This document shows positions 1 through 64,000 of a DNA stretch of 64,000 nucleotides, one piece after another (the first letter of the stretch is position 1; every line of letters begins with the position of its first letter). A model generated the notes under the pieces. The model searched no databases, had not been told where the DNA came from, and saw nothing but the letters and a program-made list of their open reading frames with translations. The position numbers were made by a program, and so were the translations under genes. The DNA is from Acidovorax sp. KKS102 (GTDB lineage: Bacteria > Pseudomonadota > Gammaproteobacteria > Burkholderiales > Burkholderiaceae_C): contig NC_018708.1 of NCBI RefSeq assembly GCF_000302535.1, positions 682,001-746,000 on the forward strand, read 5' to 3'.

Positions 1-1
1 G

Positions 2-145
2 ATGTGGTTCCTGGCATGGGCTGCACCTCTGACGGCGGTGCAGTTGTTATCTCTGGTTGCGTTGAGCACCCTGTTGAGCCTCTTCACCTTCCACTACATT
101 GAGAAACCAGTGTTGCATTGGCGTCGTAGGTTACGTCAGTCTTGA
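2..145 (+). CDS. Acyltransferase-3 family membrane protein, C-terminal end (partial)
   Basis: Only the last 47 codons are in the window; the gene starts upstream. The reading frame encodes a hydrophobic helix followed by HYIEKPVLHWRRR and a stop. A last membrane helix followed by an (F/H)xxE(K/R)P motif and a basic tail is typical of the OafA/YrhL acyltransferase-3 family, which O-acylates surface glycans at the inner membrane. The assignment rests on this short tail. The location next to a surface-protein and glycosyltransferase locus agrees with glycan modification. Confidence 0.6.
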   Translation: MWFLAWAAPLTAVQLLSLVALSTLLSLFTFHYIEKPVLHWRRRLRQS

Positions 146-633
146 TCGTAATATCAAGATACTGGAACTACTCTGCTCCCACCGATGTGGCCGGTGAACG
201 TAGTGCTTGTTGCGCCCGTGCTACATCGTAAGTGTCTTGTTACAAAGCGGTTTTCCAATCCGTTAACGGGTTGGCGGCTGGCTTTCTTGCATGCATTGTT
301 CGCATTGGTGTGGGATTTGGGCCTCAGGTGGCCGTACGGCATTGGAAGCTGCCGCATGTCTGCCACTCCGGGCTCGAACGTGCCGACCGCGTCGCTCCAG
401 GGGGCAGTTCCAGAGGGAGAGTGGGGGTTTTCGTCTGGCATCAGCAGGCGACCTGATGGGCGAGTGACCCAGTCCGCACGGGGGCACGCATTGCGGGTTA
501 TTTTTTCCCGGATCGCCTTTGCCGCGCAGCGGGTTGTCGACGCCCGAGTTCGCCTCCCGATGAGCCGCTACCGGGGCAGTGGTTGATGCATACCACAGAC
601 AGCGTTGTTACAGCGTTTCACCCGTAAAGAGCC
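146..633. other. Gene-poor stretch upstream of the giant surface-protein gene
   Basis: About 490 bases without a convincing gene. Overlapping open frames of 74-133 codons exist on both strands, but none has a ribosome site, a recognisable motif or a composition that favours it over the others. No clear terminator was seen after the acyltransferase stop. The stretch probably holds the long upstream region of the surface-protein gene. Confidence 0.4.
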
Positions 634-664
634 TTGTCAAAACGTCAATGAATGGCTCTATACT
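634..664 (+). promoter_or_regulatory. Putative sigma-70 promoter of the giant surface protein
   Basis: TTGTCA (634-639) and TATACT (659-664) are good -35 and -10 matches with a slightly long 19-nt spacer. Transcription would start near 671, giving a leader of about 57 nt that ends in the ribosome site AAGGAG at 714-719, eight nt before the ATG at 728. The assignment is by eye only. Confidence 0.4.
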
Positions 665-727
665 GTCTCCCAAGTCCGAGCACAGGAATGGTCAGGGCTT
701 TTCTTTTCTAAACAAGGAGCTTCTTTA

Positions 728-3700
728 ATGGCACTCACAACCAACGCCACGACGAAAGTCACCCAGCTTTATGTCGCAATGTTTGGCCGCGCCCCTGATT
801 TTGAGGGGTTGAACTTCTGGGGAGGTGCGCTGGATGCGGGTCAATCGGTGGCCAAGATCGCCCAGGACATGTTCGCTACTACTCCAGCGCGGGCCTACTT
901 CCCCGCAGGCTCCACCAGTCAAGAGGTCATCCAGGCGTTCTACGTGAACGTGCTGGGTCGCCAGCCTGACGCCGAAGGTCTGGAGTTCTGGGTTGCACGT
1001 CTCGACGCCCTGAAGGGCACGGGCAACGCCAATGCCGAAGGCCAAGTCGTTACTGAAATCATCAATATCGTTGCCAACTACCAAGGCAACACCCCAGAGG
1101 GTGCACAATCTGCGCAGCTCTTTGCCAACAAGATGGAAGTGGCAAAGTTTTGGACTGCCGAAAACGGTGGTATCGAGAACTCCGCCAAGCCTATCGCACT
1201 GGTCAACGCCACAGAAGGTTCTGTCAATCAAGTCAAGGCCCAAATTCTCAACGGCTTTGGCGAACTGGTTGCTGACCACGTTTTCACGCTCAAGCAAGCC
1301 GAGATCAAGGCTGCTGACATCGTCACCAGCGTGGCCCCAGTCGTCAAAAATGTGACCTACGTTGGTCTCAGTGTAGACGGCAGCGGCGAAGCCGGTGTGC
1401 CCCTGTACGACCTGGACCAATACGGTAATCCTGTCTCCTACATCTACGAATACGCTTCCACCGGTGAAGTGATTGATATCGAGCCCCAATTCACGGGCAA
1501 CGGTAGCGTGGTGGTTCAAAAGGGCCTGTTCTCCTACCTCAAGGATGTCACGGGCCTCGACTTCGTGCAGCTGGGTTTGATCAATATCGCCAATGGCAGC
1601 GACAACGGTCTTGACAACGGCATGGACGGTACGTCCGGCTCCTCCGGTCAGCAGGCATATCCTGACCTCTCCAGCTTCACCATTACGGCCAATAACACCG
1701 ATGGTTCCACTGGCACGGTCAACGCCACCATCTCCTTCGCTTATGGCGACGGCCATATTCACCAAGCTGAAGTCGACATCAGCGAAAAGTACTTCAAGCT
1801 GCTGACCAACCTCGTCTTCGACGCAGACAACAACCTGCGCCTGTACGAAAAGCAAGTCACCATCTATCCGAAGGTCGCACTCAAGGATGCTAGCGGCGCG
1901 CCTGTGTACGACGTGTACGGCAATCCCATCATGGTGGACCTCACACGCGTAGTGACAGAAGGCGACACCGTCAAGCTGCCCATCGTGCTGACCACCAGTG
2001 TCAACAACGGCGGTACGGAAGAAAAGGGATACACCGCCAACGGCGTGTCTGACACCATCAAGGTGGGGCGTCTGGACCTGCTGCACGGTGCATACATTGA
2101 CGGTGGCACCGGCCCCGACAACACACTCGAAATCTTTGCCAAGGGCTACTTTGCGCAGCCCAAAGAGCTGCTGAACATCCAGCACATCAGCATCGAGAAC
2201 CTGCCCAACATCTACACCAGCGCTGACGGTACCAATGGTTACCCTGACTTGAATGCTGGCAGCGGTTCTGGCGACTACACCGCCTCCATCATCGACCTGT
2301 CTGCTGCAGGCCAGATCGAAACCCTCACGGTTACCGAAGGTGACTTCACTGGCGCAGCTGGTGGCGCCACGTCCGTACCAGGTGTGTTGACCGTCACCGG
2401 CATCCGCAATGGTGCAGAGGTGACCCTGGATGGCGCGTTCAGCAAGGACGTCAAGCTCAACTTCAGCGACCTGCAAGGCGCTGGCGTTGACCTCGTGCTG
2501 CACAACGTTAACTTTGGTGTGCAAGGCCAAACAGCCAACGGCGCGCAGCTGGTGGTGGCTCACAACTCCAACACCCTCAACATCGAATCCACCGGCGGCG
2601 GCAACTTCATTGCCAATGCTGATCTGGTCGATGGCAATGCTGGTGGCCTGACCACATTGAACATTTCGGGCACCGCTTCGCTGTTCATCGAAGGCGACCT
2701 GAACCCATCCTTCCACAACGCCACGCCGGTCACCATCAATGCCTCGGCCAATACGGGTGGTGTGAACCTGACGCTGTCGGCGTCGCAAAACGTCACCTTC
2801 GTGGGTTCGCAAGGCAATGACCGCTTCTCGGTGCAGACCGCTGAGTACGAAGGCCAGCCTGCCAACGACGAAACCGTCACCATCCAGGGTGGCGTAGGCA
2901 ACAACTACTACGAAGTCATTGGCGCAGACAAGGTGTCCATCACCAACGCCGACGGCAACAACAACTACGAAATCGTTCGTGACGGCGGTACCTCGACCGA
3001 CCTGGTGACCATCACCGCCGGCAACGGTGCCAACCACTTCGAAATTGACCGTGCCTCCACAGCTGTGCTGACGGTGGGCAACGGTAACAACAAGTTCGAC
3101 GTCGTCTCGGTCAACTCGTATGACTACCTCGTTGGCAGCAGCGTTGGCTACAAGAGCAACGTGACCATCGTCGCTGGCAATGGTGCCAACGACATGGACA
3201 TCAGCGCCGACGCCAACATCGGTACCGTCAAGGTCACGGCTGGCAACGGTGGTAATGCCATCAACATTTCCGCTGCCACCATCAACGTCACCGCTGGTTC
3301 GGGCGCTGACGACATCCGCGTGGAAGGCCGCGACATCACCGTGGACGCTGGTGGTTCGGGCAACACCATTACGGTGGTCGGCACCGATGGCGACTACGCT
3401 GACAACAGCGCCCTGATCAAGATCAACGCTGGCACCAACTCGGTCGTGAACCTGGGAAGCGGTAACGATCCCCAGTCCGCTGCCAACGACGACTTCCCTG
3501 GTACAGGTGACATCACTGCCAAGGTGGGCTCCAGCATCACCGGCACCAACATCACCCTGGTGGTGGATACGGTGGCTGACCTGCGCGCTGCCACCCTCTC
3601 CGGCATCACCAAGATCGTGCTGGACGACGACAATGTCTCTTATACCAGCAGCAACCCAGCCAACACCGACGGTGAAAAGGCCCTGCTGACGCTGACCGAC

Positions 3701-6700
3701 AAGCAAGTCGCGGCACTGGTGGCTGCAGGCACAACGATCGAAGTCGACGGCGGTATTTTCAATACCAGCGCGCACATCAAGATCATCGTCACGGCCAACC
3801 TCGACGTGACCACCGGCGCATGGGCCACCTGGCTCAGCAGCCTGCCAGCCAGCGTCGACCTCAAGTTCGAAATCAACGACGGCGCCACCCTCAAGCTCAC
3901 CGCGCAACAACTGCACACCAAGGTGGCTTCGGGCGGCATCTCGATCGCTGACGACGGCAATACCGACCAAGTCTCCGGCAAGGTGTACATCACCGGTGCA
4001 GGCCTCGACTTTGATCCGTTCAACAACAACGACCAAATCCGTACGACTATCGACAGTCGTGACTATGTGGGCGGTTCGCTGTCCACCGACTTTGTCAAGA
4101 CTGGTGCGAACACGGACGACGGCATTCAGCGCGCCGAATGGGGCTTCAATGTTCTGATCGACCGCGTGACCTATGGCTACAACCGTCCAGCCGACGCGCC
4201 CAGCTACAGCCGCCTGACCATCGACACCGATGTCCAGGGCAGCACCATTGGCCCATTCAGCACCATCGAAACCTTCCTGCGCATCGTGGGTGAGGCCGAC
4301 ATGACCTTCACCCCCATGAAGGGTGGCATCGACGAGTGGGGCGCGCCCATCAAGGGCGGTACCTCCATCGAACTTGGTATGGACAAAGGCGTGCCTACCA
4401 ACAAGTTCATGGTGGACTTCTCTGAAGCAGGCGGTACTGTCAGCAACCTGGCGCTGGGCCACTTCCAGATGGCACAGGCCATCTACGGTAACGGCACCGC
4501 CAACGCACCTGTGCGCATCAACGTAGAAATCGACGACGCCCTTGATGGTGAGGACGCCCAAGACTCTGTGGCCAGCAGCACCGCAGGCCTCGTGTCACGT
4601 GGCGTGCAAACCTACGTGGTCACCAAGATCGATGACAGCAACGCTGGTGGCGACAACACCGTTGAGTTCTGGACGTCCCGCGTCACCGAAGACCTGAAGA
4701 CATTGGGTCTGCGTGGTAACTTTGGTGATACGGTTATTTTTGGCAACACCGAGCGTGGCGTTGACTTCCTGTTGGAAGTTGCTTACGACAAGTTCGACGG
4801 CTACGCAGTGGGTAACCTGCAGGCCGACTTTGCCCGTCCAGACGGCGCCACTGCGGTGGTGAATGTCGTTGGCCTGGCCGCTCTGCCTGCCAACGAAGTG
4901 CAAAAGGTTGCCAGCGTTGTTACCAACGGCACCGGCCTGACCATCAACGTCACTGGCGGCAACACCGTTATTGGCAGCCTCGGCGGTGCAAGCCTCGACG
5001 ACGTGGCCCTGAACACGGCCAACAACCTGACCATCACCACCACAGTCACCCTGGCTGGTCTCGAAACCTTCGACGCTTCTGGCGTCGTCGGCGACCTGAC
5101 CATGGCCCTGAGCGGTGCTGCTAACGGTGCAGGCTTTGCCTTCACGGCGGCCGACGGCACCACAACGCTGACCCTCAATGGCGTCACGGCAGGTACCCAT
5201 TCCAGCTTCAGCGCCGACGCTGCTGCCAACTTCAACCTGGTGGTGCGCGGTGAAGGCGCAAGCGATCTGTCCAAGGCTACGCTGACCAATGTGGATACCG
5301 TCAGCCTGGGCAAGGTGGGCGACGTCGGCGCTACGGTGACGTTGTCTGCTGCGCAAGCACTCGACATCGGTCTGGGTGACATCAAGCTGGGTCACCCTGG
5401 CATTGATGGCACCCTGAACATCGTCAACCTGGGCAACCAAGCCTTCAGCGCTGCCGACCTGGGCGCCGGTGTCGAACTGGGCACTGTGACCATTGCTGCT
5501 GGTAACGTTACGCTGAACGCAGCCACCGTGCTGACCGACGCCACCGTCACCGTGGCCGCTGGCAGCACCCTGACGCTGACTGCCGACCAGTTCATGGCCT
5601 TGGCAGACTTGGACGGTGTACTGCCAGTAGGCAACATTGCCAACGCAGTCATCAACATCACTGGCCTGACGCAAGCCCACATCGACGCTGGCTTCACGCT
5701 GAGCGGTGTGAGCAATGCTACCGGTACGATCACGCTGGCCGAAAACGTTAATCTGGCAGATAGCACAGACCTCAACGGCTTTGCTGTTACCTTGGCTGAT
5801 GCTCAAACCCTGGGCGTTGCCACCGCTGAGCAAGCCAATGGCCTGGACGTCACTGGCGGCGTGGGTAGCACCATCAAGCTGCTGTTCGGTGATCTGGGTG
5901 CTGATCTGGAAAGCATCGATGCCTCCGGCTACAACGTTGACGACCTGCGATTCCTCGACAGCCTGGTGTCTGGCCAAAACGTCGATGCCATCTTCACCGG
6001 CCTGCTGGCCCGTGTCGAAAAGATCGTCTACAACAACTACGTCAGCGTGATCGACCAAACGGTCACCATCTCTGCGGGCGCTGTTGTCAATGGCAACCTC
6101 TTCTTCGACCGCACTGAAGGCAATCTGGAGCTGCAAAACTTCGTGCTGAACCTGGAAGGCGGCACACGCATTGCTAACGTCGATCTGGGTGCAGCAGCAG
6201 ACCCTGCTGGTTCGCTGCAGACCTACCTCAAGACGGTCACCATCAACTCGACGGGTACGATGGCCAACCCCGTGAGCGGCGTTACAGGCAACATCATGGG
6301 CACCCTGACGGGCGGCACGGGTGCAACTGAAAACGACCTGCTCAACGTCACTATCAACGCATCGCAAGCCCTGCAGATGACGGGCGTGACCTTCACCAAC
6401 GTCGGCAGCGCCAACGGCGTCGCCACACTGACGGTGACTGGTACATCCAACGTGAACGTGGGTGCTCTGAACACTCTGGATGACGATGTCGATGGTTTGA
6501 ACGTTGTCAACAACGGCACTGGCACAGTGACGGTTGGTATCAGCGAAGCCAACATTGACCAAGGCGTAGGCAATACCGATGCCCTGAGCTTCACAGGCAC
6601 AGGCGCTATCGTGCTGAACGTCACTGGCGCGGTGGACCTGTCTGATGACACCCTGACCGCTGTGAGCAAGCTGGTGTTGACGAATGGCGCCAACGTCACT

Positions 6701-8965
6701 CTGACCATGGCACAAGCCGACGCCATCGGCGCCTCGGACATCGTGGTCGCAGCCGCTGGCAACACTGCCACGCTGAACCTCGAAGGTCTGGCCGAAGAGC
6801 CCTTTGCTGTGGCCAACTACGGCACAGGCGTGACGGTTTCGCTCATGACCCTGGCTGCTCAGCCTTCCATCACGCTGAATGCCGCTACTAACCTGACCGG
6901 AATCAACGGCCTGGTGGTGCCTGAAGGAACCGTGCTGAACCTGACGGCTGCACAGTTCCAGCAATTGGGTAATGGCAACGGCATCGCTGGCCTCATCACC
7001 GGTGTCAAGGCGGACGGCACAACTGTTACTACCAACTTCACGGTGAACATCACCGGTCTGACCCAAGCTGACGTGGCTCACGGTTTTGATTTGAGTGGTG
7101 TGGAGGCTGCGAACCTGACGGTCACGCTGGCTCAAGACGTGGCGCTGAGCACGCCAAGCCCACAGCCCGCAAACTGGGACGGCATCAACCTCGGTACTGC
7201 CGACATCAACATCGGCGGCTTCAAGCTGACGCTGGAAAGTGTTGCTCTGGCCGACGGCTTGAATATCACCGGCACCGCCGGTAGCGTGCTCAAGTTCACA
7301 GACACCGTTGTTAACAGCCCTGCAGATCTGATCGACGCCTCCGGCTTCGACGTCAGCGAACTGCACATGACCGCACAGCTGATCGCCGGCCAAAACGTCG
7401 ATCTGCTGTTCGAAGGCCTGGCCGCCAGCGTCACCAAGGTCGTTACCGACGACTACGGTTACGTCACCGGCACCACACAAACTGTGGTTATCCAGGGCGG
7501 CAGCACCATCACTAACGATGTGGCATTCATCAAGCAGGAAGGTAATGTCGAAATCCTCGACTTCACCATGAGCCTGCAAGGTGGGGTGTACTTCGACGGT
7601 GATGTCAACCTGTCCAAGGATGGCAACACAACGGCCATCCCCAAGCACCTGCAGACTGTCACGATCAACTCCACGGGCACCACTGCCAACGTGTTGAACG
7701 GCGGCACCGCCAACATCATCACTGGCGCACTGACGTCGCAGTCGTTTGGCGCCGGCACAGAAGAGAACAACCTGCTGAACGTCACCATCAACGCTACCCA
7801 AGCACTGGTGATCCGTGAAGGGGTGGTGTTCAACTCCGTCACCGGCGATGACCTTGTCACCGCTAACGACAACAGCTCTGCTGTCGCTACGCTGACCGTC
7901 AACGGCACGGCCAACGTGACTCTGGGCAGCGTGGACCTGACCGACACCGATGTGGACGGCTTGAACGTCGTCAACAACGGCACGGGCACCTTGGCTCTGA
8001 CGCTCAACACAGCCGACTCCGACGAAGCCCTGGGCTTCACCGGCACCGGTGACATCGCTCTGACCATCGACGGCTCGGTGAACCTGTCTGACGACGTGCT
8101 CACCGCTGTCAGCGAAATCAAGGTGATCGAAGGTGGCGCTCTCACGCTGTCCTACGGCCAGCTGCAAAGCCTGGGCGCAGCCAACGTGACGGTCATCGAC
8201 GGCACCGCTGACGCTAACACCGACATCGGCAACGCCGCGCTGACCATCAACGGCTACGCTGGTGGTGCATTCGACGCAACCGCGCTGGACTCACACTTCA
8301 CCACGGTCAACCTCGTGCTGGCGAACGCTGACGTCACGCTGGGCGCTGGTGTCAACCTGACCAACGTCGATTCCATCGTCGTTCAAGAAGGCCACACCCT
8401 GACCCTGACCGCTGCGCAGTTCCAGCAACTGCAAGGCAGTGGTTCCATTGTCGGCTTTGACACGGATGGTGTTAACGGCATCACACCAATCAACGTGGTC
8501 ATTACCGACCTGAAGCAAAGCGACCTCTGGGTTGATGCAGACGGCGACGGCGTGTTTGACGCAGGTGAGGGCTTCAACCTGAACGGCGTGCAAACCTCTG
8601 GTGGCACCATCACGATCTCCCTGGGCGAGCCCTCGGTGGATCTGGGTACGTTCAACACCAGCGGCGCCCTGGTTCCTGGCTCTGCTGCAGTGCTCAACGG
8701 CGCTCAGTTCGTGTTGGCTGCTGGTCAGACCCTGGGTCTGGTCAACTTCGCACAGGCTAATGGTCTGGTGGTCTGGATGTGGACGGCGCTGCCAATACAA
8801 CCATCGTGTACAAGTTTGCAGACCTGCAAACCAGCGTGGTGGGCCCGGTGCAGATCGACGCCTCCGGCTACGACGTCACGGTGCTCAAGGCACTGGCTGC
8901 ATCGTTCTCGGGTGTGCCAGACATCAATGTCGAGTTCTCCATCGACGACCTGCCAAGCTCCGTGA
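728..8965 (+). CDS. Giant DUF4214/beta-strand-repeat surface (S-layer-like) protein, N-terminal part, frameshifted
   Basis: Start chosen at ATG 728 because AAGGAG lies eight nt upstream and the product then begins MALTTNATTKVTQLYVAMFGR; the open frame itself extends further upstream. Residues about 10-130 contain two copies of a YVAMFGRAPDFEGLNFW-like motif, as in DUF4214, a domain found in type I-secreted and S-layer-like proteins. The rest is low in Cys, rich in Gly, Asn, Asp, Thr and Val, and made of repeating beta-strand units (many TLN, TLTV and NVT strings), with large modules anchored by IDASGY/F at about 5914 and 7330. As sequenced the frame ends at 8965 after 2745 residues, of which roughly the last 65 are out of frame. 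The break is an 8-bp duplication at 8761-8776, and the protein continues in the next frame to 13878. Export is probably by the type I system at 22388-28719, because the secretion tail lies in the downstream part. As sequenced this fragment has no secretion tail. Confidence 0.85.
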   Translation: MALTTNATTKVTQLYVAMFGRAPDFEGLNFWGGALDAGQSVAKIAQDMFATTPARAYFPAGSTSQEVIQAFYVNVLGRQPDAEGLEFWVARLDALKGTGNANAEGQVVTEIINIVANYQGNTPEGAQSAQLFANKMEVAKFWTAENGGIENSAKPIALVNATEGSVNQVKAQILNGFGELVADHVFTLKQAEIKAADIVTSVAPVVKNVTYVGLSVDGSGEAGVPLYDLDQYGNPVSYIYEYASTGEVIDIEPQFTGNGSVVVQKGLFSYLKDVTGLDFVQLGLINIANGSDNGLDNGMDGTSGSSGQQAYPDLSSFTITANNTDGSTGTVNATISFAYGDGHIHQAEVDISEKYFKLLTNLVFDADNNLRLYEKQVTIYPKVALKDASGAPVYDVYGNPIMVDLTRVVTEGDTVKLPIVLTTSVNNGGTEEKGYTANGVSDTIKVGRLDLLHGAYIDGGTGPDNTLEIFAKGYFAQPKELLNIQHISIENLPNIYTSADGTNGYPDLNAGSGSGDYTASIIDLSAAGQIETLTVTEGDFTGAAGGATSVPGVLTVTGIRNGAEVTLDGAFSKDVKLNFSDLQGAGVDLVLHNVNFGVQGQTANGAQLVVAHNSNTLNIESTGGGNFIANADLVDGNAGGLTTLNISGTASLFIEGDLNPSFHNATPVTINASANTGGVNLTLSASQNVTFVGSQGNDRFSVQTAEYEGQPANDETVTIQGGVGNNYYEVIGADKVSITNADGNNNYEIVRDGGTSTDLVTITAGNGANHFEIDRASTAVLTVGNGNNKFDVVSVNSYDYLVGSSVGYKSNVTIVAGNGANDMDISADANIGTVKVTAGNGGNAINISAATINVTAGSGADDIRVEGRDITVDAGGSGNTITVVGTDGDYADNSALIKINAGTNSVVNLGSGNDPQSAANDDFPGTGDITAKVGSSITGTNITLVVDTVADLRAATLSGITKIVLDDDNVSYTSSNPANTDGEKALLTLTDKQVAALVAAGTTIEVDGGIFNTSAHIKIIVTANLDVTTGAWATWLSSLPASVDLKFEINDGATLKLTAQQLHTKVASGGISIADDGNTDQVSGKVYITGAGLDFDPFNNNDQIRTTIDSRDYVGGSLSTDFVKTGANTDDGIQRAEWGFNVLIDRVTYGYNRPADAPSYSRLTIDTDVQGSTIGPFSTIETFLRIVGEADMTFTPMKGGIDEWGAPIKGGTSIELGMDKGVPTNKFMVDFSEAGGTVSNLALGHFQMAQAIYGNGTANAPVRINVEIDDALDGEDAQDSVASSTAGLVSRGVQTYVVTKIDDSNAGGDNTVEFWTSRVTEDLKTLGLRGNFGDTVIFGNTERGVDFLLEVAYDKFDGYAVGNLQADFARPDGATAVVNVVGLAALPANEVQKVASVVTNGTGLTINVTGGNTVIGSLGGASLDDVALNTANNLTITTTVTLAGLETFDASGVVGDLTMALSGAANGAGFAFTAADGTTTLTLNGVTAGTHSSFSADAAANFNLVVRGEGASDLSKATLTNVDTVSLGKVGDVGATVTLSAAQALDIGLGDIKLGHPGIDGTLNIVNLGNQAFSAADLGAGVELGTVTIAAGNVTLNAATVLTDATVTVAAGSTLTLTADQFMALADLDGVLPVGNIANAVINITGLTQAHIDAGFTLSGVSNATGTITLAENVNLADSTDLNGFAVTLADAQTLGVATAEQANGLDVTGGVGSTIKLLFGDLGADLESIDASGYNVDDLRFLDSLVSGQNVDAIFTGLLARVEKIVYNNYVSVIDQTVTISAGAVVNGNLFFDRTEGNLELQNFVLNLEGGTRIANVDLGAAADPAGSLQTYLKTVTINSTGTMANPVSGVTGNIMGTLTGGTGATENDLLNVTINASQALQMTGVTFTNVGSANGVATLTVTGTSNVNVGALNTLDDDVDGLNVVNNGTGTVTVGISEANIDQGVGNTDALSFTGTGAIVLNVTGAVDLSDDTLTAVSKLVLTNGANVTLTMAQADAIGASDIVVAAAGNTATLNLEGLAEEPFAVANYGTGVTVSLMTLAAQPSITLNAATNLTGINGLVVPEGTVLNLTAAQFQQLGNGNGIAGLITGVKADGTTVTTNFTVNITGLTQADVAHGFDLSGVEAANLTVTLAQDVALSTPSPQPANWDGINLGTADINIGGFKLTLESVALADGLNITGTAGSVLKFTDTVVNSPADLIDASGFDVSELHMTAQLIAGQNVDLLFEGLAASVTKVVTDDYGYVTGTTQTVVIQGGSTITNDVAFIKQEGNVEILDFTMSLQGGVYFDGDVNLSKDGNTTAIPKHLQTVTINSTGTTANVLNGGTANIITGALTSQSFGAGTEENNLLNVTINATQALVIREGVVFNSVTGDDLVTANDNSSAVATLTVNGTANVTLGSVDLTDTDVDGLNVVNNGTGTLALTLNTADSDEALGFTGTGDIALTIDGSVNLSDDVLTAVSEIKVIEGGALTLSYGQLQSLGAANVTVIDGTADANTDIGNAALTINGYAGGAFDATALDSHFTTVNLVLANADVTLGAGVNLTNVDSIVVQEGHTLTLTAAQFQQLQGSGSIVGFDTDGVNGITPINVVITDLKQSDLWVDADGDGVFDAGEGFNLNGVQTSGGTITISLGEPSVDLGTFNTSGALVPGSAAVLNGAQFVLAAGQTLGLVNFAQANGLVVWMWTALPIQPSCTSLQTCKPAWWARCRSTPPATTSRCSRHWLHRSRVCQTSMSSSPSTTCQAP
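8761..8776 (+). repeat. Perfect 8-bp tandem duplication that breaks the surface-protein frame
   Basis: TGGTCTGG occurs twice head to tail at 8761-8768 and 8769-8776. With one copy removed the codons read AAT GGT CTG GAT GTG GAC GGC (NGLDVDG), which matches the same point in the other modules (ANGLDVTGG and ADGLNITGT) and joins the two open frames into one of 4381 codons including the stop. With both copies the frame stops at 8965. The result is visible directly in the sequence. Whether it is a phase switch, a fixed mutation or a sequencing error cannot be told here. Confidence 0.9.
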
Positions 8966-11900
8966 CCCTGAGCCTGTATGCCGATCCTTCGGACCTGGGC
9001 TTCCTGGCACCAACGTTCCGCAACGTCGTGATCGAAGCTGGTGTGACCACGCCTACGGGCCTGATCTTCAACGACTGGGATGTCACAGACGAAGTCCGTA
9101 CCCTGACGCTAACGCTGCAAGGTGACTCGACGCTGGACGGAAACCTGATGATCCCGACGCGTACCAACAAGGACGGCGATCTGATCCAGCAATACTTCGG
9201 CACGCTGACCATCAACTCGGTGGGTACGGCAGCGAACGAGATCAATGGCAATATCACCACGGCGCCTCCGTTCCCTGTACCTACGACGACGAGCGAAAAC
9301 AGCCTGCTGAACGTTGTCATCAACGCCACGCAGAACCTGGTGATTGACGGCAACATTGCCTTCAACTCGGTGGGTACTGACGGCAATGCTGACACTGCCA
9401 CGCTGACGCTGACGGGCACGGCCAATGTCACGATTGACCACCTGGACATCACCAACACTGACAACGACGACATCGGCACGCTGGCTCTGGCCAACAACCT
9501 GGTGGGCGGCACGCTGACCGTGCTGGGTGGTACTCCTGCCGTTCTGGGCAGCAGCTCGTTCGCAGTGCTGACCATCTCTGGCACCGGTAACACCGTGCTG
9601 GGCGTGGACCCACTGCAAAACGACGAAGACGGTATCGACAGCGCCACGCTGTCTGTGATCAATGCTTCCGGTTCTTCCGGCGCACTGACCATTGGCACCA
9701 TGGTGAACGTTGATTCCCAGAACTTCAGCTTCACTTCGGGCACTGGCGTGACCAAGGTCTGGCTGGACAACGATCAACTGAACGAGAACGTGCCTGCCGA
9801 CACCGGCTGGTCGTTCAACTTCGCCAACGCAGCCGCAGGCAGCGAACTGCACATTGGCTCCAATGTTGATTACTGGGAAGGTCAACTGTCGTTCAATATG
9901 GGCGCCAACGGCACCCTGTACCTCGACAACACCAACGGCGCTCCGGTGACCGTGGACCTGACTGACAACGAAGTCTTCCTGTCGTATGTGGGCGCTAACG
10001 CCATCGTGCTGGGCGACGGCATTACGCTGAAGCTGCGCGCCGACCAGGCCAACGGCCTGAACATCGTCGCCGGCGCCAACACCAACGACGACGGCAACGC
10101 TTCGCAGTTCACCGGTGTCGTGAACATCGAGGGCCTGGACAACGACGTGGTCTATGACTTCGGTGGCATCATTCCAGCTGGCACGATCACGCTGGCGCAG
10201 AACGACGTGACGGTGGAAACCGCTACTGACTTGGGCACCTTCAGCATCACGCTGTTGGAACTGGCCAACACCAGCGCTTCCATGCTGGGTCAGACCATCC
10301 GCTTCAACACGGAAGCCCAAGCCACTCGCGACATCATCGTGGACGAGGCGATTGGCAACAACAACGACAGTTCCACTAACGTGGTCTGGCTGTTCAACAG
10401 CATCGCAGCAGCGGGTGGTATCGACACCTCCGGTTACGACGGTGCCCTGGGCCGCCTGGTGTTCTACGCAGCGCTGCTGGCCAACGAAGGCGGCGATGTG
10501 GAGCAACTGTTCACCACCCTGCCAAGCACCATCCTGCGTGTGGACGTGATGACGCTGGCCGAGCTGAACATCCTGCTGCAGTCGAACGCTGTCGACCGCG
10601 TCATGGAAATCGTTCACTTCGCTACCGTGGGCGACCTCACGTTCAGCGACGTCGGTGTGGCACCTGAAGAGCACCTCAACAGCCTGACCCTCCACCTGGG
10701 CGGTCAGACCACGGTGGGCAACATCTTGATCAACGACGTGGTGGCAAACCCTGCCGACACCGACCTGACCAACATCGACTTCACCGCACTGACCATCGTT
10801 TCGCACCGTGCTGTCCGCACCGGCGACACGCTGGCCAGCGAGCTGTTTGTCAACAACAACAACGGTATCGTCGAAGCCGTGGGCTCTGGCGTCGAGAACG
10901 TGCAGCCAACGCTGCCCAACATCGTTGGCAACATCGGTGTCGGCGCTGGCAACTCGGGTGTGGACCTGGTGCGCGTCAATATCGACACGCTGGGTCTGAC
11001 GACGCTGGGCAACGGTTCTGCCGGTAGCGGTGGCGCCATCCAGATCGGCACGATCACCTACGGCTACACCCCAGGCACGACGCTGAGCAACGTGGCTACC
11101 CTGGACGTGACCGGCGCCAACAACGTCACGATCGCCTCGGTGATCGCGACCGACGCCGACCTCGCTCCTGCCGTTTTGGTAGATGTCACCGGCTTCACCG
11201 CCACCCTGTCTGCGCCTGGCACCAGCCCGGCCATCCAGTTGGGTGCGCACATCGAGACGCTGACGTTCACCAACACTGGTGAAAAGACCGGCTCCGTGGT
11301 GAACTTTGTGGCCGACGCAGCAGACACCAACGACGAAATGCTGACGGTCAACTACGTTCTCAACGGCGTGGCTGCTTCTGTCAACGTGGACTTGACTGGT
11401 GTGGATGTGACCAATGCGGGTGCTGTGGCAGCCGCTGTGGCCACCGAGTTGAACTCGATTGCTGGTGTCAATGCATCCGTGCTCGGTGCAGCGCTTACTG
11501 TCAACGGCGATGCAAATAACACTGCATCCATCACCAGCCTGGCATCCGGCGGCGGTGTGTTGACGACTCTGCTGAACAGCACGATCGCGGCGACAGGCGG
11601 TACCGTCAACCTGGGCAGCACCAGCTTGGCCAACCCCAACGCTGGCGTTATCGGCGCAGGCCTCAGCACCATCAATGCTGCAAACTTCGGTGGCGCCCTG
11701 AACCTGGGCATCCTGGCTCTGGTGGACGGCACCAACGACGACAGCAACCCGCTGGTTCCTGGTAACGATGGCTTGGTGAAGGCCTTCCAGCTGATCGCAG
11801 GGTCAGGTGTTACCACCGCTACGCTGGGCAAGGACCCCGACAGCGCCAACGTGCCTACCCTGGCCGCTGGCAGCGAATGGGTCATTGACTACACCAACGC

Positions 11901-13878
11901 AGCTATTGGTAGCCGCTTCACCATCACCGACGACGTGGTGTTTGGCGCTCCTGCACTGCCTGGCGACCCACTGCCCAAGCTGACGCTGCTGAACGTGGAC
12001 CTGTTCATCACGGGTGACGTGGACCTGACGGGTGTGGACCTGAGCGGTATCAATGGCGCGTCTGACATCTTCGTCGCAGCTGGCAACAGCCTGACCATCA
12101 CCCCGGCCCAGGCCGAGGCTCTGGCAGGTGGCGTGGTCATCGAAGGCGAAGGCACGGTGCACATCGTGGGCGATGCCTCCGACACCACCGTTGTCGGTAA
12201 CGTCCTGAGCCTGTGGCCACATGTCCGCACCGTCAACGTGGACCTGTCTGGCGTCACCATCAGCGCTGACCCGCTGGTCGATGCTGACAGCCTGCTGCGT
12301 GTGGACCTGCACGACAACGGCGCGTACGACGACACGCACACGCTGGTGGGCTTCAACGTGGTGGGCTCGGCTTTTGCCGACTACATCGAGGCCAGCAACC
12401 TGAACGACACCATCGACGGTGGTGCAGGTAACGACGAGCTGTTGGGCAATGGCGGTAGCGATACCTTCCTGGTGACCGCTGGCACCGACACCATCCTGGA
12501 CCTGGCCGGCAACGGCGCGGCCTCAGCGGGCGCGGACGACGTGCTGGTGGTGTCTGCTGGTGCCACGGCCCTGGCTACCGGCATCACGGAGTTCATTGCG
12601 ACAGCCGACACCGTGAACAACGGTACAGCTACGCTGAGTACTGCTGTGGGTGGTGGCACCATCAACGTGGCTGCAGCCGGTGGAGCCAACGGGTTCAACC
12701 TGACGGGTGGCGCTGGTGCGGACATGCTGATCGGCAGCAACCAGGTAGATGTGATCCTGGGTGGCGGTGGTGTAGACGTACAGACCGGCAACGGTGGTGC
12801 GGATATCTTCCGCTTCACGACCAGCACCAGCACGCCTCAAGCAATGACTGGTGCTGACACCCCCACTGTTCCGGGTGAAGACTGGGAGCGCGTCAATATC
12901 ACTGGCCCTGCAACGGCTGATGGTGTTTTGACAATTCCGTATACCGTCAATAACGGCGCGACGCTCGCGACAGTCCAAGTGAACGTAGTGAACGGGGATG
13001 ACGCTGCGACAATCGCCGCTTCGGTTCGCACCGCTTTCCTGGCTGCAGGCTTCTTTGCTGTAATTGACGGGACCTCCGTCGAGGTGCGGGGTGCTCTGGG
13101 CTCCACTCTGGAGCTTGGTGATGCCATTGCACCGCCAGCAGGCGTTGCGGCGACCGCAGCGGAAGCAGTCACGAATGTCGATGCGGCGCAGGAGACCGTC
13201 ATCACCATTGGCACGCATCTCCACGCCATTGTGGTTGGTGAGGTCTACACCTTGAGCTTCGCACTTGCAGGTGGCGATACGACGTTCGAGGTTAAGCACA
13301 CCGCGACGACGACTCTGGAGGAGGACGTAGCATCTGGTTTGGCCGCCAAGATCAACGCCCTCGGTGGTGCGTTGTCGGCTTCGGCAAACGTTGGCTTCCA
13401 AGGTGAAATCGTTATCACCGATCTGAATGAAGACAACGGTGGTTTCACTGTGGTGCCTTCTTCTACAGGTGGCTTTAATGGCTCCAGTGCCTCGTCTGAC
13501 AAGGCCGATGCAAGCACCTTCGACCTGGTCACGGACTTCGGTACGGGCGCCGACAAGATCGACTTCCAAGGTTTGGTTGTTGGCTCGCTGGCGAACTACC
13601 TGGAAGGTGGTCAGAACGGTACCCTGGTGACAGAGGCGACCTTTGCCGATGCATTGTTTACGGCGGAAGCCCAGATCAATGGCACTGTCCGTTACTTCCT
13701 GACGTCGGTCGATGCCGTTGGCGCTGCTGGTCCCAGCGAAGTTGCGGCAGCAGGTAAGGGTGTGCTGTTCTTCGACGCAGATGGCGATGGCGTGGTCGAT
13801 GGCGGTGTGCTGCTGACGGGCGTGACTTCGGCCAACTTCGAAGCCGGCTTCATCACGGCTTCGGCTGTACCGGTCTAA
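8779..13878 (+). CDS. Giant surface protein, C-terminal part with RTX-like secretion tail
   Basis: Continuation of the gene at 728 in the next frame, which is open from 8761. The GTG at 8779 has no ribosome site, so this is unlikely to be an independent gene. It carries two further large modules (IDASGY at about 8850, IDTSGY at about 10419) and a set of beta domains. Near 12360-12480 and 12700-12800 are RTX-like nonapeptides (DGGAGNDELLGNGGSD and GGAGADMLIGSNQVD), which bind Ca in type I-secreted proteins. The last 40 residues contain FFDADGDGVVDGG and a hydrophobic end, as expected for a C-terminal type I secretion signal. Roughly 210 residues (12850-13490) without RTX repeats sit between the RTX part and the final FDLVTDFGTGADKIDF segment. 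Inferred role: a cell-surface layer or giant adhesin. Confidence 0.8.
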   Translation: MDGAANTTIVYKFADLQTSVVGPVQIDASGYDVTVLKALAASFSGVPDINVEFSIDDLPSSVTLSLYADPSDLGFLAPTFRNVVIEAGVTTPTGLIFNDWDVTDEVRTLTLTLQGDSTLDGNLMIPTRTNKDGDLIQQYFGTLTINSVGTAANEINGNITTAPPFPVPTTTSENSLLNVVINATQNLVIDGNIAFNSVGTDGNADTATLTLTGTANVTIDHLDITNTDNDDIGTLALANNLVGGTLTVLGGTPAVLGSSSFAVLTISGTGNTVLGVDPLQNDEDGIDSATLSVINASGSSGALTIGTMVNVDSQNFSFTSGTGVTKVWLDNDQLNENVPADTGWSFNFANAAAGSELHIGSNVDYWEGQLSFNMGANGTLYLDNTNGAPVTVDLTDNEVFLSYVGANAIVLGDGITLKLRADQANGLNIVAGANTNDDGNASQFTGVVNIEGLDNDVVYDFGGIIPAGTITLAQNDVTVETATDLGTFSITLLELANTSASMLGQTIRFNTEAQATRDIIVDEAIGNNNDSSTNVVWLFNSIAAAGGIDTSGYDGALGRLVFYAALLANEGGDVEQLFTTLPSTILRVDVMTLAELNILLQSNAVDRVMEIVHFATVGDLTFSDVGVAPEEHLNSLTLHLGGQTTVGNILINDVVANPADTDLTNIDFTALTIVSHRAVRTGDTLASELFVNNNNGIVEAVGSGVENVQPTLPNIVGNIGVGAGNSGVDLVRVNIDTLGLTTLGNGSAGSGGAIQIGTITYGYTPGTTLSNVATLDVTGANNVTIASVIATDADLAPAVLVDVTGFTATLSAPGTSPAIQLGAHIETLTFTNTGEKTGSVVNFVADAADTNDEMLTVNYVLNGVAASVNVDLTGVDVTNAGAVAAAVATELNSIAGVNASVLGAALTVNGDANNTASITSLASGGGVLTTLLNSTIAATGGTVNLGSTSLANPNAGVIGAGLSTINAANFGGALNLGILALVDGTNDDSNPLVPGNDGLVKAFQLIAGSGVTTATLGKDPDSANVPTLAAGSEWVIDYTNAAIGSRFTITDDVVFGAPALPGDPLPKLTLLNVDLFITGDVDLTGVDLSGINGASDIFVAAGNSLTITPAQAEALAGGVVIEGEGTVHIVGDASDTTVVGNVLSLWPHVRTVNVDLSGVTISADPLVDADSLLRVDLHDNGAYDDTHTLVGFNVVGSAFADYIEASNLNDTIDGGAGNDELLGNGGSDTFLVTAGTDTILDLAGNGAASAGADDVLVVSAGATALATGITEFIATADTVNNGTATLSTAVGGGTINVAAAGGANGFNLTGGAGADMLIGSNQVDVILGGGGVDVQTGNGGADIFRFTTSTSTPQAMTGADTPTVPGEDWERVNITGPATADGVLTIPYTVNNGATLATVQVNVVNGDDAATIAASVRTAFLAAGFFAVIDGTSVEVRGALGSTLELGDAIAPPAGVAATAAEAVTNVDAAQETVITIGTHLHAIVVGEVYTLSFALAGGDTTFEVKHTATTTLEEDVASGLAAKINALGGALSASANVGFQGEIVITDLNEDNGGFTVVPSSTGGFNGSSASSDKADASTFDLVTDFGTGADKIDFQGLVVGSLANYLEGGQNGTLVTEATFADALFTAEAQINGTVRYFLTSVDAVGAAGPSEVAAAGKGVLFFDADGDGVVDGGVLLTGVTSANFEAGFITASAVPV

Positions 13879-13891
13879 TACCGCGCAGGTG

Positions 13892-13921
13892 GCCCGGGTG
13901 ACAACTTCGCCCGGGTTCTCT
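13892..13921 (+). terminator. Probable terminator after the surface-protein gene
   Basis: A 9-bp stem (13892-13900 with 13908-13916, two or three G-T pairs) closes a 7-nt loop and is followed by TCTCTT. It starts 14 nt after the stop codon. The T-run is weak. Confidence 0.5.
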
Positions 13922-13974
13922 TAGCGACGTATTTCACCCACAACAACCTGCGCCTTTGGCGCTCGGTTGCTCCC

Positions 13975-14014
13975 AAGGGGCGCTTTTCGCAAGAAAAGCG
14001 CCCCTTGTTTTCTT
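13975..14014 (+). terminator. Strong intrinsic terminator
   Basis: AAGGGGCGCTTTT (13975-13987) pairs perfectly with 13994-14006 around the loop CGCAAG and is followed by GTTTTCTT. It is about 100 nt after the surface-protein stop and would insulate it from the SapC gene. Confidence 0.8.
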
Positions 14015-14184
14015 AGGGCCCCAGTTTTGGCATTGGCCATCCTGGCACAGCCGCTGGCGGAAAGCGTGTCTGTTCGCGGGCCGCCATACCTGTGGTGGGG
14101 GCCAGGGGTGGCGGTGTCTGCAGTGGCATCTTCGTTGGGCGAGTAGCCCATTAGGCTGCAGCCACAATAGGACGATGCATTAGG

Positions 14185-14204
14185 CATGCACCTGTAGGTG
14201 CATG
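14185..14204. repeat. Short perfect hairpin in the 13879-14571 gap
   Basis: CATGCACCT (14185-14193) and AGGTGCATG (14196-14204) form a 9-bp stem with a 2-nt loop. There is no T-run, so it may be an operator or a mRNA hairpin. Apart from the two terminators and this site, nothing gene-like was seen between 13879 and 14571. Confidence 0.4.
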
Positions 14205-14571
14205 TGAGCCCGGCTGCCGGTGCGGGCAAGGGCTAGGAGGGCTGAGGCGGGTGCAAGGTGCTCGGGGTACGGTTTTGGGCCACTATCTTGCGGTGTGGTC
14301 TGCGGCGCGCACTGTTTGATGCTGGCCGAGGGTTTGGCTGCGCACGGCTCTTTGCCTGCTGCCCTGGCAAGGTGCTAGTGCAAGTCCCCAAGGCTTTCAA
14401 CAGAGCTTGGGTCCACAGTTTCATAAAAAATATGGCTCTGGTCCTGGTGTGTGCTTGTTATTTTGCTATCGATATTGCAGTGAAATTGCAGGGGTAAACT
14501 CTGGCCGTGTGGCGGGGGCGCGTGCCCGGCTGCCTACACTAGCCCTTGCAGATTGACCACAAGCCCAACCC

Positions 14572-15411
14572 ATGACAACGACTCCAGACGCCGCGCCCAC
14601 CTCTCTTCAGTTTGTAACGCGCGGCCGCCATGCCGGGCTGTGCTGGGAGCGCCCGGCGCACTACCAAGCGGCCGCAGCGCAAGTGTTGGCTCCGCTGGCG
14701 AGTTTTGAGGCACCCGCAGCGGCCAGCCGCATGCCGTTGGCGTTTGTGGAGCAGGGGGGGCGCTGGCTGCTGGTGGCGGTGCTGGGGGTGCCGTCTGGCA
14801 CCAACCTGTGCGTGGCACCCGATGGGCGCTGGACGGGGCCCTATATCCCGGCCGTCTTCAGGGCCGCACCGTTTGCATTGCAGCCCGCGCCGGATGGGCG
14901 GCTGCTGTTGTGCGTGGATGAGGCCGCCGCGCGTGTGCGCCCGGTGGACCAGGCCGCTGCAGGCGCCGAGCCGTTTTTTGCCCCAGACGGTGCAGCTGCA
15001 CCGCTGGTGCGGGATGTGCTGGATTTTCTGACCCGGCTGGCCCAGGGGGGCAAGACGATGGAGCGCGCCTGTGCCGCGCTGCATGCACGAGGCTTGTTAG
15101 TACCCTGGAAGGTGGTGTTCCAGTCGCCGTCGGGCGAGCCGCAACCGGTGGCCGGGCTGTGGCGTGTGGACGAGGCGGTGCTGCGGCAGTTGCCGGCCGA
15201 CGCGCTGCACGCCCTGATGCAGGAGGGCGCAGTGGCACTGGCGTACAGCCAGTTGCTGTCCATGCAACACATTGCGCTGCTGGGGGATTGGCTGCAAGCC
15301 CGTGCGCTGGCTGCAACCCCACCAGCACCGGCAGCACAGACGCCAGACCTGGATGTGGTGCGCCAGTTGTTTGAGCCGGGCGCGCCAGATACTATCCAGT
15401 TCAAGTGGTAG
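14572..15411 (+). CDS. SapC-family protein
   Basis: A 279-residue protein with the SapC-family layout: an N-terminal part near HAGLCWERPAHYQAA, a central segment with MPLAFVEQGGRWLLVAVLG and GPYIPAVFRAAPF (the family motif 'YIP..vR..PF'), and a C-terminal part with LAYSQLLSMQHIALLGDWL. SapC proteins were first described beside S-layer genes (Campylobacter fetus sap locus) and often accompany type I-secreted surface proteins; their biochemical role is not settled. No signal peptide is visible, so the protein is probably cytoplasmic. Its place directly after the giant repeat protein supports an S-layer reading of the locus. No good ribosome site precedes the ATG. Confidence 0.8.
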   Translation: MTTTPDAAPTSLQFVTRGRHAGLCWERPAHYQAAAAQVLAPLASFEAPAAASRMPLAFVEQGGRWLLVAVLGVPSGTNLCVAPDGRWTGPYIPAVFRAAPFALQPAPDGRLLLCVDEAAARVRPVDQAAAGAEPFFAPDGAAAPLVRDVLDFLTRLAQGGKTMERACAALHARGLLVPWKVVFQSPSGEPQPVAGLWRVDEAVLRQLPADALHALMQEGAVALAYSQLLSMQHIALLGDWLQARALAATPPAPAAQTPDLDVVRQLFEPGAPDTIQFKW

Positions 15412-15495
15412 CACGGCCAACCGCCTCGACGATGAAGGGGTTGCAAAAGCAGGGTGCGCTGCGCAGCCTTTCAGCCATCTCTCAAATAAGGCACC

Positions 15496-16365
15496 ATGGC
15501 GACTCCCCGATCTTCCCGCTCCGGCGGTCCCCGCACAGCCGCAGGCCGCCAAGCCGTGGCTGGCAATGCGCTGCGCACCGGTGCTTACGCTGCACAGGTG
15601 GTTTTGCCGGGCGAAGACCCGGCGCATTTTGAAGAGCTGGAGCAGCAGTTTTTGCGCGACTTTGCCCCGGCAGACGTTGCCCAGAGCGCCTTGGTGCACC
15701 AGTTGGCCGTCATCACCTGGAAAAAGCTGCGCCTCGACCGCATCGAGCACAGCCATTTTCTTGGCGTTATCCAACGCCCGTTCCTGCAGCTTGAACTGGA
15801 ACCTGTGGCGCATTTGCTTCCAGCCGTTGGTGCGTTGCGCTGGGTAAACGATACACGCCACCACTCCCCCGTCGAGCGCGACAGCATATTTGCCGCCCTG
15901 CGATGGGCGGGAGAGCTGTCTCTGGTCCCTGAAGGGGGGTATCCGGCCGGCACAATGACCAGCGTCCGATCCAAGGCGCCACTGCTATACCAACACCTTG
16001 AGTCCGAGGCGCAAGACTACAGCCCCGCCATTGCGGCGTCGGACTGGCTGACCGAGGACGTGTCGAATGCGGATGGTGAAGAGGGCCTTTTTGTGACCTT
16101 GGCCTGCTTGAGTTTTTGCCGTATCTATGCCGCGTGGGAGTGGGTGGAGCCGCAACGCGAAGCAGCAGAGCAAGCCATCCGGCAGCTGCAGCAGCAGCGC
16201 ATTCTGACCAGCATGCGGCAAAGCAATGTCAATCGCATCCATGAAGATCTTGACCGGGCATTCCAGCGCAACTTGGCGGAGCTGCGCCGCCAGCAAAACT
16301 GGCGGCGTGATCGGGCAACGCGTACGATTGCACCAGAGCCTGGGCAGCCCTCTGCCGGGGCATGA
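15496..16365 (+). CDS. Conserved hypothetical protein with an N-terminal GNALRTGAYA motif
   Basis: 289 residues without signal peptide or membrane helix. The start reads RTAAGRQAVAGNALRTGAYAAQVVLPGEDPAHFEELEQ... in outline: a basic, Gly-rich leader, then a motif of the form N-A-L-(R/K)-(H/T)-G and a VVLPGEDP string. This pattern occurs in a scattered family of unknown function whose members usually follow it with a helical region containing VxQLAxxxWxxxR, as here near residues 65-85. The C-terminal third is Arg- and Gln-rich and helical. Function is unknown; DNA or RNA binding is only a guess from the basic ends. Confidence 0.55.
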   Translation: MATPRSSRSGGPRTAAGRQAVAGNALRTGAYAAQVVLPGEDPAHFEELEQQFLRDFAPADVAQSALVHQLAVITWKKLRLDRIEHSHFLGVIQRPFLQLELEPVAHLLPAVGALRWVNDTRHHSPVERDSIFAALRWAGELSLVPEGGYPAGTMTSVRSKAPLLYQHLESEAQDYSPAIAASDWLTEDVSNADGEEGLFVTLACLSFCRIYAAWEWVEPQREAAEQAIRQLQQQRILTSMRQSNVNRIHEDLDRAFQRNLAELRRQQNWRRDRATRTIAPEPGQPSAGA

Positions 16366-16574
16366 CGATAGTTGCGCAATTCAGACTGGTTCTCATCTAC
16401 GCCCCGCCCGGTGGCTGTGTTAGTACAAACCGGTCTGCCATCCCGGCACAATTGGCAACAGAAAATGGACAATGGCGGCCGGGGTGTGGTCAGCTTGGCT
16501 GGGGCGCACCGGTTTCCCGTCTGCGCTGCCGCTCCACAGCATCGCCTTCTAAAGTTTCCACCAAAGCGCACTCC

Positions 16575-17687
16575 ATGCCAAAGGCCTTGATCGTTTTGCT
16601 CAGCCCCGGTTGGTTAGGGGCCGCCCGGCTGCCCCGTGCCTTGCACCGCGCGGGCTGGCAGGTTGCATCGCTGTGCTCGCCCGGCAATCTGCTGGCTCAC
16701 AGCCGTTTTGCGGGCACGGTCACCGTGGCTGCGTCCGGCGATACGTTGTGGGCTGATCTGCTTGGGGTGGTACAGGCAGAAAAGCCGGACGTGCTCATTC
16801 CCGGGTGCGAGGGTGCCGTACGTTTTTTCCAGCTGGTTGTAGCGTCCGCGCTCGGGCAGGTGTTGTCGGCGCAGGCAGCGGCGGTACTTGCATTGGTGCG
16901 TGCGGCAGTAGGCACCGGGCATCATCACCATGCCACGCTCAGTAAGACCGCAATTCATGCGCTTTGCCTGGAGTGGGGCCTTCCGGTGCCGCGCCAACTG
17001 CCCGTGCGTACAGCGCACGACGCCATCACGGCGGCAGCCAACTTGGGGTACCCGCTGGTTCTCAAGGGCGAGCACGGTTTTGCGGGCCAGCAGGTTCGCA
17101 TTTGTCGCGACCCGCTGGAGCTGCTGTGGGCGTATCAGGACCTTCACCGCGCTCATCCGGGCGGTCACATCGATGCGCAGCAGTACGTTCATGGCACTGT
17201 TGCCATGTGTGCGGGCGCTGCCAAGGGTGGCAGTTTGCTGGACAGTGTTTTTGCCCTCAAGCGTCATACCCACCCAGGCGCTACGGGTCCATGCAGTGTG
17301 TTTGAGTTTGCAGATGATGCACGCCCAGCCGCCATGCTGGCGACTTTCGTACGCCAGCTGGGGTTTACCGGCCTGTGCAGCGTAGATCTTATGGTGGAGG
17401 AGGGCACGGGCAACCTGTTCGTGCTGGAGCTCAACCCGCGGCCCGTTCCTTTGAGTTCGCTGGGCCATCTGGCCGGTCATGACCTTTGCGAGGCATTGGC
17501 ACGGGCTTTTGGCGGCGAACACGCAGGTGCAAACGCTGAGCAGAGCGACAGGCCGCCATTTGTGGCGCTGTTTCCCAACGAATGGACCCGCGACCCTGAT
17601 AGCCCCTGGTTGCACGCGGCGCACCACGATGTGCCCTGGGACGATCCGCCATTGCTCAGCGCGATCATCGCATCGCGTGTGCTGTGA
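16575..17687 (+). CDS. ATP-grasp domain protein
   Basis: Start placed at ATG 16575, giving 370 residues beginning MPKALIVLLSPGWLGAARLP. The frame is open to 16362, but that extension is unlike the family. The order is that of ATP-grasp enzymes: a Rossmann-like preATP-grasp part (1-115), LGYPLVLKGEHGFAGQQVRI (the ATP-binding lysine strand) at about 155-175, and FVLELNPRPVPLSSLGHLAGHDL near the C-terminus with the metal-binding N-P-R motif. The closest type is the carbamoyl-phosphate-synthase-like ATP-grasp ligases that join a carboxylate to an amine or thiol. The substrate is unknown. The location between SapC and glycosyltransferase genes suggests modification of a surface sugar or lipid. Confidence 0.7.
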   Translation: MPKALIVLLSPGWLGAARLPRALHRAGWQVASLCSPGNLLAHSRFAGTVTVAASGDTLWADLLGVVQAEKPDVLIPGCEGAVRFFQLVVASALGQVLSAQAAAVLALVRAAVGTGHHHHATLSKTAIHALCLEWGLPVPRQLPVRTAHDAITAAANLGYPLVLKGEHGFAGQQVRICRDPLELLWAYQDLHRAHPGGHIDAQQYVHGTVAMCAGAAKGGSLLDSVFALKRHTHPGATGPCSVFEFADDARPAAMLATFVRQLGFTGLCSVDLMVEEGTGNLFVLELNPRPVPLSSLGHLAGHDLCEALARAFGGEHAGANAEQSDRPPFVALFPNEWTRDPDSPWLHAAHHDVPWDDPPLLSAIIASRVL

Positions 17688-17720
17688 CTGCGGCGATGCC
17701 AAAAACCCTTGCTCAATCTC
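17671..17720 (+). repeat. Imperfect direct repeat, first copy (second at 19247-19296)
   Basis: About 50 nt spanning the end of the ATP-grasp gene (TCGCGTGTGCT ... GCGATGCCAAAAA ... CTCAAT) recurs at 19247-19296 with roughly 80 percent identity by eye. The two copies bracket the glycosyltransferase gene at 17834-19159. Confidence 0.5.
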
Positions 17721-17833
17721 GTCAGATGTCCACCCATCTGCCTCAAGCTATATTGCTTTTACCGCGACGTGCTCAGCGTCTTCGCCGCAAGTCGAATGGA
17801 GCACGGGCCAAACTTTGAACGCCCGCCAGTCAG

Positions 17834-19159
17834 ATGAACCACGACAAAAATACGCCTCCACCACACAAGGCGGCATCTTCTGCTGTGCCGCGAAAAAAGC
17901 GGCTGCTGTGGGCTAATGTGTACTGCCTGCTGGATACATCCAGCGGCGCCGCTATGGCCGTACGGCAAATGCTGCTCCAGCTGCAAAGTGCGGGCTGGGC
18001 GGTAGACATTCTGGGGGCCGCCGTGTTTGACCATGCGCGAGGCACCGCAGGTCTGCAGGGCCAATGGGCAGCGCTTAGGCAGCATGAAGGCAGCCTGGTG
18101 AATGTGGAGGATGGCACGCTTGTGCACCGTTTGCTGGTTACATCCAGTACCGATCGAGGTGCAATGACCAATCGGGAGGAGGGCGCCTGGTTTGGTCTGT
18201 ACGAGCAGGCGCTAGAGCTGGAGCGGCCTGATGTGGTTTTTTACTATGGGGGGCAGCCCTTTGATTTTCTGATCGCCAGCGAGGCCGCTCGGCGTGGTGT
18301 CCCGGTGGTGTTTTATCTGGCCAATGGCAACTACACCAAAAAACGCTGGTGCCAGGATGTGGACCTGATCCTCACTGACTCGCAGGCCACAGCCAGTCTC
18401 TACAAACAACGACTGGGCGTCGACGTCGTCCCGGTGGGCGCTTTCATTGATCCCAACCGGGTGGTGGCTGCGCAGCGCGAGCCCGAGCGGCTGCTGTTCA
18501 TTAACCCCAAGCCTGAAAAGGGGGCGCTGTGGGTGGCACGCCTGGCCTTGTGGCTGGAGCAGCACCGCCCCGACATTGTGCTGGAGGTGGTGGAAAGCCG
18601 GGGCCAGTGGTCCGACGCCGTGCGCACCATGACCCATGCACTGGGGCAGCCCCGCGATACCCTCCGCAATGTCGTGGTTACCGCCAACACCAGCGATATG
18701 CGGCCCATCTATGCCCGCGCCAGGGTGGTGCTGGCGCCCAGCCTGTGGTGGGAGAGCGCCGGCCGGGTGCTGGCCGAGGCCATGCTTAACGGTATTCCGG
18801 CCATCTGCACCAACCGGGGTGGCATGCCGGAGATGGTGGGGGACGCGGGCATTTTGCTCAACTTGCCTGAGAAGTACCACCAGACCCCATACAACGCATT
18901 GCCGGCGGAAGACGAAGTGACACCACTAGGTCACTGTGTCGTGGCATTGTGGAATGACACGCAGCGCTACGAAGACCTTGTGCAAAAGGCCTTCCGGGTT
19001 GGCAAGCAGCGCCACAGCCTGCAGGCCAATACGGTCCGGTTGCTGCGGGTTCTGGACGCGTTGCTAGGTCCAGCTTGGCCATCGACGATGCCCAGCGGTG
19101 AATCTGCCGTGGACGAAGGGAGGGGCAGTCTTGCCCCAGTTACGCCCGGTAGGTGCTAG
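17834..19159 (+). CDS. Glycosyltransferase, GT4-like
   Basis: 441 residues without membrane helices. The C-terminal half has the GT-B nucleotide-sugar site with the EX7E pair in WESAGRVLAEAMLNG and the loop NRGGMPEMVGDAGILL, which is typical of family 4 retaining glycosyltransferases. The N-terminal half contains the acceptor-domain start LLWANVYCLLDTSSGAAMAVRQML. Donor and acceptor are unknown. Together with the second GT4-like gene, the ATP-grasp gene and the WecA-like gene it suggests glycan synthesis for the surface layer. It converges with the gene at 19275-20306. Confidence 0.75.
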   Translation: MNHDKNTPPPHKAASSAVPRKKRLLWANVYCLLDTSSGAAMAVRQMLLQLQSAGWAVDILGAAVFDHARGTAGLQGQWAALRQHEGSLVNVEDGTLVHRLLVTSSTDRGAMTNREEGAWFGLYEQALELERPDVVFYYGGQPFDFLIASEAARRGVPVVFYLANGNYTKKRWCQDVDLILTDSQATASLYKQRLGVDVVPVGAFIDPNRVVAAQREPERLLFINPKPEKGALWVARLALWLEQHRPDIVLEVVESRGQWSDAVRTMTHALGQPRDTLRNVVVTANTSDMRPIYARARVVLAPSLWWESAGRVLAEAMLNGIPAICTNRGGMPEMVGDAGILLNLPEKYHQTPYNALPAEDEVTPLGHCVVALWNDTQRYEDLVQKAFRVGKQRHSLQANTVRLLRVLDALLGPAWPSTMPSGESAVDEGRGSLAPVTPGRC

Positions 19160-19274
19160 GGCTGCGCGAGCATCGCGCGACCCAGGCAAGCCTCACGCCT
19201 GAGTTCGGGGCGTCCCATTGCTTGATTGCACTTGGAACTGTCAGCGCTTCGCGTGTGCTTGACGCCATGCGATG

Positions 19275-20306
19275 CTAAAAAACCTGACTCAATTGCGCGC
19301 CCCATGTCCAGGAGGCATGGGCCCGCTCACTCGCCAGGCGTGCCTTGGCTGAGGCGGTGTCGTAATCTGCGACCACTTGGCGCATCAAAACCACCAGGTG
19401 TTCTTCGTCGGGATCCGCCCATTGGCTTGCAATGTGCGGGAAACACCGCGTGTCTGCATCGACCAGCCGCCGGTTATGAATAAGGTAGGCTGTCTCGGGC
19501 GTGCAGAAGTCCAGATGCCCGCCAAAGTCAGTGGCAATCACGGGAAGCCCGGTCGCCATGGCCTCCAGAAACGGCAAGCCAAAGCCTTCCCCGCGGGTGG
19601 GCAGCACAAAGCAGTGGGCTGCCTGGTAAAGCTGGGCCATGGCGACATCGTCCTCCAGAAGCTGGTGCACTACGCGCACCTTGGTGGGGTGTTTGATTGC
19701 TCTGCGAAGGTCGCCTGGCCCATGCAGGCCGACCTTGATGACCAGTTGAACATCGGCCCGGTTGTCAAAAGCGCGCTCAAAGCATTCGATGAGCATGGGG
19801 AGGTTTTTGCGCGGAGTGTGTTCCGCAACACAGAGGAAGATGAATGGCGTATCCAAAGTTCTTGCCCTGTAGCGATAGTGCTGCGGGTCAAAACCATGGC
19901 CGAGAACGTCAACCGGTATCTTGATCCCACTGGCCAGGAAAACATCTCGCACAAATTTGCTGCAGGCATATACGCGGTCGTTGGCGTTGATGGTGCTAAC
20001 GATGGTGCCAGGCAGTGTGGCGGCTTCGTAAAACAACCACGGTGTCATCTGGCGGGCGCACCGGGGTTTGCGCGCTTCGAGCACCGACCCGTAAGTCACC
20101 ATCTGGTCTACGGTTTCTACGGTGGGGTTGGGGTTCAGAAGCGCACGAGTTTTTGCAGACCATCGTGGCTCCATGAAGTCGGTGCGGAAGGGGGAAAAGC
20201 TGACGCTGTAGCGCTGGGTTTGCAGCAGGTGCGACAAAAAATACTGGCCCACCCGGCCCATGCTTCGGGGACCACCGAGGAAGCCGTGATAGCAAATGGA
20301 GTGCAT
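19275..20306 (-). CDS. Glycosyltransferase, GT4-like (minus strand)
   Basis: 343 residues starting MHSICYHGFLGGPRSMGRVGQ. Family 4 features: FIFLCVAEHTPRKNLPMLIE at the start of the GT1/GT4 C-terminal domain, the acidic EX7E motif in GEGFGLPFLEAMATGLPV, and ATDFGGHLDF. No membrane segment is present. It is the only minus-strand gene in the first 56 kb, lying convergent to one glycosyltransferase and divergent from the small gene at 20522. Specificity is unknown. Confidence 0.75.
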   Translation of the reverse strand: MHSICYHGFLGGPRSMGRVGQYFLSHLLQTQRYSVSFSPFRTDFMEPRWSAKTRALLNPNPTVETVDQMVTYGSVLEARKPRCARQMTPWLFYEAATLPGTIVSTINANDRVYACSKFVRDVFLASGIKIPVDVLGHGFDPQHYRYRARTLDTPFIFLCVAEHTPRKNLPMLIECFERAFDNRADVQLVIKVGLHGPGDLRRAIKHPTKVRVVHQLLEDDVAMAQLYQAAHCFVLPTRGEGFGLPFLEAMATGLPVIATDFGGHLDFCTPETAYLIHNRRLVDADTRCFPHIASQWADPDEEHLVVLMRQVVADYDTASAKARLASERAHASWTWGAQLSQVF

Positions 20307-20521
20307 ACGATTGATTGTGCTCTTTGTCTCCGGCTACACCCATTTTCGGGTCGGAGCGTGCAAAAGCGAGCGAGCCGGGGTGTAACCTCCTTGTGGAGGC
20401 TTCCTCGTGTTTTGGTGGAATGTCTCGCCGGCGATGGCTGTTCCATTGCGCGGGCGGGCGATAATTCTCAAGCCGCCCGGTCAGGGCATGTTTTTATTTT
20501 TCTTTTCAGACAGGAATCACG

Positions 20522-20761
20522 ATGGCTTTGCCAGAATCCCTCACCTTCAACGGCAACGAGTACTCCGTGGCTGCCCTGAGCGAGGCTGCGCGCGTTCAGA
20601 TTACGAATATCCAGGCAGTGGACGCCGAAATCGCCCGGTTGCAGTTGCAGTTGGGCATTGCCCAGACAGCACGCAGCGCCTATGTGGGTGCCTTGTCCGC
20701 TGCGATGCCGGCTGCGTCCAATGTGGTGTCGTCCGACGCACCCGCAGTGTCTGCGGCTTGA
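20522..20761 (+). CDS. Small protein with DUF6447-like N-terminus
   Basis: 79 residues: MALPESLTFNGNEYSVAALSEAARVQITNIQAVD..., then a helix IARLQLQLGIAQTARSAYVGAL and an Ala/Ser-rich tail. The pattern LxFNGxxYxxxxLSxxAxxQIxNIxxxDxEIxxLQxxLAIAQTARxxY is a small family often seen beside type I-secreted surface proteins. AGGAA at about 7 nt before the ATG serves as ribosome site. It may bind the secreted protein or the ABC complex, but this is inference from location. Confidence 0.65.
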   Translation: MALPESLTFNGNEYSVAALSEAARVQITNIQAVDAEIARLQLQLGIAQTARSAYVGALSAAMPAASNVVSSDAPAVSAA

Positions 20762-20794
20762 GGCTGTGCAATTTGGTGTGGGCTCTGCGCTGCA

Positions 20795-20809
20795 GGAGGG
20801 TTGCCCTCC
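20795..20809 (+). promoter_or_regulatory. Hairpin holding a Shine-Dalgarno-like GGAGGG
   Basis: GGAGGG (20795-20800) and CCCTCC (20804-20809) form a 6-bp stem with a 3-nt loop just upstream of the next gene. It may limit translation of that gene. The spacing to ATG 20819 is too long for an ordinary ribosome site. Confidence 0.35.
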
Positions 20810-20818
20810 ATCCCCGCC

Positions 20819-21385
20819 ATGAAGCAGTTTGAGCGCATTACCACCGAGTACGTGGAGGCAGAGGATCGCATTCGCATGGCGGGAACTTTGCACGGCGGGG
20901 AGTTGGTTGTTGCTTGGTTCACGCAGCGTTTGCTCCAACGGCTGGTGGCTGCGTTGGTGCAGCAGTTGCAGGGACAGGGCGCAGGCGTACCGAGGTCAGA
21001 TGGGCCCAGGGCGGACATGTTGGCGCCCGATGCCCTGAGAGCACAGGTGATGCAAGGGTTTGCACAACAGGCAGCCCGGGCGAAGCTGGCGCCCCAGCCC
21101 GCAGTACTTGCTGCACCCGACCACGAGGCATGGTTGGTCCACGAAGTGAATGTCGCTCAACTTCCGCAGGCGGTGCAGCTCACTTTCAAGGGTATGCGCA
21201 CCGGCTCCGGCGTTGAACGCACCCCGATCGGCGTGCTGGTGCTGGCGCCAGAACCTTTGCGTCAGTGGCTTTGTATTCTCTACGACAACTATCGCAAGGC
21301 TGGCTGGCCCTTGCAGGTATGGCCAGATTGGGTGACCGAGAGTGCAGTGGCCAGCGTCCCGGCGGGAACGACTCTGCTGCATTGA
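20819..21385 (+). CDS. Hypothetical protein in the secretion locus
   Basis: 188 residues from ATG 20819 (an in-frame TTG at 20801 lies inside the ribosome-site hairpin). Not recognised. It begins MKQFERITTEYVEAEDRIRMAG and has a helical segment with WFTQRLLQRLVAALVQQLQ (about 30-50), an Ala/Gln-rich middle, and a C-terminal beta-rich part that ends in LCILYDNYRKAGWPLQVWPDWV. No signal peptide, no membrane helix, no cysteine cluster. It follows the DUF6447-like gene by 57 nt and is probably co-transcribed with it. A role with the type I substrate or apparatus is possible from location only. Confidence 0.6.
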   Translation: MKQFERITTEYVEAEDRIRMAGTLHGGELVVAWFTQRLLQRLVAALVQQLQGQGAGVPRSDGPRADMLAPDALRAQVMQGFAQQAARAKLAPQPAVLAAPDHEAWLVHEVNVAQLPQAVQLTFKGMRTGSGVERTPIGVLVLAPEPLRQWLCILYDNYRKAGWPLQVWPDWVTESAVASVPAGTTLLH

Positions 21386-21518
21386 GTGCATCGGCAACAG
21401 TGGCATACGCGACTCTCGCCCAGCGCTCCGCCGGAAGGACGGGTTGGTGTTGTGCTCGCTTCGTCTTGCACAGGCGGCAGATTGAATTTGCTCAAGTGCT
21501 TTTTGCAGGCACATTTTG

Positions 21519-21546
21519 CACCTCCCTGCTGGAATGGCCGGAGGTG
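21519..21546. repeat. Weak hairpin in the 21386-21767 gap
   Basis: CACCTCC (21519-21525) and GGAGGTG (21540-21546) form a 7-bp stem with a 14-nt loop, followed by ATTTCG. It could end transcription of the small genes upstream. Nothing else recognisable was seen in this 380-nt gap until the promoter at 21706. Confidence 0.3.
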
Positions 21547-21705
21547 ATTTCGTGCTGAGGAGTTGGGCGCTTTTGCGCCGAGGCTGCTTGCGAGGATGTG
21601 CCTGCGTGGCGCCAGTAAATCCTTCCGCTCAACGCGTGGTCTGCCTCAAAGGTATCTGCTGAGGTGTTGTGGAGTTGTGCGTGTAATGCGGCCTCGTGTT
21701 GCGTG

Positions 21706-21735
21706 TTGACGACGGCATAAATATATTCATATAGG
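21706..21735 (+). promoter_or_regulatory. Putative promoter of the TnpB-like/type I secretion operon
   Basis: TTGACG (21706-21711) is followed after 18 nt by TATAGG (21730-21735), in an AT-rich patch that stands out from the surrounding GC-rich DNA. The -10 box lies in the left arm of the inverted repeat, so binding there would block transcription. Confidence 0.45.
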
Positions 21736-21773
21736 AATTATTTAGCGCGATAGAATGCGCTTCCTATATGAAT
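21725..21773. promoter_or_regulatory. 13-bp perfect inverted repeat spanning the start codon of the TnpB-like gene
   Basis: ATTCATATAGGAA (21725-21737) is repeated in inverse as TTCCTATATGAAT (21761-21773), with a 23-nt spacer that itself carries GCGC near each end (21745-21748, 21757-21760). The right arm contains the ATG (21768-21770). The left arm overlaps the putative -10 box. It could be an operator, or a leader hairpin that hides the start codon. Confidence 0.75.
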
Positions 21774-22391
21774 TTAGTGCTGTGTGTTCCTCTTCATGCG
21801 TCTCCGGAGCAGTACGCCCGGTTGCAGGCGTTGCAGAGGGTTTTTGCGCAGGTATGCAATGCGTTGGCGCCGCTGGTGCGGCAAACGCGGGTGTGGAACC
21901 GGGTGGCATTGCACCATCTTGCCTACCGCCAGCTGCGAGAGCAGTTTCCTGCCCTCGGGTCTCAAATGGTGTGCAACGCCATCTACTCCGTGTCGCGTAC
22001 CTGTCGCAAGGTTTACCAGCATCCCGATAGTCCGTTCAACCTGACGCGTTTGGGTAATCGGCCATTGCCGTTGTTGCGGTTCGCCGACAGCTGTCCCGTG
22101 TATTTCGACCGGCACACGCTCAGTCTGAAATCCGGTCAATTGTCCATGTTCACGCTGGATGGACGCATGCGCTTTCAGTTGGCCTTGCACCCTGAAGACG
22201 AGGCGGCCTTCCATTCCCGCAAATTGCGCGAGATTGTGCTGTCTCGGCGGGTTGACGGCGTGTATCAGTTGGCATTCTGGTTGGCCGAAGTTGACAGTAA
22301 CCAAACGAAGCCGGCAGGCGCCGAGTTAGAGGCGGCCCAGCCCGAGCAGGGCGAAATTCCAGAGTATGTGATGGTGGAGGAAACTGAATGA
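21768..22391 (+). CDS. TnpB-like protein without RuvC nuclease domain, type I secretion operon
   Basis: 207 residues. The sequence follows the N-terminal (REC/WED) half of IS605-type TnpB proteins: a start with LHASPEQYARL, N at 44 then HHLAYRQLREQF (49-60), SQMVCNAIYSVSR (65-77), a Tyr-Asp-like F-D with LSLK (118-121), TLDGRMRF (129-135), and a closing beta strand YQLAFWLAEVD (166-176). In TnpB the next segment is the RuvC domain starting with a D-L-G motif. Here it is missing, and the protein ends in an acidic tail (EAAQPEQGEIPEYVMVEETE). No nuclease activity is expected. Its stop overlaps the next ATG (ATGA at 22388), so it is coupled to the ABC transporter gene. Role unknown; an RNA-guided or direct repressor is conceivable by analogy with nuclease-dead TnpB-like repressors. 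The homology is by eye and needs a profile search. Confidence 0.6.
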   Translation: MNLVLCVPLHASPEQYARLQALQRVFAQVCNALAPLVRQTRVWNRVALHHLAYRQLREQFPALGSQMVCNAIYSVSRTCRKVYQHPDSPFNLTRLGNRPLPLLRFADSCPVYFDRHTLSLKSGQLSMFTLDGRMRFQLALHPEDEAAFHSRKLREIVLSRRVDGVYQLAFWLAEVDSNQTKPAGAELEAAQPEQGEIPEYVMVEETE

Positions 22392-24139
22392 GTCAACAGA
22401 AAACCCCTTCGGAGTTGCGCGAGGCGCTGATCACTCTCCGGCCTTATTTGGTGCGTGCGACATGGTTTAGCCTGGTGGGGAGCCTGCTCTTGCTGGCGCC
22501 CACTGGTTACATGCTGGAGGTGTACGACCGTGTGGTGAGCAGCCGCAATCACCTGACATTGGCCATGCTGACTGTGCTAGTGCTGGGCGTGTACGCTGTG
22601 ATGGAGGTGGTCGATTGGGCGCGTAACGAAATTTTGCGGAGTGCCGGCCACGCACTGGACCGACAGTTGTCCGGCCGCATTTTCGACGTGGTGTTTGAGG
22701 CTAGCCTCAAGCGTGTCCCCGGTGGCACGCCGCAGTCCATGAGCGATTTCAGAACGGTACGCGATTTTCTGCATGCGCCGGTGCTGGTGGCGATGATGGA
22801 GGCGCCAGTTGCACTGGTGTTTATGGTGTTGATTTTTGCCATCAGCCCGGTACTGGGTTGGGCTGCGGTGGCAGGGGCTGTTGTGCAGACGGCGGTTGCT
22901 TGGCTGAACGAACGCGGCAGCCAGCCGCCGTTGGCCCTGGCCAACCGCACGGCGATTGCGGCGCAGCAATATGCCGATGGTTCATTGCGCAATGCCGAAG
23001 TGATCGAGTCGATGGGGATGCTGCGCAATATCCACCGCCTGTGGATGAACAGGCAGAGCGAGTTTTTGAAGCTGCAAGCGCAAGCTTCGGATGTAGCGGG
23101 TGTATTTCAGGCCATTTCCAAGTTCGTACAGCAGGTGATGGGTTCGCTCCTTCTGGGGCTTGGTGCTTGGCTATTGCTGCGCAACCAGCTCAACGGTGGT
23201 TCGGGCATGATGATCATCGCCTCGGTGCTGGGCGGGCGCATGCTGGCACCGCTGGTGCAGATTGTCTCCCAGTGGCGTGCGGTGGTGAGTGTGCGCATGG
23301 CTTGGGCCCGGCTGGATCAGCTGCTGCGCCAGTTGCCCAAGCGCCCTCCCGCCATGGAGTTACCGCCACCCAAGGGTGCGCTGGCGGTTGAGGGGGTGAC
23401 GGCGGGTGCCCCGGGTTCGCCAGCCGCCATTGTGCGCGGCATACAGTTCTCTATTCTGCCTGGTCAGGTGCTCGCGGTGGTGGGGCCGTCTGCCTCGGGT
23501 AAGACCACGTTGGCAAGGCTGCTCACGGGGCTGTGGCCAGCAGCCGTGGGCAAGGTGCGTCTTGATGGGGTGGATGTATTCATTTGGAACAAGGCTGAAC
23601 TGGGCCCCCACGTAGGGTACCTGCCTCAAGGGGTGGAGTTGTTCGAGGGGACGCTGGCTGAGAACATTGCCCGCTTTGGTCCGGTGGACCGCACCCGGGT
23701 CGAGGAGGCGGCAAAGCTGGTGGGCCTGCATGAGCACATCATGTCATTGCCACAGGGTTACGACAGCGCTGTGGGGCGCGACGGCGCGATGCTGTCTGGT
23801 GGGCAGCGACAGCGTGCGGCTCTGGCACGCGCGCTGTATGGCAACCCTGTGTTTGTGGTGCTTGATGAACCCAATTCCAGCCTGGACGAGGAAGGCGATG
23901 CGGCACTGGCTGCCGCCATCACGGCACTCAAGGCGCGTGGCACTACGTTCGTGGTCATGACTCACCGCACCAGTGTGTTGGCAGTGGCCGATCTGATGCT
24001 GGTGATGCGCGATGGCACGCAGCAGGCCTTTGGTCCGCGTGACGAGGTGCTGGCGGCATTGACCAAAGCGTCGCAGGAGTCAGCACAGGCGCGGCCGGCG
24101 TCGCAGCCGGTGGGCCTGCTGGCGCCAGCCGCAGCGTGA
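22388..24139 (+). CDS. Type I secretion ABC transporter ATPase/permease (first copy)
   Basis: 583 residues, the usual length of PrtD-type exporters without an N-terminal peptidase domain. Membrane part (about 1-320) begins with SLVGSLLLLAPTGYMLEVYDRVV. The nucleotide-binding part has Walker A GPSASGKTT (about 365), the signature LSGGQRQR (about 468) and Walker B VFVVLDEPNSSLD (about 487). It would energise export of the RTX-like surface protein across both membranes with the adaptor and outer-membrane genes downstream. Translation is coupled to the TnpB-like gene by an ATGA overlap. It is clearly different from the second copy that follows 25 nt later. Confidence 0.92.
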   Translation: MSQQKTPSELREALITLRPYLVRATWFSLVGSLLLLAPTGYMLEVYDRVVSSRNHLTLAMLTVLVLGVYAVMEVVDWARNEILRSAGHALDRQLSGRIFDVVFEASLKRVPGGTPQSMSDFRTVRDFLHAPVLVAMMEAPVALVFMVLIFAISPVLGWAAVAGAVVQTAVAWLNERGSQPPLALANRTAIAAQQYADGSLRNAEVIESMGMLRNIHRLWMNRQSEFLKLQAQASDVAGVFQAISKFVQQVMGSLLLGLGAWLLLRNQLNGGSGMMIIASVLGGRMLAPLVQIVSQWRAVVSVRMAWARLDQLLRQLPKRPPAMELPPPKGALAVEGVTAGAPGSPAAIVRGIQFSILPGQVLAVVGPSASGKTTLARLLTGLWPAAVGKVRLDGVDVFIWNKAELGPHVGYLPQGVELFEGTLAENIARFGPVDRTRVEEAAKLVGLHEHIMSLPQGYDSAVGRDGAMLSGGQRQRAALARALYGNPVFVVLDEPNSSLDEEGDAALAAAITALKARGTTFVVMTHRTSVLAVADLMLVMRDGTQQAFGPRDEVLAALTKASQESAQARPASQPVGLLAPAAA

Positions 24140-24164
24140 CGGCGGGGTTTTTACACAGAACACT

Positions 24165-25916
24165 ATGACCAATTCCAAGTTTTTCGACCGCAGTGATCTG
24201 ACCCGTACTTTGTGGGCTTTTCGCCGCGAGTTTTTCATGGTGGGGATTTTCAGCATGGTGGCTAACTTGCTGATGCTGACCCCCACTCTCTACATGCTGC
24301 AGGTGTACGACCGCGTGCTGGTCAGCGGCAGCGAGCTGACGTTGCTGGCGGTGTCGCTGGTGACCTTGTTTTTGCTCGGCATGATGTCGTTTTCCGAGTG
24401 GTCGCGCTCGCGGCTCTTGGTGCGCACGGGTGTGCGCCTGGACGAGATGCTTGGTACCAAGGTATTCAATGCCAGCTTTGAAGCCTATCTGTCGCAGTCC
24501 GGCCACAACCCGTCGCGGGCCTTTGCTGACCTGACCGAGTTGCGCCAATTCATGACGGGTAATGGGGTATTTGCTTTTTTCGATGCGCCATGGACGCCCA
24601 TATACATCGGAGTTTTGTTCTTGCTGCACCCTTGGCTAGGTGTAGCGGCCATTCTTTTTACCTTGGTGCAGATGGCGCTGGCATGGTTCGGACACCGCCA
24701 CACCATCGCGCCGCAGGGGGCTGCTAGCAAAGCACAGGCCGAAGTAAACGCCTATTTGCAGGGCAAGCTGCGTAATGCCGAGGTGCTGGAGTCCATGGGC
24801 ATGCTTGGTAATCTGCGTGGTCATTGGGCGGTGCGCAATGACAAGGCGCTGCGGGATGCCCACGCTGCGCAGGGCATTTCCGGGCGTGTAACGGCCTGGA
24901 GTAAGTTCATTCGCTATTCGCAGCAGTCGCTTTCTCTCGGGATTGGTGCGTTGCTGGTGATCGATGGTCAGATGACGCCGGGCGCCATGATTGCGGGCAA
25001 TGTGCTGATGACGCGTGCGTTGGCTCCGATTGATCAGTTGGTCAGTTCCTGGCGTGGGTTCATTGGGGCGCGCGACGCGTTTGCACGCCTTGAAGCTCTG
25101 CTGGAGGCGCACCCTGAGCGCGACCCGGCGCTAACCCGAGTGCCGCCCACCGGAGCCATTGCCTTGCACGGTGTGGTGGCCACCGCCTCAGGACGCGATG
25201 AGCCAATACTCAAAGGTATTGATTTGGAGGTTCCTGCGGGCACGGTAACGGTGGTACTGGGGCCGTCGGGTTCGGGCAAGTCCACGCTCGCACGCGTGAT
25301 CATGGGCATCTGGCCCGAGGTGTCGGGCGAGGTGTTGCTCGATGAGCGCCCGATCCAGGGCTGGAATCGTACCGAGCTTGGCCCGCATTTGGGGTATCTG
25401 CCCCAGGACATTGAACTTTTTGAGGGCTCGATTGCCGAGAACATTGGCCGCTTCACTGAAATGGATTCGCCCAAGGTAATCGCTGCAGCCGAGTCCGCAG
25501 GTTTGCATGAAATGATTCTGCGTTTTCCCAAGGGCTATGACACCTCGATTGGGGAGGCGGGAAGCCTGCTTTCGGGGGGGCAGCGCCAGCGCATTGGGCT
25601 TGCGCGTGCCATTTACGGGGACCCTGCGCTGGTGGTGCTGGACGAACCCAACGCCAATCTGGACGATGCTGGTGAAGCAGCACTGCTCAAAACAGTGCGC
25701 GAGCTCAAGGCCAAGGGCAAGACCGTGTTTCTCATCAGTCATCGCCCCGGTGTGGTGGCCGTTGCCGACCGGCTGCTGGTTCTGCGCGATGGCCGGGTGC
25801 ATGCAGAGGGGCCGCGCGATGCGGTGATGACTGCGTTGCAGGCTGGCCGTCAGCCACCCCCCACTGCGACGCCGGATACCGATGCCCCAGCGCATTCGCT
25901 TCCTGCTGCCGCATAG
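24165..25916 (+). CDS. Type I secretion ABC transporter ATPase/permease (second copy)
   Basis: 583 residues, the same length and layout as the preceding gene but diverged: membrane start MVANLLMLTPTLYMLQVYDRVL, Walker A GPSGSGKST (about 365), signature LLSGGQRQR (about 467), Walker B LVVLDEPNANLDD (about 488). No peptidase domain. Both copies keep complete ATPase motifs, so both could be active; they may form a heterodimer or serve different substrates. The C-terminal tail (Pro/Thr-rich) ends only 52 nt before the adaptor start. Confidence 0.92.
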   Translation: MTNSKFFDRSDLTRTLWAFRREFFMVGIFSMVANLLMLTPTLYMLQVYDRVLVSGSELTLLAVSLVTLFLLGMMSFSEWSRSRLLVRTGVRLDEMLGTKVFNASFEAYLSQSGHNPSRAFADLTELRQFMTGNGVFAFFDAPWTPIYIGVLFLLHPWLGVAAILFTLVQMALAWFGHRHTIAPQGAASKAQAEVNAYLQGKLRNAEVLESMGMLGNLRGHWAVRNDKALRDAHAAQGISGRVTAWSKFIRYSQQSLSLGIGALLVIDGQMTPGAMIAGNVLMTRALAPIDQLVSSWRGFIGARDAFARLEALLEAHPERDPALTRVPPTGAIALHGVVATASGRDEPILKGIDLEVPAGTVTVVLGPSGSGKSTLARVIMGIWPEVSGEVLLDERPIQGWNRTELGPHLGYLPQDIELFEGSIAENIGRFTEMDSPKVIAAAESAGLHEMILRFPKGYDTSIGEAGSLLSGGQRQRIGLARAIYGDPALVVLDEPNANLDDAGEAALLKTVRELKAKGKTVFLISHRPGVVAVADRLLVLRDGRVHAEGPRDAVMTALQAGRQPPPTATPDTDAPAHSLPAAA

Positions 25917-25968
25917 GTGCTACTTCTTCTTTTCCCCTCGATCACACCATTTTTTAGCCGAGATTGTC

Positions 25969-27345
25969 ATGGCCATTCAAGACGTTTCCCCCAAACGCCC
26001 TAGCCCCGAGGTGGGCGGCGCGTTGGCGGCACCCGCCGCAGCTCAGGAGTCTCCCTCCGCTTCCGATACCAAGAGTCCGGCACGCATAGGCCTGTGGGCG
26101 CTGGGCTTGGGCTTGGGCGGTTTTCTTCTCTGGGCTGCGCTCGCGCCGCTGGATGAAGGGGTGCCGAGCCAAGGCATGGTGGCTATAGATACAAAACGCA
26201 AGGCTGTACAACACCTGACAGGTGGCATTGTCAAAGAGGTTCTAGTGCGCGAAGGCCAAGTGGTCAAAGAGGATGAGGTTCTCATTCGACTCGATGAGGC
26301 CACTGCACGTGCCAACTATGAAGGGGTGCGCCAGCGCTATCTGGGACTGCGCGCGATGCAGGGCCGTTTGCTGGCCGAGCAGTCGCGCAGCAGCACGGTA
26401 ACGTTCCACCCGGATCTCAAGGCCGCGCAGTCCGACCCGCTGATTCGTCAGCAGATGGTCACGCAGGAGCAGCTGTTCCGCGCCCGGCAAGAGGCTTTGC
26501 GAGCGGATATCCAGGGTATCAATGAGAGTATTGAGGGGCAGCAAGCGCAGTTGCAGGCGTACGAGAGCATGCTTGCCAGCCGTCGCAGTCAGTTGGCGCT
26601 CCTCAGTGAGGAGTTGGGCAATACACGTGAAATGGTCAAAGAGGGTTATGCGCCTCGCAATCGGCAACTCGAGTTGGAGCGCATGGTGGCGGAGTCCAAT
26701 TCTTCCATTGCCGATCTTCTTGGGAATGTAACTCGTGTACGTCGGTCAATTGCTGAACTTCGTCAGCGGACGATCGTTCGCCAGCAGGAGTATCGCAAGG
26801 AGGTGGAGTCGCAACTGGCGGACGTGACCCGCGAGGTGCTGTCCGATGCTGAGAAATTTGTGGCGGTCAAGGCGGACATGGAGCGGCTTGAGATCAAAGC
26901 CCCTGTAGCTGGTCAGGTGGTGGGGCTGGCCGCACAGACCGTTGGCGGTGTGGTGCAGCCCGGGCAGAAGTTAATGGATATTGTTCCCGTGGATCAGGCG
27001 CTTCTGCTGGAGGCGCACGTGGCGCCAAACCTGATCGACAAAGTACATGCAGGCCTGCCTGTTGACATTCGCTTCTCGGCCTTCGCTCACTCGCCACAGT
27101 TGGTGGTGGCTGGCAAAGTGGTGTCAGTTTCAGGTGACTTGTTATCTGACCCCCAGAATCCTCAGGTGTCTTATTACCTCGCTCGGGTGGGGGTTACGCC
27201 GGAAGGTGTCAAGACCTTAGGCTCGCGTCAGATGCAGCCTGGTATGCCGGCTGAACTTGTGATCAAGACAGGAGAGCGGTCGATGCTCACGTATCTCTTG
27301 CATCCGCTGACAAAGCGTCTGGCTGCATCCATGAAGGAGGAGTGA
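25969..27345 (+). CDS. HlyD-family type I secretion periplasmic adaptor
   Basis: 458 residues from ATG 25969; the frame opens earlier, inside the previous gene, but MAIQDVSPKR... fits the family. One membrane helix near residues 45-65 (IGLWALGLGLGGFLLWAALAPLD) follows a cytoplasmic leader. Then come lipoyl half-motifs (VSQGMV-like VPSQGMVAIDTKRKAVQHLTGGIVKEVLVREGQVV), a long coiled coil with many Gln and Glu (about 120-310), and the second lipoyl half EIKAPVAGQVVGLA with a beta-barrel end. This is the HlyD/PrtE layout. It links the ABC exporter to the TolC-type pore. Confidence 0.93.
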   Translation: MAIQDVSPKRPSPEVGGALAAPAAAQESPSASDTKSPARIGLWALGLGLGGFLLWAALAPLDEGVPSQGMVAIDTKRKAVQHLTGGIVKEVLVREGQVVKEDEVLIRLDEATARANYEGVRQRYLGLRAMQGRLLAEQSRSSTVTFHPDLKAAQSDPLIRQQMVTQEQLFRARQEALRADIQGINESIEGQQAQLQAYESMLASRRSQLALLSEELGNTREMVKEGYAPRNRQLELERMVAESNSSIADLLGNVTRVRRSIAELRQRTIVRQQEYRKEVESQLADVTREVLSDAEKFVAVKADMERLEIKAPVAGQVVGLAAQTVGGVVQPGQKLMDIVPVDQALLLEAHVAPNLIDKVHAGLPVDIRFSAFAHSPQLVVAGKVVSVSGDLLSDPQNPQVSYYLARVGVTPEGVKTLGSRQMQPGMPAELVIKTGERSMLTYLLHPLTKRLAASMKEE

Positions 27346-27348
27346 GCG

Positions 27349-28719
27349 ATGAAAAGAGGACAGAGCTTTTCGGCAACCCATGGCTCCCGCCGTGTACTGG
27401 GAGCTTTCGGTGTACTGCTCAGTGCGGCTGCGGCGCTGCCCGTGTGGGCCCTGGATTTTGATCAGGCGTATCGTGCCGCGAGCGAAAACGATGCAACTAT
27501 TCGCGCAGCTCGGTCTGCTGCTGATGCGGGCCGAGAGAGGTTGCCGCAGGCACGTGCGCAACTACTGCCGAACGTATCCTTGAGCGCAGGGCGCACCCAC
27601 AACGATTTGACCAGCGAGACGCGAAACTTTTTGGGTCAGCCAGTCACAACCAGAAGCCAATATTACAGTGGCAGTCAGGCGCTGTCGGTACGTCAGCCAA
27701 TTTATCGTCCCCTCATAAACGCGTCGGTACGCCAGGCGCAGGCACAGTTGGAAGATGCCGAGGCGGCTCTGGAGAGAGATGAGCAGGCGCTCGTTACTCG
27801 GGTGGCTGAGGCATATTTTGACGCTTTGCTCGCTAGAGACCAGTTGAGCTTGGTGAGTGCGCAGAAGAAGACGTATACCACTCAGGTGGATGCTGCGCGA
27901 AAGGGGTTTGCGGCAGGATCAGGTACGCGCACCGATGTAGATGAAGCCCAGGCCAGATTAGATTTGACGCTGGCGCAGGAGCTGGAGGCTCAGCAAAATG
28001 TTGAGTTCACCCACCGACGACTCGCGGTCATTACGGGGAGCGAAGTGGACGCATTGGCGGTACTTGATGTTGCTAGATTTTCTCCCTCCGCTCCTGTGCC
28101 GGCCAGCCTGGATGCCTGGGTAGAACGCGCCGAGCGGGCCAGTCCAGAGCTGGCTTCTTTAAGAGCGCAAGTTGAAGCGGCGCGTCTGGAGATCGAGAAG
28201 GCGCAGACGGGTCATAAACCGACTTTGGATTTGGTAGCGCAATGGTCACGCACCAATAGTGACAGCGTGACAAGCGTTAATTCGCGCTATGACAACAAAA
28301 CGATTGGGCTCCAGCTATCGGTGCCCTTGTACTCTGGGGGCTATGTCAGTTCTACAGTGCGTCAGGCCGTCGCTGCGCATGATCGAGCACGCGAATTACT
28401 TGAAGCTGCGCGCCGAGATCTGGGTGTACGCGTCCATCGCGAATTCCGAGGGGTGACGGAGGGTGTTTTGCGTGTGGCGGCTTTAGAGCAAGCAGTGCGT
28501 TCTGCTGATCAGGCGCTACTCTCTAACCAAAAGTCTTTTAAGGCTGGCATGCGAACGTCCCTGGATGTTCTAAACGCAGAGCAGCAAAGGATCCTGGCAC
28601 TACGTGATTTGGCGCAAGCGCGCTACGTCTATATGCTTTCCAGCCTGCGTTTGGAGTCCCTTGCTGGGGAAGACCGTCAATCGATTGTTACCAAGGTCAA
28701 TGGTTGGCTCATGCCATGA
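27349..28719 (+). CDS. TolC-family outer-membrane channel of the type I system
   Basis: 456 residues, starting four nt after the adaptor stop, with AAGGAGGAG upstream. A signal peptide is visible (basic start MKRGQ..., hydrophobic stretch VLLSAAAALPVWA, cleavage probably after VWA). Mature part begins LDFDQAYRAASENDATIRAAR and shows the two-fold helical repeat of TolC/PrtF proteins, with YFDALLARDQL in the first half and VHREFRGVTEGVLRVAALEQAVRSA in the second. It completes the ABC-adaptor-pore set encoded from 22388. Confidence 0.93.
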   Translation: MKRGQSFSATHGSRRVLGAFGVLLSAAAALPVWALDFDQAYRAASENDATIRAARSAADAGRERLPQARAQLLPNVSLSAGRTHNDLTSETRNFLGQPVTTRSQYYSGSQALSVRQPIYRPLINASVRQAQAQLEDAEAALERDEQALVTRVAEAYFDALLARDQLSLVSAQKKTYTTQVDAARKGFAAGSGTRTDVDEAQARLDLTLAQELEAQQNVEFTHRRLAVITGSEVDALAVLDVARFSPSAPVPASLDAWVERAERASPELASLRAQVEAARLEIEKAQTGHKPTLDLVAQWSRTNSDSVTSVNSRYDNKTIGLQLSVPLYSGGYVSSTVRQAVAAHDRARELLEAARRDLGVRVHREFRGVTEGVLRVAALEQAVRSADQALLSNQKSFKAGMRTSLDVLNAEQQRILALRDLAQARYVYMLSSLRLESLAGEDRQSIVTKVNGWLMP

Positions 28720-28727
28720 GTACAGCT

Positions 28728-28743
28728 GGAGAGAGGTCTCTCC
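28728..28743. repeat. Small hairpin after the TolC-type gene
   Basis: GGAGAGA (28728-28734) and TCTCTCC (28737-28743) form a 7-bp stem. No T-run follows, so termination is doubtful. Confidence 0.3.
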
Positions 28744-28891
28744 GGAGCAGATGTTGGGTGGTCAGAGCTTTGCACTAGATTGCCGGTTTTTCGCATCAGC
28801 TCGAGTACTGTCCTGCGGGCGCAGATGTGTAAGACCTCTATGTTAGCGGGCAGAATAATTGTGAGGAGACGTTTGCGCCGAGCTCCCGCGC

Positions 28892-30043
28892 ATGTCGTTG
28901 GTTACACGACCGGTGACAATGTATGCATACCATGGGCTCGTTATGATTTGGATGGCTTTCGTATCGTTTGTTGTGTCTGTGCTGGCAGCTGGGTTTGTCG
29001 TGCGCTATATGAGGTTGCACGCACGAGCTTATGGTGAAGCCATGCCACAACGGTTTCACCTGGGGGACGTACCTCGACTTGGTGGAGTGGCAGTGTTGTT
29101 GGGCATGATTGGTGGGTGGGGCTTGGGTGTGGTTCAGACCGGTTTCGGAGACTTGGCCTCGCTGAGGCTTGATGCGTGGGTGGGGCTCTGGCTATTGGTG
29201 ATGCTGCCATCGGCGGGGGGCGGAATTGCGGAGGATATGACCCAGCGACTACCTGTTCGGTATCGATTGGGGCTCACCGCGGCATCGGGTGCTCTTGCTG
29301 TGTTTTTGTTAGGCATGACGGTTAAACGCCTCGAATTCCCGTTTGCAGATGCGTTTTTAGTAGCAGCTCCTTGGGTCGGGAGCCTCATTGCTTTGTTTGC
29401 CGTCGCAGGCCTGCCCCATGCCTTCAACATCATCGACGGGTACAACGGGTTGGCGGGAATGGTTGCCTTGATCGTGTGCCTCGCTTTGGCGCACGTGGCG
29501 CTGCAGGTGGGCGATCGTGCGCTGGCGGCACTGCTCGTATCCACCGCTGCGGCCACCGGCGGCTTTCTGGTCTGGAACTACCCGCGCGGCATGTTGTTTG
29601 CCGGAGATGGGGGCGCGTATGTATGGGGCGTGGTGATCGCCATGGCCAGCATCTCGCTGGTGCAGCGCAATGCGGACGTATCCCCCTGGTTCCCGATGCT
29701 GCTCCTGATCTACCCGGTGTGGGAAACGATCTTTTCCATTTACCGCAAGGCGGTGCGGGGTGTTTCTCCGGGGGTGGCGGATGCTCTGCACTTCCACCAG
29801 CTCATCTACCGCCGCATCGTGCGCGGGGTATTTCACGATGATGAGTCTCGTCGGGTGCTCATGCGCAACAACCGCACGTCACCTTATCTGTGGGGTTTCA
29901 CGCTCTTGACCGTGGTGCCGGCGGTGCTGTTCTGGAACAACACCCCCTTGCTCATGGCGTTTTGCGGGTTGTTTGTAGTCAGCTATGTGATGGCCTATCT
30001 GGCCATCGTGCGGTTCAAAGTGCCGAACTGGTTGCGGCACTGA
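28892..30043 (+). CDS. WecA/MraY-like undecaprenyl-phosphate sugar-phosphate transferase
   Basis: Up to 383 residues; the true start may be ATG 28919 or 28943, since none has a clear ribosome site. About ten hydrophobic helices. Family 4 polyprenyl-phosphate transferase motifs are present: [13 protein letters not shown] at the first cytoplasmic loop, [16 protein letters not shown] (usually N-x-x-D-G-x-x-G-L) near 190, [22 protein letters not shown] (the Mg-binding F-x-G-D-x-G/S motif), and a His-rich loop [14 protein letters not shown]. One oddity is [18 protein letters not shown], where MraY/WecA usually read DD; here it is E-D. Enzymes of this type start lipid-linked glycan synthesis. The gene may start the glycan that the GT4 genes extend. 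Confidence 0.8.
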
Positions 30044-30119
30044 AGTCTTCTTGTGTTCGCGTGCCCGGCGAATGCGGCACAATTTGCGCCTCACTGTTTT
30101 CTCCGGATGGCACGCCTCC

Positions 30120-31010
30120 ATGACCGACCTTCTTTCGATTGCCCCACGCGACAAGGCTGAAATCCTGGCCCAGGCGCTGCCTTACATCCGCAAGTTCCAT
30201 GGCAAGACCATGGTCATCAAGTACGGCGGCAACGCCATGACGGACCCGGCCCTGCAGGCCGACTTTGCCGAGGACGTGGTGCTGCTCAAGCTGGTGGGCA
30301 TGAACCCGGTGGTGGTGCACGGTGGCGGCCCGCAAATCGAAACCGCGCTCAATCGACTGGGCAAGAAGGGCGAGTTCATCCAGGGCATGCGTGTGACCGA
30401 TGCCGAGACCATGGAGGTGGTCGAATGGGTGCTGGCGGGCGAGGTGCAGCAGGACATCGTGGGTCTGATCAATCAGGCTGGTGGCAAGGCCGTGGGTTTG
30501 ACGGGCCGGGACGGCGGCATGATCCGCGCGCAAAAGCTCAAGATGGTGGACAGCAAGGACCCCACCATCGAACACGACGTGGGGCAGGTGGGCGATATCG
30601 TCTCCATCGACCCCAGCGTGGTGAAAGCGCTGCAAGACGATGCGTTCATTCCCGTCATCAGCCCGATTGGTTTTGGCGAGAACAACGAGAGCTACAACAT
30701 CAACGCGGATGTGGTGGCCAGCAAGCTGGCCACGGTGTTGCGGGCTGAAAAGCTGATGCTGCTGACCAACACGCCCGGGGTGCTCGACAAGGCCGGCAAC
30801 CTGTTGACCGACCTGACGGCCCGTCGCATCGACGAGCTGTTTGCCGACGGCACGATCTCGGGGGGCATGCTGCCCAAGATCGCCGGCGCACTGGATGCAG
30901 CCAAAGCCGGCGTGAATGCCGTGCACATCATTGACGGGCGTGTGCCCCATGCCATGCTGCTGGAGATCCTGACCGACCAGGCCTACGGCACCATGATCCG
31001 GTCCCACTGA
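30120..31010 (+). CDS. argB: Acetylglutamate kinase
   Basis: 296 residues from ATG 30120. It catalyses phosphorylation of N-acetylglutamate in arginine synthesis, in the cytoplasm. Motifs of the amino-acid kinase fold: [10 protein letters not shown] (about 34-43), [16 protein letters not shown] (about 64-79), [12 protein letters not shown], and [31 protein letters not shown] with the ADP-binding end [18 protein letters not shown]. Length is normal for the family. The response-regulator gene starts 21 nt after its stop, so the two may share a transcript. Confidence 0.97.
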
Positions 31011-31030
31011 TCTCCCTGCGCGAGGGCTCC

Positions 31031-31723
31031 ATGCGCCTGCTGTTGGTCGAAGACGATGTGATGGTGGCCAGCGGCATCAAGCTGGGGCTCACCGACGCGG
31101 GTTATGCGGTGGACTGGGTGGGCAGCGGCGAACGGGCCGAAGAGGTGCTGCGCGCCGAGTCGTTTGACGCCGCCATCATCGACATCGGGCTGCCCGCCAT
31201 GGACGGCCTGGAACTGACCCGCCGCCTGCGTCGCCCGGACATGGCGAGTCCTGCGATGCCCGTGTTGATCCTGACAGCGCGCGACGCGCTGCATGACCGA
31301 GTGCAGGGGCTGGACCTGGGGGCGGACGACTACATGGTCAAGCCGTTTGAACTGCCCGAGCTGCTGGCGCGCCTGCGGGCACTGCTGCGCCGCTCCCAGG
31401 CTGCGACCACGGCCGTGCTGAGTTTTGGCCCGTTGGAGTTGGACACGGCCGGGCGCCGGGCCAGTATGCGCACGCCAGCGGGTGAGCAGGTCATCGAACT
31501 GGGGCCCCGCGAGTGGACGGTGCTTGAATACCTGCTCATCAACGCGCCCAAGCCCGCGAGCAAAGACAAGCTGCTCCAGGCGCTGACCGGCTGGGACAAA
31601 GAGATCACCCCCAACGCGGTGGAGGTCTATGTCTCGCGCCTGCGGGGCAAGCTGGAGCCCCATGGCGTGGCGCTGCGGTCCATCCGGGGCTTTGGGTACC
31701 GCCTCGAACTGCAGGCCCCCTGA
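31031..31723 (+). CDS. OmpR/PmrA-type response regulator
   Basis: 230 residues. Receiver domain 1-120 with the acidic pair in VEDD (7-9), phosphoacceptor Asp 51 in AAIIDIGLPAMDG, Thr in LILTARD and Lys in YMVKPFE. The DNA-binding winged helix is in the second half, ending VEVYVSRLRGKLEPHGVALRSIRGFGYRL. It forms a pair with the histidine kinase that starts 40 nt downstream. QseB/PmrA/TctD-like in length; signal and targets are unknown. Confidence 0.93.
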   Translation: MRLLLVEDDVMVASGIKLGLTDAGYAVDWVGSGERAEEVLRAESFDAAIIDIGLPAMDGLELTRRLRRPDMASPAMPVLILTARDALHDRVQGLDLGADDYMVKPFELPELLARLRALLRRSQAATTAVLSFGPLELDTAGRRASMRTPAGEQVIELGPREWTVLEYLLINAPKPASKDKLLQALTGWDKEITPNAVEVYVSRLRGKLEPHGVALRSIRGFGYRLELQAP

Positions 31724-31762
31724 GCCGCAATTCCCCCACCCGCATCTTTCGGCCGCCTCGCC

Positions 31763-33259
31763 ATGCTTTGGAAGAAGAACTCCTCCCGGCGGCCCGGTTT
31801 GCGCGCGATGACGTCGGATTTGCGCACCCGGCTGCTGCTGATGCTGGTGTTGCCGCTGTGTGTGCTCGCGCTGGTGGGGGTCTGGCTGGACTACCGTTCG
31901 GCCGACGAGGCGGCTGGCCAGCATGACCAGCGGCTGGTGCGGCTGCTGCCGGCACTGGCCGATTCGGTGCTGGCGCCACCCATTCACGACAACGACCCGC
32001 CGTTGCTCTTGCTTGCGCCGCCCATTGAAGATTTTCTGCGCCAGAACGCCGGTTTTGCTGCCTACAGCGTGCGTGACACCTCCGGCCGCCTGCTGCTGGG
32101 CGAGGGTTGGGTGCATGGCGCCGTGCCCACCACCCAGGCCCCGGAGTTCCACAGCGTGGAATTCGGCGGGGTGACGTACCGGGTGGCGGCACAGCGCGGG
32201 CGCACCGGGGCGGGCGAGCTGGTGGTGGCTCTGGCCGACGGGTCGGACCCGCGCCAGAAATGGGCGCAACAACTGCTGCTGCGCGTGTTGCTGCCCAACC
32301 TGGTGCTCCTGGTAGCGGCGGGTTTTGCGATCCACTGGGCGGTGCGTCAGGCCTTCAAACCCTTGGTGGGCCTGGCCGAGGCGGTGGAGCGCCGCTCGCC
32401 GCGGGACCTCAGTCCCATCGACGAGGCCGCATCGCCCGACGAGGTCCGCCCCCTGGTGCACTCGCTCAACCGCCTGTTTGCTCTGGTCAATGCGCAGGCG
32501 GAGGGGCAGCGGCGCTTTGTGGCCGACGCGGCGCACCAGCTGCGCACGCCGCTGGCAGGCCTGCAGGCCCAGGTCGAGGCCTGGGCCATGATGGCCAAGG
32601 CGGCAGCGCCGCCCCGCACCTCTTTTCCGGATTTCGACCGAAAAATGCCGCTAGCGCATGAAGATCGTGCGCAAGGTGCTATTGTTTTAGGAGTCGATCA
32701 GATCGAGAAGCTGCGCAATGCCACGCGCCGCACCTCGCAGCTGGCGCACCAGCTGCTGGCCCTGTCCCGGGCCGATGCCCGCAGCCTGGATGCGCAACCG
32801 CCGCAGCGGGTGGACCTCAAGGACCTGTGCGAATCGCTGCTCGAAAACTTTCTGGACGCCGCTACCGGCAAGGGCCTGGATTTGGGGCTCGATGTGCAGC
32901 TGGTGCATGTCACGGGCCACGGCTGGCTGCTGCGCGAGCTGTTGTCCAACCTGGTGGACAACGCCATCAAGTACACCCCGCCGGGGGGCGTGGTCACCAT
33001 CCGCTGCGGACTGCGCCAGGGGCGTCTGGGCCCGCCGCGCCCCTACATGGAGGTGGAGGACGATGGCCCGGGGGTGCCGGAGAGTGAGCGCACCCGCGTG
33101 CTGCAGCGCTTCTACCGCGTGCCCGGTGCGGGCGGCGAGGGCACCGGCCTGGGGCTGGCGATTGCGGACGAGATTGCCCGCGTGCACCGCGCCGCGCTGA
33201 CGCTGGGCACCGGCCCCCAGGGGCGGGGGCTCGTGGTGGCCGTGGTGTTCCCGCTGTAG
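31763..33259 (+). CDS. Sensor histidine kinase, TctE/QseC-like, with a repeat-derived insertion
   Basis: 498 residues (a start at ATG 31808 is possible). Two membrane helices (about 22-42 and 173-193) bracket a periplasmic domain, followed by HAMP-like sequence. His-box FVADAAHQLRTPLAG puts the phosphorylated His at 258. ATPase motifs: LLSNLVDNAIKYTP (N box), EVEDDGPGVPES (G1) and EGTGLGLAIADEIA (G2). Between the two helices of the dimerisation domain (about 283-309) is an extra segment SFPDFDRKMPLAHEDRAQGA, encoded by a dispersed repeat (see 32638-32692). It keeps the frame, so the kinase may still work with an extended loop. Confidence 0.9.
   Translation: MLWKKNSSRRPGLRAMTSDLRTRLLLMLVLPLCVLALVGVWLDYRSADEAAGQHDQRLVRLLPALADSVLAPPIHDNDPPLLLLAPPIEDFLRQNAGFAAYSVRDTSGRLLLGEGWVHGAVPTTQAPEFHSVEFGGVTYRVAAQRGRTGAGELVVALADGSDPRQKWAQQLLLRVLLPNLVLLVAAGFAIHWAVRQAFKPLVGLAEAVERRSPRDLSPIDEAASPDEVRPLVHSLNRLFALVNAQAEGQRRFVADAAHQLRTPLAGLQAQVEAWAMMAKAAAPPRTSFPDFDRKMPLAHEDRAQGAIVLGVDQIEKLRNATRRTSQLAHQLLALSRADARSLDAQPPQRVDLKDLCESLLENFLDAATGKGLDLGLDVQLVHVTGHGWLLRELLSNLVDNAIKYTPPGGVVTIRCGLRQGRLGPPRPYMEVEDDGPGVPESERTRVLQRFYRVPGAGGEGTGLGLAIADEIARVHRAALTLGTGPQGRGLVVAVVFPL
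32638..32692 (+). repeat. Dispersed Comamonadaceae-type repeat inside the histidine kinase gene
   Basis: The stretch AAAAATGCCGCTAGCGC ... GTGCTATTGTTTTAG matches the other copies in the window (36838-36897, 44445-44510, 56150-56215, and inverted at 53388-53458), sharing a TAGCGC core and a GCTATTGTTTT-like end. It is in-frame and encodes the extra loop of the kinase. Confidence 0.6.
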
Positions 33260-33475
33260 TGGTGCGTGCCCTGAGGCCTGCCAGGGCCTGCGGGGATCGC
33301 TTTGGGGCCTGTGCGAGAATCATTTCCATACACGATTGACTTGTGCAAACAGGTGGCGGCCCAGCCCCTCCTGGCTGTGGCAAGACGTGACATCGTGATC
33401 CACGCCCTGCCGTGATCCGACCATGCCCGGTGGCATGTGTTCCGGGCGCGGGGCCCACCGGAGTCCCTGTCCTGC

Positions 33476-34138
33476 ATGTCTGAAATCTCGCCCCTCCCCG
33501 AGTCCGCCAGTACCGCCGAAGCGGGTGATGTTGCGGCTGCCCGCAAGCGGCCCAAGCCCGGGGAGCGGCGCATCCAGATCCTGCAGGCCTTGGCCGCCAT
33601 GCTGGAGCAGCCGGGGGCTGAACGCATCACCACCGCCGCGTTGGCCGCACGCCTGTCCGTCAGCGAGGCGGCGCTGTACCGCCACTTCGCCAGCAAGGCG
33701 CAGATGTTCGAGGGATTGATCGATTTCATCGAGCAATCGGTGTTCACGCTGGTGCAGCAGATCACTGGGCGCGACGTGCCCGACCCCGCACAGCCTGCCG
33801 ACGCGGGCGCGCGCCAGGCCGCCCGCATCGTGGCCTTGGTGCTGCAGTTTGGCGAGCGCAACCCGGGCATGGTGCGGGTGATGGTGGGCGACGCGCTGGT
33901 GTTCGAGCACGAGCGCCTGCAGCAGCGCATGAACCAGTTTTTTGACCGCATTGAATCCACCCTGCGCCAGTGCCTGCGGACCACCACGGCCGCCTCCAAC
34001 ACGCCCACGGTGGACGCCCAGGTGGCGGCCAGTGTGTTGACGGCCTTTGTGGTCGGGCGGCTGCAGGGTTATGCCCGCTCGGGGTTTCGGCGCTTGCCCA
34101 CCGAGCACCTGGAAGCCAGTCTGGCGCTGATGCTGTAG
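33476..34138 (+). CDS. slmA: SlmA-like nucleoid occlusion factor, TetR family
   Basis: 220 residues from ATG 33476 (the frame opens at 33437). A basic leader (KRPKPGERRIQILQALAAMLEQ) precedes a TetR helix-turn-helix, ITTAALAARLSVSEAALYRHFASKAQMFEGLI. The string 'AALYRHFASKAQMFEGLIDFIE' and the following FxLVQQI and RNPGMVRVMVGDALVFEHERLQQRMNQFF resemble SlmA closely. SlmA binds chromosomal sites and blocks FtsZ assembly over the nucleoid. The argB neighbourhood also fits known Comamonadaceae gene order. Confidence 0.75.
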   Translation: MSEISPLPESASTAEAGDVAAARKRPKPGERRIQILQALAAMLEQPGAERITTAALAARLSVSEAALYRHFASKAQMFEGLIDFIEQSVFTLVQQITGRDVPDPAQPADAGARQAARIVALVLQFGERNPGMVRVMVGDALVFEHERLQQRMNQFFDRIESTLRQCLRTTTAASNTPTVDAQVAASVLTAFVVGRLQGYARSGFRRLPTEHLEASLALML

Positions 34139-34259
34139 CCAGCAGACGTCCGAGGCAGCGTTACCCAGCAAGGGTGGCGCGGCTGCAACGGGTGGTTTGG
34201 GTACGTCTCCCTATTTTTTCCGGGGGCTTGGGGTGCGCGGGGAATTTGCTGCAGAATAG

Positions 34260-34273
34260 AACGAACGTTCGTT
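34260..34273. promoter_or_regulatory. Perfect 14-bp palindromic operator before the TetR gene
   Basis: AACGAACGTTCGTT is a perfect palindrome ending 13 nt before ATG 34287. Its AACGAACGTTCGTT form is typical of TetR-family operators in acyl-CoA-responsive regulators. It probably controls the TetR gene and the beta-oxidation genes that follow. Confidence 0.7.
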
Positions 34274-34286
34274 TTTATTCGTGCCC

Positions 34287-35015
34287 ATGTCCTCCACCCC
34301 CGAATCCCGCCAGGTCACCCGCATTCCGCGCGCTCGCAGCGGTACGGGCCGTGCACTGCAAAAGGGCCAGCAGACCAAGGCGGCCATCGTCGAGGCGGCG
34401 CTGGGCCTGGCCACCCACATCGGGCTGGAGGGTCTCTCCATCGGGGCGCTGGCCGACGTCACGGGCATGAGCAAGTCGGGCGTGTTCGCCCACTTTGGCT
34501 CGCGCGAAGAGCTGCAGATCTCCGTGATCCGCGAATACCACACCCGCTTCGAGCAGGAAGTGTTCTACCCCGCCATGTCCGCCCCGCGCGGCGTGGCGCG
34601 TTTGTCGGCGCTGTTCGACAACTGGATGAAGCGCACCTCCATCGAAATCGACTCGGGCTGCATCTACATCAGCGGCGCGGTCGAGTTTGACGACCGCACC
34701 GGCCCCGTGCGCGACGCACTGGCCAGCTCGGTGCTGACCTGGCATGCCGCCATGCGCCGCGCCATCGAGCAGTGCAAGGAGCTGGGCGAGCTGCGGGCCG
34801 ACACCAAGGAAGAGCAGATGCTCTTCGAGATTCACGGCCTGATCCTCGCGCTGCACTACGAAGCGCGGTTCCTGCAGACCCCGGGCTCCATCGACCGGGC
34901 CGTCGTGGGCTTTCACAACATCCTGGCGCGTTACAGCGCGCCGGCGGCGGCCGCCAAGGCACCCACGGTGGCGCGCCGCAAAGTTTCCAACCAAACCACC
35001 CCATCCAAGGAGTAA
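34287..35015 (+). CDS. TetR-family regulator of the beta-oxidation cluster
   Basis: 242 residues from ATG 34287 (a GTG two codons upstream is possible). Helix-turn-helix: TKAAIVEAALGLATHIGLEGLSIGALADVTGMSKSGVFAHFGSREELQ, roughly 30-80. The C-terminal ligand domain includes FDNWMKRTSIEIDSGCIYISGAVEFDDRTGPVRDAL, as in TetR proteins associated with acyl-CoA dehydrogenases. The stop is four nt before the dehydrogenase gene. It is likely to repress itself and the genes 35020-41501 from the palindrome at 34260, with an acyl-CoA as inducer. Confidence 0.88.
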   Translation: MSSTPESRQVTRIPRARSGTGRALQKGQQTKAAIVEAALGLATHIGLEGLSIGALADVTGMSKSGVFAHFGSREELQISVIREYHTRFEQEVFYPAMSAPRGVARLSALFDNWMKRTSIEIDSGCIYISGAVEFDDRTGPVRDALASSVLTWHAAMRRAIEQCKELGELRADTKEEQMLFEIHGLILALHYEARFLQTPGSIDRAVVGFHNILARYSAPAAAAKAPTVARRKVSNQTTPSKE

Positions 35016-35019
35016 ACCC

Positions 35020-36816
35020 ATGCCTACCTATACGCCGCCCCTGCGCGACATGCAATTCGTCATGCACGAAGTGCTCAAGGTGAGTGATGAATTCAAGGCG
35101 ATGCCCCCCCACGCCGAAGTGGATGTGGACACCATCAACGCCGTGATCGAAGAGGCCGGCAAGTTTGCCGCCGAAGTCGCGTTCCCGCTCAACATCAGCG
35201 GCGACACCGAAGGCTGCGTGCTGAACAAGACCACGCACGAAGTGAAGACCCCCACCGGCTTCAAGGACGCGTACGCCAAGTACGTGGAAGGCGGCTGGGC
35301 GGCGCTGAGCTGCGACCCGGCCTACGGCGGCCAGGGCCTGCCCTTTGTGCTGAACCAGTGCCTGTACGAGATGCTGAACTCGGCCAACCAGGCCTGGACG
35401 ATGTACCCCGGCCTGTCGCACGGCGCGTACGAAGCCCTGCACGCCCACGGCACCGACGCCCAGAAGGCCCTGTACCTGCCCAAGCTCACCAGCGGCGAAT
35501 GGACCGGCACCATGTGCCTGACCGAACCCCATTGCGGTACCGACCTGGGCCTGATGCGCACCAAGGCCGAACCCCAGGCCGACGGCACCTACAAGATCAC
35601 CGGCAACAAGATCTTCATCAGTGCCGGTGAGCACGACATGGCCGCCAACATCGTTCACCTGGTGCTGGCTCGCCTGCCCGATGCGCCCAAGGGCAGCAAG
35701 GGCATCAGCCTGTTTGTGGTGCCCAAGTTCAACGTCAATGCCGACGGCTCGCTGGGCGAGCGCAACCCGATCTTCTGCACGGGCCTGGAGCACAAGATGG
35801 GCATCCACGGCAACGCCACCGCGCAGATCGCGCTGGACGGCGCCATCGGCACCATGGTGGGCCAGCCCAACAAGGGCCTGGCCGCAATGTTTGTGATGAT
35901 GAATGCCGCCCGCCTGGGGGTGGGCAACCAGTCGCTGGGCCTGACCGAAGTGGCTTACCAGAACGCCCTGGCCTACGCCAAGGACCGCATCCAGTCGCGC
36001 AGCCTGTCAGGCCCCAAGGCCAAGGACAAAGACGCCGACCCCATCATCGTGCACCCCGATGTGCGCAAGATGCTGCTCACCGCCAAGGCCTATGCCGAGG
36101 GTGGCCGCGCGCTGCAGATCTTCTGCACGCTGCTGCTGGACAAGGTGCACAGCCACCCCGATGAAAAGGTGCGCAAGGACTCCGAAGAACTCGTGGCCCT
36201 GCTGACCCCTATCGTGAAGGCCTTCATTACCGACAACGGCCACATCAGCACCAATGCGTGCATGCAGGTCTTCGGCGGCCATGGCTTCATCAAGGAATGG
36301 GGCATGGAGCAGTACGTGCGGGACAACCGCATCAACATGATCTACGAAGGCACCAACACCATCCAGTCGCTGGACCTGCTGGGCCGCAAGGTGTTGGGCA
36401 ACAACGGCGCCACGCTGAAAAAGCTGGGCAAGCTGATTGGCCAGCTGGTGGAAGAAGAGGGCGTGAACGAGCGCATGGCTGAGTTCATCAACCCCGTGGC
36501 CATGCTGGGTGACCAGATGACCAAGTTCACCACCGAGATCGGCTTCAAGGGCATGCAAAACCCCGACGAAGTGGGCGCCGCCGCCGTGGACTACCTGCGC
36601 GTGGCCGGCCACCTGGTGTTCGGCTACCTGTTCGCCCGCATGGCCCAGGTCGCCCTGCGCGAAATTGCCGCTGGCAACACCGACCCGTTCTATGGTGCCA
36701 AGCTGCAGACCGCGCGCTTCTACTTCGCCAAGCTGTTCCCCGAAACGGCGACGCTGATGCGCACCGCCCGTGCCGGCAGCAAGGTGCTGATGGACACCGA
36801 TCTGGCCCTGGCCTGA
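35020..36816 (+). CDS. Acyl-CoA dehydrogenase with extra C-terminal domain
   Basis: 598 residues, the length of the long FadE5/DmdC-like group rather than the 380-residue type. FAD and substrate loops include MCLTEPHCGTDLGLMRTKAE and ITGNKIFISAGEHD. The catalytic Glu is in INMIYEGTNTIQSLDLLGRK (about 442), and a C-terminal domain of about 120 residues ends LFPETATLMRTARAGSKVLM. It carries out the first, FAD-linked, step of fatty-acyl-CoA oxidation. AAGGAG sits just before the ATG, overlapping the end of the TetR gene. Confidence 0.93.
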   Translation: MPTYTPPLRDMQFVMHEVLKVSDEFKAMPPHAEVDVDTINAVIEEAGKFAAEVAFPLNISGDTEGCVLNKTTHEVKTPTGFKDAYAKYVEGGWAALSCDPAYGGQGLPFVLNQCLYEMLNSANQAWTMYPGLSHGAYEALHAHGTDAQKALYLPKLTSGEWTGTMCLTEPHCGTDLGLMRTKAEPQADGTYKITGNKIFISAGEHDMAANIVHLVLARLPDAPKGSKGISLFVVPKFNVNADGSLGERNPIFCTGLEHKMGIHGNATAQIALDGAIGTMVGQPNKGLAAMFVMMNAARLGVGNQSLGLTEVAYQNALAYAKDRIQSRSLSGPKAKDKDADPIIVHPDVRKMLLTAKAYAEGGRALQIFCTLLLDKVHSHPDEKVRKDSEELVALLTPIVKAFITDNGHISTNACMQVFGGHGFIKEWGMEQYVRDNRINMIYEGTNTIQSLDLLGRKVLGNNGATLKKLGKLIGQLVEEEGVNERMAEFINPVAMLGDQMTKFTTEIGFKGMQNPDEVGAAAVDYLRVAGHLVFGYLFARMAQVALREIAAGNTDPFYGAKLQTARFYFAKLFPETATLMRTARAGSKVLMDTDLALA

Positions 36817-36837
36817 TCGGCGCCGGATGCGGATTTC

Positions 36838-36897
36838 AAGCCTTTTTGCCAGGGAGCGCAGATGTTCAAAGCGGTAGTAGCTATTGTTTTGGTAGCG
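36838..36897 (+). repeat. Dispersed repeat copy that supplies the start and signal peptide of the DUF2147 gene
   Basis: CTTTTTGCCAGGGAGCGC ... CAAAGCG ... AGCTATTGTTTTGGTAGC aligns over its length with the intergenic copy at 44445-44510 (TTTTTTGGCTGCAGGCGC ... GAAAGCG ... AGCTATTGTTTTTATAG). The ATG at 36862 is inside it. Confidence 0.5.
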
Positions 36898-37299
36898 GGC
36901 GCGCTGCCGGCCTGGGCGCAGATGACGCCCGAAGGCCTGTGGCGCAACATCGATGACAAGACCGGCGAGGCCAAGGCCGAGATCCGCATCCGCGACATTG
37001 GCGGCGGCGTGCTGCACGGAGCGCTCGAAAAGCGCCTGTCCAAGGACGCCAAGCCCGACGAGGTCTGCGACGAATGCTCGGATGACCGCAAGGGCAAGCC
37101 CATTCTCGGGCTGGAGATCATCCGTGGCGCCAAGAAGGCCGACGGCAAAGAAGTGTGGGAGGGCGGCAAGATTCTCGACCCCGAGAACGGTCGCAACTAC
37201 ACCCTGCGCATGACCCCCATCGAGGGCGGCAAGAAGCTCGAAGTGCGCGGCTCGATCGGCCCGTTTGGTCGCACGCAAACCTGGATCCGCGTCCAGTAA
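36862..37299 (+). CDS. DUF2147-family exported protein
   Basis: 145 residues. Signal peptide MFKAVVAIVLVAGALPAWAQ, with cleavage likely after AWA. The mature part reads MTPEGLWRNIDDKTGEAKAEIRIRDIGGGVLHGALEKRL and ends GGKKLEVRGSIGPFGRTQTWIRVQ, the DUF2147 pattern of a small periplasmic beta-barrel-like protein (W-x-x-I/D near the start, R-G-x-x-G-P-F-G-R-T near the end). CDECSDD provides two Cys that could form a disulphide. The function of the family is unknown. The gene lies between the dehydrogenase and hydroxyacyl-CoA dehydrogenase genes. Confidence 0.8.
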   Translation: MFKAVVAIVLVAGALPAWAQMTPEGLWRNIDDKTGEAKAEIRIRDIGGGVLHGALEKRLSKDAKPDEVCDECSDDRKGKPILGLEIIRGAKKADGKEVWEGGKILDPENGRNYTLRMTPIEGGKKLEVRGSIGPFGRTQTWIRVQ

Positions 37300-37365
37300 A
37301 CCCCATTCCCGTGGCCGCGCGCACCCCAGCGGTGTCGCGCAGCGCCCCAACCAGGAACCCAACCC

Positions 37366-39768
37366 ATGTCCCGATTCCAAGTGAAAAAAGTCGCCGTGCT
37401 CGGCGCAGGCGTGATGGGCGCGCAGATTGCCGCCCACCTCGTCAACGTGAAGGTGCCCGTGGTGCTGTTCGACCTGCCTGCCAAGGAAGGCCCGAAGAAT
37501 GGCATCGTCACCAAGGCCGTCGAAGGCCTCAAGAAGCTCAAGCCCTCGCCCCTGGGTGTGGCCGACGATGCGGCGCTGATCCAGCAGGCCAACTACGAAG
37601 AGCACATGCACCTGCTCAAGGAATGCGACCTCGTGATCGAGGCCATTGCCGAGCGCATGGACTGGAAGCTCGACCTCTACACCAAGATCGCGCCCCACGT
37701 GGCCAAGCACGCCATCCTGGCGTCCAACACCTCGGGCCTGTCGATCACCAAATTGAGCGAAGTGCTGCCCGAGAGCATCAAGCCGCGCTTTTGCGGCATC
37801 CACTTCTTCAACCCCCCGCGCTACATGACGCTGGTGGAGCTGATCAACACCCCCACCACCCAGCCCGAAGTGCTCGACCAGCTCGAAGCCTTTGTGACCA
37901 GCGGCCTGGGCAAGGGCGTGGTGCGCGCGCACGACACGCCCAACTTCGTGGCCAACCGCGTGGGCATCGCCGGCATGCTGGCCACCATGAAGGAAGTTGA
38001 GAACTTCGGCCTGACCTACGACGTGGTGGACGACCTCACGGGCAAGAAGCTCGGCCGTGCATCGAGCGGCACCTTCCGCACCGCCGACGTGGTGGGCCTG
38101 GACACCATGGCCCACGTCATCAAGACGCTGCAGGACAACCTGAGCCTGGAGACCGATCCCTTCTACGAAAGCTTCGGCACGCCCGCCGTGCTGAAAAAGC
38201 TGCTGGAGCTGGGCAACCTGGGCCAGAAGACCAAGGCAGGTTTCTTCAAGAAGGTCGGCCGCGACGTGATGCGCTTCGAGCTCGAAAGCGAAGAGTATGT
38301 GCCTGCTGGTCAGAAGGCTGACGAGGTGTACGCCCGCATGCTCAAGAAGCCCGCCGCCGAACGCCTGCGCCTGCTGCGCAACGCCGAAGGCGCGCCCGGC
38401 CAGTTCCTCTGGGCCATCCTGCGCAACAGCTTCCACTACGCCGCCGTGCACCTGGGCACCATCGCCGACAACGCGCGCGACGTGGACCAGGCCATGCGCT
38501 GGGGCTTTGGCATGAAGCAGGGCCCCTTCGAGCTGTGGCAGGAAGCAGGCTGGCTCGAAGTCGCCAAGATGATCCAGGAAGACATCGACGCGGGCAAGGC
38601 CCTGTGCAAGGCACCGCTGCCCGAGTGGGTCTTCAAGGGCCCCGTGGCCGAGGCCGGTGGCGTGCACACCGCGCAAGGTTCGTGGAGCGCATCGCAAGGC
38701 AAGTTTGTGCCCCGCCGCCAACTGCCCGTGTACGAGCGCCAGATCTTCCCTGAGGCGCTGCTGGGCGAAACCAGCCTGCCCGACTGGCGCACCGCTGGCA
38801 CCACCATTGCCGAATCAAAGGCTCTGCGCACCTGGACGCTGGACGGCCAAGTGCTCATCGCCAGCATCAAGAACAAGATGCATGCCATCAGCCCCGAGGT
38901 GATGGAAGCGCTGATGGAGGCGCTGGAACTGGCCGAGTCTGAGTACCAAGGCATGGTGATCTGGTCCGGCGACGCGCCTTTCAGCGTGGGTGCGGACTTG
39001 GAAGCCACGATGCCCGCCTTCATGGTCGGCGGCGCCGACGCGGTGGAAAGCATTGAGCAAGAGCTGCAGAACCTGATGATGCGCATTCGCTACGCCCAGG
39101 TGCCGGTGGTGGCTGCCATCCATGGCATGGCGCTGGGCGGTGGCTGCGAACTGGCCGTGTATTCGGCCAAGCGTGTGGCGCACATGGAAAGCTACATCGG
39201 CCTGGTCGAAGTGGGCGTGGGCCTGGTGCCCGGCGCCGGCGGCCTGACCTACATCGCCCGCCGCGCGGCCGAGAACATGGCCGCTTCGACCAGCAAGGAC
39301 ATCCTGCCTTTCCTGACCGAAGGCTTCACCGCCGCGGCCATGGCCAAGGTGGGTACCAGCGCCATCGAATCGCGCAAGCTGGGCTTCCTGCTGGACAGCG
39401 ACGTGATCGTGCCCCATAAGGACGAGCTGCTGTTCGTCGCCATCAACGAAGCCAAGTCCATGGCCGCGAGCGGCTGGCGTGCACCGCACAAGCGCCTGTT
39501 CCCCGTGGCGGGCCGCAGCGGCCTGGCCACCATCAAGGCCCAGCTGGTGAACATGCGCGACGGCGGCTTCATCAGCGCCTACGACTTCAAGATCGGCGCC
39601 ATGATCGCCGAGGTGGTCTGTGGCGGCGATGTGGATGCGGGCTCGATGGTGAGCGAGGAATACCTGCTCACGTTGGAGCGCAAGGTGTTCTGCCACCTGA
39701 TCGCCCAGCCCAAGACGCACGAGCGCATTCTCGGAATGCTCTCCACCGGAAAACCCGTCCGCAACTGA
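37366..39768 (+). CDS. 3-hydroxyacyl-CoA dehydrogenase / enoyl-CoA hydratase fusion (FadN-type order)
   Basis: 800 residues. The NAD site VAVLGAGVMGAQIAAHL is at the N-terminus (about 7-22), followed by the hydroxyacyl-CoA dehydrogenase substrate motif CGIHFFNPPRYMTLVELI and a C-terminal crotonase domain with VAAIHGMALGGGCELAVYSAKRVAH and VGVGLVPGAGGLTYIARR. The order (dehydrogenase first) is the reverse of FadB/FadJ and of the minus-strand enzyme at 57851. It hydrates enoyl-CoA and oxidises the hydroxyacyl-CoA, with the thiolase at 40302 finishing the cycle. Confidence 0.92.
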   Translation: MSRFQVKKVAVLGAGVMGAQIAAHLVNVKVPVVLFDLPAKEGPKNGIVTKAVEGLKKLKPSPLGVADDAALIQQANYEEHMHLLKECDLVIEAIAERMDWKLDLYTKIAPHVAKHAILASNTSGLSITKLSEVLPESIKPRFCGIHFFNPPRYMTLVELINTPTTQPEVLDQLEAFVTSGLGKGVVRAHDTPNFVANRVGIAGMLATMKEVENFGLTYDVVDDLTGKKLGRASSGTFRTADVVGLDTMAHVIKTLQDNLSLETDPFYESFGTPAVLKKLLELGNLGQKTKAGFFKKVGRDVMRFELESEEYVPAGQKADEVYARMLKKPAAERLRLLRNAEGAPGQFLWAILRNSFHYAAVHLGTIADNARDVDQAMRWGFGMKQGPFELWQEAGWLEVAKMIQEDIDAGKALCKAPLPEWVFKGPVAEAGGVHTAQGSWSASQGKFVPRRQLPVYERQIFPEALLGETSLPDWRTAGTTIAESKALRTWTLDGQVLIASIKNKMHAISPEVMEALMEALELAESEYQGMVIWSGDAPFSVGADLEATMPAFMVGGADAVESIEQELQNLMMRIRYAQVPVVAAIHGMALGGGCELAVYSAKRVAHMESYIGLVEVGVGLVPGAGGLTYIARRAAENMAASTSKDILPFLTEGFTAAAMAKVGTSAIESRKLGFLLDSDVIVPHKDELLFVAINEAKSMAASGWRAPHKRLFPVAGRSGLATIKAQLVNMRDGGFISAYDFKIGAMIAEVVCGGDVDAGSMVSEEYLLTLERKVFCHLIAQPKTHERILGMLSTGKPVRN

Positions 39769-39779
39769 CCGGCGTCACC

Positions 39780-40289
39780 ATGACGAGCTCAGCCCCCAAC
39801 AAACTCCAGCGCTCGCTGATGCGCCTGGACGAGGCGCCCGCTTTCATGCGCGGCTTCGTGCAGAACATCATCCTGCGCCGGGCTGTGCCCTTTACCGGCA
39901 CGGCCGGGGTGAAGTTCGTGTCGCTCACGCCCGAGCGTGTCGAGGTGCATCTTGCCAACGAGCACCGCGTGCAGAACCACATCGGCGGCGTGCACGCCTC
40001 GGCCATGAACCTGCTGGCCGAAACGGCCACGGGCATGGTCGTGGGCATGAACGTACGCGATGACTGCCTGCCGCTGGCCAAGGAACTTTCGATGGCGTTC
40101 AGGAAGCGCGCCACGGGCGGCCTGAAGGCCGTGGCCACGCTCACCGCCGAGCAGCGCGCCGCCATGCAGGCCAGCGACAAGGGCGAGGTGCAAGTAGCGG
40201 TCACGGTGACCGACGAAGCCGGTGTGGAGCCGGTCGAATGTGTATTTACGTGGGCCTGGGTTCCTTCCAGCCGCCCTCCCAAGAATTGA
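39780..40289 (+). CDS. DUF4442 / hotdog thioesterase-like protein
   Basis: 169 residues, starting 12 nt after the dehydrogenase stop. Hotdog-fold signature in HRVQNHIGGVHASAMNLLAETATGMVVG, where N-H-x-G-x-x-H-A-x is typical of PaaI/DUF4442 acyl-CoA thioesterase-like proteins. It might release CoA from dead-end acyl-CoAs made by the surrounding beta-oxidation enzymes. Activity is inferred from fold and operon. Confidence 0.8.
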   Translation: MTSSAPNKLQRSLMRLDEAPAFMRGFVQNIILRRAVPFTGTAGVKFVSLTPERVEVHLANEHRVQNHIGGVHASAMNLLAETATGMVVGMNVRDDCLPLAKELSMAFRKRATGGLKAVATLTAEQRAAMQASDKGEVQVAVTVTDEAGVEPVECVFTWAWVPSSRPPKN

Positions 40290-40301
40290 AGGAGTTTCAC
40301 C

Positions 40302-41501
40302 ATGGCTCAAAAACAAGTCCAGGACGCCTACATCGTCGCCGCCACGCGCACGCCCATCGGGCGCTCGGGCCGCGGTTATTTCAAGAACACCCGGCCTGAC
40401 GACCTGCTGGTCGCCGCCATCAAGAGTGCGATGACCCAGGTCCCCACGCTGGACCCCAAGGCGATTGAAGACGCCATCATTGGCTGCTCGTTCCCCGAAG
40501 GCGAGCAAGGCATGAACATGGCCCGCATCGCCGTGGGCTTGGCGTTCAATCACCCTGTGGGCGGTGTGACCGTGAACCGGTTCTGCGCATCGGGCATCAC
40601 CGCGCTGCAGATGGCTGCCAACCGCATCCGCGTGGGTGAGGCCGATGTGCTGATCGCCGGTGGCGCCGAGTCCATGAGCCTGGTGCCCATGGGTGGCAAC
40701 AAGCCCTCGTTCAACCCCGAGGTGTTTGCGCGCGACGAAGATGTGGGCATTGCCTACGGCATGGGCCTCACGGCAGAAAAGGTTGCCCAGCAGTGGAAGG
40801 TGAGCCGCGAAGCGCAGGACGCGTTCGCCCTCGAATCCCACCTGCGCGCCATCAAGGCGCAAAAGGCAGGGGAGTTCACCGACGAAATCACGCCCATCGA
40901 GATCGTGGAGCGTTCGCCCAACCTCGCCACCGGCGAAGTGGTGGAAAAGCGCCGCACCGTGAACCTGGACGAAGGCCCACGCCCCGACACGTCCCTGGAA
41001 GGCCTGGCCAAGCTCAAGCCCGTGTTCGCGGCGCGTGGCAGCGTCACGGCGGGCAACAGCTCGCAGACCAGCGATGGCGCCGGTGCGCTCATCGTGGCCA
41101 GCGAAAAGGCGGTGAAGCAGTTTGGCCTGACGCCCCTGGCCCGCTTTGTGAGCTACGCCGCGCGTGGCGTGCCGCCCGAGATCATGGGCATTGGTCCCAT
41201 CGAGGCGATTCCTGCGGCGCTGCGGTATGCGGGGCTCAAGAGCGACGACATTGGCTGGTACGAGCTGAACGAGGCGTTTGCGGCGCAGTCGCTCGCCGTG
41301 ATCAACACGCTGGGCCTGAACCCTGCGAACGTGAACCCGATGGGCGGCGCGATTGCTCTGGGGCACCCGCTGGGGGCGACCGGTGCGATTCGCGCGGCGA
41401 CGGTGGTGCACGCGCTGCGTCGGCACAAGCTGAAGTACGGCATGGTCACGATGTGTGTAGGGACAGGCCAAGGCGCCGCCGGCATCATCGAGGCGTTGTA
41501 A
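40302..41501 (+). CDS. Acetyl-CoA C-acyltransferase (thiolase)
   Basis: 399 residues with AAGGAG 8 nt upstream of the ATG. Thiolase motifs: nucleophile Cys in NRFCASGITALQMAANRI (about 92), NGMSxG-like [42 protein letters not shown] with the catalytic His, and C-terminal MCVGTGQGAAGIIEAL. In this version the C-terminal Cys is followed by V-G-T-G. It performs the thiolytic last step of the pathway encoded from 35020. FadA-like. Confidence 0.93.
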   Translation: MAQKQVQDAYIVAATRTPIGRSGRGYFKNTRPDDLLVAAIKSAMTQVPTLDPKAIEDAIIGCSFPEGEQGMNMARIAVGLAFNHPVGGVTVNRFCASGITALQMAANRIRVGEADVLIAGGAESMSLVPMGGNKPSFNPEVFARDEDVGIAYGMGLTAEKVAQQWKVSREAQDAFALESHLRAIKAQKAGEFTDEITPIEIVERSPNLATGEVVEKRRTVNLDEGPRPDTSLEGLAKLKPVFAARGSVTAGNSSQTSDGAGALIVASEKAVKQFGLTPLARFVSYAARGVPPEIMGIGPIEAIPAALRYAGLKSDDIGWYELNEAFAAQSLAVINTLGLNPANVNPMGGAIALGHPLGATGAIRAATVVHALRRHKLKYGMVTMCVGTGQGAAGIIEAL

Positions 41502-41518
41502 CTGGCTACTGCGCGGGC

Positions 41519-41602
41519 CATCTGCGTCGTTGGGCGGTGCTCGCAATCCTCACGTACCGCAAGTACGTTCCGGTTCCTGCGCTCCGTCCGCCTAGCAGCT
41601 GA
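41519..41602. repeat. Intergenic hairpin repeat of Comamonadaceae/Burkholderiales type
   Basis: The sequence around ACGTACCGCAAGTACGT (41551-41567) is the centre of a longer imperfect stem: TTGGGCGGTGCTCGCAATCC on one side and GGTTCCTGCGCTCCGTCCGCC on the other. Similar GCGTCGTTGG...CGTAC...GTACG...CGCTCCG units are common between genes in this group of bacteria. It may end transcription after the thiolase gene. Confidence 0.55.
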
Positions 41603-41714
41603 TCCCGCTCGCTACGCCTTTGAGGGCGGAGTGTGAAGGCAGGGGGAAGTGCACTGCCTGTTTTTGTTTTCCATTCAAGCCGGCGCAGATCGGCATTGAG
41701 CTAAGGAGACAGAC

Positions 41715-42602
41715 ATGAACAAGCAAACCTTGCAGGTCAATGGGGCGGTGTCTTTGGCGCTGCGTGTCTACGAACCCGAGCGCGCTCCGCGCGCCAGCGT
41801 TGTCATCGGCGGCGCGATGGGGGTGCGGCAGTCGTACTACGAGGCCTTTGCGCTGTGGATGGCGCAGCAGGGGTTTCGGGTCACCACGTTCGACTACCGA
41901 GGCCATGGCGATTCGCTGCAGGGCGCCATGCGCGATGTGAAGGCGGATCTGTTCGACTGGGCGCAGGACTACGAGGCGGTGATCACAGCCGCCAAGGCCG
42001 CGTTGCCGTCGCAGCCGCTGTATTTGCTGGGCCACAGCCTGGGCGCGCAGTTGCCGGGCTTGCTGAAAAAGCCCGAGCAGGTGGCGGGTCTGCTGAGTGT
42101 GGCCGCAGGCAGCGGCTACTGGCGCGACAACGCGCCGCAGCTCAAGCGCATCGTTCCGTACTTCTGGTGGGTGCTGGTGCCACTGGCCACGCGGCTGTGC
42201 GGGTACTTTCCGGGGCGCACGCTCAAGAAGGTGGGCGACCTGCCTGCGGGGGTGATCCTGCAGTGGCGGCGCTGGTGTCTGGACCCCGCTTACAGCGTGG
42301 GGGCCGAGGGGCCGGCCGTGGCGCAAAGTTATGGCGCGGTGCGCTTTCCGGTGCTGGCGCTGTCGATGGCGGACGACGAGCTGATGACCTTGCGCGGCAC
42401 GCACAACCTGGTGAACCTGTACGCCAACACCGAGCGCCGCGTGGAGAGCATCACGCCCGCCGATTTGCAGGTGCGGCGCATCGGACACTTTGGCTTCTTT
42501 CGCGACCAGTTCCGTCAGAGCCTGTGGCCGCGCGCCGCAGCGGCGCTGGCGGCCTTGGGCGGCGGTGTATCGCACGCCGAAGTCTCCGGCACGACGGCCT
42601 GA
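41715..42602 (+). CDS. Alpha/beta hydrolase (serine aminopeptidase S33-like)
   Basis: 295 residues, AAGGAGACAGAC before the ATG. VVIGGAMGVRQSYYEAFALWMAQQGFRVTTFDYRGHGDS is the usual N-terminal part (oxyanion turn GGAMGV), YLLGHSLGAQLPG carries the nucleophile Ser, and a catalytic His is expected in RRIGHFGFFRDQFR. No signal peptide. Substrate unknown; an esterase or thioesterase acting on lipid-derived compounds would fit the neighbours. Confidence 0.83.
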   Translation: MNKQTLQVNGAVSLALRVYEPERAPRASVVIGGAMGVRQSYYEAFALWMAQQGFRVTTFDYRGHGDSLQGAMRDVKADLFDWAQDYEAVITAAKAALPSQPLYLLGHSLGAQLPGLLKKPEQVAGLLSVAAGSGYWRDNAPQLKRIVPYFWWVLVPLATRLCGYFPGRTLKKVGDLPAGVILQWRRWCLDPAYSVGAEGPAVAQSYGAVRFPVLALSMADDELMTLRGTHNLVNLYANTERRVESITPADLQVRRIGHFGFFRDQFRQSLWPRAAAALAALGGGVSHAEVSGTTA

Positions 42603-42629
42603 GCGGCTGTTTCGCGGCACACTCGCAGC

Positions 42630-43490
42630 ATGACTTCTTCCTCCCATTCTTCCACTGCGTCCGCTGCCCACCCGCTGGACGATGCGGTACAGCTGACGGC
42701 CTCGTCCTCTTCCGCGCCGGGCCAGTACGAAGGGCAGACCCACCCTGGCTACTGGAACATGGTCGGACCGTTCGGCGGCGTCACCGCCGCCACGCTGCTA
42801 CAGGCCATCTTGCAGCACCCCGACCGGCTGGGCGATCCGCTGTCGCTCACCGTCAACTATGCGGGCGCTTTGACCGCTGGTGCGTTCACCGTGCAGGCCA
42901 CGCCCGTGCGCACCAACCGCTCGACCCAGCACTGGACGCTGTCGATCCTGCAGGCGGGTGATGACGGGGCGCAGGTGGTCACCACCACCGCTACGGCCGT
43001 CACCGCCGTGCGCCGCGAGACCTGGAGCGTGGGCGATGTGCCCATGCCCGAAGTGCCTGCACCCTCGGCACAGCCTGCCATTCCCCCCGGCTTTGGCGTG
43101 GAGTGGCTCAACCGCTACGAGATGCGCCCCGTCACCGGCGCCATTCCGCGCGAGTGGGACGGCAGTGGCGACCACAGCCTGACCCAGTTGTGGATGCGCG
43201 ATGCGCCACCTCGCCCGCTGGACTTTGTGGCGCTCGCGGCCCTGGCCGATGTGTTCTTTCCCCGCGTCTGGCTGCGCCGTGCGCGCCATGTGCCGGCGGG
43301 CACGGTGTCGATCACGGTCTACTTCCATGCCAGCGCCGCACAACTGCAGGCCACGGGCACGGGTTATCTTCTCGGCCAGGCGCGCGGGCAGGAGTTCCGC
43401 AACGGCTTTTTTGACCAGACCGTGCAGCTGTGGAACGAAGCGGGCACCATGCTCGCCACCAGCCACCAAATCGTTTACTACAAGGAGTAG
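42630..43490 (+). CDS. Thioesterase family protein, double hotdog, TesB-like
   Basis: 286 residues. GYWNMVGPFGGVTAATLLQAIL and DPLSLTVNYAGALTAGAFTVQATPVRTNRSTQHWTL resemble the first hotdog of TesB/acyl-CoA thioesterase proteins; the second has LWMRDAPPRPLDFVALAALADVFFPRVWLRR and ends with FRNGFFDQTVQLWNEAGTMLATSHQIVYYKE. The end motif, A-T-S-x-Q, is typical. It would hydrolyse acyl-CoA to free acid. It starts 28 nt after the hydrolase gene. Confidence 0.82.
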   Translation: MTSSSHSSTASAAHPLDDAVQLTASSSSAPGQYEGQTHPGYWNMVGPFGGVTAATLLQAILQHPDRLGDPLSLTVNYAGALTAGAFTVQATPVRTNRSTQHWTLSILQAGDDGAQVVTTTATAVTAVRRETWSVGDVPMPEVPAPSAQPAIPPGFGVEWLNRYEMRPVTGAIPREWDGSGDHSLTQLWMRDAPPRPLDFVALAALADVFFPRVWLRRARHVPAGTVSITVYFHASAAQLQATGTGYLLGQARGQEFRNGFFDQTVQLWNEAGTMLATSHQIVYYKE

Positions 43491-43565
43491 GAAGTCGGCC
43501 TGTTGCCCTGCGCCGTGCACCATTCCTCTCGTTCACATCCATCAGACCCCGGAACCTTCACCACC

Positions 43566-44342
43566 ATGACCCAAGCCACCCAAGACATCCTCGTCCATTC
43601 TGAAGCGGGCGTGACCACCATCACGTTCAATCGCGTGGACAAGAAGAACTCGATCACGCGCGACATGTATGCCGCCATGGCCGACGCGCTGGACGCCGCC
43701 AAGGCCGACGCCAGCGTGCGCGTGGTGGTGTTCCAGGGCGACATCGCCATCTTCAGCGCGGGCAACGACATTGGCGACTTTCTGCAGCAGCCGCCTGCCA
43801 CGCAGGACTCGCCGGTGTTCCGCTTTCTGCGCGGCATCGCCACCTTCCCCAAGCCCGTGATCGCGTCGGTCTGCGGCCCGGCCGTGGGCATTGGCACGAC
43901 GATGCTGTTCCATTGCGACCTGGTTTATGCGGGCGACAACGCGGCTTTCTCGATGCCTTTTGTGAATCTGGGCCTGTGCCCCGAGGCGGCATCGAGCCTG
44001 CTGGTGCCGCAGATGCTGGGGTATCACCGTGCTGCGGAGGCCTTGCTGTTGGGCGAGCCCTTCATGGCCGAGGCGGCGCTGGAAGTCGGCCTGGTGAACC
44101 GCGTGGTGCCGCCGACGGAGTGCAATGCCTATGCCCAGGCGCAGGCCAAAAAGCTGGCGGCCAAGCCGTTGTCGTCGCTCATCGAAACCAAGCGGTTGAT
44201 GAAGGGTGGGCAGACGGCGAAGGTGCTGGAGGTGATGGCGGAAGAGGGGGAGAGCTTTGGGCGCATGTTGCGTGAGCCTGCGGCGCGCGAAGCGTTCTCG
44301 GCGTTTATGGAAAAGAGAAAGCCAGATTTCAGCAAGAGCTGA
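43566..44342 (+). CDS. Enoyl-CoA hydratase/isomerase family protein
   Basis: 258 residues from ATG 43566 (open frame from 43503). Crotonase oxyanion motifs: FQGDIAIFSAGNDIGDFL (first glycine/alanine loop) and ASVCGPAVGIGTTMLFHCDLVYAG. The acidic active-site region is MPFVNLGLCPEAASSLLVPQMLG, with Glu aligned to the second catalytic Glu of hydratases. The last codons and stop lie in a hairpin (44321-44350). This is the last gene of the forward beta-oxidation region. Confidence 0.88.
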   Translation: MTQATQDILVHSEAGVTTITFNRVDKKNSITRDMYAAMADALDAAKADASVRVVVFQGDIAIFSAGNDIGDFLQQPPATQDSPVFRFLRGIATFPKPVIASVCGPAVGIGTTMLFHCDLVYAGDNAAFSMPFVNLGLCPEAASSLLVPQMLGYHRAAEALLLGEPFMAEAALEVGLVNRVVPPTECNAYAQAQAKKLAAKPLSSLIETKRLMKGGQTAKVLEVMAEEGESFGRMLREPAAREAFSAFMEKRKPDFSKS

Positions 44343-44422
44343 AATCTGGCCAGCGCGATAGCGGTGTAGACCGCGTAGCGGGCTGAACGATCTTTCGGTA
44401 AAAGAGAAGGCCAGATTTCAGC
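44311..44422 (+). repeat. Duplicated gene end and hairpin after the enoyl-CoA hydratase gene
   Basis: GCCAGATTTCAGC (44321-44333) pairs perfectly with 44338-44350 around AAGA; the stop codon (44340-44342) is in the right arm. The 23 nt at 44311-44333 recur with one mismatch at 44400-44422, 89 bp downstream. This may be a duplicated end of the gene or a two-part terminator. Confidence 0.65.
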
Positions 44423-44444
44423 GCGGTTTGAGTCGCCGAGTTTG

Positions 44445-44510
44445 AAGGTTTTTTTGGCTGCAGGCGCTTATGCAGAAAGCGCTGGCAGCTATTGTTTTTA
44501 TAGTTCGTTC
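44445..44510 (+). repeat. Dispersed repeat, intergenic copy
   Basis: TTTTTTTGGCTGCAGGCGC ... GAAAGCGCTGGCAGCTATTGTTTTTATAG. Best intergenic match to the copy at 36838-36897, and of the same family as those at 32638, 53388 (inverted) and 56150. Confidence 0.6.
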
Positions 44511-44577
44511 TCGCCCCATCCGTTCGGGTTGGGCCTGTCGAGGCTTCTGTGCGGCGGCTACCGCATGCCCGTTTTGA

Positions 44578-45270
44578 GTGCGGGAGCCGGGAGTCGCCCG
44601 GCGTGCGAGTAACTTTCTTTTGCTTCGCCAAAAGAAAGTCACCAAAGAAAAGGCGACCCCAAGTCCGCGACCCCTGCGCTTCGCTACGGGGCAAACCTGC
44701 GGCGGGGCGGTTGCGGGGTGCGCCGTGGAACTCGCTTTGCGCTGCGCGCGCCGCTCGGACAGCCACGGCGAGTCAGAGTACGAAGCATGGGCGCTTCGAC
44801 GCCCATGCCCACCCCGCAAGCGCCCCGCCGCAGGCGCAGCCAGCAGGGGATGGACAGCCGAACAGCCGGACAGCCACACGGGCCATCGCTGCGCTCGGCT
44901 CAGTGTCCGCAGCGCGTGGCGCTTGCGCCCGCGAGACGGGGCCGAGCGCAGCGCAGCGAAGCAATGGCCCGTGTGGATGTCCGTTTTTGGGTTCCCTTCT
45001 GCGAGCGCCGAGAAGCGCAGGGCAGGGGGTGCGTGCGTGTGCCGAAGGACACACGCACTTCGTGCACTGACTTGCCGCAGTTGTTTGAACGGAGCGCGTA
45101 GCGCGCAGTGAGTTCTGCGGCGCAGCCCCTGTCCGAGCATCGCAGGTTGCCCGTAGCGCAGCGAAGGGACGCGCGCAGTAGGGTCGCCCTTTCTTTGGTA
45201 ACTTTCTTTCGGCGAGACGAAAGAACGTTACTCGCACGCCGGGCGACTCCCGGCCTCCGCTCTTCGCATA
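44578..45270. repeat. Near-palindromic element of about 690 bp
   Basis: The left end GCCGGGAGTCGCCCGGCGTG (from about 44586) is found inverted at the right end (to about 45259), and the match goes on inward: GCGAGTAAC-TTTCTTT, ACCAAAGAAA, GGCGACC, CTACGGG, AACCTGCG, CTCGGACAG and, near the centre, GGCCGAGCGCAGCG/CGCTGCGCTCGGC and CCACACGGGCCAT. The centre is near 44922. Arms are imperfect but continuous for roughly 300 bp each. Frames inside it are Arg-, Ala- and Gly-rich and look like composition shadows. No transposase gene was found in it. Confidence 0.75.
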
Positions 45271-45380
45271 GGCATGTCATCTGCTTTCAAATGAATAGCA
45301 AATCAGGCAATAGATACAAGCGCTTCACCTCGAATAGCACTTCATGGCAAGCTTGATGGAACAAGCCATCTATTTTTACA

Positions 45381-45392
45381 AAGCACTTGCTT
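45381..45392. promoter_or_regulatory. Possible operator of the TetR gene at 45426
   Basis: AAGCACTTGCTT is an inverted repeat (5-2-5) in an AT-rich patch 34 nt before the ATG; TTGCTTGCTAAAAATAAACAG follows in the same patch. AAGCA/TGCTT sites are common among TetR regulators of acyl-CoA catabolism. Weak by itself. Confidence 0.35.
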
Positions 45393-45425
45393 GCTAAAAA
45401 TAAACAGTTTTGCTATCGTGCCCGC

Positions 45426-46151
45426 ATGGATTCACCCATGCCGCGCACCAGCGCCATCGCCCCCGCTCCCAAGAACCCCCCGGCCCGCCCCCGCAGCAAG
45501 GCCGCACCCAATCCAACCCCTGCAGAGCCAACCCTCACCCGTCGCCCGCGCGGCCGCCCCCGCAAAACCGCCGAAGAACTCGACGACGGCAACCGCCGCC
45601 GCAAGCTCATGGACGGCGCGGCCAAGCTCTTCCGCACCCAGGGCTTCGCCGCCACCAGCACGCGCGACATTGCGGCGGCGGCAGGCATGCACAGCGGCTC
45701 GCCCTTCTACCACTTCGAAAGCAAAAGCGCGCTGCTCTACGCCGTGATGAGCGAGGGCATGACCATGGCTACACAAAGCCAGCAGCAGGCACTCGATGCA
45801 CTGCCCGCCACCGCCGCAGCACGCGAGCAGTTGCACACGCTCATCCGTCACCACTTCGAGATCCTGCTCGGCCCGCGCAGCAGCTTTATCCCCGTGATGT
45901 TGTACGAATGGCGCTCGCTCACGCCTGCGCAGCGCAAGGGCATTGCCCGCATCAAGGACAGCTACGAGGCCACCTGGATGCCCGTGCTGGAAGCGCTGGC
46001 ACAGCAGGGCGCCCTGCAGGCCGAGCCCGGTGTGGCGCGGCTGTTCATCTTTGGGGCGCTCAACTGGGCGGTGCAGTGGTTCTCTCCCAAAAAGGGCAAG
46101 TCGCTTGACGCGCTCACCGACGAGGCGCTGGCTCTCTTCATCCGCCAATAA
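45426..46151 (+). CDS. TetR-family regulator of the carboxylase/BKACE operon
   Basis: 241 residues from ATG 45426; the frame is open from 45387. A long Pro/Ala/Arg-rich leader (to about 45) contains an AT-hook-like RRPRGRPRK. The helix-turn-helix is DGAAKLFRTQGFAATSTRDIAAAAGMHSGSPFYHFESKSALL (about 60-105). Ligand domain with FIPVMLYEWRSLTPAQRKGIARIKDSYE, seen in regulators of acyl-CoA degradation operons. It precedes the SDR gene by 24 nt and probably controls the operon to 56135. Confidence 0.87.
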   Translation: MDSPMPRTSAIAPAPKNPPARPRSKAAPNPTPAEPTLTRRPRGRPRKTAEELDDGNRRRKLMDGAAKLFRTQGFAATSTRDIAAAAGMHSGSPFYHFESKSALLYAVMSEGMTMATQSQQQALDALPATAAAREQLHTLIRHHFEILLGPRSSFIPVMLYEWRSLTPAQRKGIARIKDSYEATWMPVLEALAQQGALQAEPGVARLFIFGALNWAVQWFSPKKGKSLDALTDEALALFIRQ

Positions 46152-46175
46152 AAACTCAAGCAAGGTCGAATCACC

Positions 46176-47105
46176 ATGGCCCCCACAGCGCGCAACGCCT
46201 ACCAGTCTGTGTTTGCTCCGGGCCTGTTCCAGGGGCAGGTGGTGGTGGTCACCGGCGGGGGCTCGGGCATAGGCCGGTGCACGGCGCACGAGCTGGCGCA
46301 TCTGGGCGCGCATGTGGTGCTGGTGGGGCGCAAGCCTGAAAAGCTGCTGGCTGTTGCCGAAGAGATCACCGCCGATGGCGGCCGCGTGTCATGCCAGGTG
46401 TGCGACATCCGCTCTGAAGAAGGCGTGGTCGCGCTGGTGCAGCAGATCCTTGCTGCCCAGGGCCGCATCGATGCGCTGGTCAACAACGCGGGTGGGCAGT
46501 TCATGGCGCCGCTCGAATCCATCAGCGCCAAGGGCTGGGAGGCCGTGTTGCACACCAACCTCACCGGCGGCTTTCTCATGGCGCGCGAGTGCTACCGGCA
46601 GTGGATGGCATCGCACGGTGGCTCCATCGTCAACATCGTGGCCGATATGTGGGGCTCCATGCCGGGCATGGGGCACAGCGGCGCGGCGCGTGCGGGCATG
46701 GTCAGCTTCACCGAAACCGCTGCACTCGAATGGGCGCACAGCGGTGTGCGCGTGAACGCTGTGGCGCCGGGCTACATTGCCTCCAGCGGCATGGACAACT
46801 ACCCGCCCGAGGCGGCAGACATGCTGCGTGCCATGCCGCGCACCGTTCCGCTCGGCCGCTTTGGCAACGAGGCCGAGGTGTCGGCGGCCATCATCTTTTT
46901 GCTCAGCCCGGCAGCCAGCTTCATCAGCGGCACCACGTTGCGGGTGGACGGCGCCCGACCCCAGGTGCGCATGGGCTGGCCGCAGCGCCCGCCCGGTGCC
47001 ACCGCCGCAGCACACCCGGCCGTGCGGCCGTTTGACGGCTTTCATCGCGCGCAGGTGCCGCAGGTGTTTGCGCCTTCCCACACCCCGAAGACCGAGGCCG
47101 CATGA
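46176..47105 (+). CDS. SDR family oxidoreductase, dienoyl-CoA reductase-like
   Basis: 309 residues. NAD(P) site VVVTGGGSGIGRCTAHELAHLGAHVVLVGRKPEKL (about 20-55), NNAGGQFMAPLE, and a C-terminal ISGTTLRVDGARPQ. The usual Y-x-x-x-K active-site pair is not present: the region reads PGMGHSGAARAGMVSFTETAALEW, giving S-x-x-x-R at the expected spacing. Peroxisomal dienoyl-CoA reductases also lack the Tyr, so reduction of an unsaturated acyl-CoA is plausible. AtuG of the citronellol pathway is a possible relative. The last codons overlap the carboxylase start (ATGA at 47102). Confidence 0.82.
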   Translation: MAPTARNAYQSVFAPGLFQGQVVVVTGGGSGIGRCTAHELAHLGAHVVLVGRKPEKLLAVAEEITADGGRVSCQVCDIRSEEGVVALVQQILAAQGRIDALVNNAGGQFMAPLESISAKGWEAVLHTNLTGGFLMARECYRQWMASHGGSIVNIVADMWGSMPGMGHSGAARAGMVSFTETAALEWAHSGVRVNAVAPGYIASSGMDNYPPEAADMLRAMPRTVPLGRFGNEAEVSAAIIFLLSPAASFISGTTLRVDGARPQVRMGWPQRPPGATAAAHPAVRPFDGFHRAQVPQVFAPSHTPKTEAA

Positions 47106-48715
47106 CCGCCGTCTTCACTTCCCGATTCAACCCTGGCAGCGCCGAGGCCGCGCAGCGCCGCGCGGCGCTGCAGGCCCGCCTGGATGCCCTGCGCGCGCTG
47201 GAAGAGCGTGCCGCCGCCGCCTCGGCCCGGTCGCTCCCCCAGTTTGAAAAGCGCGGCCAGCTGTTGCCGCGCCAGCGTGTGGCGCTGCTGCTGGACGCGG
47301 GTGCACCCTGGCTGCCGCTGTGCACGCTGGCGGGCTACCTGCAGGACGTGAAAGACCCAGAGAAGTCCGTGCCTGGTGGAGGCATGGTCGCGGGCATCGG
47401 CTTTGTCAGTGGCGTGCGCTGCATGGTCGTGGCCAGCGACTCGGGCATCGAAGCCGGCGCCATCCAGCCCATGGGCCTGGAAAAGATCTTGCGCGTGCAG
47501 GAGATCGCGCTGCAAAACCGCTTGCCGTTCATCCACCTGGTGGAGAGCGCAGGCGCCAACCTCATGCGCTACCGGGTGGAGGGCTTCGTGCACGGCGGCA
47601 CGCTGTTCCGCAATCTCGCGCGGCTGTCGGCGGCGGGCATTCCGGTCATCACCGTGCAGCACGGCTCGGGCACCGCAGGCGGCGCCTACATGCCGGGGCT
47701 GTCGGATGTGGTCATCATGGTGCAGGGCCGCTCGCGCGCGTTTCTGGCCGGGCCCCCGCTGCTCAAGGCTGCCACGGGCGAGATCGCAACGGAGGAAGAA
47801 CTGGGCGGGGCCGAGATGCACACTGCCGTCTCGGGCCTGGGCGAATACCTGGCGCAGGACGACCGCGAGGCCATCGGCCTGGCACGCGATGTGGTCGCGC
47901 AGCTGGGGTGGAACATGCCCCCGCGAACCAGCGCACCCGGCCCCACCTTGCCTGCCGACGATCTGCTGTCCCTGATGTCCGCCGACCTGCGCCAACCTGT
48001 GGACATGCGCGAGGTGATGGCGCGGCTGGTGGACGGCTCCGAACTGCTCGAATTCAAGGCCCGCTACGGCATGGCCACCGTGTGCGCGCAGGGCCACATC
48101 CAGGGCCATGCCGTGGGTTTCATCAGCAACAACGGTCCCATCGACGTGGCGGGCGCCAACAAGGCCACCCACTTCATCCAGTGGATGTGCCAGCTGGGCC
48201 ACCCCATCATCTACCTGCAGAACACCACGGGCTACATGGTCGGCAAAGATAGCGAGCAGGGCGGCATGATCAAGCACGGCAGCAAGATGATCCAGGCCGT
48301 GACCAACGCCACCGTGCCACAGATCACCATCCAGTGCGGCGCCAGTTTTGGCGCGGGCAACTATGGCATGTGCGGTCGGGGCTATGCGCCGCGCTTTCTG
48401 TTCAGCTGGCCGGGCGCCAAGACGGCCGTAATGGGCGGCGAGCAGGCGGCGCGCACGATGCAGATCGTGACCGAGGCAGCGCTGGCGCGCAAAGGCATCA
48501 CCCCCGACCCGGCCGAGTCGCAAGCCCAGTTCGACAAGATCGTCGCCATGTTCGAGGCCCAGGCCGATGCGTTCTACACCAGCGGCCTGCTGCTGGACGA
48601 CGGCGTGATCGACCCGCGCGACACGCGGGCCGTGTTGGCGTTTTGCCTGGACACCTGCGCCGAGGCCCAGGCCCGCACGCTGCGGCCCTTGAGCTTTGCC
48701 GTGGCGCGGATGTAA
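47102..48715 (+). CDS. Acyl-CoA carboxylase, carboxyltransferase (beta) subunit
   Basis: 537 residues. Carboxyltransferase motifs: LLPRQRVALLLDAGAPW, VPGGGMVAGIGFVSGVRCMVVASDSG, HLVESAGANLMRYRVEGFVHGGTLFRN, HGSGTAGGAYMPGLSDVVIMV and CGASFGAGNYGMCGRGYAPRFLFSWP. Members of this fold transfer CO2 from biotin to an acyl-CoA. The substrate-group sequence LAGPPLLKAATGEIATEEELGGAEMH is closer to methylcrotonyl/geranyl-CoA carboxylases than to acetyl-CoA carboxylase. It works with the biotin-bearing alpha subunit at 52025. Overlaps the SDR stop by 4 nt. Confidence 0.9.
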   Translation: MTAVFTSRFNPGSAEAAQRRAALQARLDALRALEERAAAASARSLPQFEKRGQLLPRQRVALLLDAGAPWLPLCTLAGYLQDVKDPEKSVPGGGMVAGIGFVSGVRCMVVASDSGIEAGAIQPMGLEKILRVQEIALQNRLPFIHLVESAGANLMRYRVEGFVHGGTLFRNLARLSAAGIPVITVQHGSGTAGGAYMPGLSDVVIMVQGRSRAFLAGPPLLKAATGEIATEEELGGAEMHTAVSGLGEYLAQDDREAIGLARDVVAQLGWNMPPRTSAPGPTLPADDLLSLMSADLRQPVDMREVMARLVDGSELLEFKARYGMATVCAQGHIQGHAVGFISNNGPIDVAGANKATHFIQWMCQLGHPIIYLQNTTGYMVGKDSEQGGMIKHGSKMIQAVTNATVPQITIQCGASFGAGNYGMCGRGYAPRFLFSWPGAKTAVMGGEQAARTMQIVTEAALARKGITPDPAESQAQFDKIVAMFEAQADAFYTSGLLLDDGVIDPRDTRAVLAFCLDTCAEAQARTLRPLSFAVARM

Positions 48716-48738
48716 GCGCTTCGCACGCAAGCCCTACG

Positions 48739-49869
48739 ATGGCCGAGCCTCTCAAATACCTGCTGAACGACACCGTGCCCCCGCGCATCGCGGCCATGGT
48801 GCGGCGCGCGTGGCGGTCTTTCGATACCCAGGCCTTCTTGCGCCAGATTGAGCCCGGCTACGAATCGCTGGAGCTGATGGCGCGCGGCCAGCGCATCGCC
48901 CAGGCCCTGCAGGCCCACCTGCCGCAAGACGTGCCGCGCGCGCTGGGCGTGCTGGTCGATTCGATGGACCCACCCATGGGGTTGGATGCTGCGGGTGAGC
49001 CGGATGCGGGTGACCGCCCTTACAGCGCATTTCTGTACCTGCCGCACAGCATGTACATCGGCACACACGGCCTGCCGCATTTCGAGGCGGCCATGGCCGC
49101 GCAGCACGCGCTCACCCAGCGCTTTACCGCAGAATTCTGCATTCGCCCCTACCTGCTGCACCGGCAGGGCGACACGCTCGCGCGGCTGCGCGACTGGGCG
49201 CAGGACGACAACGCCCATGTGCGCCGTCTGGTGAGCGAAGGCACGCGGCCCCGCCTGCCCTGGGCGCCGCGCCTGCCAGCATTCCAGGCCAACCCGCAGC
49301 TGGCCTTGCCGTTGCTCGGTGCGCTCAAGGACGACCCATCGTCTTACGTGCGCCGCTCGGTCGCCAACCACTTGGGCGACATCGCCAAGGACCACCCCGA
49401 CCTGGCCGTGGGCACCGCGCGCACCTGGCTGCAGGGCGCACCCGCACCGCGTGAAGCCCTGGTGCGCCACGGTCTCCGCTTTCTCATCAAACGTGGCGAC
49501 GCTGGCGCACTCGACGCCCTGGGCGTGGGCCATGCCGTGGCGCTGGACGTGCGGGCCGCCCGCGTGGTGCCCGCCCGCGCGCGCATTGGCGACAAGGTGC
49601 GCATCGAGGCCGAGCTGCACAACCCCACACCCCAGGCCCAGCGCGTGCTGGCCGACCTGAAGGTGCACTACGTCAAGGCCCACGGCGGTGCGGCGCCCAA
49701 GGTGTTCAAGCTGCAGACGCTGGACATACCGCCCGGTGCCACCGTGGCCGTGGGCAAGACGCTGTCGTTGCAGCAGATGACCACGCGCACCCACTACCCC
49801 GGCGCGCACCAGGTGGAGCTGGTGCTCAACGGGCGGCCCCAGCCGCTGGGGCAGTTTCAGCTTTCGTGA
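48739..49869 (+). CDS. AlkD/HEAT-repeat-like DNA alkylation repair protein
   Basis: 376 residues from ATG 48739. Begins MAEPLKYLLNDTVPPRIAAMVRRAW. HEAT-like helical repeats run through the middle (LRDWAQDDNAHVRRLVSEGTRPRLPWAPRLPAF, then YVRRSVANHLGDIAKDHPDLAVGTARTWL). R-R-L-V-S-E-G-x-R-P-R-L-P-W is a hallmark of the AlkD-like 'DNA alkylation repair' HEAT proteins. The last about 110 residues form a beta-rich, immunoglobulin-like domain (VRIEAELHNPTPQAQRVLADLKVHYVKAHG). Odd in a catabolic operon; it sits between the carboxylase and dehydrogenase genes. Confidence 0.78.
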   Translation: MAEPLKYLLNDTVPPRIAAMVRRAWRSFDTQAFLRQIEPGYESLELMARGQRIAQALQAHLPQDVPRALGVLVDSMDPPMGLDAAGEPDAGDRPYSAFLYLPHSMYIGTHGLPHFEAAMAAQHALTQRFTAEFCIRPYLLHRQGDTLARLRDWAQDDNAHVRRLVSEGTRPRLPWAPRLPAFQANPQLALPLLGALKDDPSSYVRRSVANHLGDIAKDHPDLAVGTARTWLQGAPAPREALVRHGLRFLIKRGDAGALDALGVGHAVALDVRAARVVPARARIGDKVRIEAELHNPTPQAQRVLADLKVHYVKAHGGAAPKVFKLQTLDIPPGATVAVGKTLSLQQMTTRTHYPGAHQVELVLNGRPQPLGQFQLS

Positions 49870-49925
49870 TCGAGGTTTGCAGGCATACCAACACCACAGC
49901 ACAACAACCGCAGGAGACAAGCACC

Positions 49926-51104
49926 ATGCAGTTCACGCACGAGCACCGCGAGATCCAGAAGACCCTCAAGCGTTTCATCGACGAGGAGATCAACCCCCAT
50001 GTGGATGAGTGGGAGGCGGCCGAGATCTTCCCCGCGCACGAGGTCTTCAAGAAGATGGGCAACCTGGGCCTGCTGGGCCTGTGCAAGCCCGAGGAATACG
50101 GCGGCCAGGGGCTGGACTATTCGTACAGCCTCGCCATGGCCGAGGCACTGGGCCACATCCACTGCGGCGGCGTGCCCATGGCGATTGGCGTGCAGACCGA
50201 CATGTGCACCCCGGCGCTGGCGCGTCACGGCAGCGAAGAGCTCAAGCGCCAGTTTCTGGCGCCAGCCATTGCGGGCGACATGGTGGGCTGCATCGGCGTG
50301 AGCGAGCCTGCGGCGGGCAGCGATGTGTCGGGCATCAAGAGCGTGGCCCGCAAGGATGGTGACGACTACGTGATCACCGGCCAAAAGATGTGGATCACCA
50401 ACAGCCTGCAGGCCGACTGGATGTGCATGCTGGTCAACACGGGCGAGGGCCCCGTGCACAAAAACAAAAGCCTGGTGATGGTGCCCATGCGCGACGGGCC
50501 CGGCGGCAAGCTCACGAAGGGCATTGAAGTGGCGCAAAAGATCCGCAAGATTGGCATGCACAGCAGCGACACCGGGCTGATCTATTTTGACGAAGTGCGC
50601 GTGCCGCAGCGCTACCGCATCGGTGCCGAAGGCCAGGGATTCATCTACCAGATGCAGCAGTTCCAGGAAGAGCGCCTGTGGTGCGCCGCCAGTACGCTCG
50701 AATCGCTGAACCACTGCATCCAGTGGACCATCGACTACGCGCAGGAGCGCAAGCTCTTTGGCAGCACGCTGGCCGACCAGCAGTGGGTGCAGTTCAAGCT
50801 GGCCGAGCTCAAGACCGAGATCGAAGCCCTGCGCGCGCTGACCTACCGCGCCTGCGACCTGTACGTGAACGGCCAGGACGTTCTGGAGCTGGCCAGCATG
50901 GCCAAGCTCAAGGCCGGCCGCCTGAACCGCGAGGTGCCCGACACTTGCCTGCAGTTCTGGGGCGGCATGGGTTTCACGCTGGAGAACAAGGTCTCGCGCA
51001 TGTACCGCGACGGGCGGCTGGCGTCGATTGGCGGCGGTGCGGACGAGGTGATGCTGGGCATCCTCGCCAAGCTCATGGGCATCGCCAAGCGGCCCGCGCA
51101 TTGA
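49926..51104 (+). CDS. Acyl-CoA dehydrogenase, citronellyl-CoA dehydrogenase (AtuD)-like
   Basis: 392 residues from ATG 49926 with CAGGAGACAAGC upstream. Motifs: CIGVSEPAAGSDVSGIKSVARKDGDDYVITGQKMWITNS, and GGMGFTLENKVSRMYRDGR near the end. The place of the short-chain-type catalytic Glu reads IGGGADEVM, so the base is probably the Glu in FQEERLWCAASTLESL, as in isovaleryl/long-chain types. GHIHCGGVPMAIGVQTDMCTPALARHG is close to AtuD of the acyclic terpene pathway, as remembered. This suggests a branched acyl substrate. Confidence 0.87.
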   Translation: MQFTHEHREIQKTLKRFIDEEINPHVDEWEAAEIFPAHEVFKKMGNLGLLGLCKPEEYGGQGLDYSYSLAMAEALGHIHCGGVPMAIGVQTDMCTPALARHGSEELKRQFLAPAIAGDMVGCIGVSEPAAGSDVSGIKSVARKDGDDYVITGQKMWITNSLQADWMCMLVNTGEGPVHKNKSLVMVPMRDGPGGKLTKGIEVAQKIRKIGMHSSDTGLIYFDEVRVPQRYRIGAEGQGFIYQMQQFQEERLWCAASTLESLNHCIQWTIDYAQERKLFGSTLADQQWVQFKLAELKTEIEALRALTYRACDLYVNGQDVLELASMAKLKAGRLNREVPDTCLQFWGGMGFTLENKVSRMYRDGRLASIGGGADEVMLGILAKLMGIAKRPAH

Positions 51105-51105
51105 C

Positions 51106-51915
51106 ATGGCCGATTCGCTGCTGATCGAACGCGCGCCGCTGGCCAGCGGCAGTGTGGAAACCTGGACGCTCAACGACCCGGCCAGTCGCAATGCGCTGTC
51201 CGAGGCGATGGTTGACGGTTTGATAGCCGCGTGCGAACAGGCTGCGGCCGATTTCGACCTGCGTGGCGTGGTGTTGCGCGGTGCCGGTGGGCATTTCTGC
51301 GCGGGTGGCAGCCTGGGCGGTTTTGCCAAGACCATAGGTCAGCCCCCGGCTGCGGGCGCATCCGACCCGTTAGTGCCGCTGAACCGCCGCTTTGGCGCGC
51401 TGCTGCAGGCCCTGTGTGCGCTGCCGCAGTGGTTCATCGTGGCAGTGGAGGGCGCCGCGATGGGCGGCGGCTTTGGTCTGGTGTGCTGCGCCGATCAGGT
51501 GCTGGCCCACACCAGCGCGCAATTCGCCACGCCCGAGGTCACGCTGGGCATCGTGCCTGCGCAGATCGCGCCCTTTGTCTTGCGGCGCCTGGGCCCAGCT
51601 GCAGCGCGGCGGTGTTTGCTGACGGGCGAGCGTTGGGATGCCGCGACGGCTCAACGTGCGGGGCTGGTGGATGAGGTGGTCGCTGGTGACATGGAGGCTG
51701 CTGTGCAAGCCGCCATCGCGCGCCACGCCGCCGCAGCGCCGCAGGCCGTGGCTGCCACCAAACGTTTGTTGCTGGCCCAGCCCGAGACGCCATTGCCCGC
51801 GCTGCTGGATGCGGCGGCGATGGCTTTTGCGCAAGCGCTGCGCGGGCCTGAGGCGCCGCAAGGGCTGGCGGCGTTTGCTGCGCGTAAGGCGCCGCCCTGG
51901 AGTGCGAAGCCATGA
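51106..51915 (+). CDS. Enoyl-CoA hydratase (AtuE/LiuC-like)
   Basis: 269 residues; starts one nt after the dehydrogenase stop. Crotonase motifs: LNDPASRNALSEAMVDGLIAA, GAGGHFCAGGSLGGF (first oxyanion loop) and AVEGAAMGGGFGLVCCADQVLAHTSAQFATPEVTLGIVPAQIAPFVLRRLG. It belongs between dehydrogenase and carboxylase steps or after carboxylation, as methylglutaconyl- or isohexenylglutaconyl-CoA hydratase do in liu and atu pathways. The stop overlaps the start of the short leader frame at 51912. Confidence 0.87.
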   Translation: MADSLLIERAPLASGSVETWTLNDPASRNALSEAMVDGLIAACEQAAADFDLRGVVLRGAGGHFCAGGSLGGFAKTIGQPPAAGASDPLVPLNRRFGALLQALCALPQWFIVAVEGAAMGGGFGLVCCADQVLAHTSAQFATPEVTLGIVPAQIAPFVLRRLGPAAARRCLLTGERWDAATAQRAGLVDEVVAGDMEAAVQAAIARHAAAAPQAVAATKRLLLAQPETPLPALLDAAAMAFAQALRGPEAPQGLAAFAARKAPPWSAKP

Positions 51916-52028
51916 ACAAGTTATTCATCGCGAATCGGGCTGTTCATGCCGAAGGCATGGCGAAGCAAATTGCCGGCGCATGCGCAGCGTGTCGGTGGGC
52001 GATGGAGCCGCGAGGGCACAGCCTATGA
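51912..52028 (+). CDS. 38-codon leader frame or remnant before the biotin carboxylase gene
   Basis: Starts at an ATGA that overlaps the hydratase stop and ends at a TGA that overlaps the carboxylase ATG (52025). It begins MNKLFIANR, close to the MKRILIANR start of the true carboxylase, then diverges. It may be a decayed duplicate of the carboxylase 5' end, retained because it couples translation. No family recognised. Confidence 0.4.
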   Translation: MNKLFIANRAVHAEGMAKQIAGACAACRWAMEPRGHSL

Positions 52029-53959
52029 AAAGAATCCTCATCGCCAATCGCGGCGAAATCGCCCGCCGGGTGATCCAAACCGCCCACCGCATGGGCATCG
52101 ACACCGTCGCGGTCTACTCCGACCCCGATGCCAACGCCCTCCATGTGCGCGAAGCCACCCAGGCCGTTGCCTTGGGCGGTGCGGCCAGTGCCGACACTTA
52201 TCTGCGCACCGACAAGCTGCTCGCCGCCGCCCGCGCCACCGGGGCCGATGCGGTGCACCCCGGCTATGGCTTCCTCAGCGAGAACGCCGACTTCGCCCAG
52301 GCCGTGGTGGATGCGGGCCTGGCGTGGATCGGCCCACCACCCGCGGCCATCCGCGCCCTGGGCAGCAAGGCCGGTGCCAAGGCGCTGGCCCAGGCGCATG
52401 GCGTGCCCTGCCTGCCCGGCTATGCAGGGGAGGATCAGAGCGACGAGCGTTTTGCCGCCGAGGCTGCGCGCATTGGCACACCCCTCATGGTCAAGGCTGT
52501 GGCCGGTGGGGGAGGGCGGGGCATGCGCCTGGTCACCGACCTGGCGCAGTTGCCCGCCGCACTGGCCAGTGCGCGTTCAGAGGCGCTAGCGGGTTTTGGC
52601 TGTGGCGACCTGCTCATCGAACGCGCGCTGCTGCAGCCGCGCCATGTGGAGGTGCAAGTCTTTGCCGACGCCCACGGAGCGTGCATCCACCTGGGCGAGC
52701 GCGATTGCTCGGTGCAGCGCCGCCACCAGAAAATCATTGAAGAGGCACCCAGCCCAGCGGTGGATGCCGCATTGCGCGAGCGCATGGGCGCCTGCGCCGT
52801 GGCGCTGGCGCAGGCGGCTGGCTACGTAGGCGCGGGCACGGTGGAGTTTCTGCTGGATGGTGAAGACTTCTACCTGATGGAGATGAACACCCGCCTGCAG
52901 GTGGAGCACCCGGTGACCGAAGCGCTCACCGGGCTGGACCTGGTGGAGTGGCAGATCCGCGTGGCGCGCGGCGAACCGCTGCCGCTCACGCAAGACCAAG
53001 TGCATCTGCAAGGCCACGCCATTGAGGTGCGCCTGTGCGCCGAAGACGCGCACTTTCGCCCCCACGCCGGGCGCGTGCTGCAGTTCAGCGCGCCACCAGC
53101 CACTGCGTTCGAGCGGGCCGCGCTGGGCGCGCTGCGCTTTGACCACGCGCTGGAGGAGGGGGCCGAGGTCACCCCCCACTACGACGCGATGCTGGGCAAG
53201 CTCATCGTGCACGCGCCGACGCGGGCCGAGGCCATTGCCGCGCTGGTGCGCGCGCTGCACAGCACCCGCGTGCTGGGCCTGCCCACCAACCGCGCGTTTC
53301 TGGCGGCCTGCTTGCAGCACCCCGTGTTTGCCAGCGGCCGGGCGCTGGTGCCGTTCCTGGCGGAGCATGCCCAGGAGCTGCAGCGGTCGCTATCAAATAA
53401 TGAGCTATCAGTGCATATTCCTTCGGCGCTATCGGCCATTTTTGCTTCAAATCCGATGTCGGACCTGCCTTGTGCCATGGCCAGGCCCCTTCGGCTACGC
53501 CACCAGGGCGAGGTGCACACCATCGCCGTGCGCGAGCTGGGCGGTGGGCGGCTGCAAGTGGAGCAGGCCGGGGCAGAACCTGTGACCTTGCAACTGCCCC
53601 AGCGCGGTGTGTATTCCGTGGCGGTGGGCCCGAGGCGCTGGCACTGGCAAACCGGCGGCGTGGACGGCTGGGTGGAAGACGCATCGTGGGAGCCGGCAGC
53701 CCGCGCGGGCGCCGCCGGTGGCGCCACCGAATTGCGCGCCCCCTTCAACGGCAAGGTGGTCGCGCTGCCCGTCGCCGCAGGCCAGGCGCTGGCGGCGGGC
53801 GATACGGTGGTGGTCATCGAATCCATGAAGCTCGAACACAGCCTGGCCAGCCCCGCAGCCGCCACCGTGGCCGAGCTGCTGGTAGCGCCCGGCCAGCAGG
53901 TGTCGCCCGGCCAGGTGCTGGCCCGCTTTGCACCCGCCACGCAAGGAGCGCCCGCATGA
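52025..53959 (+). CDS. Acyl-CoA carboxylase biotin carboxylase/biotin carrier (alpha) subunit
   Basis: 644 residues from ATG 52025 (an open frame from 51638 overlaps the hydratase gene in another phase). Biotin carboxylase: MKRILIANRGEIARRVI, HPGYGFLSEN, ATP loop KAVAGGGGRGMRLV, EMNTRLQVEHPVTEALTGLDLVEWQ. Biotin carrier domain at the end: APFNGKVVALPVAAGQALAAGDTVVVIESMKLEHSL with the biotin Lys about 602 in E-S-M-K-L-E. It pairs with the beta subunit at 47102, AtuF/LiuD-like. Between residues about 455 and 480 an inverted dispersed repeat is inserted in frame. Confidence 0.9.
   Translation: MKRILIANRGEIARRVIQTAHRMGIDTVAVYSDPDANALHVREATQAVALGGAASADTYLRTDKLLAAARATGADAVHPGYGFLSENADFAQAVVDAGLAWIGPPPAAIRALGSKAGAKALAQAHGVPCLPGYAGEDQSDERFAAEAARIGTPLMVKAVAGGGGRGMRLVTDLAQLPAALASARSEALAGFGCGDLLIERALLQPRHVEVQVFADAHGACIHLGERDCSVQRRHQKIIEEAPSPAVDAALRERMGACAVALAQAAGYVGAGTVEFLLDGEDFYLMEMNTRLQVEHPVTEALTGLDLVEWQIRVARGEPLPLTQDQVHLQGHAIEVRLCAEDAHFRPHAGRVLQFSAPPATAFERAALGALRFDHALEEGAEVTPHYDAMLGKLIVHAPTRAEAIAALVRALHSTRVLGLPTNRAFLAACLQHPVFASGRALVPFLAEHAQELQRSLSNNELSVHIPSALSAIFASNPMSDLPCAMARPLRLRHQGEVHTIAVRELGGGRLQVEQAGAEPVTLQLPQRGVYSVAVGPRRWHWQTGGVDGWVEDASWEPAARAGAAGGATELRAPFNGKVVALPVAAGQALAAGDTVVVIESMKLEHSLASPAAATVAELLVAPGQQVSPGQVLARFAPATQGAPA
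53388..53458 (-). repeat. Dispersed repeat inside the biotin carboxylase gene (inverted copy)
   Basis: On the minus strand it reads AAAAATGGCCGATAGCGC ... CACTGATAGCTCATTATTTGATAG, matching the histidine kinase copy (AAAAATGCCGCTAGCGC ... GTGCTATTGTTTTAG). It encodes the extra RSLSNNELSVHIPSALSAIF-like stretch between the carboxylase and carrier parts. Confidence 0.6.
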
Positions 53960-55215
53960 CCGCCACGTCCGGCGCAAGCTCTGTGAGCGACGAAGACCGC
54001 ACTGCCCTCACCGACACCGTCACCCGCTTTGCCCGCACCGAGATCGCGCCGCATGTGGGCGCGTGGGATGCCGCCGGTGAATTCCCTCGCAGCCTGTACC
54101 GCCGCGCGGCCGACCTGGGCCTGCTGGGTCTGGGCTACCCCGAGCAGTACGGCGGCACGCCTGCCAGCTACGCCTTGCGCATGCCGCTATGGCGCGCACT
54201 CAGCCGCCACGGCGCCAGCGGCGGCGTGCTGGCCAGCCTGCTGTCGCACAACATCGGTCTACCGCCCGTGCTGGCGCATGGCAGCGACGCTGTGCGCGCT
54301 GAGGTCATTCCACCGGTGCTGGCGGGCGAGCAGATTGCCGCACTGGCGATTACCGAACCCGGTGGCGGGTCCGACGTAGCCCAGCTCAAGACCACCGCGC
54401 GGCGCGAGGGTGACGACTACATCGTCAACGGCGAAAAGGTGTTCATCACCTCTGGCATGCGCGCGGACTGGATCACGGTGGCTGTGAGGACTGGCGACGC
54501 TGGCAGAGACCATGAGCCCCCACGCTCCCCTGCTTCGCATGGGTCGCTGCCCCCCGAGGGGGCGCTTGCCGCCTTGGGGCGGCCCGGCGGCGGCAAAGGC
54601 AGCGCAGGCATCTCCATGCTGCTCATCCCCGGCCACAGCGCAGGCCTGTCGCGCAGCAAGCTCGACAAGATGGGCTGGCTCTGCTCCGACACCGCCCACC
54701 TGCGCTTTGACAACGTGCGCGTGCCCGCCCGCTACCTGCTGGGCGAAGAGGGCGCGGGCTTTCGCATCATCATGGCCAACTTCAACGGCGAGCGCTTTGG
54801 CCTCGCCGCATCGGCCCTGGGCTTTGCCGAGGCCTGCTACGACGAGGCCCTGGCCTGGGCCCGCCAGCGCAAGACCTTTGGCGCCGCGCTGGTCGAGCAC
54901 CAGGTCATCCGCCACAAGCTGGTGGACATGCAAATGCGCATCCAGTCCACCGCCGCGTGGTGCGAATCCGTGGCCGCGCAGGCCGACGCGGGCCGCACCG
55001 GACCGGAATGGGTAGCGAGTGTGTGCCTGCTGAAAAACCACGCCACCCAAACCATGCAGTTCTGCGCCGACCAGGCCGTGCAGATCCTCGGCGGCATGGG
55101 CTTCATGCGCGGTACCGTCAGCGAGCGCATCTACCGCGAGGTCAAGGTGATGATGATCGGCGGCGGTGCTGAAGAAATCATGAAAGACCTGGCTGCCAGG
55201 CAGCTCGGCATTTGA
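53956..55215 (+). CDS. Acyl-CoA dehydrogenase with an in-frame repeat insertion
   Basis: 419 residues from ATG 53956 (ATGA overlap with the carboxylase stop). Motifs: LAITEPGGGSDVAQLKTTARREGDDYIVNGEKVFITSGMRADW and ILGGMGFMRGTVSERIYREVKVMMIGGGAEEIM. As in the AtuD-like enzyme the YEGT-type Glu is absent, and FNGERFGLAASALG offers the alternative catalytic Glu. Between AVRTGD and GSAGISMLLIPG there is an extra segment of about 31 residues (RDHEPPRSPASHGSLPPEGA...), encoded by a GC-rich repeat (54505-54597). The family usually has two to five residues there. The loop is on the surface in this fold, so the enzyme may tolerate it. Confidence 0.88.
   Translation: MTATSGASSVSDEDRTALTDTVTRFARTEIAPHVGAWDAAGEFPRSLYRRAADLGLLGLGYPEQYGGTPASYALRMPLWRALSRHGASGGVLASLLSHNIGLPPVLAHGSDAVRAEVIPPVLAGEQIAALAITEPGGGSDVAQLKTTARREGDDYIVNGEKVFITSGMRADWITVAVRTGDAGRDHEPPRSPASHGSLPPEGALAALGRPGGGKGSAGISMLLIPGHSAGLSRSKLDKMGWLCSDTAHLRFDNVRVPARYLLGEEGAGFRIIMANFNGERFGLAASALGFAEACYDEALAWARQRKTFGAALVEHQVIRHKLVDMQMRIQSTAAWCESVAAQADAGRTGPEWVASVCLLKNHATQTMQFCADQAVQILGGMGFMRGTVSERIYREVKVMMIGGGAEEIMKDLAARQLGI
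54505..54597 (+). repeat. GC-rich intergenic-type repeat inside the acyl-CoA dehydrogenase gene
   Basis: GCCCCCACGCTCCCCTGC ... GCTGCCCCCCGAGGGGGCGC, then GCCGCCTTGGGGCGGC. CCCCCGAGGGGG and GCCGCC...GGCGGC form hairpins. Units of this form usually lie between genes in Acidovorax and relatives. Here it is in frame and adds about 31 codons. Confidence 0.6.
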
Positions 55216-55229
55216 AGGAGACAGGCACC

Positions 55230-56135
55230 ATGCACAGCACCGACCACGGCAACAAAGCCATCATCACCTGCGCCATCACCGGCGTGCTGACCGACCCCGG
55301 CCAGCATCACGTGCCCGTCACGCCCGAGCAATTGGCAAAAGAAGCCCGCCGCGCCTACGACGCAGGCGCGGCCGTGGTGCACGTGCACTTTCGCAACCAG
55401 GAGCCCGGCAAAGGCCACCTGCCCAGCTGGGACCCGCAGGTGGCGCGCGACTGCGTGCAGGCCATGCGCGAGGCCTGCCCGGGTTTGATCATCAATCAGA
55501 CCACCGGCGTGGTCGGCCCCAATTACCAGGGCCCGCTGGATTGCCTGCGCGCCACCCGCCCCGAGATGGCCGCGTGCAACGCAGGCTCGCTCAACTACCT
55601 GAAGGTGCGCAGCAACGGCACCTGGGCCTGGCCGCCCATGCTGTTCGACAACCAGCCCGCCAAGGTCAAGGACTTCATCGACGTGATGCTGGAAACCGGC
55701 ACGCTGCCCGAGTTCGAATGCTTTGACGTGGGCATCGTGCGCTGCGTGGAGATGTATGTGCAGACCGGCATGTACACCGAGCGCCTGCCCGAGTACAACT
55801 TTGTGATGGGCGTCGAATCCGGCATGCCCGCCGACCCGGACCTGCTGCCCATCTTGCTCAAGCTGAAAATCAAGGACGCCCCTTGGCAAGCCACCGTCAT
55901 CGGCCGCAGCGAGATCTGGCCCGTGCACCAGCGCGTGGCCGAGCTGGGTGGGCATTTGCGCTCGGGGCTGGAGGACACGTTCTATCTGCCGGATGGGACC
56001 AAGGCGGATTCGAATGGGCCGTTGATTGAGAAACTGGCGGAGTACGCGCGCAATGCGGGGCGGAGGGTGGCTTCGCCGGAGGAGGCGCGGGGGATGTTGG
56101 GGTTGAAACCGTTGGAGGCTGCGACTGCGCTTTGA
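55230..56135 (+). CDS. Beta-keto acid cleavage enzyme (BKACE/DUF849 family)
   Basis: 301 residues from ATG 55230 with AAGGAG ten nt upstream. KAIITCAITGVL, TPEQLAKEARRAYDAGAAVVHVHFR (metal-binding His pair, H-V-H), NQTTGV, CNAGSLNYL and GGHLRSGLEDTFYLPDGTKADSNGPLIEKL are family motifs; the Glu in LRSGLED is also a signature. BKACE enzymes condense a beta-keto acid with acetyl-CoA to give acetoacetate and an acyl-CoA. The founding member is 3-keto-5-aminohexanoate cleavage enzyme. Here the natural substrate may be a keto acid from the carboxylase pathway in the same operon. Confidence 0.9.
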   Translation: MHSTDHGNKAIITCAITGVLTDPGQHHVPVTPEQLAKEARRAYDAGAAVVHVHFRNQEPGKGHLPSWDPQVARDCVQAMREACPGLIINQTTGVVGPNYQGPLDCLRATRPEMAACNAGSLNYLKVRSNGTWAWPPMLFDNQPAKVKDFIDVMLETGTLPEFECFDVGIVRCVEMYVQTGMYTERLPEYNFVMGVESGMPADPDLLPILLKLKIKDAPWQATVIGRSEIWPVHQRVAELGGHLRSGLEDTFYLPDGTKADSNGPLIEKLAEYARNAGRRVASPEEARGMLGLKPLEAATAL

Positions 56136-56149
56136 TGGGTGTCGATACC

Positions 56150-56215
56150 TCGCGGTTTTAGGTGTTTTTGGCCTCTAGCGCTTAATGGATAAGCACTAAT
56201 AGCTACACATTAAAT
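56150..56215 (+). repeat. Dispersed repeat, intergenic copy
   Basis: TTTTTGGCCTCTAGCGC followed by TTAATGGATAAGC and ACTAATAGCTAC. This is the most typical form of the Comamonadaceae unit in the window and lies just after the BKACE gene. Confidence 0.65.
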
Positions 56216-56261
56216 AGCGATCGGATCGCATGGTCGTGATGAGGTAGATCCTCGGCCGTTT

Positions 56262-56298
56262 CCTTGCAAATTGATCGGGGCGCGATCAATTTGCAAGG
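56262..56298. repeat. 16-bp perfect inverted repeat between converging genes
   Basis: CCTTGCAAATTGATCG (56262-56277) and its complement (56283-56298) flank GGGCG. Outer matches (GTAGA and CCTCG at 56244-56254 against CGAGG and TCTAC at 56300-56314) extend the structure. It can act in either direction at the end of the BKACE operon and the PIN gene; a small mobile remnant is another possibility. Confidence 0.65.
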
Positions 56299-56347
56299 AC
56301 GAGGGGTTCTCTACCTACAGCCGACATGTTGGTTTCCAATCTCGGCG

Positions 56348-56893
56348 CTAAACCTTGATCGGCCTTAAGGTCGTTGGTGAATTGATTGATGGCGGAGGAA
56401 CACCGACCAAATGAAGCTGCTTGGCCCATTCGGGGAGGGGTAGCTCCGAAGTGGTTGCAAATGGGATACCCCAGTCTTTCGCCAATTTGCAGACATCTTC
56501 ATCATCTGCAACGACGGAGGCGTTGCGTACCTTTGCAATCGCCAATATTTGCCGATCAACCTTGACCTTTTGCCAGGCAGTATTGCGTCCCAGAGGATGG
56601 CGCTTGTTGCCTGTGGCGTTTGCGGTCGCTTGCATCGCTGCGCATTCTTCTGCCGCCACATGATCAAAAGGTGCGACCAATACGAAGCGGCTACTCATCA
56701 GCGCGTCGAGCAGGGCTTTGCCAGCAGACCCTGCGCCAACCAAATATTCGGTGACGACCAGGGTGGGGATGATTAGTTGACCTCGCGTCTTGTCAATGTC
56801 TTCGACCAACCCCTTTAGCCGATCCTGAATATTCCGTGGTGAGCGCTTGTCTAGCAGGTAGATCAGTGCATTGGTGTCCACAAGTACGCGCAT
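56348..56893 (-). CDS. PIN-domain protein (VapC-like toxin)
   Basis: 181 residues from the ATG at 56893; an extension of nine codons upstream overlaps the partner gene. Begins MRVLVDTNALIYLLDKRSPR: the first PIN Asp. The other acidic residues are Glu in LVVTEYLVGAG (about 50) and the Asp pair in VVADDEDVCKLAKDWG (about 140). This is a Mg-dependent ribonuclease fold. It starts at TAATG, overlapping the stop of the gene at 56893-57630. Length is longer than a classic VapC (about 130), with an insertion after the Glu motif and a Pro-rich tail. Confidence 0.78.
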   Translation of the reverse strand: MRVLVDTNALIYLLDKRSPRNIQDRLKGLVEDIDKTRGQLIIPTLVVTEYLVGAGSAGKALLDALMSSRFVLVAPFDHVAAEECAAMQATANATGNKRHPLGRNTAWQKVKVDRQILAIAKVRNASVVADDEDVCKLAKDWGIPFATTSELPLPEWAKQLHLVGVPPPSINSPTTLRPIKV

Positions 56894-57630
56894 TAGTCTT
56901 CTCCCCGCGACTTCTTCCATTCGGCAATCGGATCACCCACCTTGTGCCAATCATTGCCTGGCAGCTCACTCAAGCGCTCCAGGAGATCAACTATTGGCGT
57001 TCCGTCCAACTCCACGAACTCATCGACAAGTACGCCTGTGCAGGACCATTGGCCATCGCTATCCCGTTTCCATGTTGCGAGGCCGTGGACTCTGATCTCA
57101 GCTCCGAACAGATAGTGGGCCAGCCTTTTTGCTAACTCCCGCCCTCGAATAGTCACGTCAATGTATTCACCTTCGGGCGTTTCGAGGGTCATGGGAACAG
57201 TCTCGTCCCGCCCCCCGATCTTGATCACTTTGCCAACTACGCTATCCACTTGCTGGACGACGCGTTCTTCTTGCGGGGCAGTGACGTTCAGCGCACCAGG
57301 AAATGCCAACAAGGTAGCGCCGTCTCGATTGCGAACTTCGCCATGCCAACCTTTTGCGCGCAGGTACTCGTCGATGCGAACTACCTTTGTCATGGTTTGC
57401 CCCTTGGATCGAGCTTCAACCAATTGCATCTGTACAGCTACAGCAGCAGGTTCATCAACTTTGGCCTGAATGCGGGCACTGCCCGTGCGAAGTGCTCCGA
57501 AGTGAACAGCCCCGGGGCTGCCAAGCAACTCAGCAAAACGTTTCGCCAGTTCGCCGAAGTCCAGCAACGGCAGTGCCTTTGGCTTGGTGCCAAATACATG
57601 CAGTTCGTAGCTCCAGTCGAGAGGTTTCAT
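56893..57630 (-). CDS. Hypothetical protein, partner of the PIN-domain gene
   Basis: 245 residues from ATG 57630 with GAGGAG seven nt upstream. Not recognised. It is acidic/basic mixed and beta-rich, starting MKPLDWSYELHVFGTKPKALPLLDFGELAKRFAELLGSPGAVHFGALRTGSARIQAKVD, with further segments VVGKVIKIGGRDETVPMTLETPEGEYIDVTIRGRELAKRLAHYLFGAEIRVHG. The second half looks like a small barrel of the OB or SPOUT type with GxATWKRDxDGxW. No helix-turn-helix or AbrB/MazE-type antitoxin is evident. Overlap with the PIN gene (TAATG) implies that the two act together. Confidence 0.7.
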   Translation of the reverse strand: MKPLDWSYELHVFGTKPKALPLLDFGELAKRFAELLGSPGAVHFGALRTGSARIQAKVDEPAAVAVQMQLVEARSKGQTMTKVVRIDEYLRAKGWHGEVRNRDGATLLAFPGALNVTAPQEERVVQQVDSVVGKVIKIGGRDETVPMTLETPEGEYIDVTIRGRELAKRLAHYLFGAEIRVHGLATWKRDSDGQWSCTGVLVDEFVELDGTPIVDLLERLSELPGNDWHKVGDPIAEWKKSRGED

Positions 57631-57633
57631 CAA

Positions 57634-57850
57634 ACGCTCCTCAGCGCGACAAATATTCAGTATGGCGCCCAGCCTAGCACGCCTTGCTTGTGTTACTGCC
57701 TAGCGTAAGTCTGATTAGCTTAGGTTGCCTTGAAATGCTGTTCAACGATCTTTTGGCGCAGCAGCTCGCAGTCATTGCTTTCGGGGCGTGACGGACCCAA
57801 CGCAGAGCACCCTGAATGAGCTTGGTCGGCGTCGACTGATGGAGGTTGTA
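57634..57850. other. Intergenic stretch between the PIN operon and the fatty-acid genes
   Basis: About 215 nt, with the promoter of the PIN operon expected near 57650-57720 on the minus strand. No gene and no strong terminator was seen. Confidence 0.4.
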
Positions 57851-60022
57851 CTAATAACTCGGACGATACCTTTCCACAGTCTCTCGAGCTTTCGCATCTA
57901 GAGAAAAGCCGGTTCCATACTTCGCCGCCAGTTCATCCGCGCGCTTCAGGAACGTCTCCATCCCAGTTCCATAAACAAACTGCATCGCCCCCCCCGTCCA
58001 CGCCGGAAACCCAATCCCAAATATCGACCCGATGTTCGCGTCATGCACGCTGGTCAGCACGCCCTCGGCCAGGCAGCGCGCGGTTTCGATGGCCTGGCGG
58101 TAGAGCAGCCTGTCCTGAATCTCCTGCACGCTCCATTCCACACCCGGCTTTTCGAACAGAGGCTTCAGCTCGGGCCACAGGTGCTTCTTGGCGCCTGCGG
58201 GGTAGTCATAAAAACCGCCGCCACCGGCGCGGCCAGGGCGCTTCAGTTCCTTGACCATGCGCTCCACCAGCAGCTCGCCGGGTGTGGCGGTGTAGGTCTT
58301 GCCTTCGGCGGCGTAGTCGGCACGGGTCTGGTCCAGCACATGCACGCTCAGGGTCAGCGCGGTCTCGTCCAGCACGGCCAAGGGGCCCACGGGCAGGCCG
58401 GCCTGCATGGCTGCGTTTTCAATCGCGGCGGCGGGGATGCCTTCGCCCAGCATGGCGGCGCCTTCCATCACAAAGGTGCCGAAGGTGCGGCTGGTGTAGA
58501 AGCCGCGGGAGTCGTTGACGACGATGGGCACTTTGCCCAAGGCCTGCACGTAGTCGAACGCGCGGGCCACGGTTTCGTCGTCCGTCTGTTTGCCGCGGAT
58601 GATCTCGACCAGCTTCATCTTGTCCACGGGGCTGAAGAAGTGGATGCCGACAAACTTCTCGGGCCGGCTGCTGGCCGTGGCCAGGCCGCTGATGGGCAGG
58701 GTGGAGGTGTTGCTGGCAAAGAAGCCGCCGGGCGCGAGTTGTGGCTCAGCCTCTTGGGTGACCTTGGCCTTGAGGTCGCGGTTTTCAAACACGGCTTCGA
58801 TGATGAGGTCGCAGCCTGCCAAGTCGGCCGCGCTGGCCGTGGGGGTGATACGGGCCAACAGCGCCTGCTGCGCCTCGGCCGTCATGCGGCCTTTGTCCAC
58901 GCGGGCCTGGGTGAGCTTGGCGCTGTAGGCCTTGCCAGCTTCGGCCTTCTCCGTGCTCACGTCCTTGAGCACGGTGGCAATGCCCCGGCTGGCCTGGGCC
59001 CAGGCGATGCCTGCGCCCATCATGCCCGCGCCCAGGATGCCGACCTTTTGCGGCTTGTAGCGTGGGGCCGAGCCAGGGCGAGACTTGCCGCTCTTGATCG
59101 CGTTCATGTCGAAGAAGAACGTGTTGATCATGTTGCGCGCCACGGGGCCGGTCATCAGGCGGGCGAGGTAGCGGCTTTCGATGCGCAGGGCGGTGTCGTA
59201 GTCCACCATGGCGCCTTCGACCATCGCGGCGAGGGCCGCCTCGGGCGCGGGGTAGCGGCCGCGCGTGGTCTTCTTGAGCATGGCGGGCGCCACCGTCAGG
59301 GCACCCGCGATCTTGGGGTTGGCCGGCGTGCCGCCGGGCATCTTGTAGTTTTTGTCGTCCCACGGATGCACCGCGTGTGGGTGGGTGGCGATGTGGGCCA
59401 GCGCGGCGGGCAGCAGTTGCTCGCGCGTAGCGACCAGCTCGTGCACCAGTTGCAGTTCCAGCGCCTCGGCGGGGTTGAAGAGCTTGCCTTCCAGGATGTA
59501 GGGCTGCGCGCCCATCAGCCCCAGCAGGCGCGTCATCTTGGTCACGCCGGTGGCGCCGGGCATCAGGCCCAGCGTGACTTCGGGCAGGCCGAACTGGATC
59601 TTGGGGTCGGCCACGGCGATGCGGTAGTGGGCGACCAGCGCCACCTCCCACCCACCGCCCAGCGCTGCGCCATTGAGGCAGGCCACCACGGGGATACCCA
59701 GCGTTTCGAGCGTGCGGAAGTGCTTCTTCATGCGCTCGATTTCGCCAAACGCGTTGGGCGCATCGGCGGGTGTGAGGCGCATGGTGGCCTTGAGGTCGGC
59801 ACCGGCAAAGAAGCTGGTCTTGGCCGATGCCAGCACGATGCCTTTGAGCGCGGGGCCCAAGCGTTCGCGGTCGCCCAGCACCTGGGCCGTGACCTCGCCC
59901 AGCTCTTGCTGCCACTGGCGGCACATGGTGTTGACGGGGGAGTTGGTTTCGTCAAAGGTGATGACGACAACTTCGCCGTCGGTGCCCTGGGCGGGGATGA
60001 GTTCGTAGCGGATGGTTTGCAT
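57851..60022 (-). CDS. Enoyl-CoA hydratase / 3-hydroxyacyl-CoA dehydrogenase fusion (FadJ/FadB type)
   Basis: 723 residues from the ATG at 60022 (GGAGA upstream). Crotonase domain first: FFAGADLKATMRL, VVACLNGAALGGGWEVALVAHYRIAVADPKIQFGLPEVTLGLMPGATG. Then VGILGAGMMGAGIAWAQASRG (NAD site, about 335) and FVGIHFFSPVDKMKLVEIIRG. This domain order is the FadB/FadJ order, opposite to the 37366 gene. It hydrates and oxidises acyl-CoA intermediates; the thiolase gene lies 23 nt upstream in the same operon. Confidence 0.92.
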   Translation of the reverse strand: MQTIRYELIPAQGTDGEVVVITFDETNSPVNTMCRQWQQELGEVTAQVLGDRERLGPALKGIVLASAKTSFFAGADLKATMRLTPADAPNAFGEIERMKKHFRTLETLGIPVVACLNGAALGGGWEVALVAHYRIAVADPKIQFGLPEVTLGLMPGATGVTKMTRLLGLMGAQPYILEGKLFNPAEALELQLVHELVATREQLLPAALAHIATHPHAVHPWDDKNYKMPGGTPANPKIAGALTVAPAMLKKTTRGRYPAPEAALAAMVEGAMVDYDTALRIESRYLARLMTGPVARNMINTFFFDMNAIKSGKSRPGSAPRYKPQKVGILGAGMMGAGIAWAQASRGIATVLKDVSTEKAEAGKAYSAKLTQARVDKGRMTAEAQQALLARITPTASAADLAGCDLIIEAVFENRDLKAKVTQEAEPQLAPGGFFASNTSTLPISGLATASSRPEKFVGIHFFSPVDKMKLVEIIRGKQTDDETVARAFDYVQALGKVPIVVNDSRGFYTSRTFGTFVMEGAAMLGEGIPAAAIENAAMQAGLPVGPLAVLDETALTLSVHVLDQTRADYAAEGKTYTATPGELLVERMVKELKRPGRAGGGGFYDYPAGAKKHLWPELKPLFEKPGVEWSVQEIQDRLLYRQAIETARCLAEGVLTSVHDANIGSIFGIGFPAWTGGAMQFVYGTGMETFLKRADELAAKYGTGFSLDAKARETVERYRPSY

Positions 60023-60045
60023 GTTGTTGTCTCCTTCCCAGTCAA

Positions 60046-61251
<1,206 letters not shown>

Positions 61252-61397
61252 GAGTGGTCTCCGGTGGTTTCTCTGAACTTCAAGCGGGTATCGTGGTGAA
61301 GCCGCTGGGCTGGCCCACGCCGCTACAAGGTGCTTTCTGACGCGGGTGCAGTGGTTTTTGCACTATCTTTCGGCGGTTGCTATCTACATTTCTGGCT

Positions 61398-61700
61398 ATG
61401 GAACGAAATACATCCCCTGCATTGCAGCGCATCGCGCGCAGCGCCATCGAATACGACGACACGCGCGAAGGGTTTGCGCTGGAGCACCATGTCGTGCTGG
61501 CAGCATCCAGCGCGCTGGCGGTGGCGGCCTTCATGGCGCCCAGCCGCAGCTCGGCGGCCATACGCGGCATTGGCGCAGGCTTGCTGCTGATGCGCGCGCT
61601 GAGCGGCAGCCAGGGTGTGCGCTCCTGGCTGAATGTCACCGACCGCCGCCCCGGTGCGCCACTCAGCCCTGAGGAAGCGCGCGCCGCCTGGTATCTGTAA
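61398..61700 (+). CDS. Small hypothetical protein with a hydrophobic centre
   Basis: 100 residues from ATG 61398 (a TTG 21 nt earlier is possible). Begins MERNTSPALQRIARSAIEYDDTREGFALEHHVVLAASSALAVAAFMAPSRSSAAIRGIGAGLLLMRALSGSQGV and ends PGAPLSPEEARAAWYL. One or two short hydrophobic stretches (about 33-50 and 60-75) could be membrane helices. No family recognised. Divergent from the thiolase gene, convergent with the acyl-CoA dehydrogenase gene. Confidence 0.5.
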   Translation: MERNTSPALQRIARSAIEYDDTREGFALEHHVVLAASSALAVAAFMAPSRSSAAIRGIGAGLLLMRALSGSQGVRSWLNVTDRRPGAPLSPEEARAAWYL

Positions 61701-61787
61701 CGGTATTCGGCGCCCACTGGTACGTTGCGAAGGGCGTTGCGCTGGGCGTCGTGCACTGCGTGGCTCATGGCGCGGTCGTGCATGCGA

Positions 61788-62951
<1,164 letters not shown>

Positions 62952-63038
62952 GGTGGGGCAACCAGGTTATTTATGCAAAGTTACTGCTTGGTTAAATTCT
63001 GCCACTGACTGGGCCCGGATGCACCCCCTGAAACGCAA

Positions 63039-63058
63039 AAGCCGCCCGAAGGCGGCTT
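63039..63058 (-). terminator. Intrinsic terminator of the binding-protein gene
   Basis: On the minus strand AAGCCGCC pairs with GGCGGCTT around TTCG, followed by TTTGCGTTT. It is just after the stop of the gene at 63079. Confidence 0.85.
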
Positions 63059-63078
63059 GAAGGAAGCGGATCAGGCGC

Positions 63079-64000
63079 TCATGGCTTGACGTAGTCGGAG
63101 ACCACCTTCCACTTTCCGTCCTGGATCTGCGACAGGCGCGAGAGGTCGCTGCCCAGGCGCTTTTGCGGGCCAAAGGTGCCCTCGGCGCTGCCGAACATAT
63201 CGGGCGGTATCACCATGGTGTCCATGGCCTTGATGAAGCTGTCGGTGCTCAGATTGGGGCCTGCCTTTTGGGCGGCCTTGATGAAGGCATCGATGGCGTT
63301 GTAGCCGTAGACCGAGAAGACGGTGGGGTCTTCATTGAACTTGGTCTTGTACTTGTTGGCCCAGAAGCGGATAGGCTGGCTAGCTTCATCCAGGTACGGA
63401 TGTTGCACGGTCATGGTGGCGTAGAGGCCGTCCATCGGCTTGCCACCCAGCTTGTGGATGAGGTCGGTGTACGCCGCGCTGGAGCCCAGGAAGGTGGGGC
63501 TGAAACCGGTCTTGCGCGCCTCGGCAATCGTGCCAATCGTCTCGCGGATGATGGTGCCCAGGATCACGAAGTCGCATTCGGACGATTTCATCTTGGCGAC
63601 CTGCGAGGAGAAGTCGGTGGCGCCGCGCTTGTAGGAGGTCTTCTCGGTGAAGTCCATGCCGATGGACTTGAGTGCTGCCTCGCCGCCGCGCATCACCTCC
63701 AGGCCAAACTCATCGTCCTGATAAATGGTGCAGATCTTCTTGGCGCCCTTTTCCTTGATGAGCTTGGGCGCGGCCAGGCGAATCTGGTCGTAGTAAGTGG
63801 CGGCAAACGAATACTTGAGCTTGTGGAAGGGCTCGTACATTTCCCGCGCGGCCGTCACGGGGAAGAAGTTGATCACGTTCTTGCTGAACTGCACGGGCAT
63901 GGCGGCCAGGTTCTGCGCGGTGCCGATGTGCGCGATCATCATAAAGATCTTGTCCTGGTTGACAAGCTTCTGCGCGGCCAGCACGGCTTTCTTGGGGTCG
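63079..64000 (-). CDS. Branched-chain amino acid-type ABC transporter substrate-binding protein (5' part missing)
   Basis: The C-terminal roughly 307 residues; the gene runs off the window end. Type I periplasmic binding fold of the LivK/HAAT family: DPKKAVLAAQKLVNQDKIFMMIAHIGTAQNLAAMPV, NVINFFPVTAAREMYEPFHKLKYSF, then KKICTIYQDDEFGLEVMRGGEAALKSIGMDF and YNAIDAFIKAAQKAG. The signal peptide is outside the window. Solute unknown; carboxylic or amino acids are usual for this family. It may supply substrates to the acyl-CoA genes alongside. Confidence 0.88.
   Translation of the reverse strand, partial: DPKKAVLAAQKLVNQDKIFMMIAHIGTAQNLAAMPVQFSKNVINFFPVTAAREMYEPFHKLKYSFAATYYDQIRLAAPKLIKEKGAKKICTIYQDDEFGLEVMRGGEAALKSIGMDFTEKTSYKRGATDFSSQVAKMKSSECDFVILGTIIRETIGTIAEARKTGFSPTFLGSSAAYTDLIHKLGGKPMDGLYATMTVQHPYLDEASQPIRFWANKYKTKFNEDPTVFSVYGYNAIDAFIKAAQKAGPNLSTDSFIKAMDTMVIPPDMFGSAEGTFGPQKRLGSDLSRLSQIQDGKWKVVSDYVKP

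Follow-up and report, generated by a model that had tools for sequence, protein, structure and literature searches.

To our knowledge, all known regulators derived from TnpB and Cas12 are RNA-guided. The TldRs have been described as TnpB-derived RNA-guided repressors with an inactivated RuvC domain, associated with fliC, oppF and csrA (PMC13418256). For ISDra2 TnpB, it has been described that WED and REC form a cleft around the TAM duplex, that WED and RuvC are the main contacts of the omegaRNA scaffold, and that REC and RuvC hold the heteroduplex (PMC10097598). Searches of the open-licence PMC literature listed neither a TnpB regulator lacking RuvC nor a TnpB belonging to a type I secretion operon.

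A candidate for such a protein is encoded in the window, i.e. the whole stretch of 64,000 nucleotides from Acidovorax sp. KKS102 (contig NC_018708.1, positions 682,001 to 746,000) that was analysed, where the gene for a 207-residue protein, termed X in the following, opens a type I secretion operon. The features of the locus, all given as positions in the window, are as follows.

21726..21737, plus strand: putative operator O1, TTCATATAGGAA, whose 5' end reads TTCAT; covers part of the would-be −35 position for the −10 box at 21751
21751..21756, plus strand: putative −10 box TAGAAT, between O1 and O2, 11 bases 5' of the ATG
21761..21772, plus strand: putative operator O2, TTCCTATATGAA, equal to TTCATATAGGAA on the opposite strand; overlaps the start codon of X
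21768..22391, plus strand: X, TnpB-derived protein of 207 aa with WED and REC only, RuvC absent (from ORF, homology and model)
21804..22067, plus strand: residues 13-100 of X, REC-like, with helices at 13-40, 45-59 and 64-84; limits inferred from the secondary structure of the model
22068..22292, plus strand: WED-like beta barrel of X, residues 101-175, with strand 1 formed by residues 3-8; limits likewise inferred from the model
22293..22388, plus strand: C-terminal tail of X (residues 176-207), acidic with a net charge of −8, conserved motif EIPEYVMVEE
22388..24139, plus strand: PrtD-like type I ABC exporter 1 (PrtD1), whose start overlaps the stop of X
24165..25916, plus strand: PrtD-like type I ABC exporter 2
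25969..27345, plus strand: HlyD-like membrane fusion protein, ORF open from 25882
27349..28719, plus strand: TolC-like outer membrane channel

We consider it fairly probable that X is a TnpB cut down to WED and REC and domesticated at the head of the secretion operon, where it acts as an autorepressor that reads TTCAT-containing operators without a guide and probably as a dimer.

Sequence comparison shows that X and the N-terminal half (WED and REC) of one lineage of IS605 TnpBs, the TTCAT type, are homologous, and residues 1-180 of its structural model match Cas12f and TnpB structures, with Cas12f providing the best structural matches. The WED and REC lobe of IS200/IS605 TnpBs is thus present in X by profile and structure comparison; RuvC and the TNB zinc ribbon, the latter found as PF07282 in the TTCAT-type TnpBs P0121 and L092, are absent from the 207 aa, which stop before RuvC-I. 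The original prediction from the DNA alone, a TnpB-like protein without its RuvC nuclease, has been borne out in both parts. Pfam, NCBIfam and PDB sequence searches with X or its alignment gave no match, the Pfam TnpB domain included. The core of X is basic with a mean pI of 9.7 and the tail acidic; 58 of the 207 positions are invariant in the alignment of X proteins (A1), and Q66, C69, N70, D114 and T117 are common to X and the TTCAT-type TnpBs (alignments A2 and A4). Profile comparison of X with an ISDra2-like alignment, a weak test with an alignment of three sequences only, gave no match, so that the mapping of TAM contacts is purely fold-based. The TAM contacts of ISDra2 TnpB have been described as Y52, S56, K76, F77, Q80, T123 and N124 (PMC10097598). 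Placed by eye on X with guidance from the secondary structure, they would correspond to V46, H50, S65, Q66, C69, D114 and R115, an assignment that is not relied on; all seven of these residues of X are invariant in A1. One further match, L083 (26% identity, four internal stops), was dropped as a TnpB-like ORF is absent there.

One copy of X is present in its own genome. A protein search over candidates of 0.55-1.75 times the length of X retrieved 4,803 proteins with E <= 0.001, the best 120 of which comprise 200-219 residues with 72-100% identity to X. X forms a single, vertical-looking clade. Of 174 loci that matched in the species-genome collection, the best 80 were compared: a PrtD1 homologue follows directly after X on the same strand in 78, and in the remaining two the contig ends 77 and 7 bases past X; in the same 80 loci the genes upstream of X vary, and apart from the exporter genes X is the only one conserved in the operon. 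Reading of the ORF list noted no transposase among the window ORFs. Carriage between left and right transposon ends is not the situation of X, which sits in the exporter operon in those 78 of the best 80 of 174 loci, and no member of the clade is part of a transposon whose RuvC is intact. The expectations that X does not neighbour a transposon and has a fixed place within a type I secretion operon hold. Like the TldRs, X is TnpB-derived and stably located next to a set of host genes. Taxonomically, X occurs in 24 of 250 genomes of the same family; its profile matches 16 of 300 genomes of the order, eight with X beside PrtD1 and eight TnpB-like, and three of 369 genomes of the class, one of them spurious. 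Four weak TnpB-like matches in the profile search fall in G379, G515, G552 and G594 (L096-L099).

The surroundings of the operon contain further genes. Two overlapping plus-strand ORFs in different frames, 605-8965 (2786 aa, DUF4214) and 8779-13878 (1699 aa, RTX calcium-binding repeats), may be the two parts of a single giant, exported RTX protein whose frame has been broken by a frameshift; a product of this region is a likely substrate of the exporter. A SapC-family gene lies near the export operon (14572-15411), with related genes preceding X in a few other loci, and a 194-aa ORF without Pfam match (20801-21385) is located just 5' of the operator, with relatives before X in some loci only.

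The promoter of X carries a conserved site, TTCATATAGGA, usually in two copies, one of them across the start codon of X. Allowing one mismatch at most in 10 fixed positions, at least one site was found in all 79 promoters (79/79); among the 74 loci whose upstream sequence was long enough, 59 possess two sites, five three and ten one, i.e. two or three sites in 64/74, with a site across the X start codon in 61 and with 26, 27 and 13 bases as the commonest spacings. The 152 sites of the 79 promoters, which are related by descent, constitute an imperfect palindrome with an information content of 1.82 bits at position 1 and 0.47 bits at position 12. This conserved site, which the original prediction had not seen, lends support to its suggestion that X is a regulator. 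In the 74 loci, the distance from the end of the −10-like hexamer to the ATG is 6-12 bases, and a match of at least five of six bases to TATAAT is present in 47/74 promoters versus 10/370 upstream control windows, which predicts a transcription start a few bases 5' of the ATG and a nearly leaderless X mRNA; a sigma-70 consensus scanner reported no full promoter in the window. No other 9-mer is widely shared in the 600 upstream bases, the best being found in 10/74 loci versus 8 in shuffles. An RNA hairpin as the function of the inverted repeat is less likely: shuffled sequences fold as well as the predicted 5' RNA (z −0.15), and O1 should stay untranscribed because the −10 box sits between the arms, which counts against a hairpin.

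In IS605 biology, the motif that immediately precedes the left end of an element serves as its target motif and as the TAM. Comparison of TnpB transposon copies revealed that the shared transposon sequence begins at TTCATAG in 11/11 copies with a readable left end (six in G386, three in G459 and two in G514), with unrelated flanks of 24% mean identity; outside this count stand L094, which diverges, L103, which is not readable, and L092, L102 and L111. Following the IS605 rule, TTCAT would be the insertion motif and TAM of the TnpB relatives of X, with the element border at TTCA, TTCAT or TTCATA. The boundary was first found by a pattern-free comparison of copies, and a later search pattern itself contained TTCAT. 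The same TTCAT is the most conserved end of the X operator: in a search that did not constrain positions 4 and 9, an exact TTCAT half occurs in 151 of the 152 operator sites of the 79 promoters and two TTCCT halves in none, a conservation partly built in, as TTC and TATA belonged to the operator search pattern. The chance of a given 5-mer occurring anywhere in an 11-mer on either strand is about 1.4% by our own arithmetic. G386 harbours several near-identical copies of a TTCAT-type TnpB element of 427-439 aa (L101, L105, L107-L110), a useful source of a full-length relative.

X keeps the surface of the TAM cleft with WED and REC and has lost half of the scaffold-binding surface, namely RuvC. 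On balance, and a shade less firmly than the reading as a whole, we favour that the TAM-reading cleft has shed RNA, guide and nuclease to become a stand-alone transcription factor, and that the target motif has become an operator in which a dimer binds two TAM-like halves of opposite orientation. In mechanistic terms, X would bind its operators via the WED/REC cleft that formerly read the TAM and would recognise them without a guide RNA, with two X subunits each reading one half of the near-palindrome TTCnTATAnGAA. Positioned over promoter and start codon, X would repress its own operon, and its acidic tail might modulate binding; that the tail competes with DNA or docks a partner is a guess.

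Among the alternatives, the one that survives best, albeit unlikely, regards X as a RuvC-less relative of the TldRs that receives its guide RNA from elsewhere in the genome, with the operator composed of the TAM TTCAT and the six-base seed ATAGGA. The conserved length of 11 would agree with five plus six bases, the seventh base after TTCAT being nearly free (the 0.47 bits mentioned above), the seed of TldRs has been described as nucleotides 1-6 (PMC13418256), and WED, one of the two binders of the omegaRNA scaffold, is retained. RuvC, the partner in holding scaffold and heteroduplex (PMC10097598), is however gone, and a guide locus was found neither by synonymous variation, Rfam and upstream 9-mers nor by searching the own genome for PF07282 and TTTACATAGGA. 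Synonymous variation along X is not lowered, so that no hidden guide RNA is signalled, with residues 181-195 not measurable; Rfam gave no match in window positions 14000-31100; PF07282 is absent from the whole own genome, which consequently has no such TnpB to lend an omegaRNA; and exact TTTACATAGGA, a transposon-type scaffold end plus seed, does not occur in the own genome, its one-mismatch form being present at 14 places versus four for the control. At its 3' end, the X gene runs straight into PrtD1. Furthermore, the six bases hardly vary over the 79 promoters, where guide and target could have drifted together, and in the distant member, with TTCATATATGAA, they differ by one base. Of the two modes considered possible in the original prediction, a guide-RNA-dependent and a simple DNA-binding regulator, the analysis thus favours the latter, because RuvC is missing and no guide-RNA locus has been found. 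As a separate observation, TTTGCATAGGA occurs in the own genome in three copies exactly 738 bases apart (G000:C1:4254388-4255874), which hints at a 738-base tandem repeat.

Rather improbable, and more so than guidance by RNA, is that another regulator binds the operators with X as a passenger or in another role, such as RNA binding or help in exporter assembly. DNA binding by X is putative, and near-palindromic sites are typical of many ordinary repressors; the distribution of the site, however, argues against a regulator other than X. Within the best 30 PrtD1 loci from 56 genomes with a match, the operator is present in the fetched stretches upstream of PrtD1 in 22/24 loci with X versus 0/6 without X (hypergeometric 4.7e-5). 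The six exporters lacking both X and operator are close to PrtD1 of the window (L183 in G707, L182 in G901, L185 in G824, L197 in G844, L201 in G827 and L202 in G743), three of them with 69-70% identity, and such X-less exporters may reveal what X adds. G844 belongs to the window's own genus. Equally against another regulator speak the upstream neighbours, which are not conserved and leave X as the only conserved non-exporter gene of the operon, and the coincidence of TTCAT with the insertion motif of the relatives of X.

The site can be followed further through the genomes. A search of the entire own genome places the pattern TTCNTATANGAA at two positions, both at X, and the reversed control pattern likewise at two. 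Exact TTCATATAGGA is present in 44 of 250 family genomes, 20/24 with X and 24/226 without X; the exact 11-mer is thus absent from four of the 24 genomes with X, and the single copies in 24/226 X-less genomes exceed the reversed control (three genomes among those listed). Around the copies fetched from 16 of these 24 X-less genomes, neither X nor PrtD1 was near (0/16). Among 20 divergent X loci, 16 carry the site with one mismatch at most, one with two mismatches, and three have tolC ahead of X; in these tolC-first operons the sites precede tolC, with twin sites in two genomes and one 1-mismatch site in the third. The X of G688 has only a 2-mismatch site, and that of G782 is a contig-edge fragment. 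As the sites precede tolC where tolC comes first and the operator is absent at X-less exporters, the site, judged from the compared upstream stretches, is a marker of the head of X-containing operons.

That X binds the operators yet activates, or that the sites mainly set the dosage of X with the exporter otherwise controlled, is very improbable, since the lack of a sigma-70 promoter with a good −35 in the window, which would suit an activator, is set against sites that overlap the flanks of the −10 box and the start codon in a repressor-like placement.

If the reading of X as a guide-free autorepressor is true, X would represent a new class of bacterial DNA-binding regulator, in which the TAM-reading half of TnpB/Cas12 recognises a promoter alone. 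A programmable nuclease could then decay into a repressor of fixed specificity, with X kept across many genera together with its TTCAT-bearing operator, and a minimal natural TAM/PAM-reading module of approximately 175 residues would be at hand. X makes specific RNA-free DNA binding by WED and REC directly testable and would equally give a type I export system that is widespread in Burkholderiales a named controller.

Compared with known systems, the PrtD/HlyD/TolC operons without X (e.g. G707, G901 and G824) possess exporter subunits up to 69-70% identical and lack the operator in the fetched upstream stretches. Cas12f, the dimeric miniature Cas12, is the best structural match, with X having half its length and no nuclease lobe. 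The TTCAT-type TnpBs of IS200/IS605 (L092, P0121, P0122 and L095) share with X the sequence and fold of WED and REC as well as the TTCAT motif, but possess RuvC, the TNB zinc ribbon and transposon ends, none of which is found in X. The TldRs as described resemble X in being TnpB-derived, located outside transposons, linked to a host operon and directed to a promoter target with a TAM; they carry an inactivated RuvC and a linked guide RNA (PMC13418256), whereas in X RuvC is entirely absent and a guide locus was not found. The conserved site of X lies in its own promoter, which also sets it apart from the TldRs. Because of the absence of RuvC and of a detected guide, X is not classed as a TldR, though it may act like one in effect.
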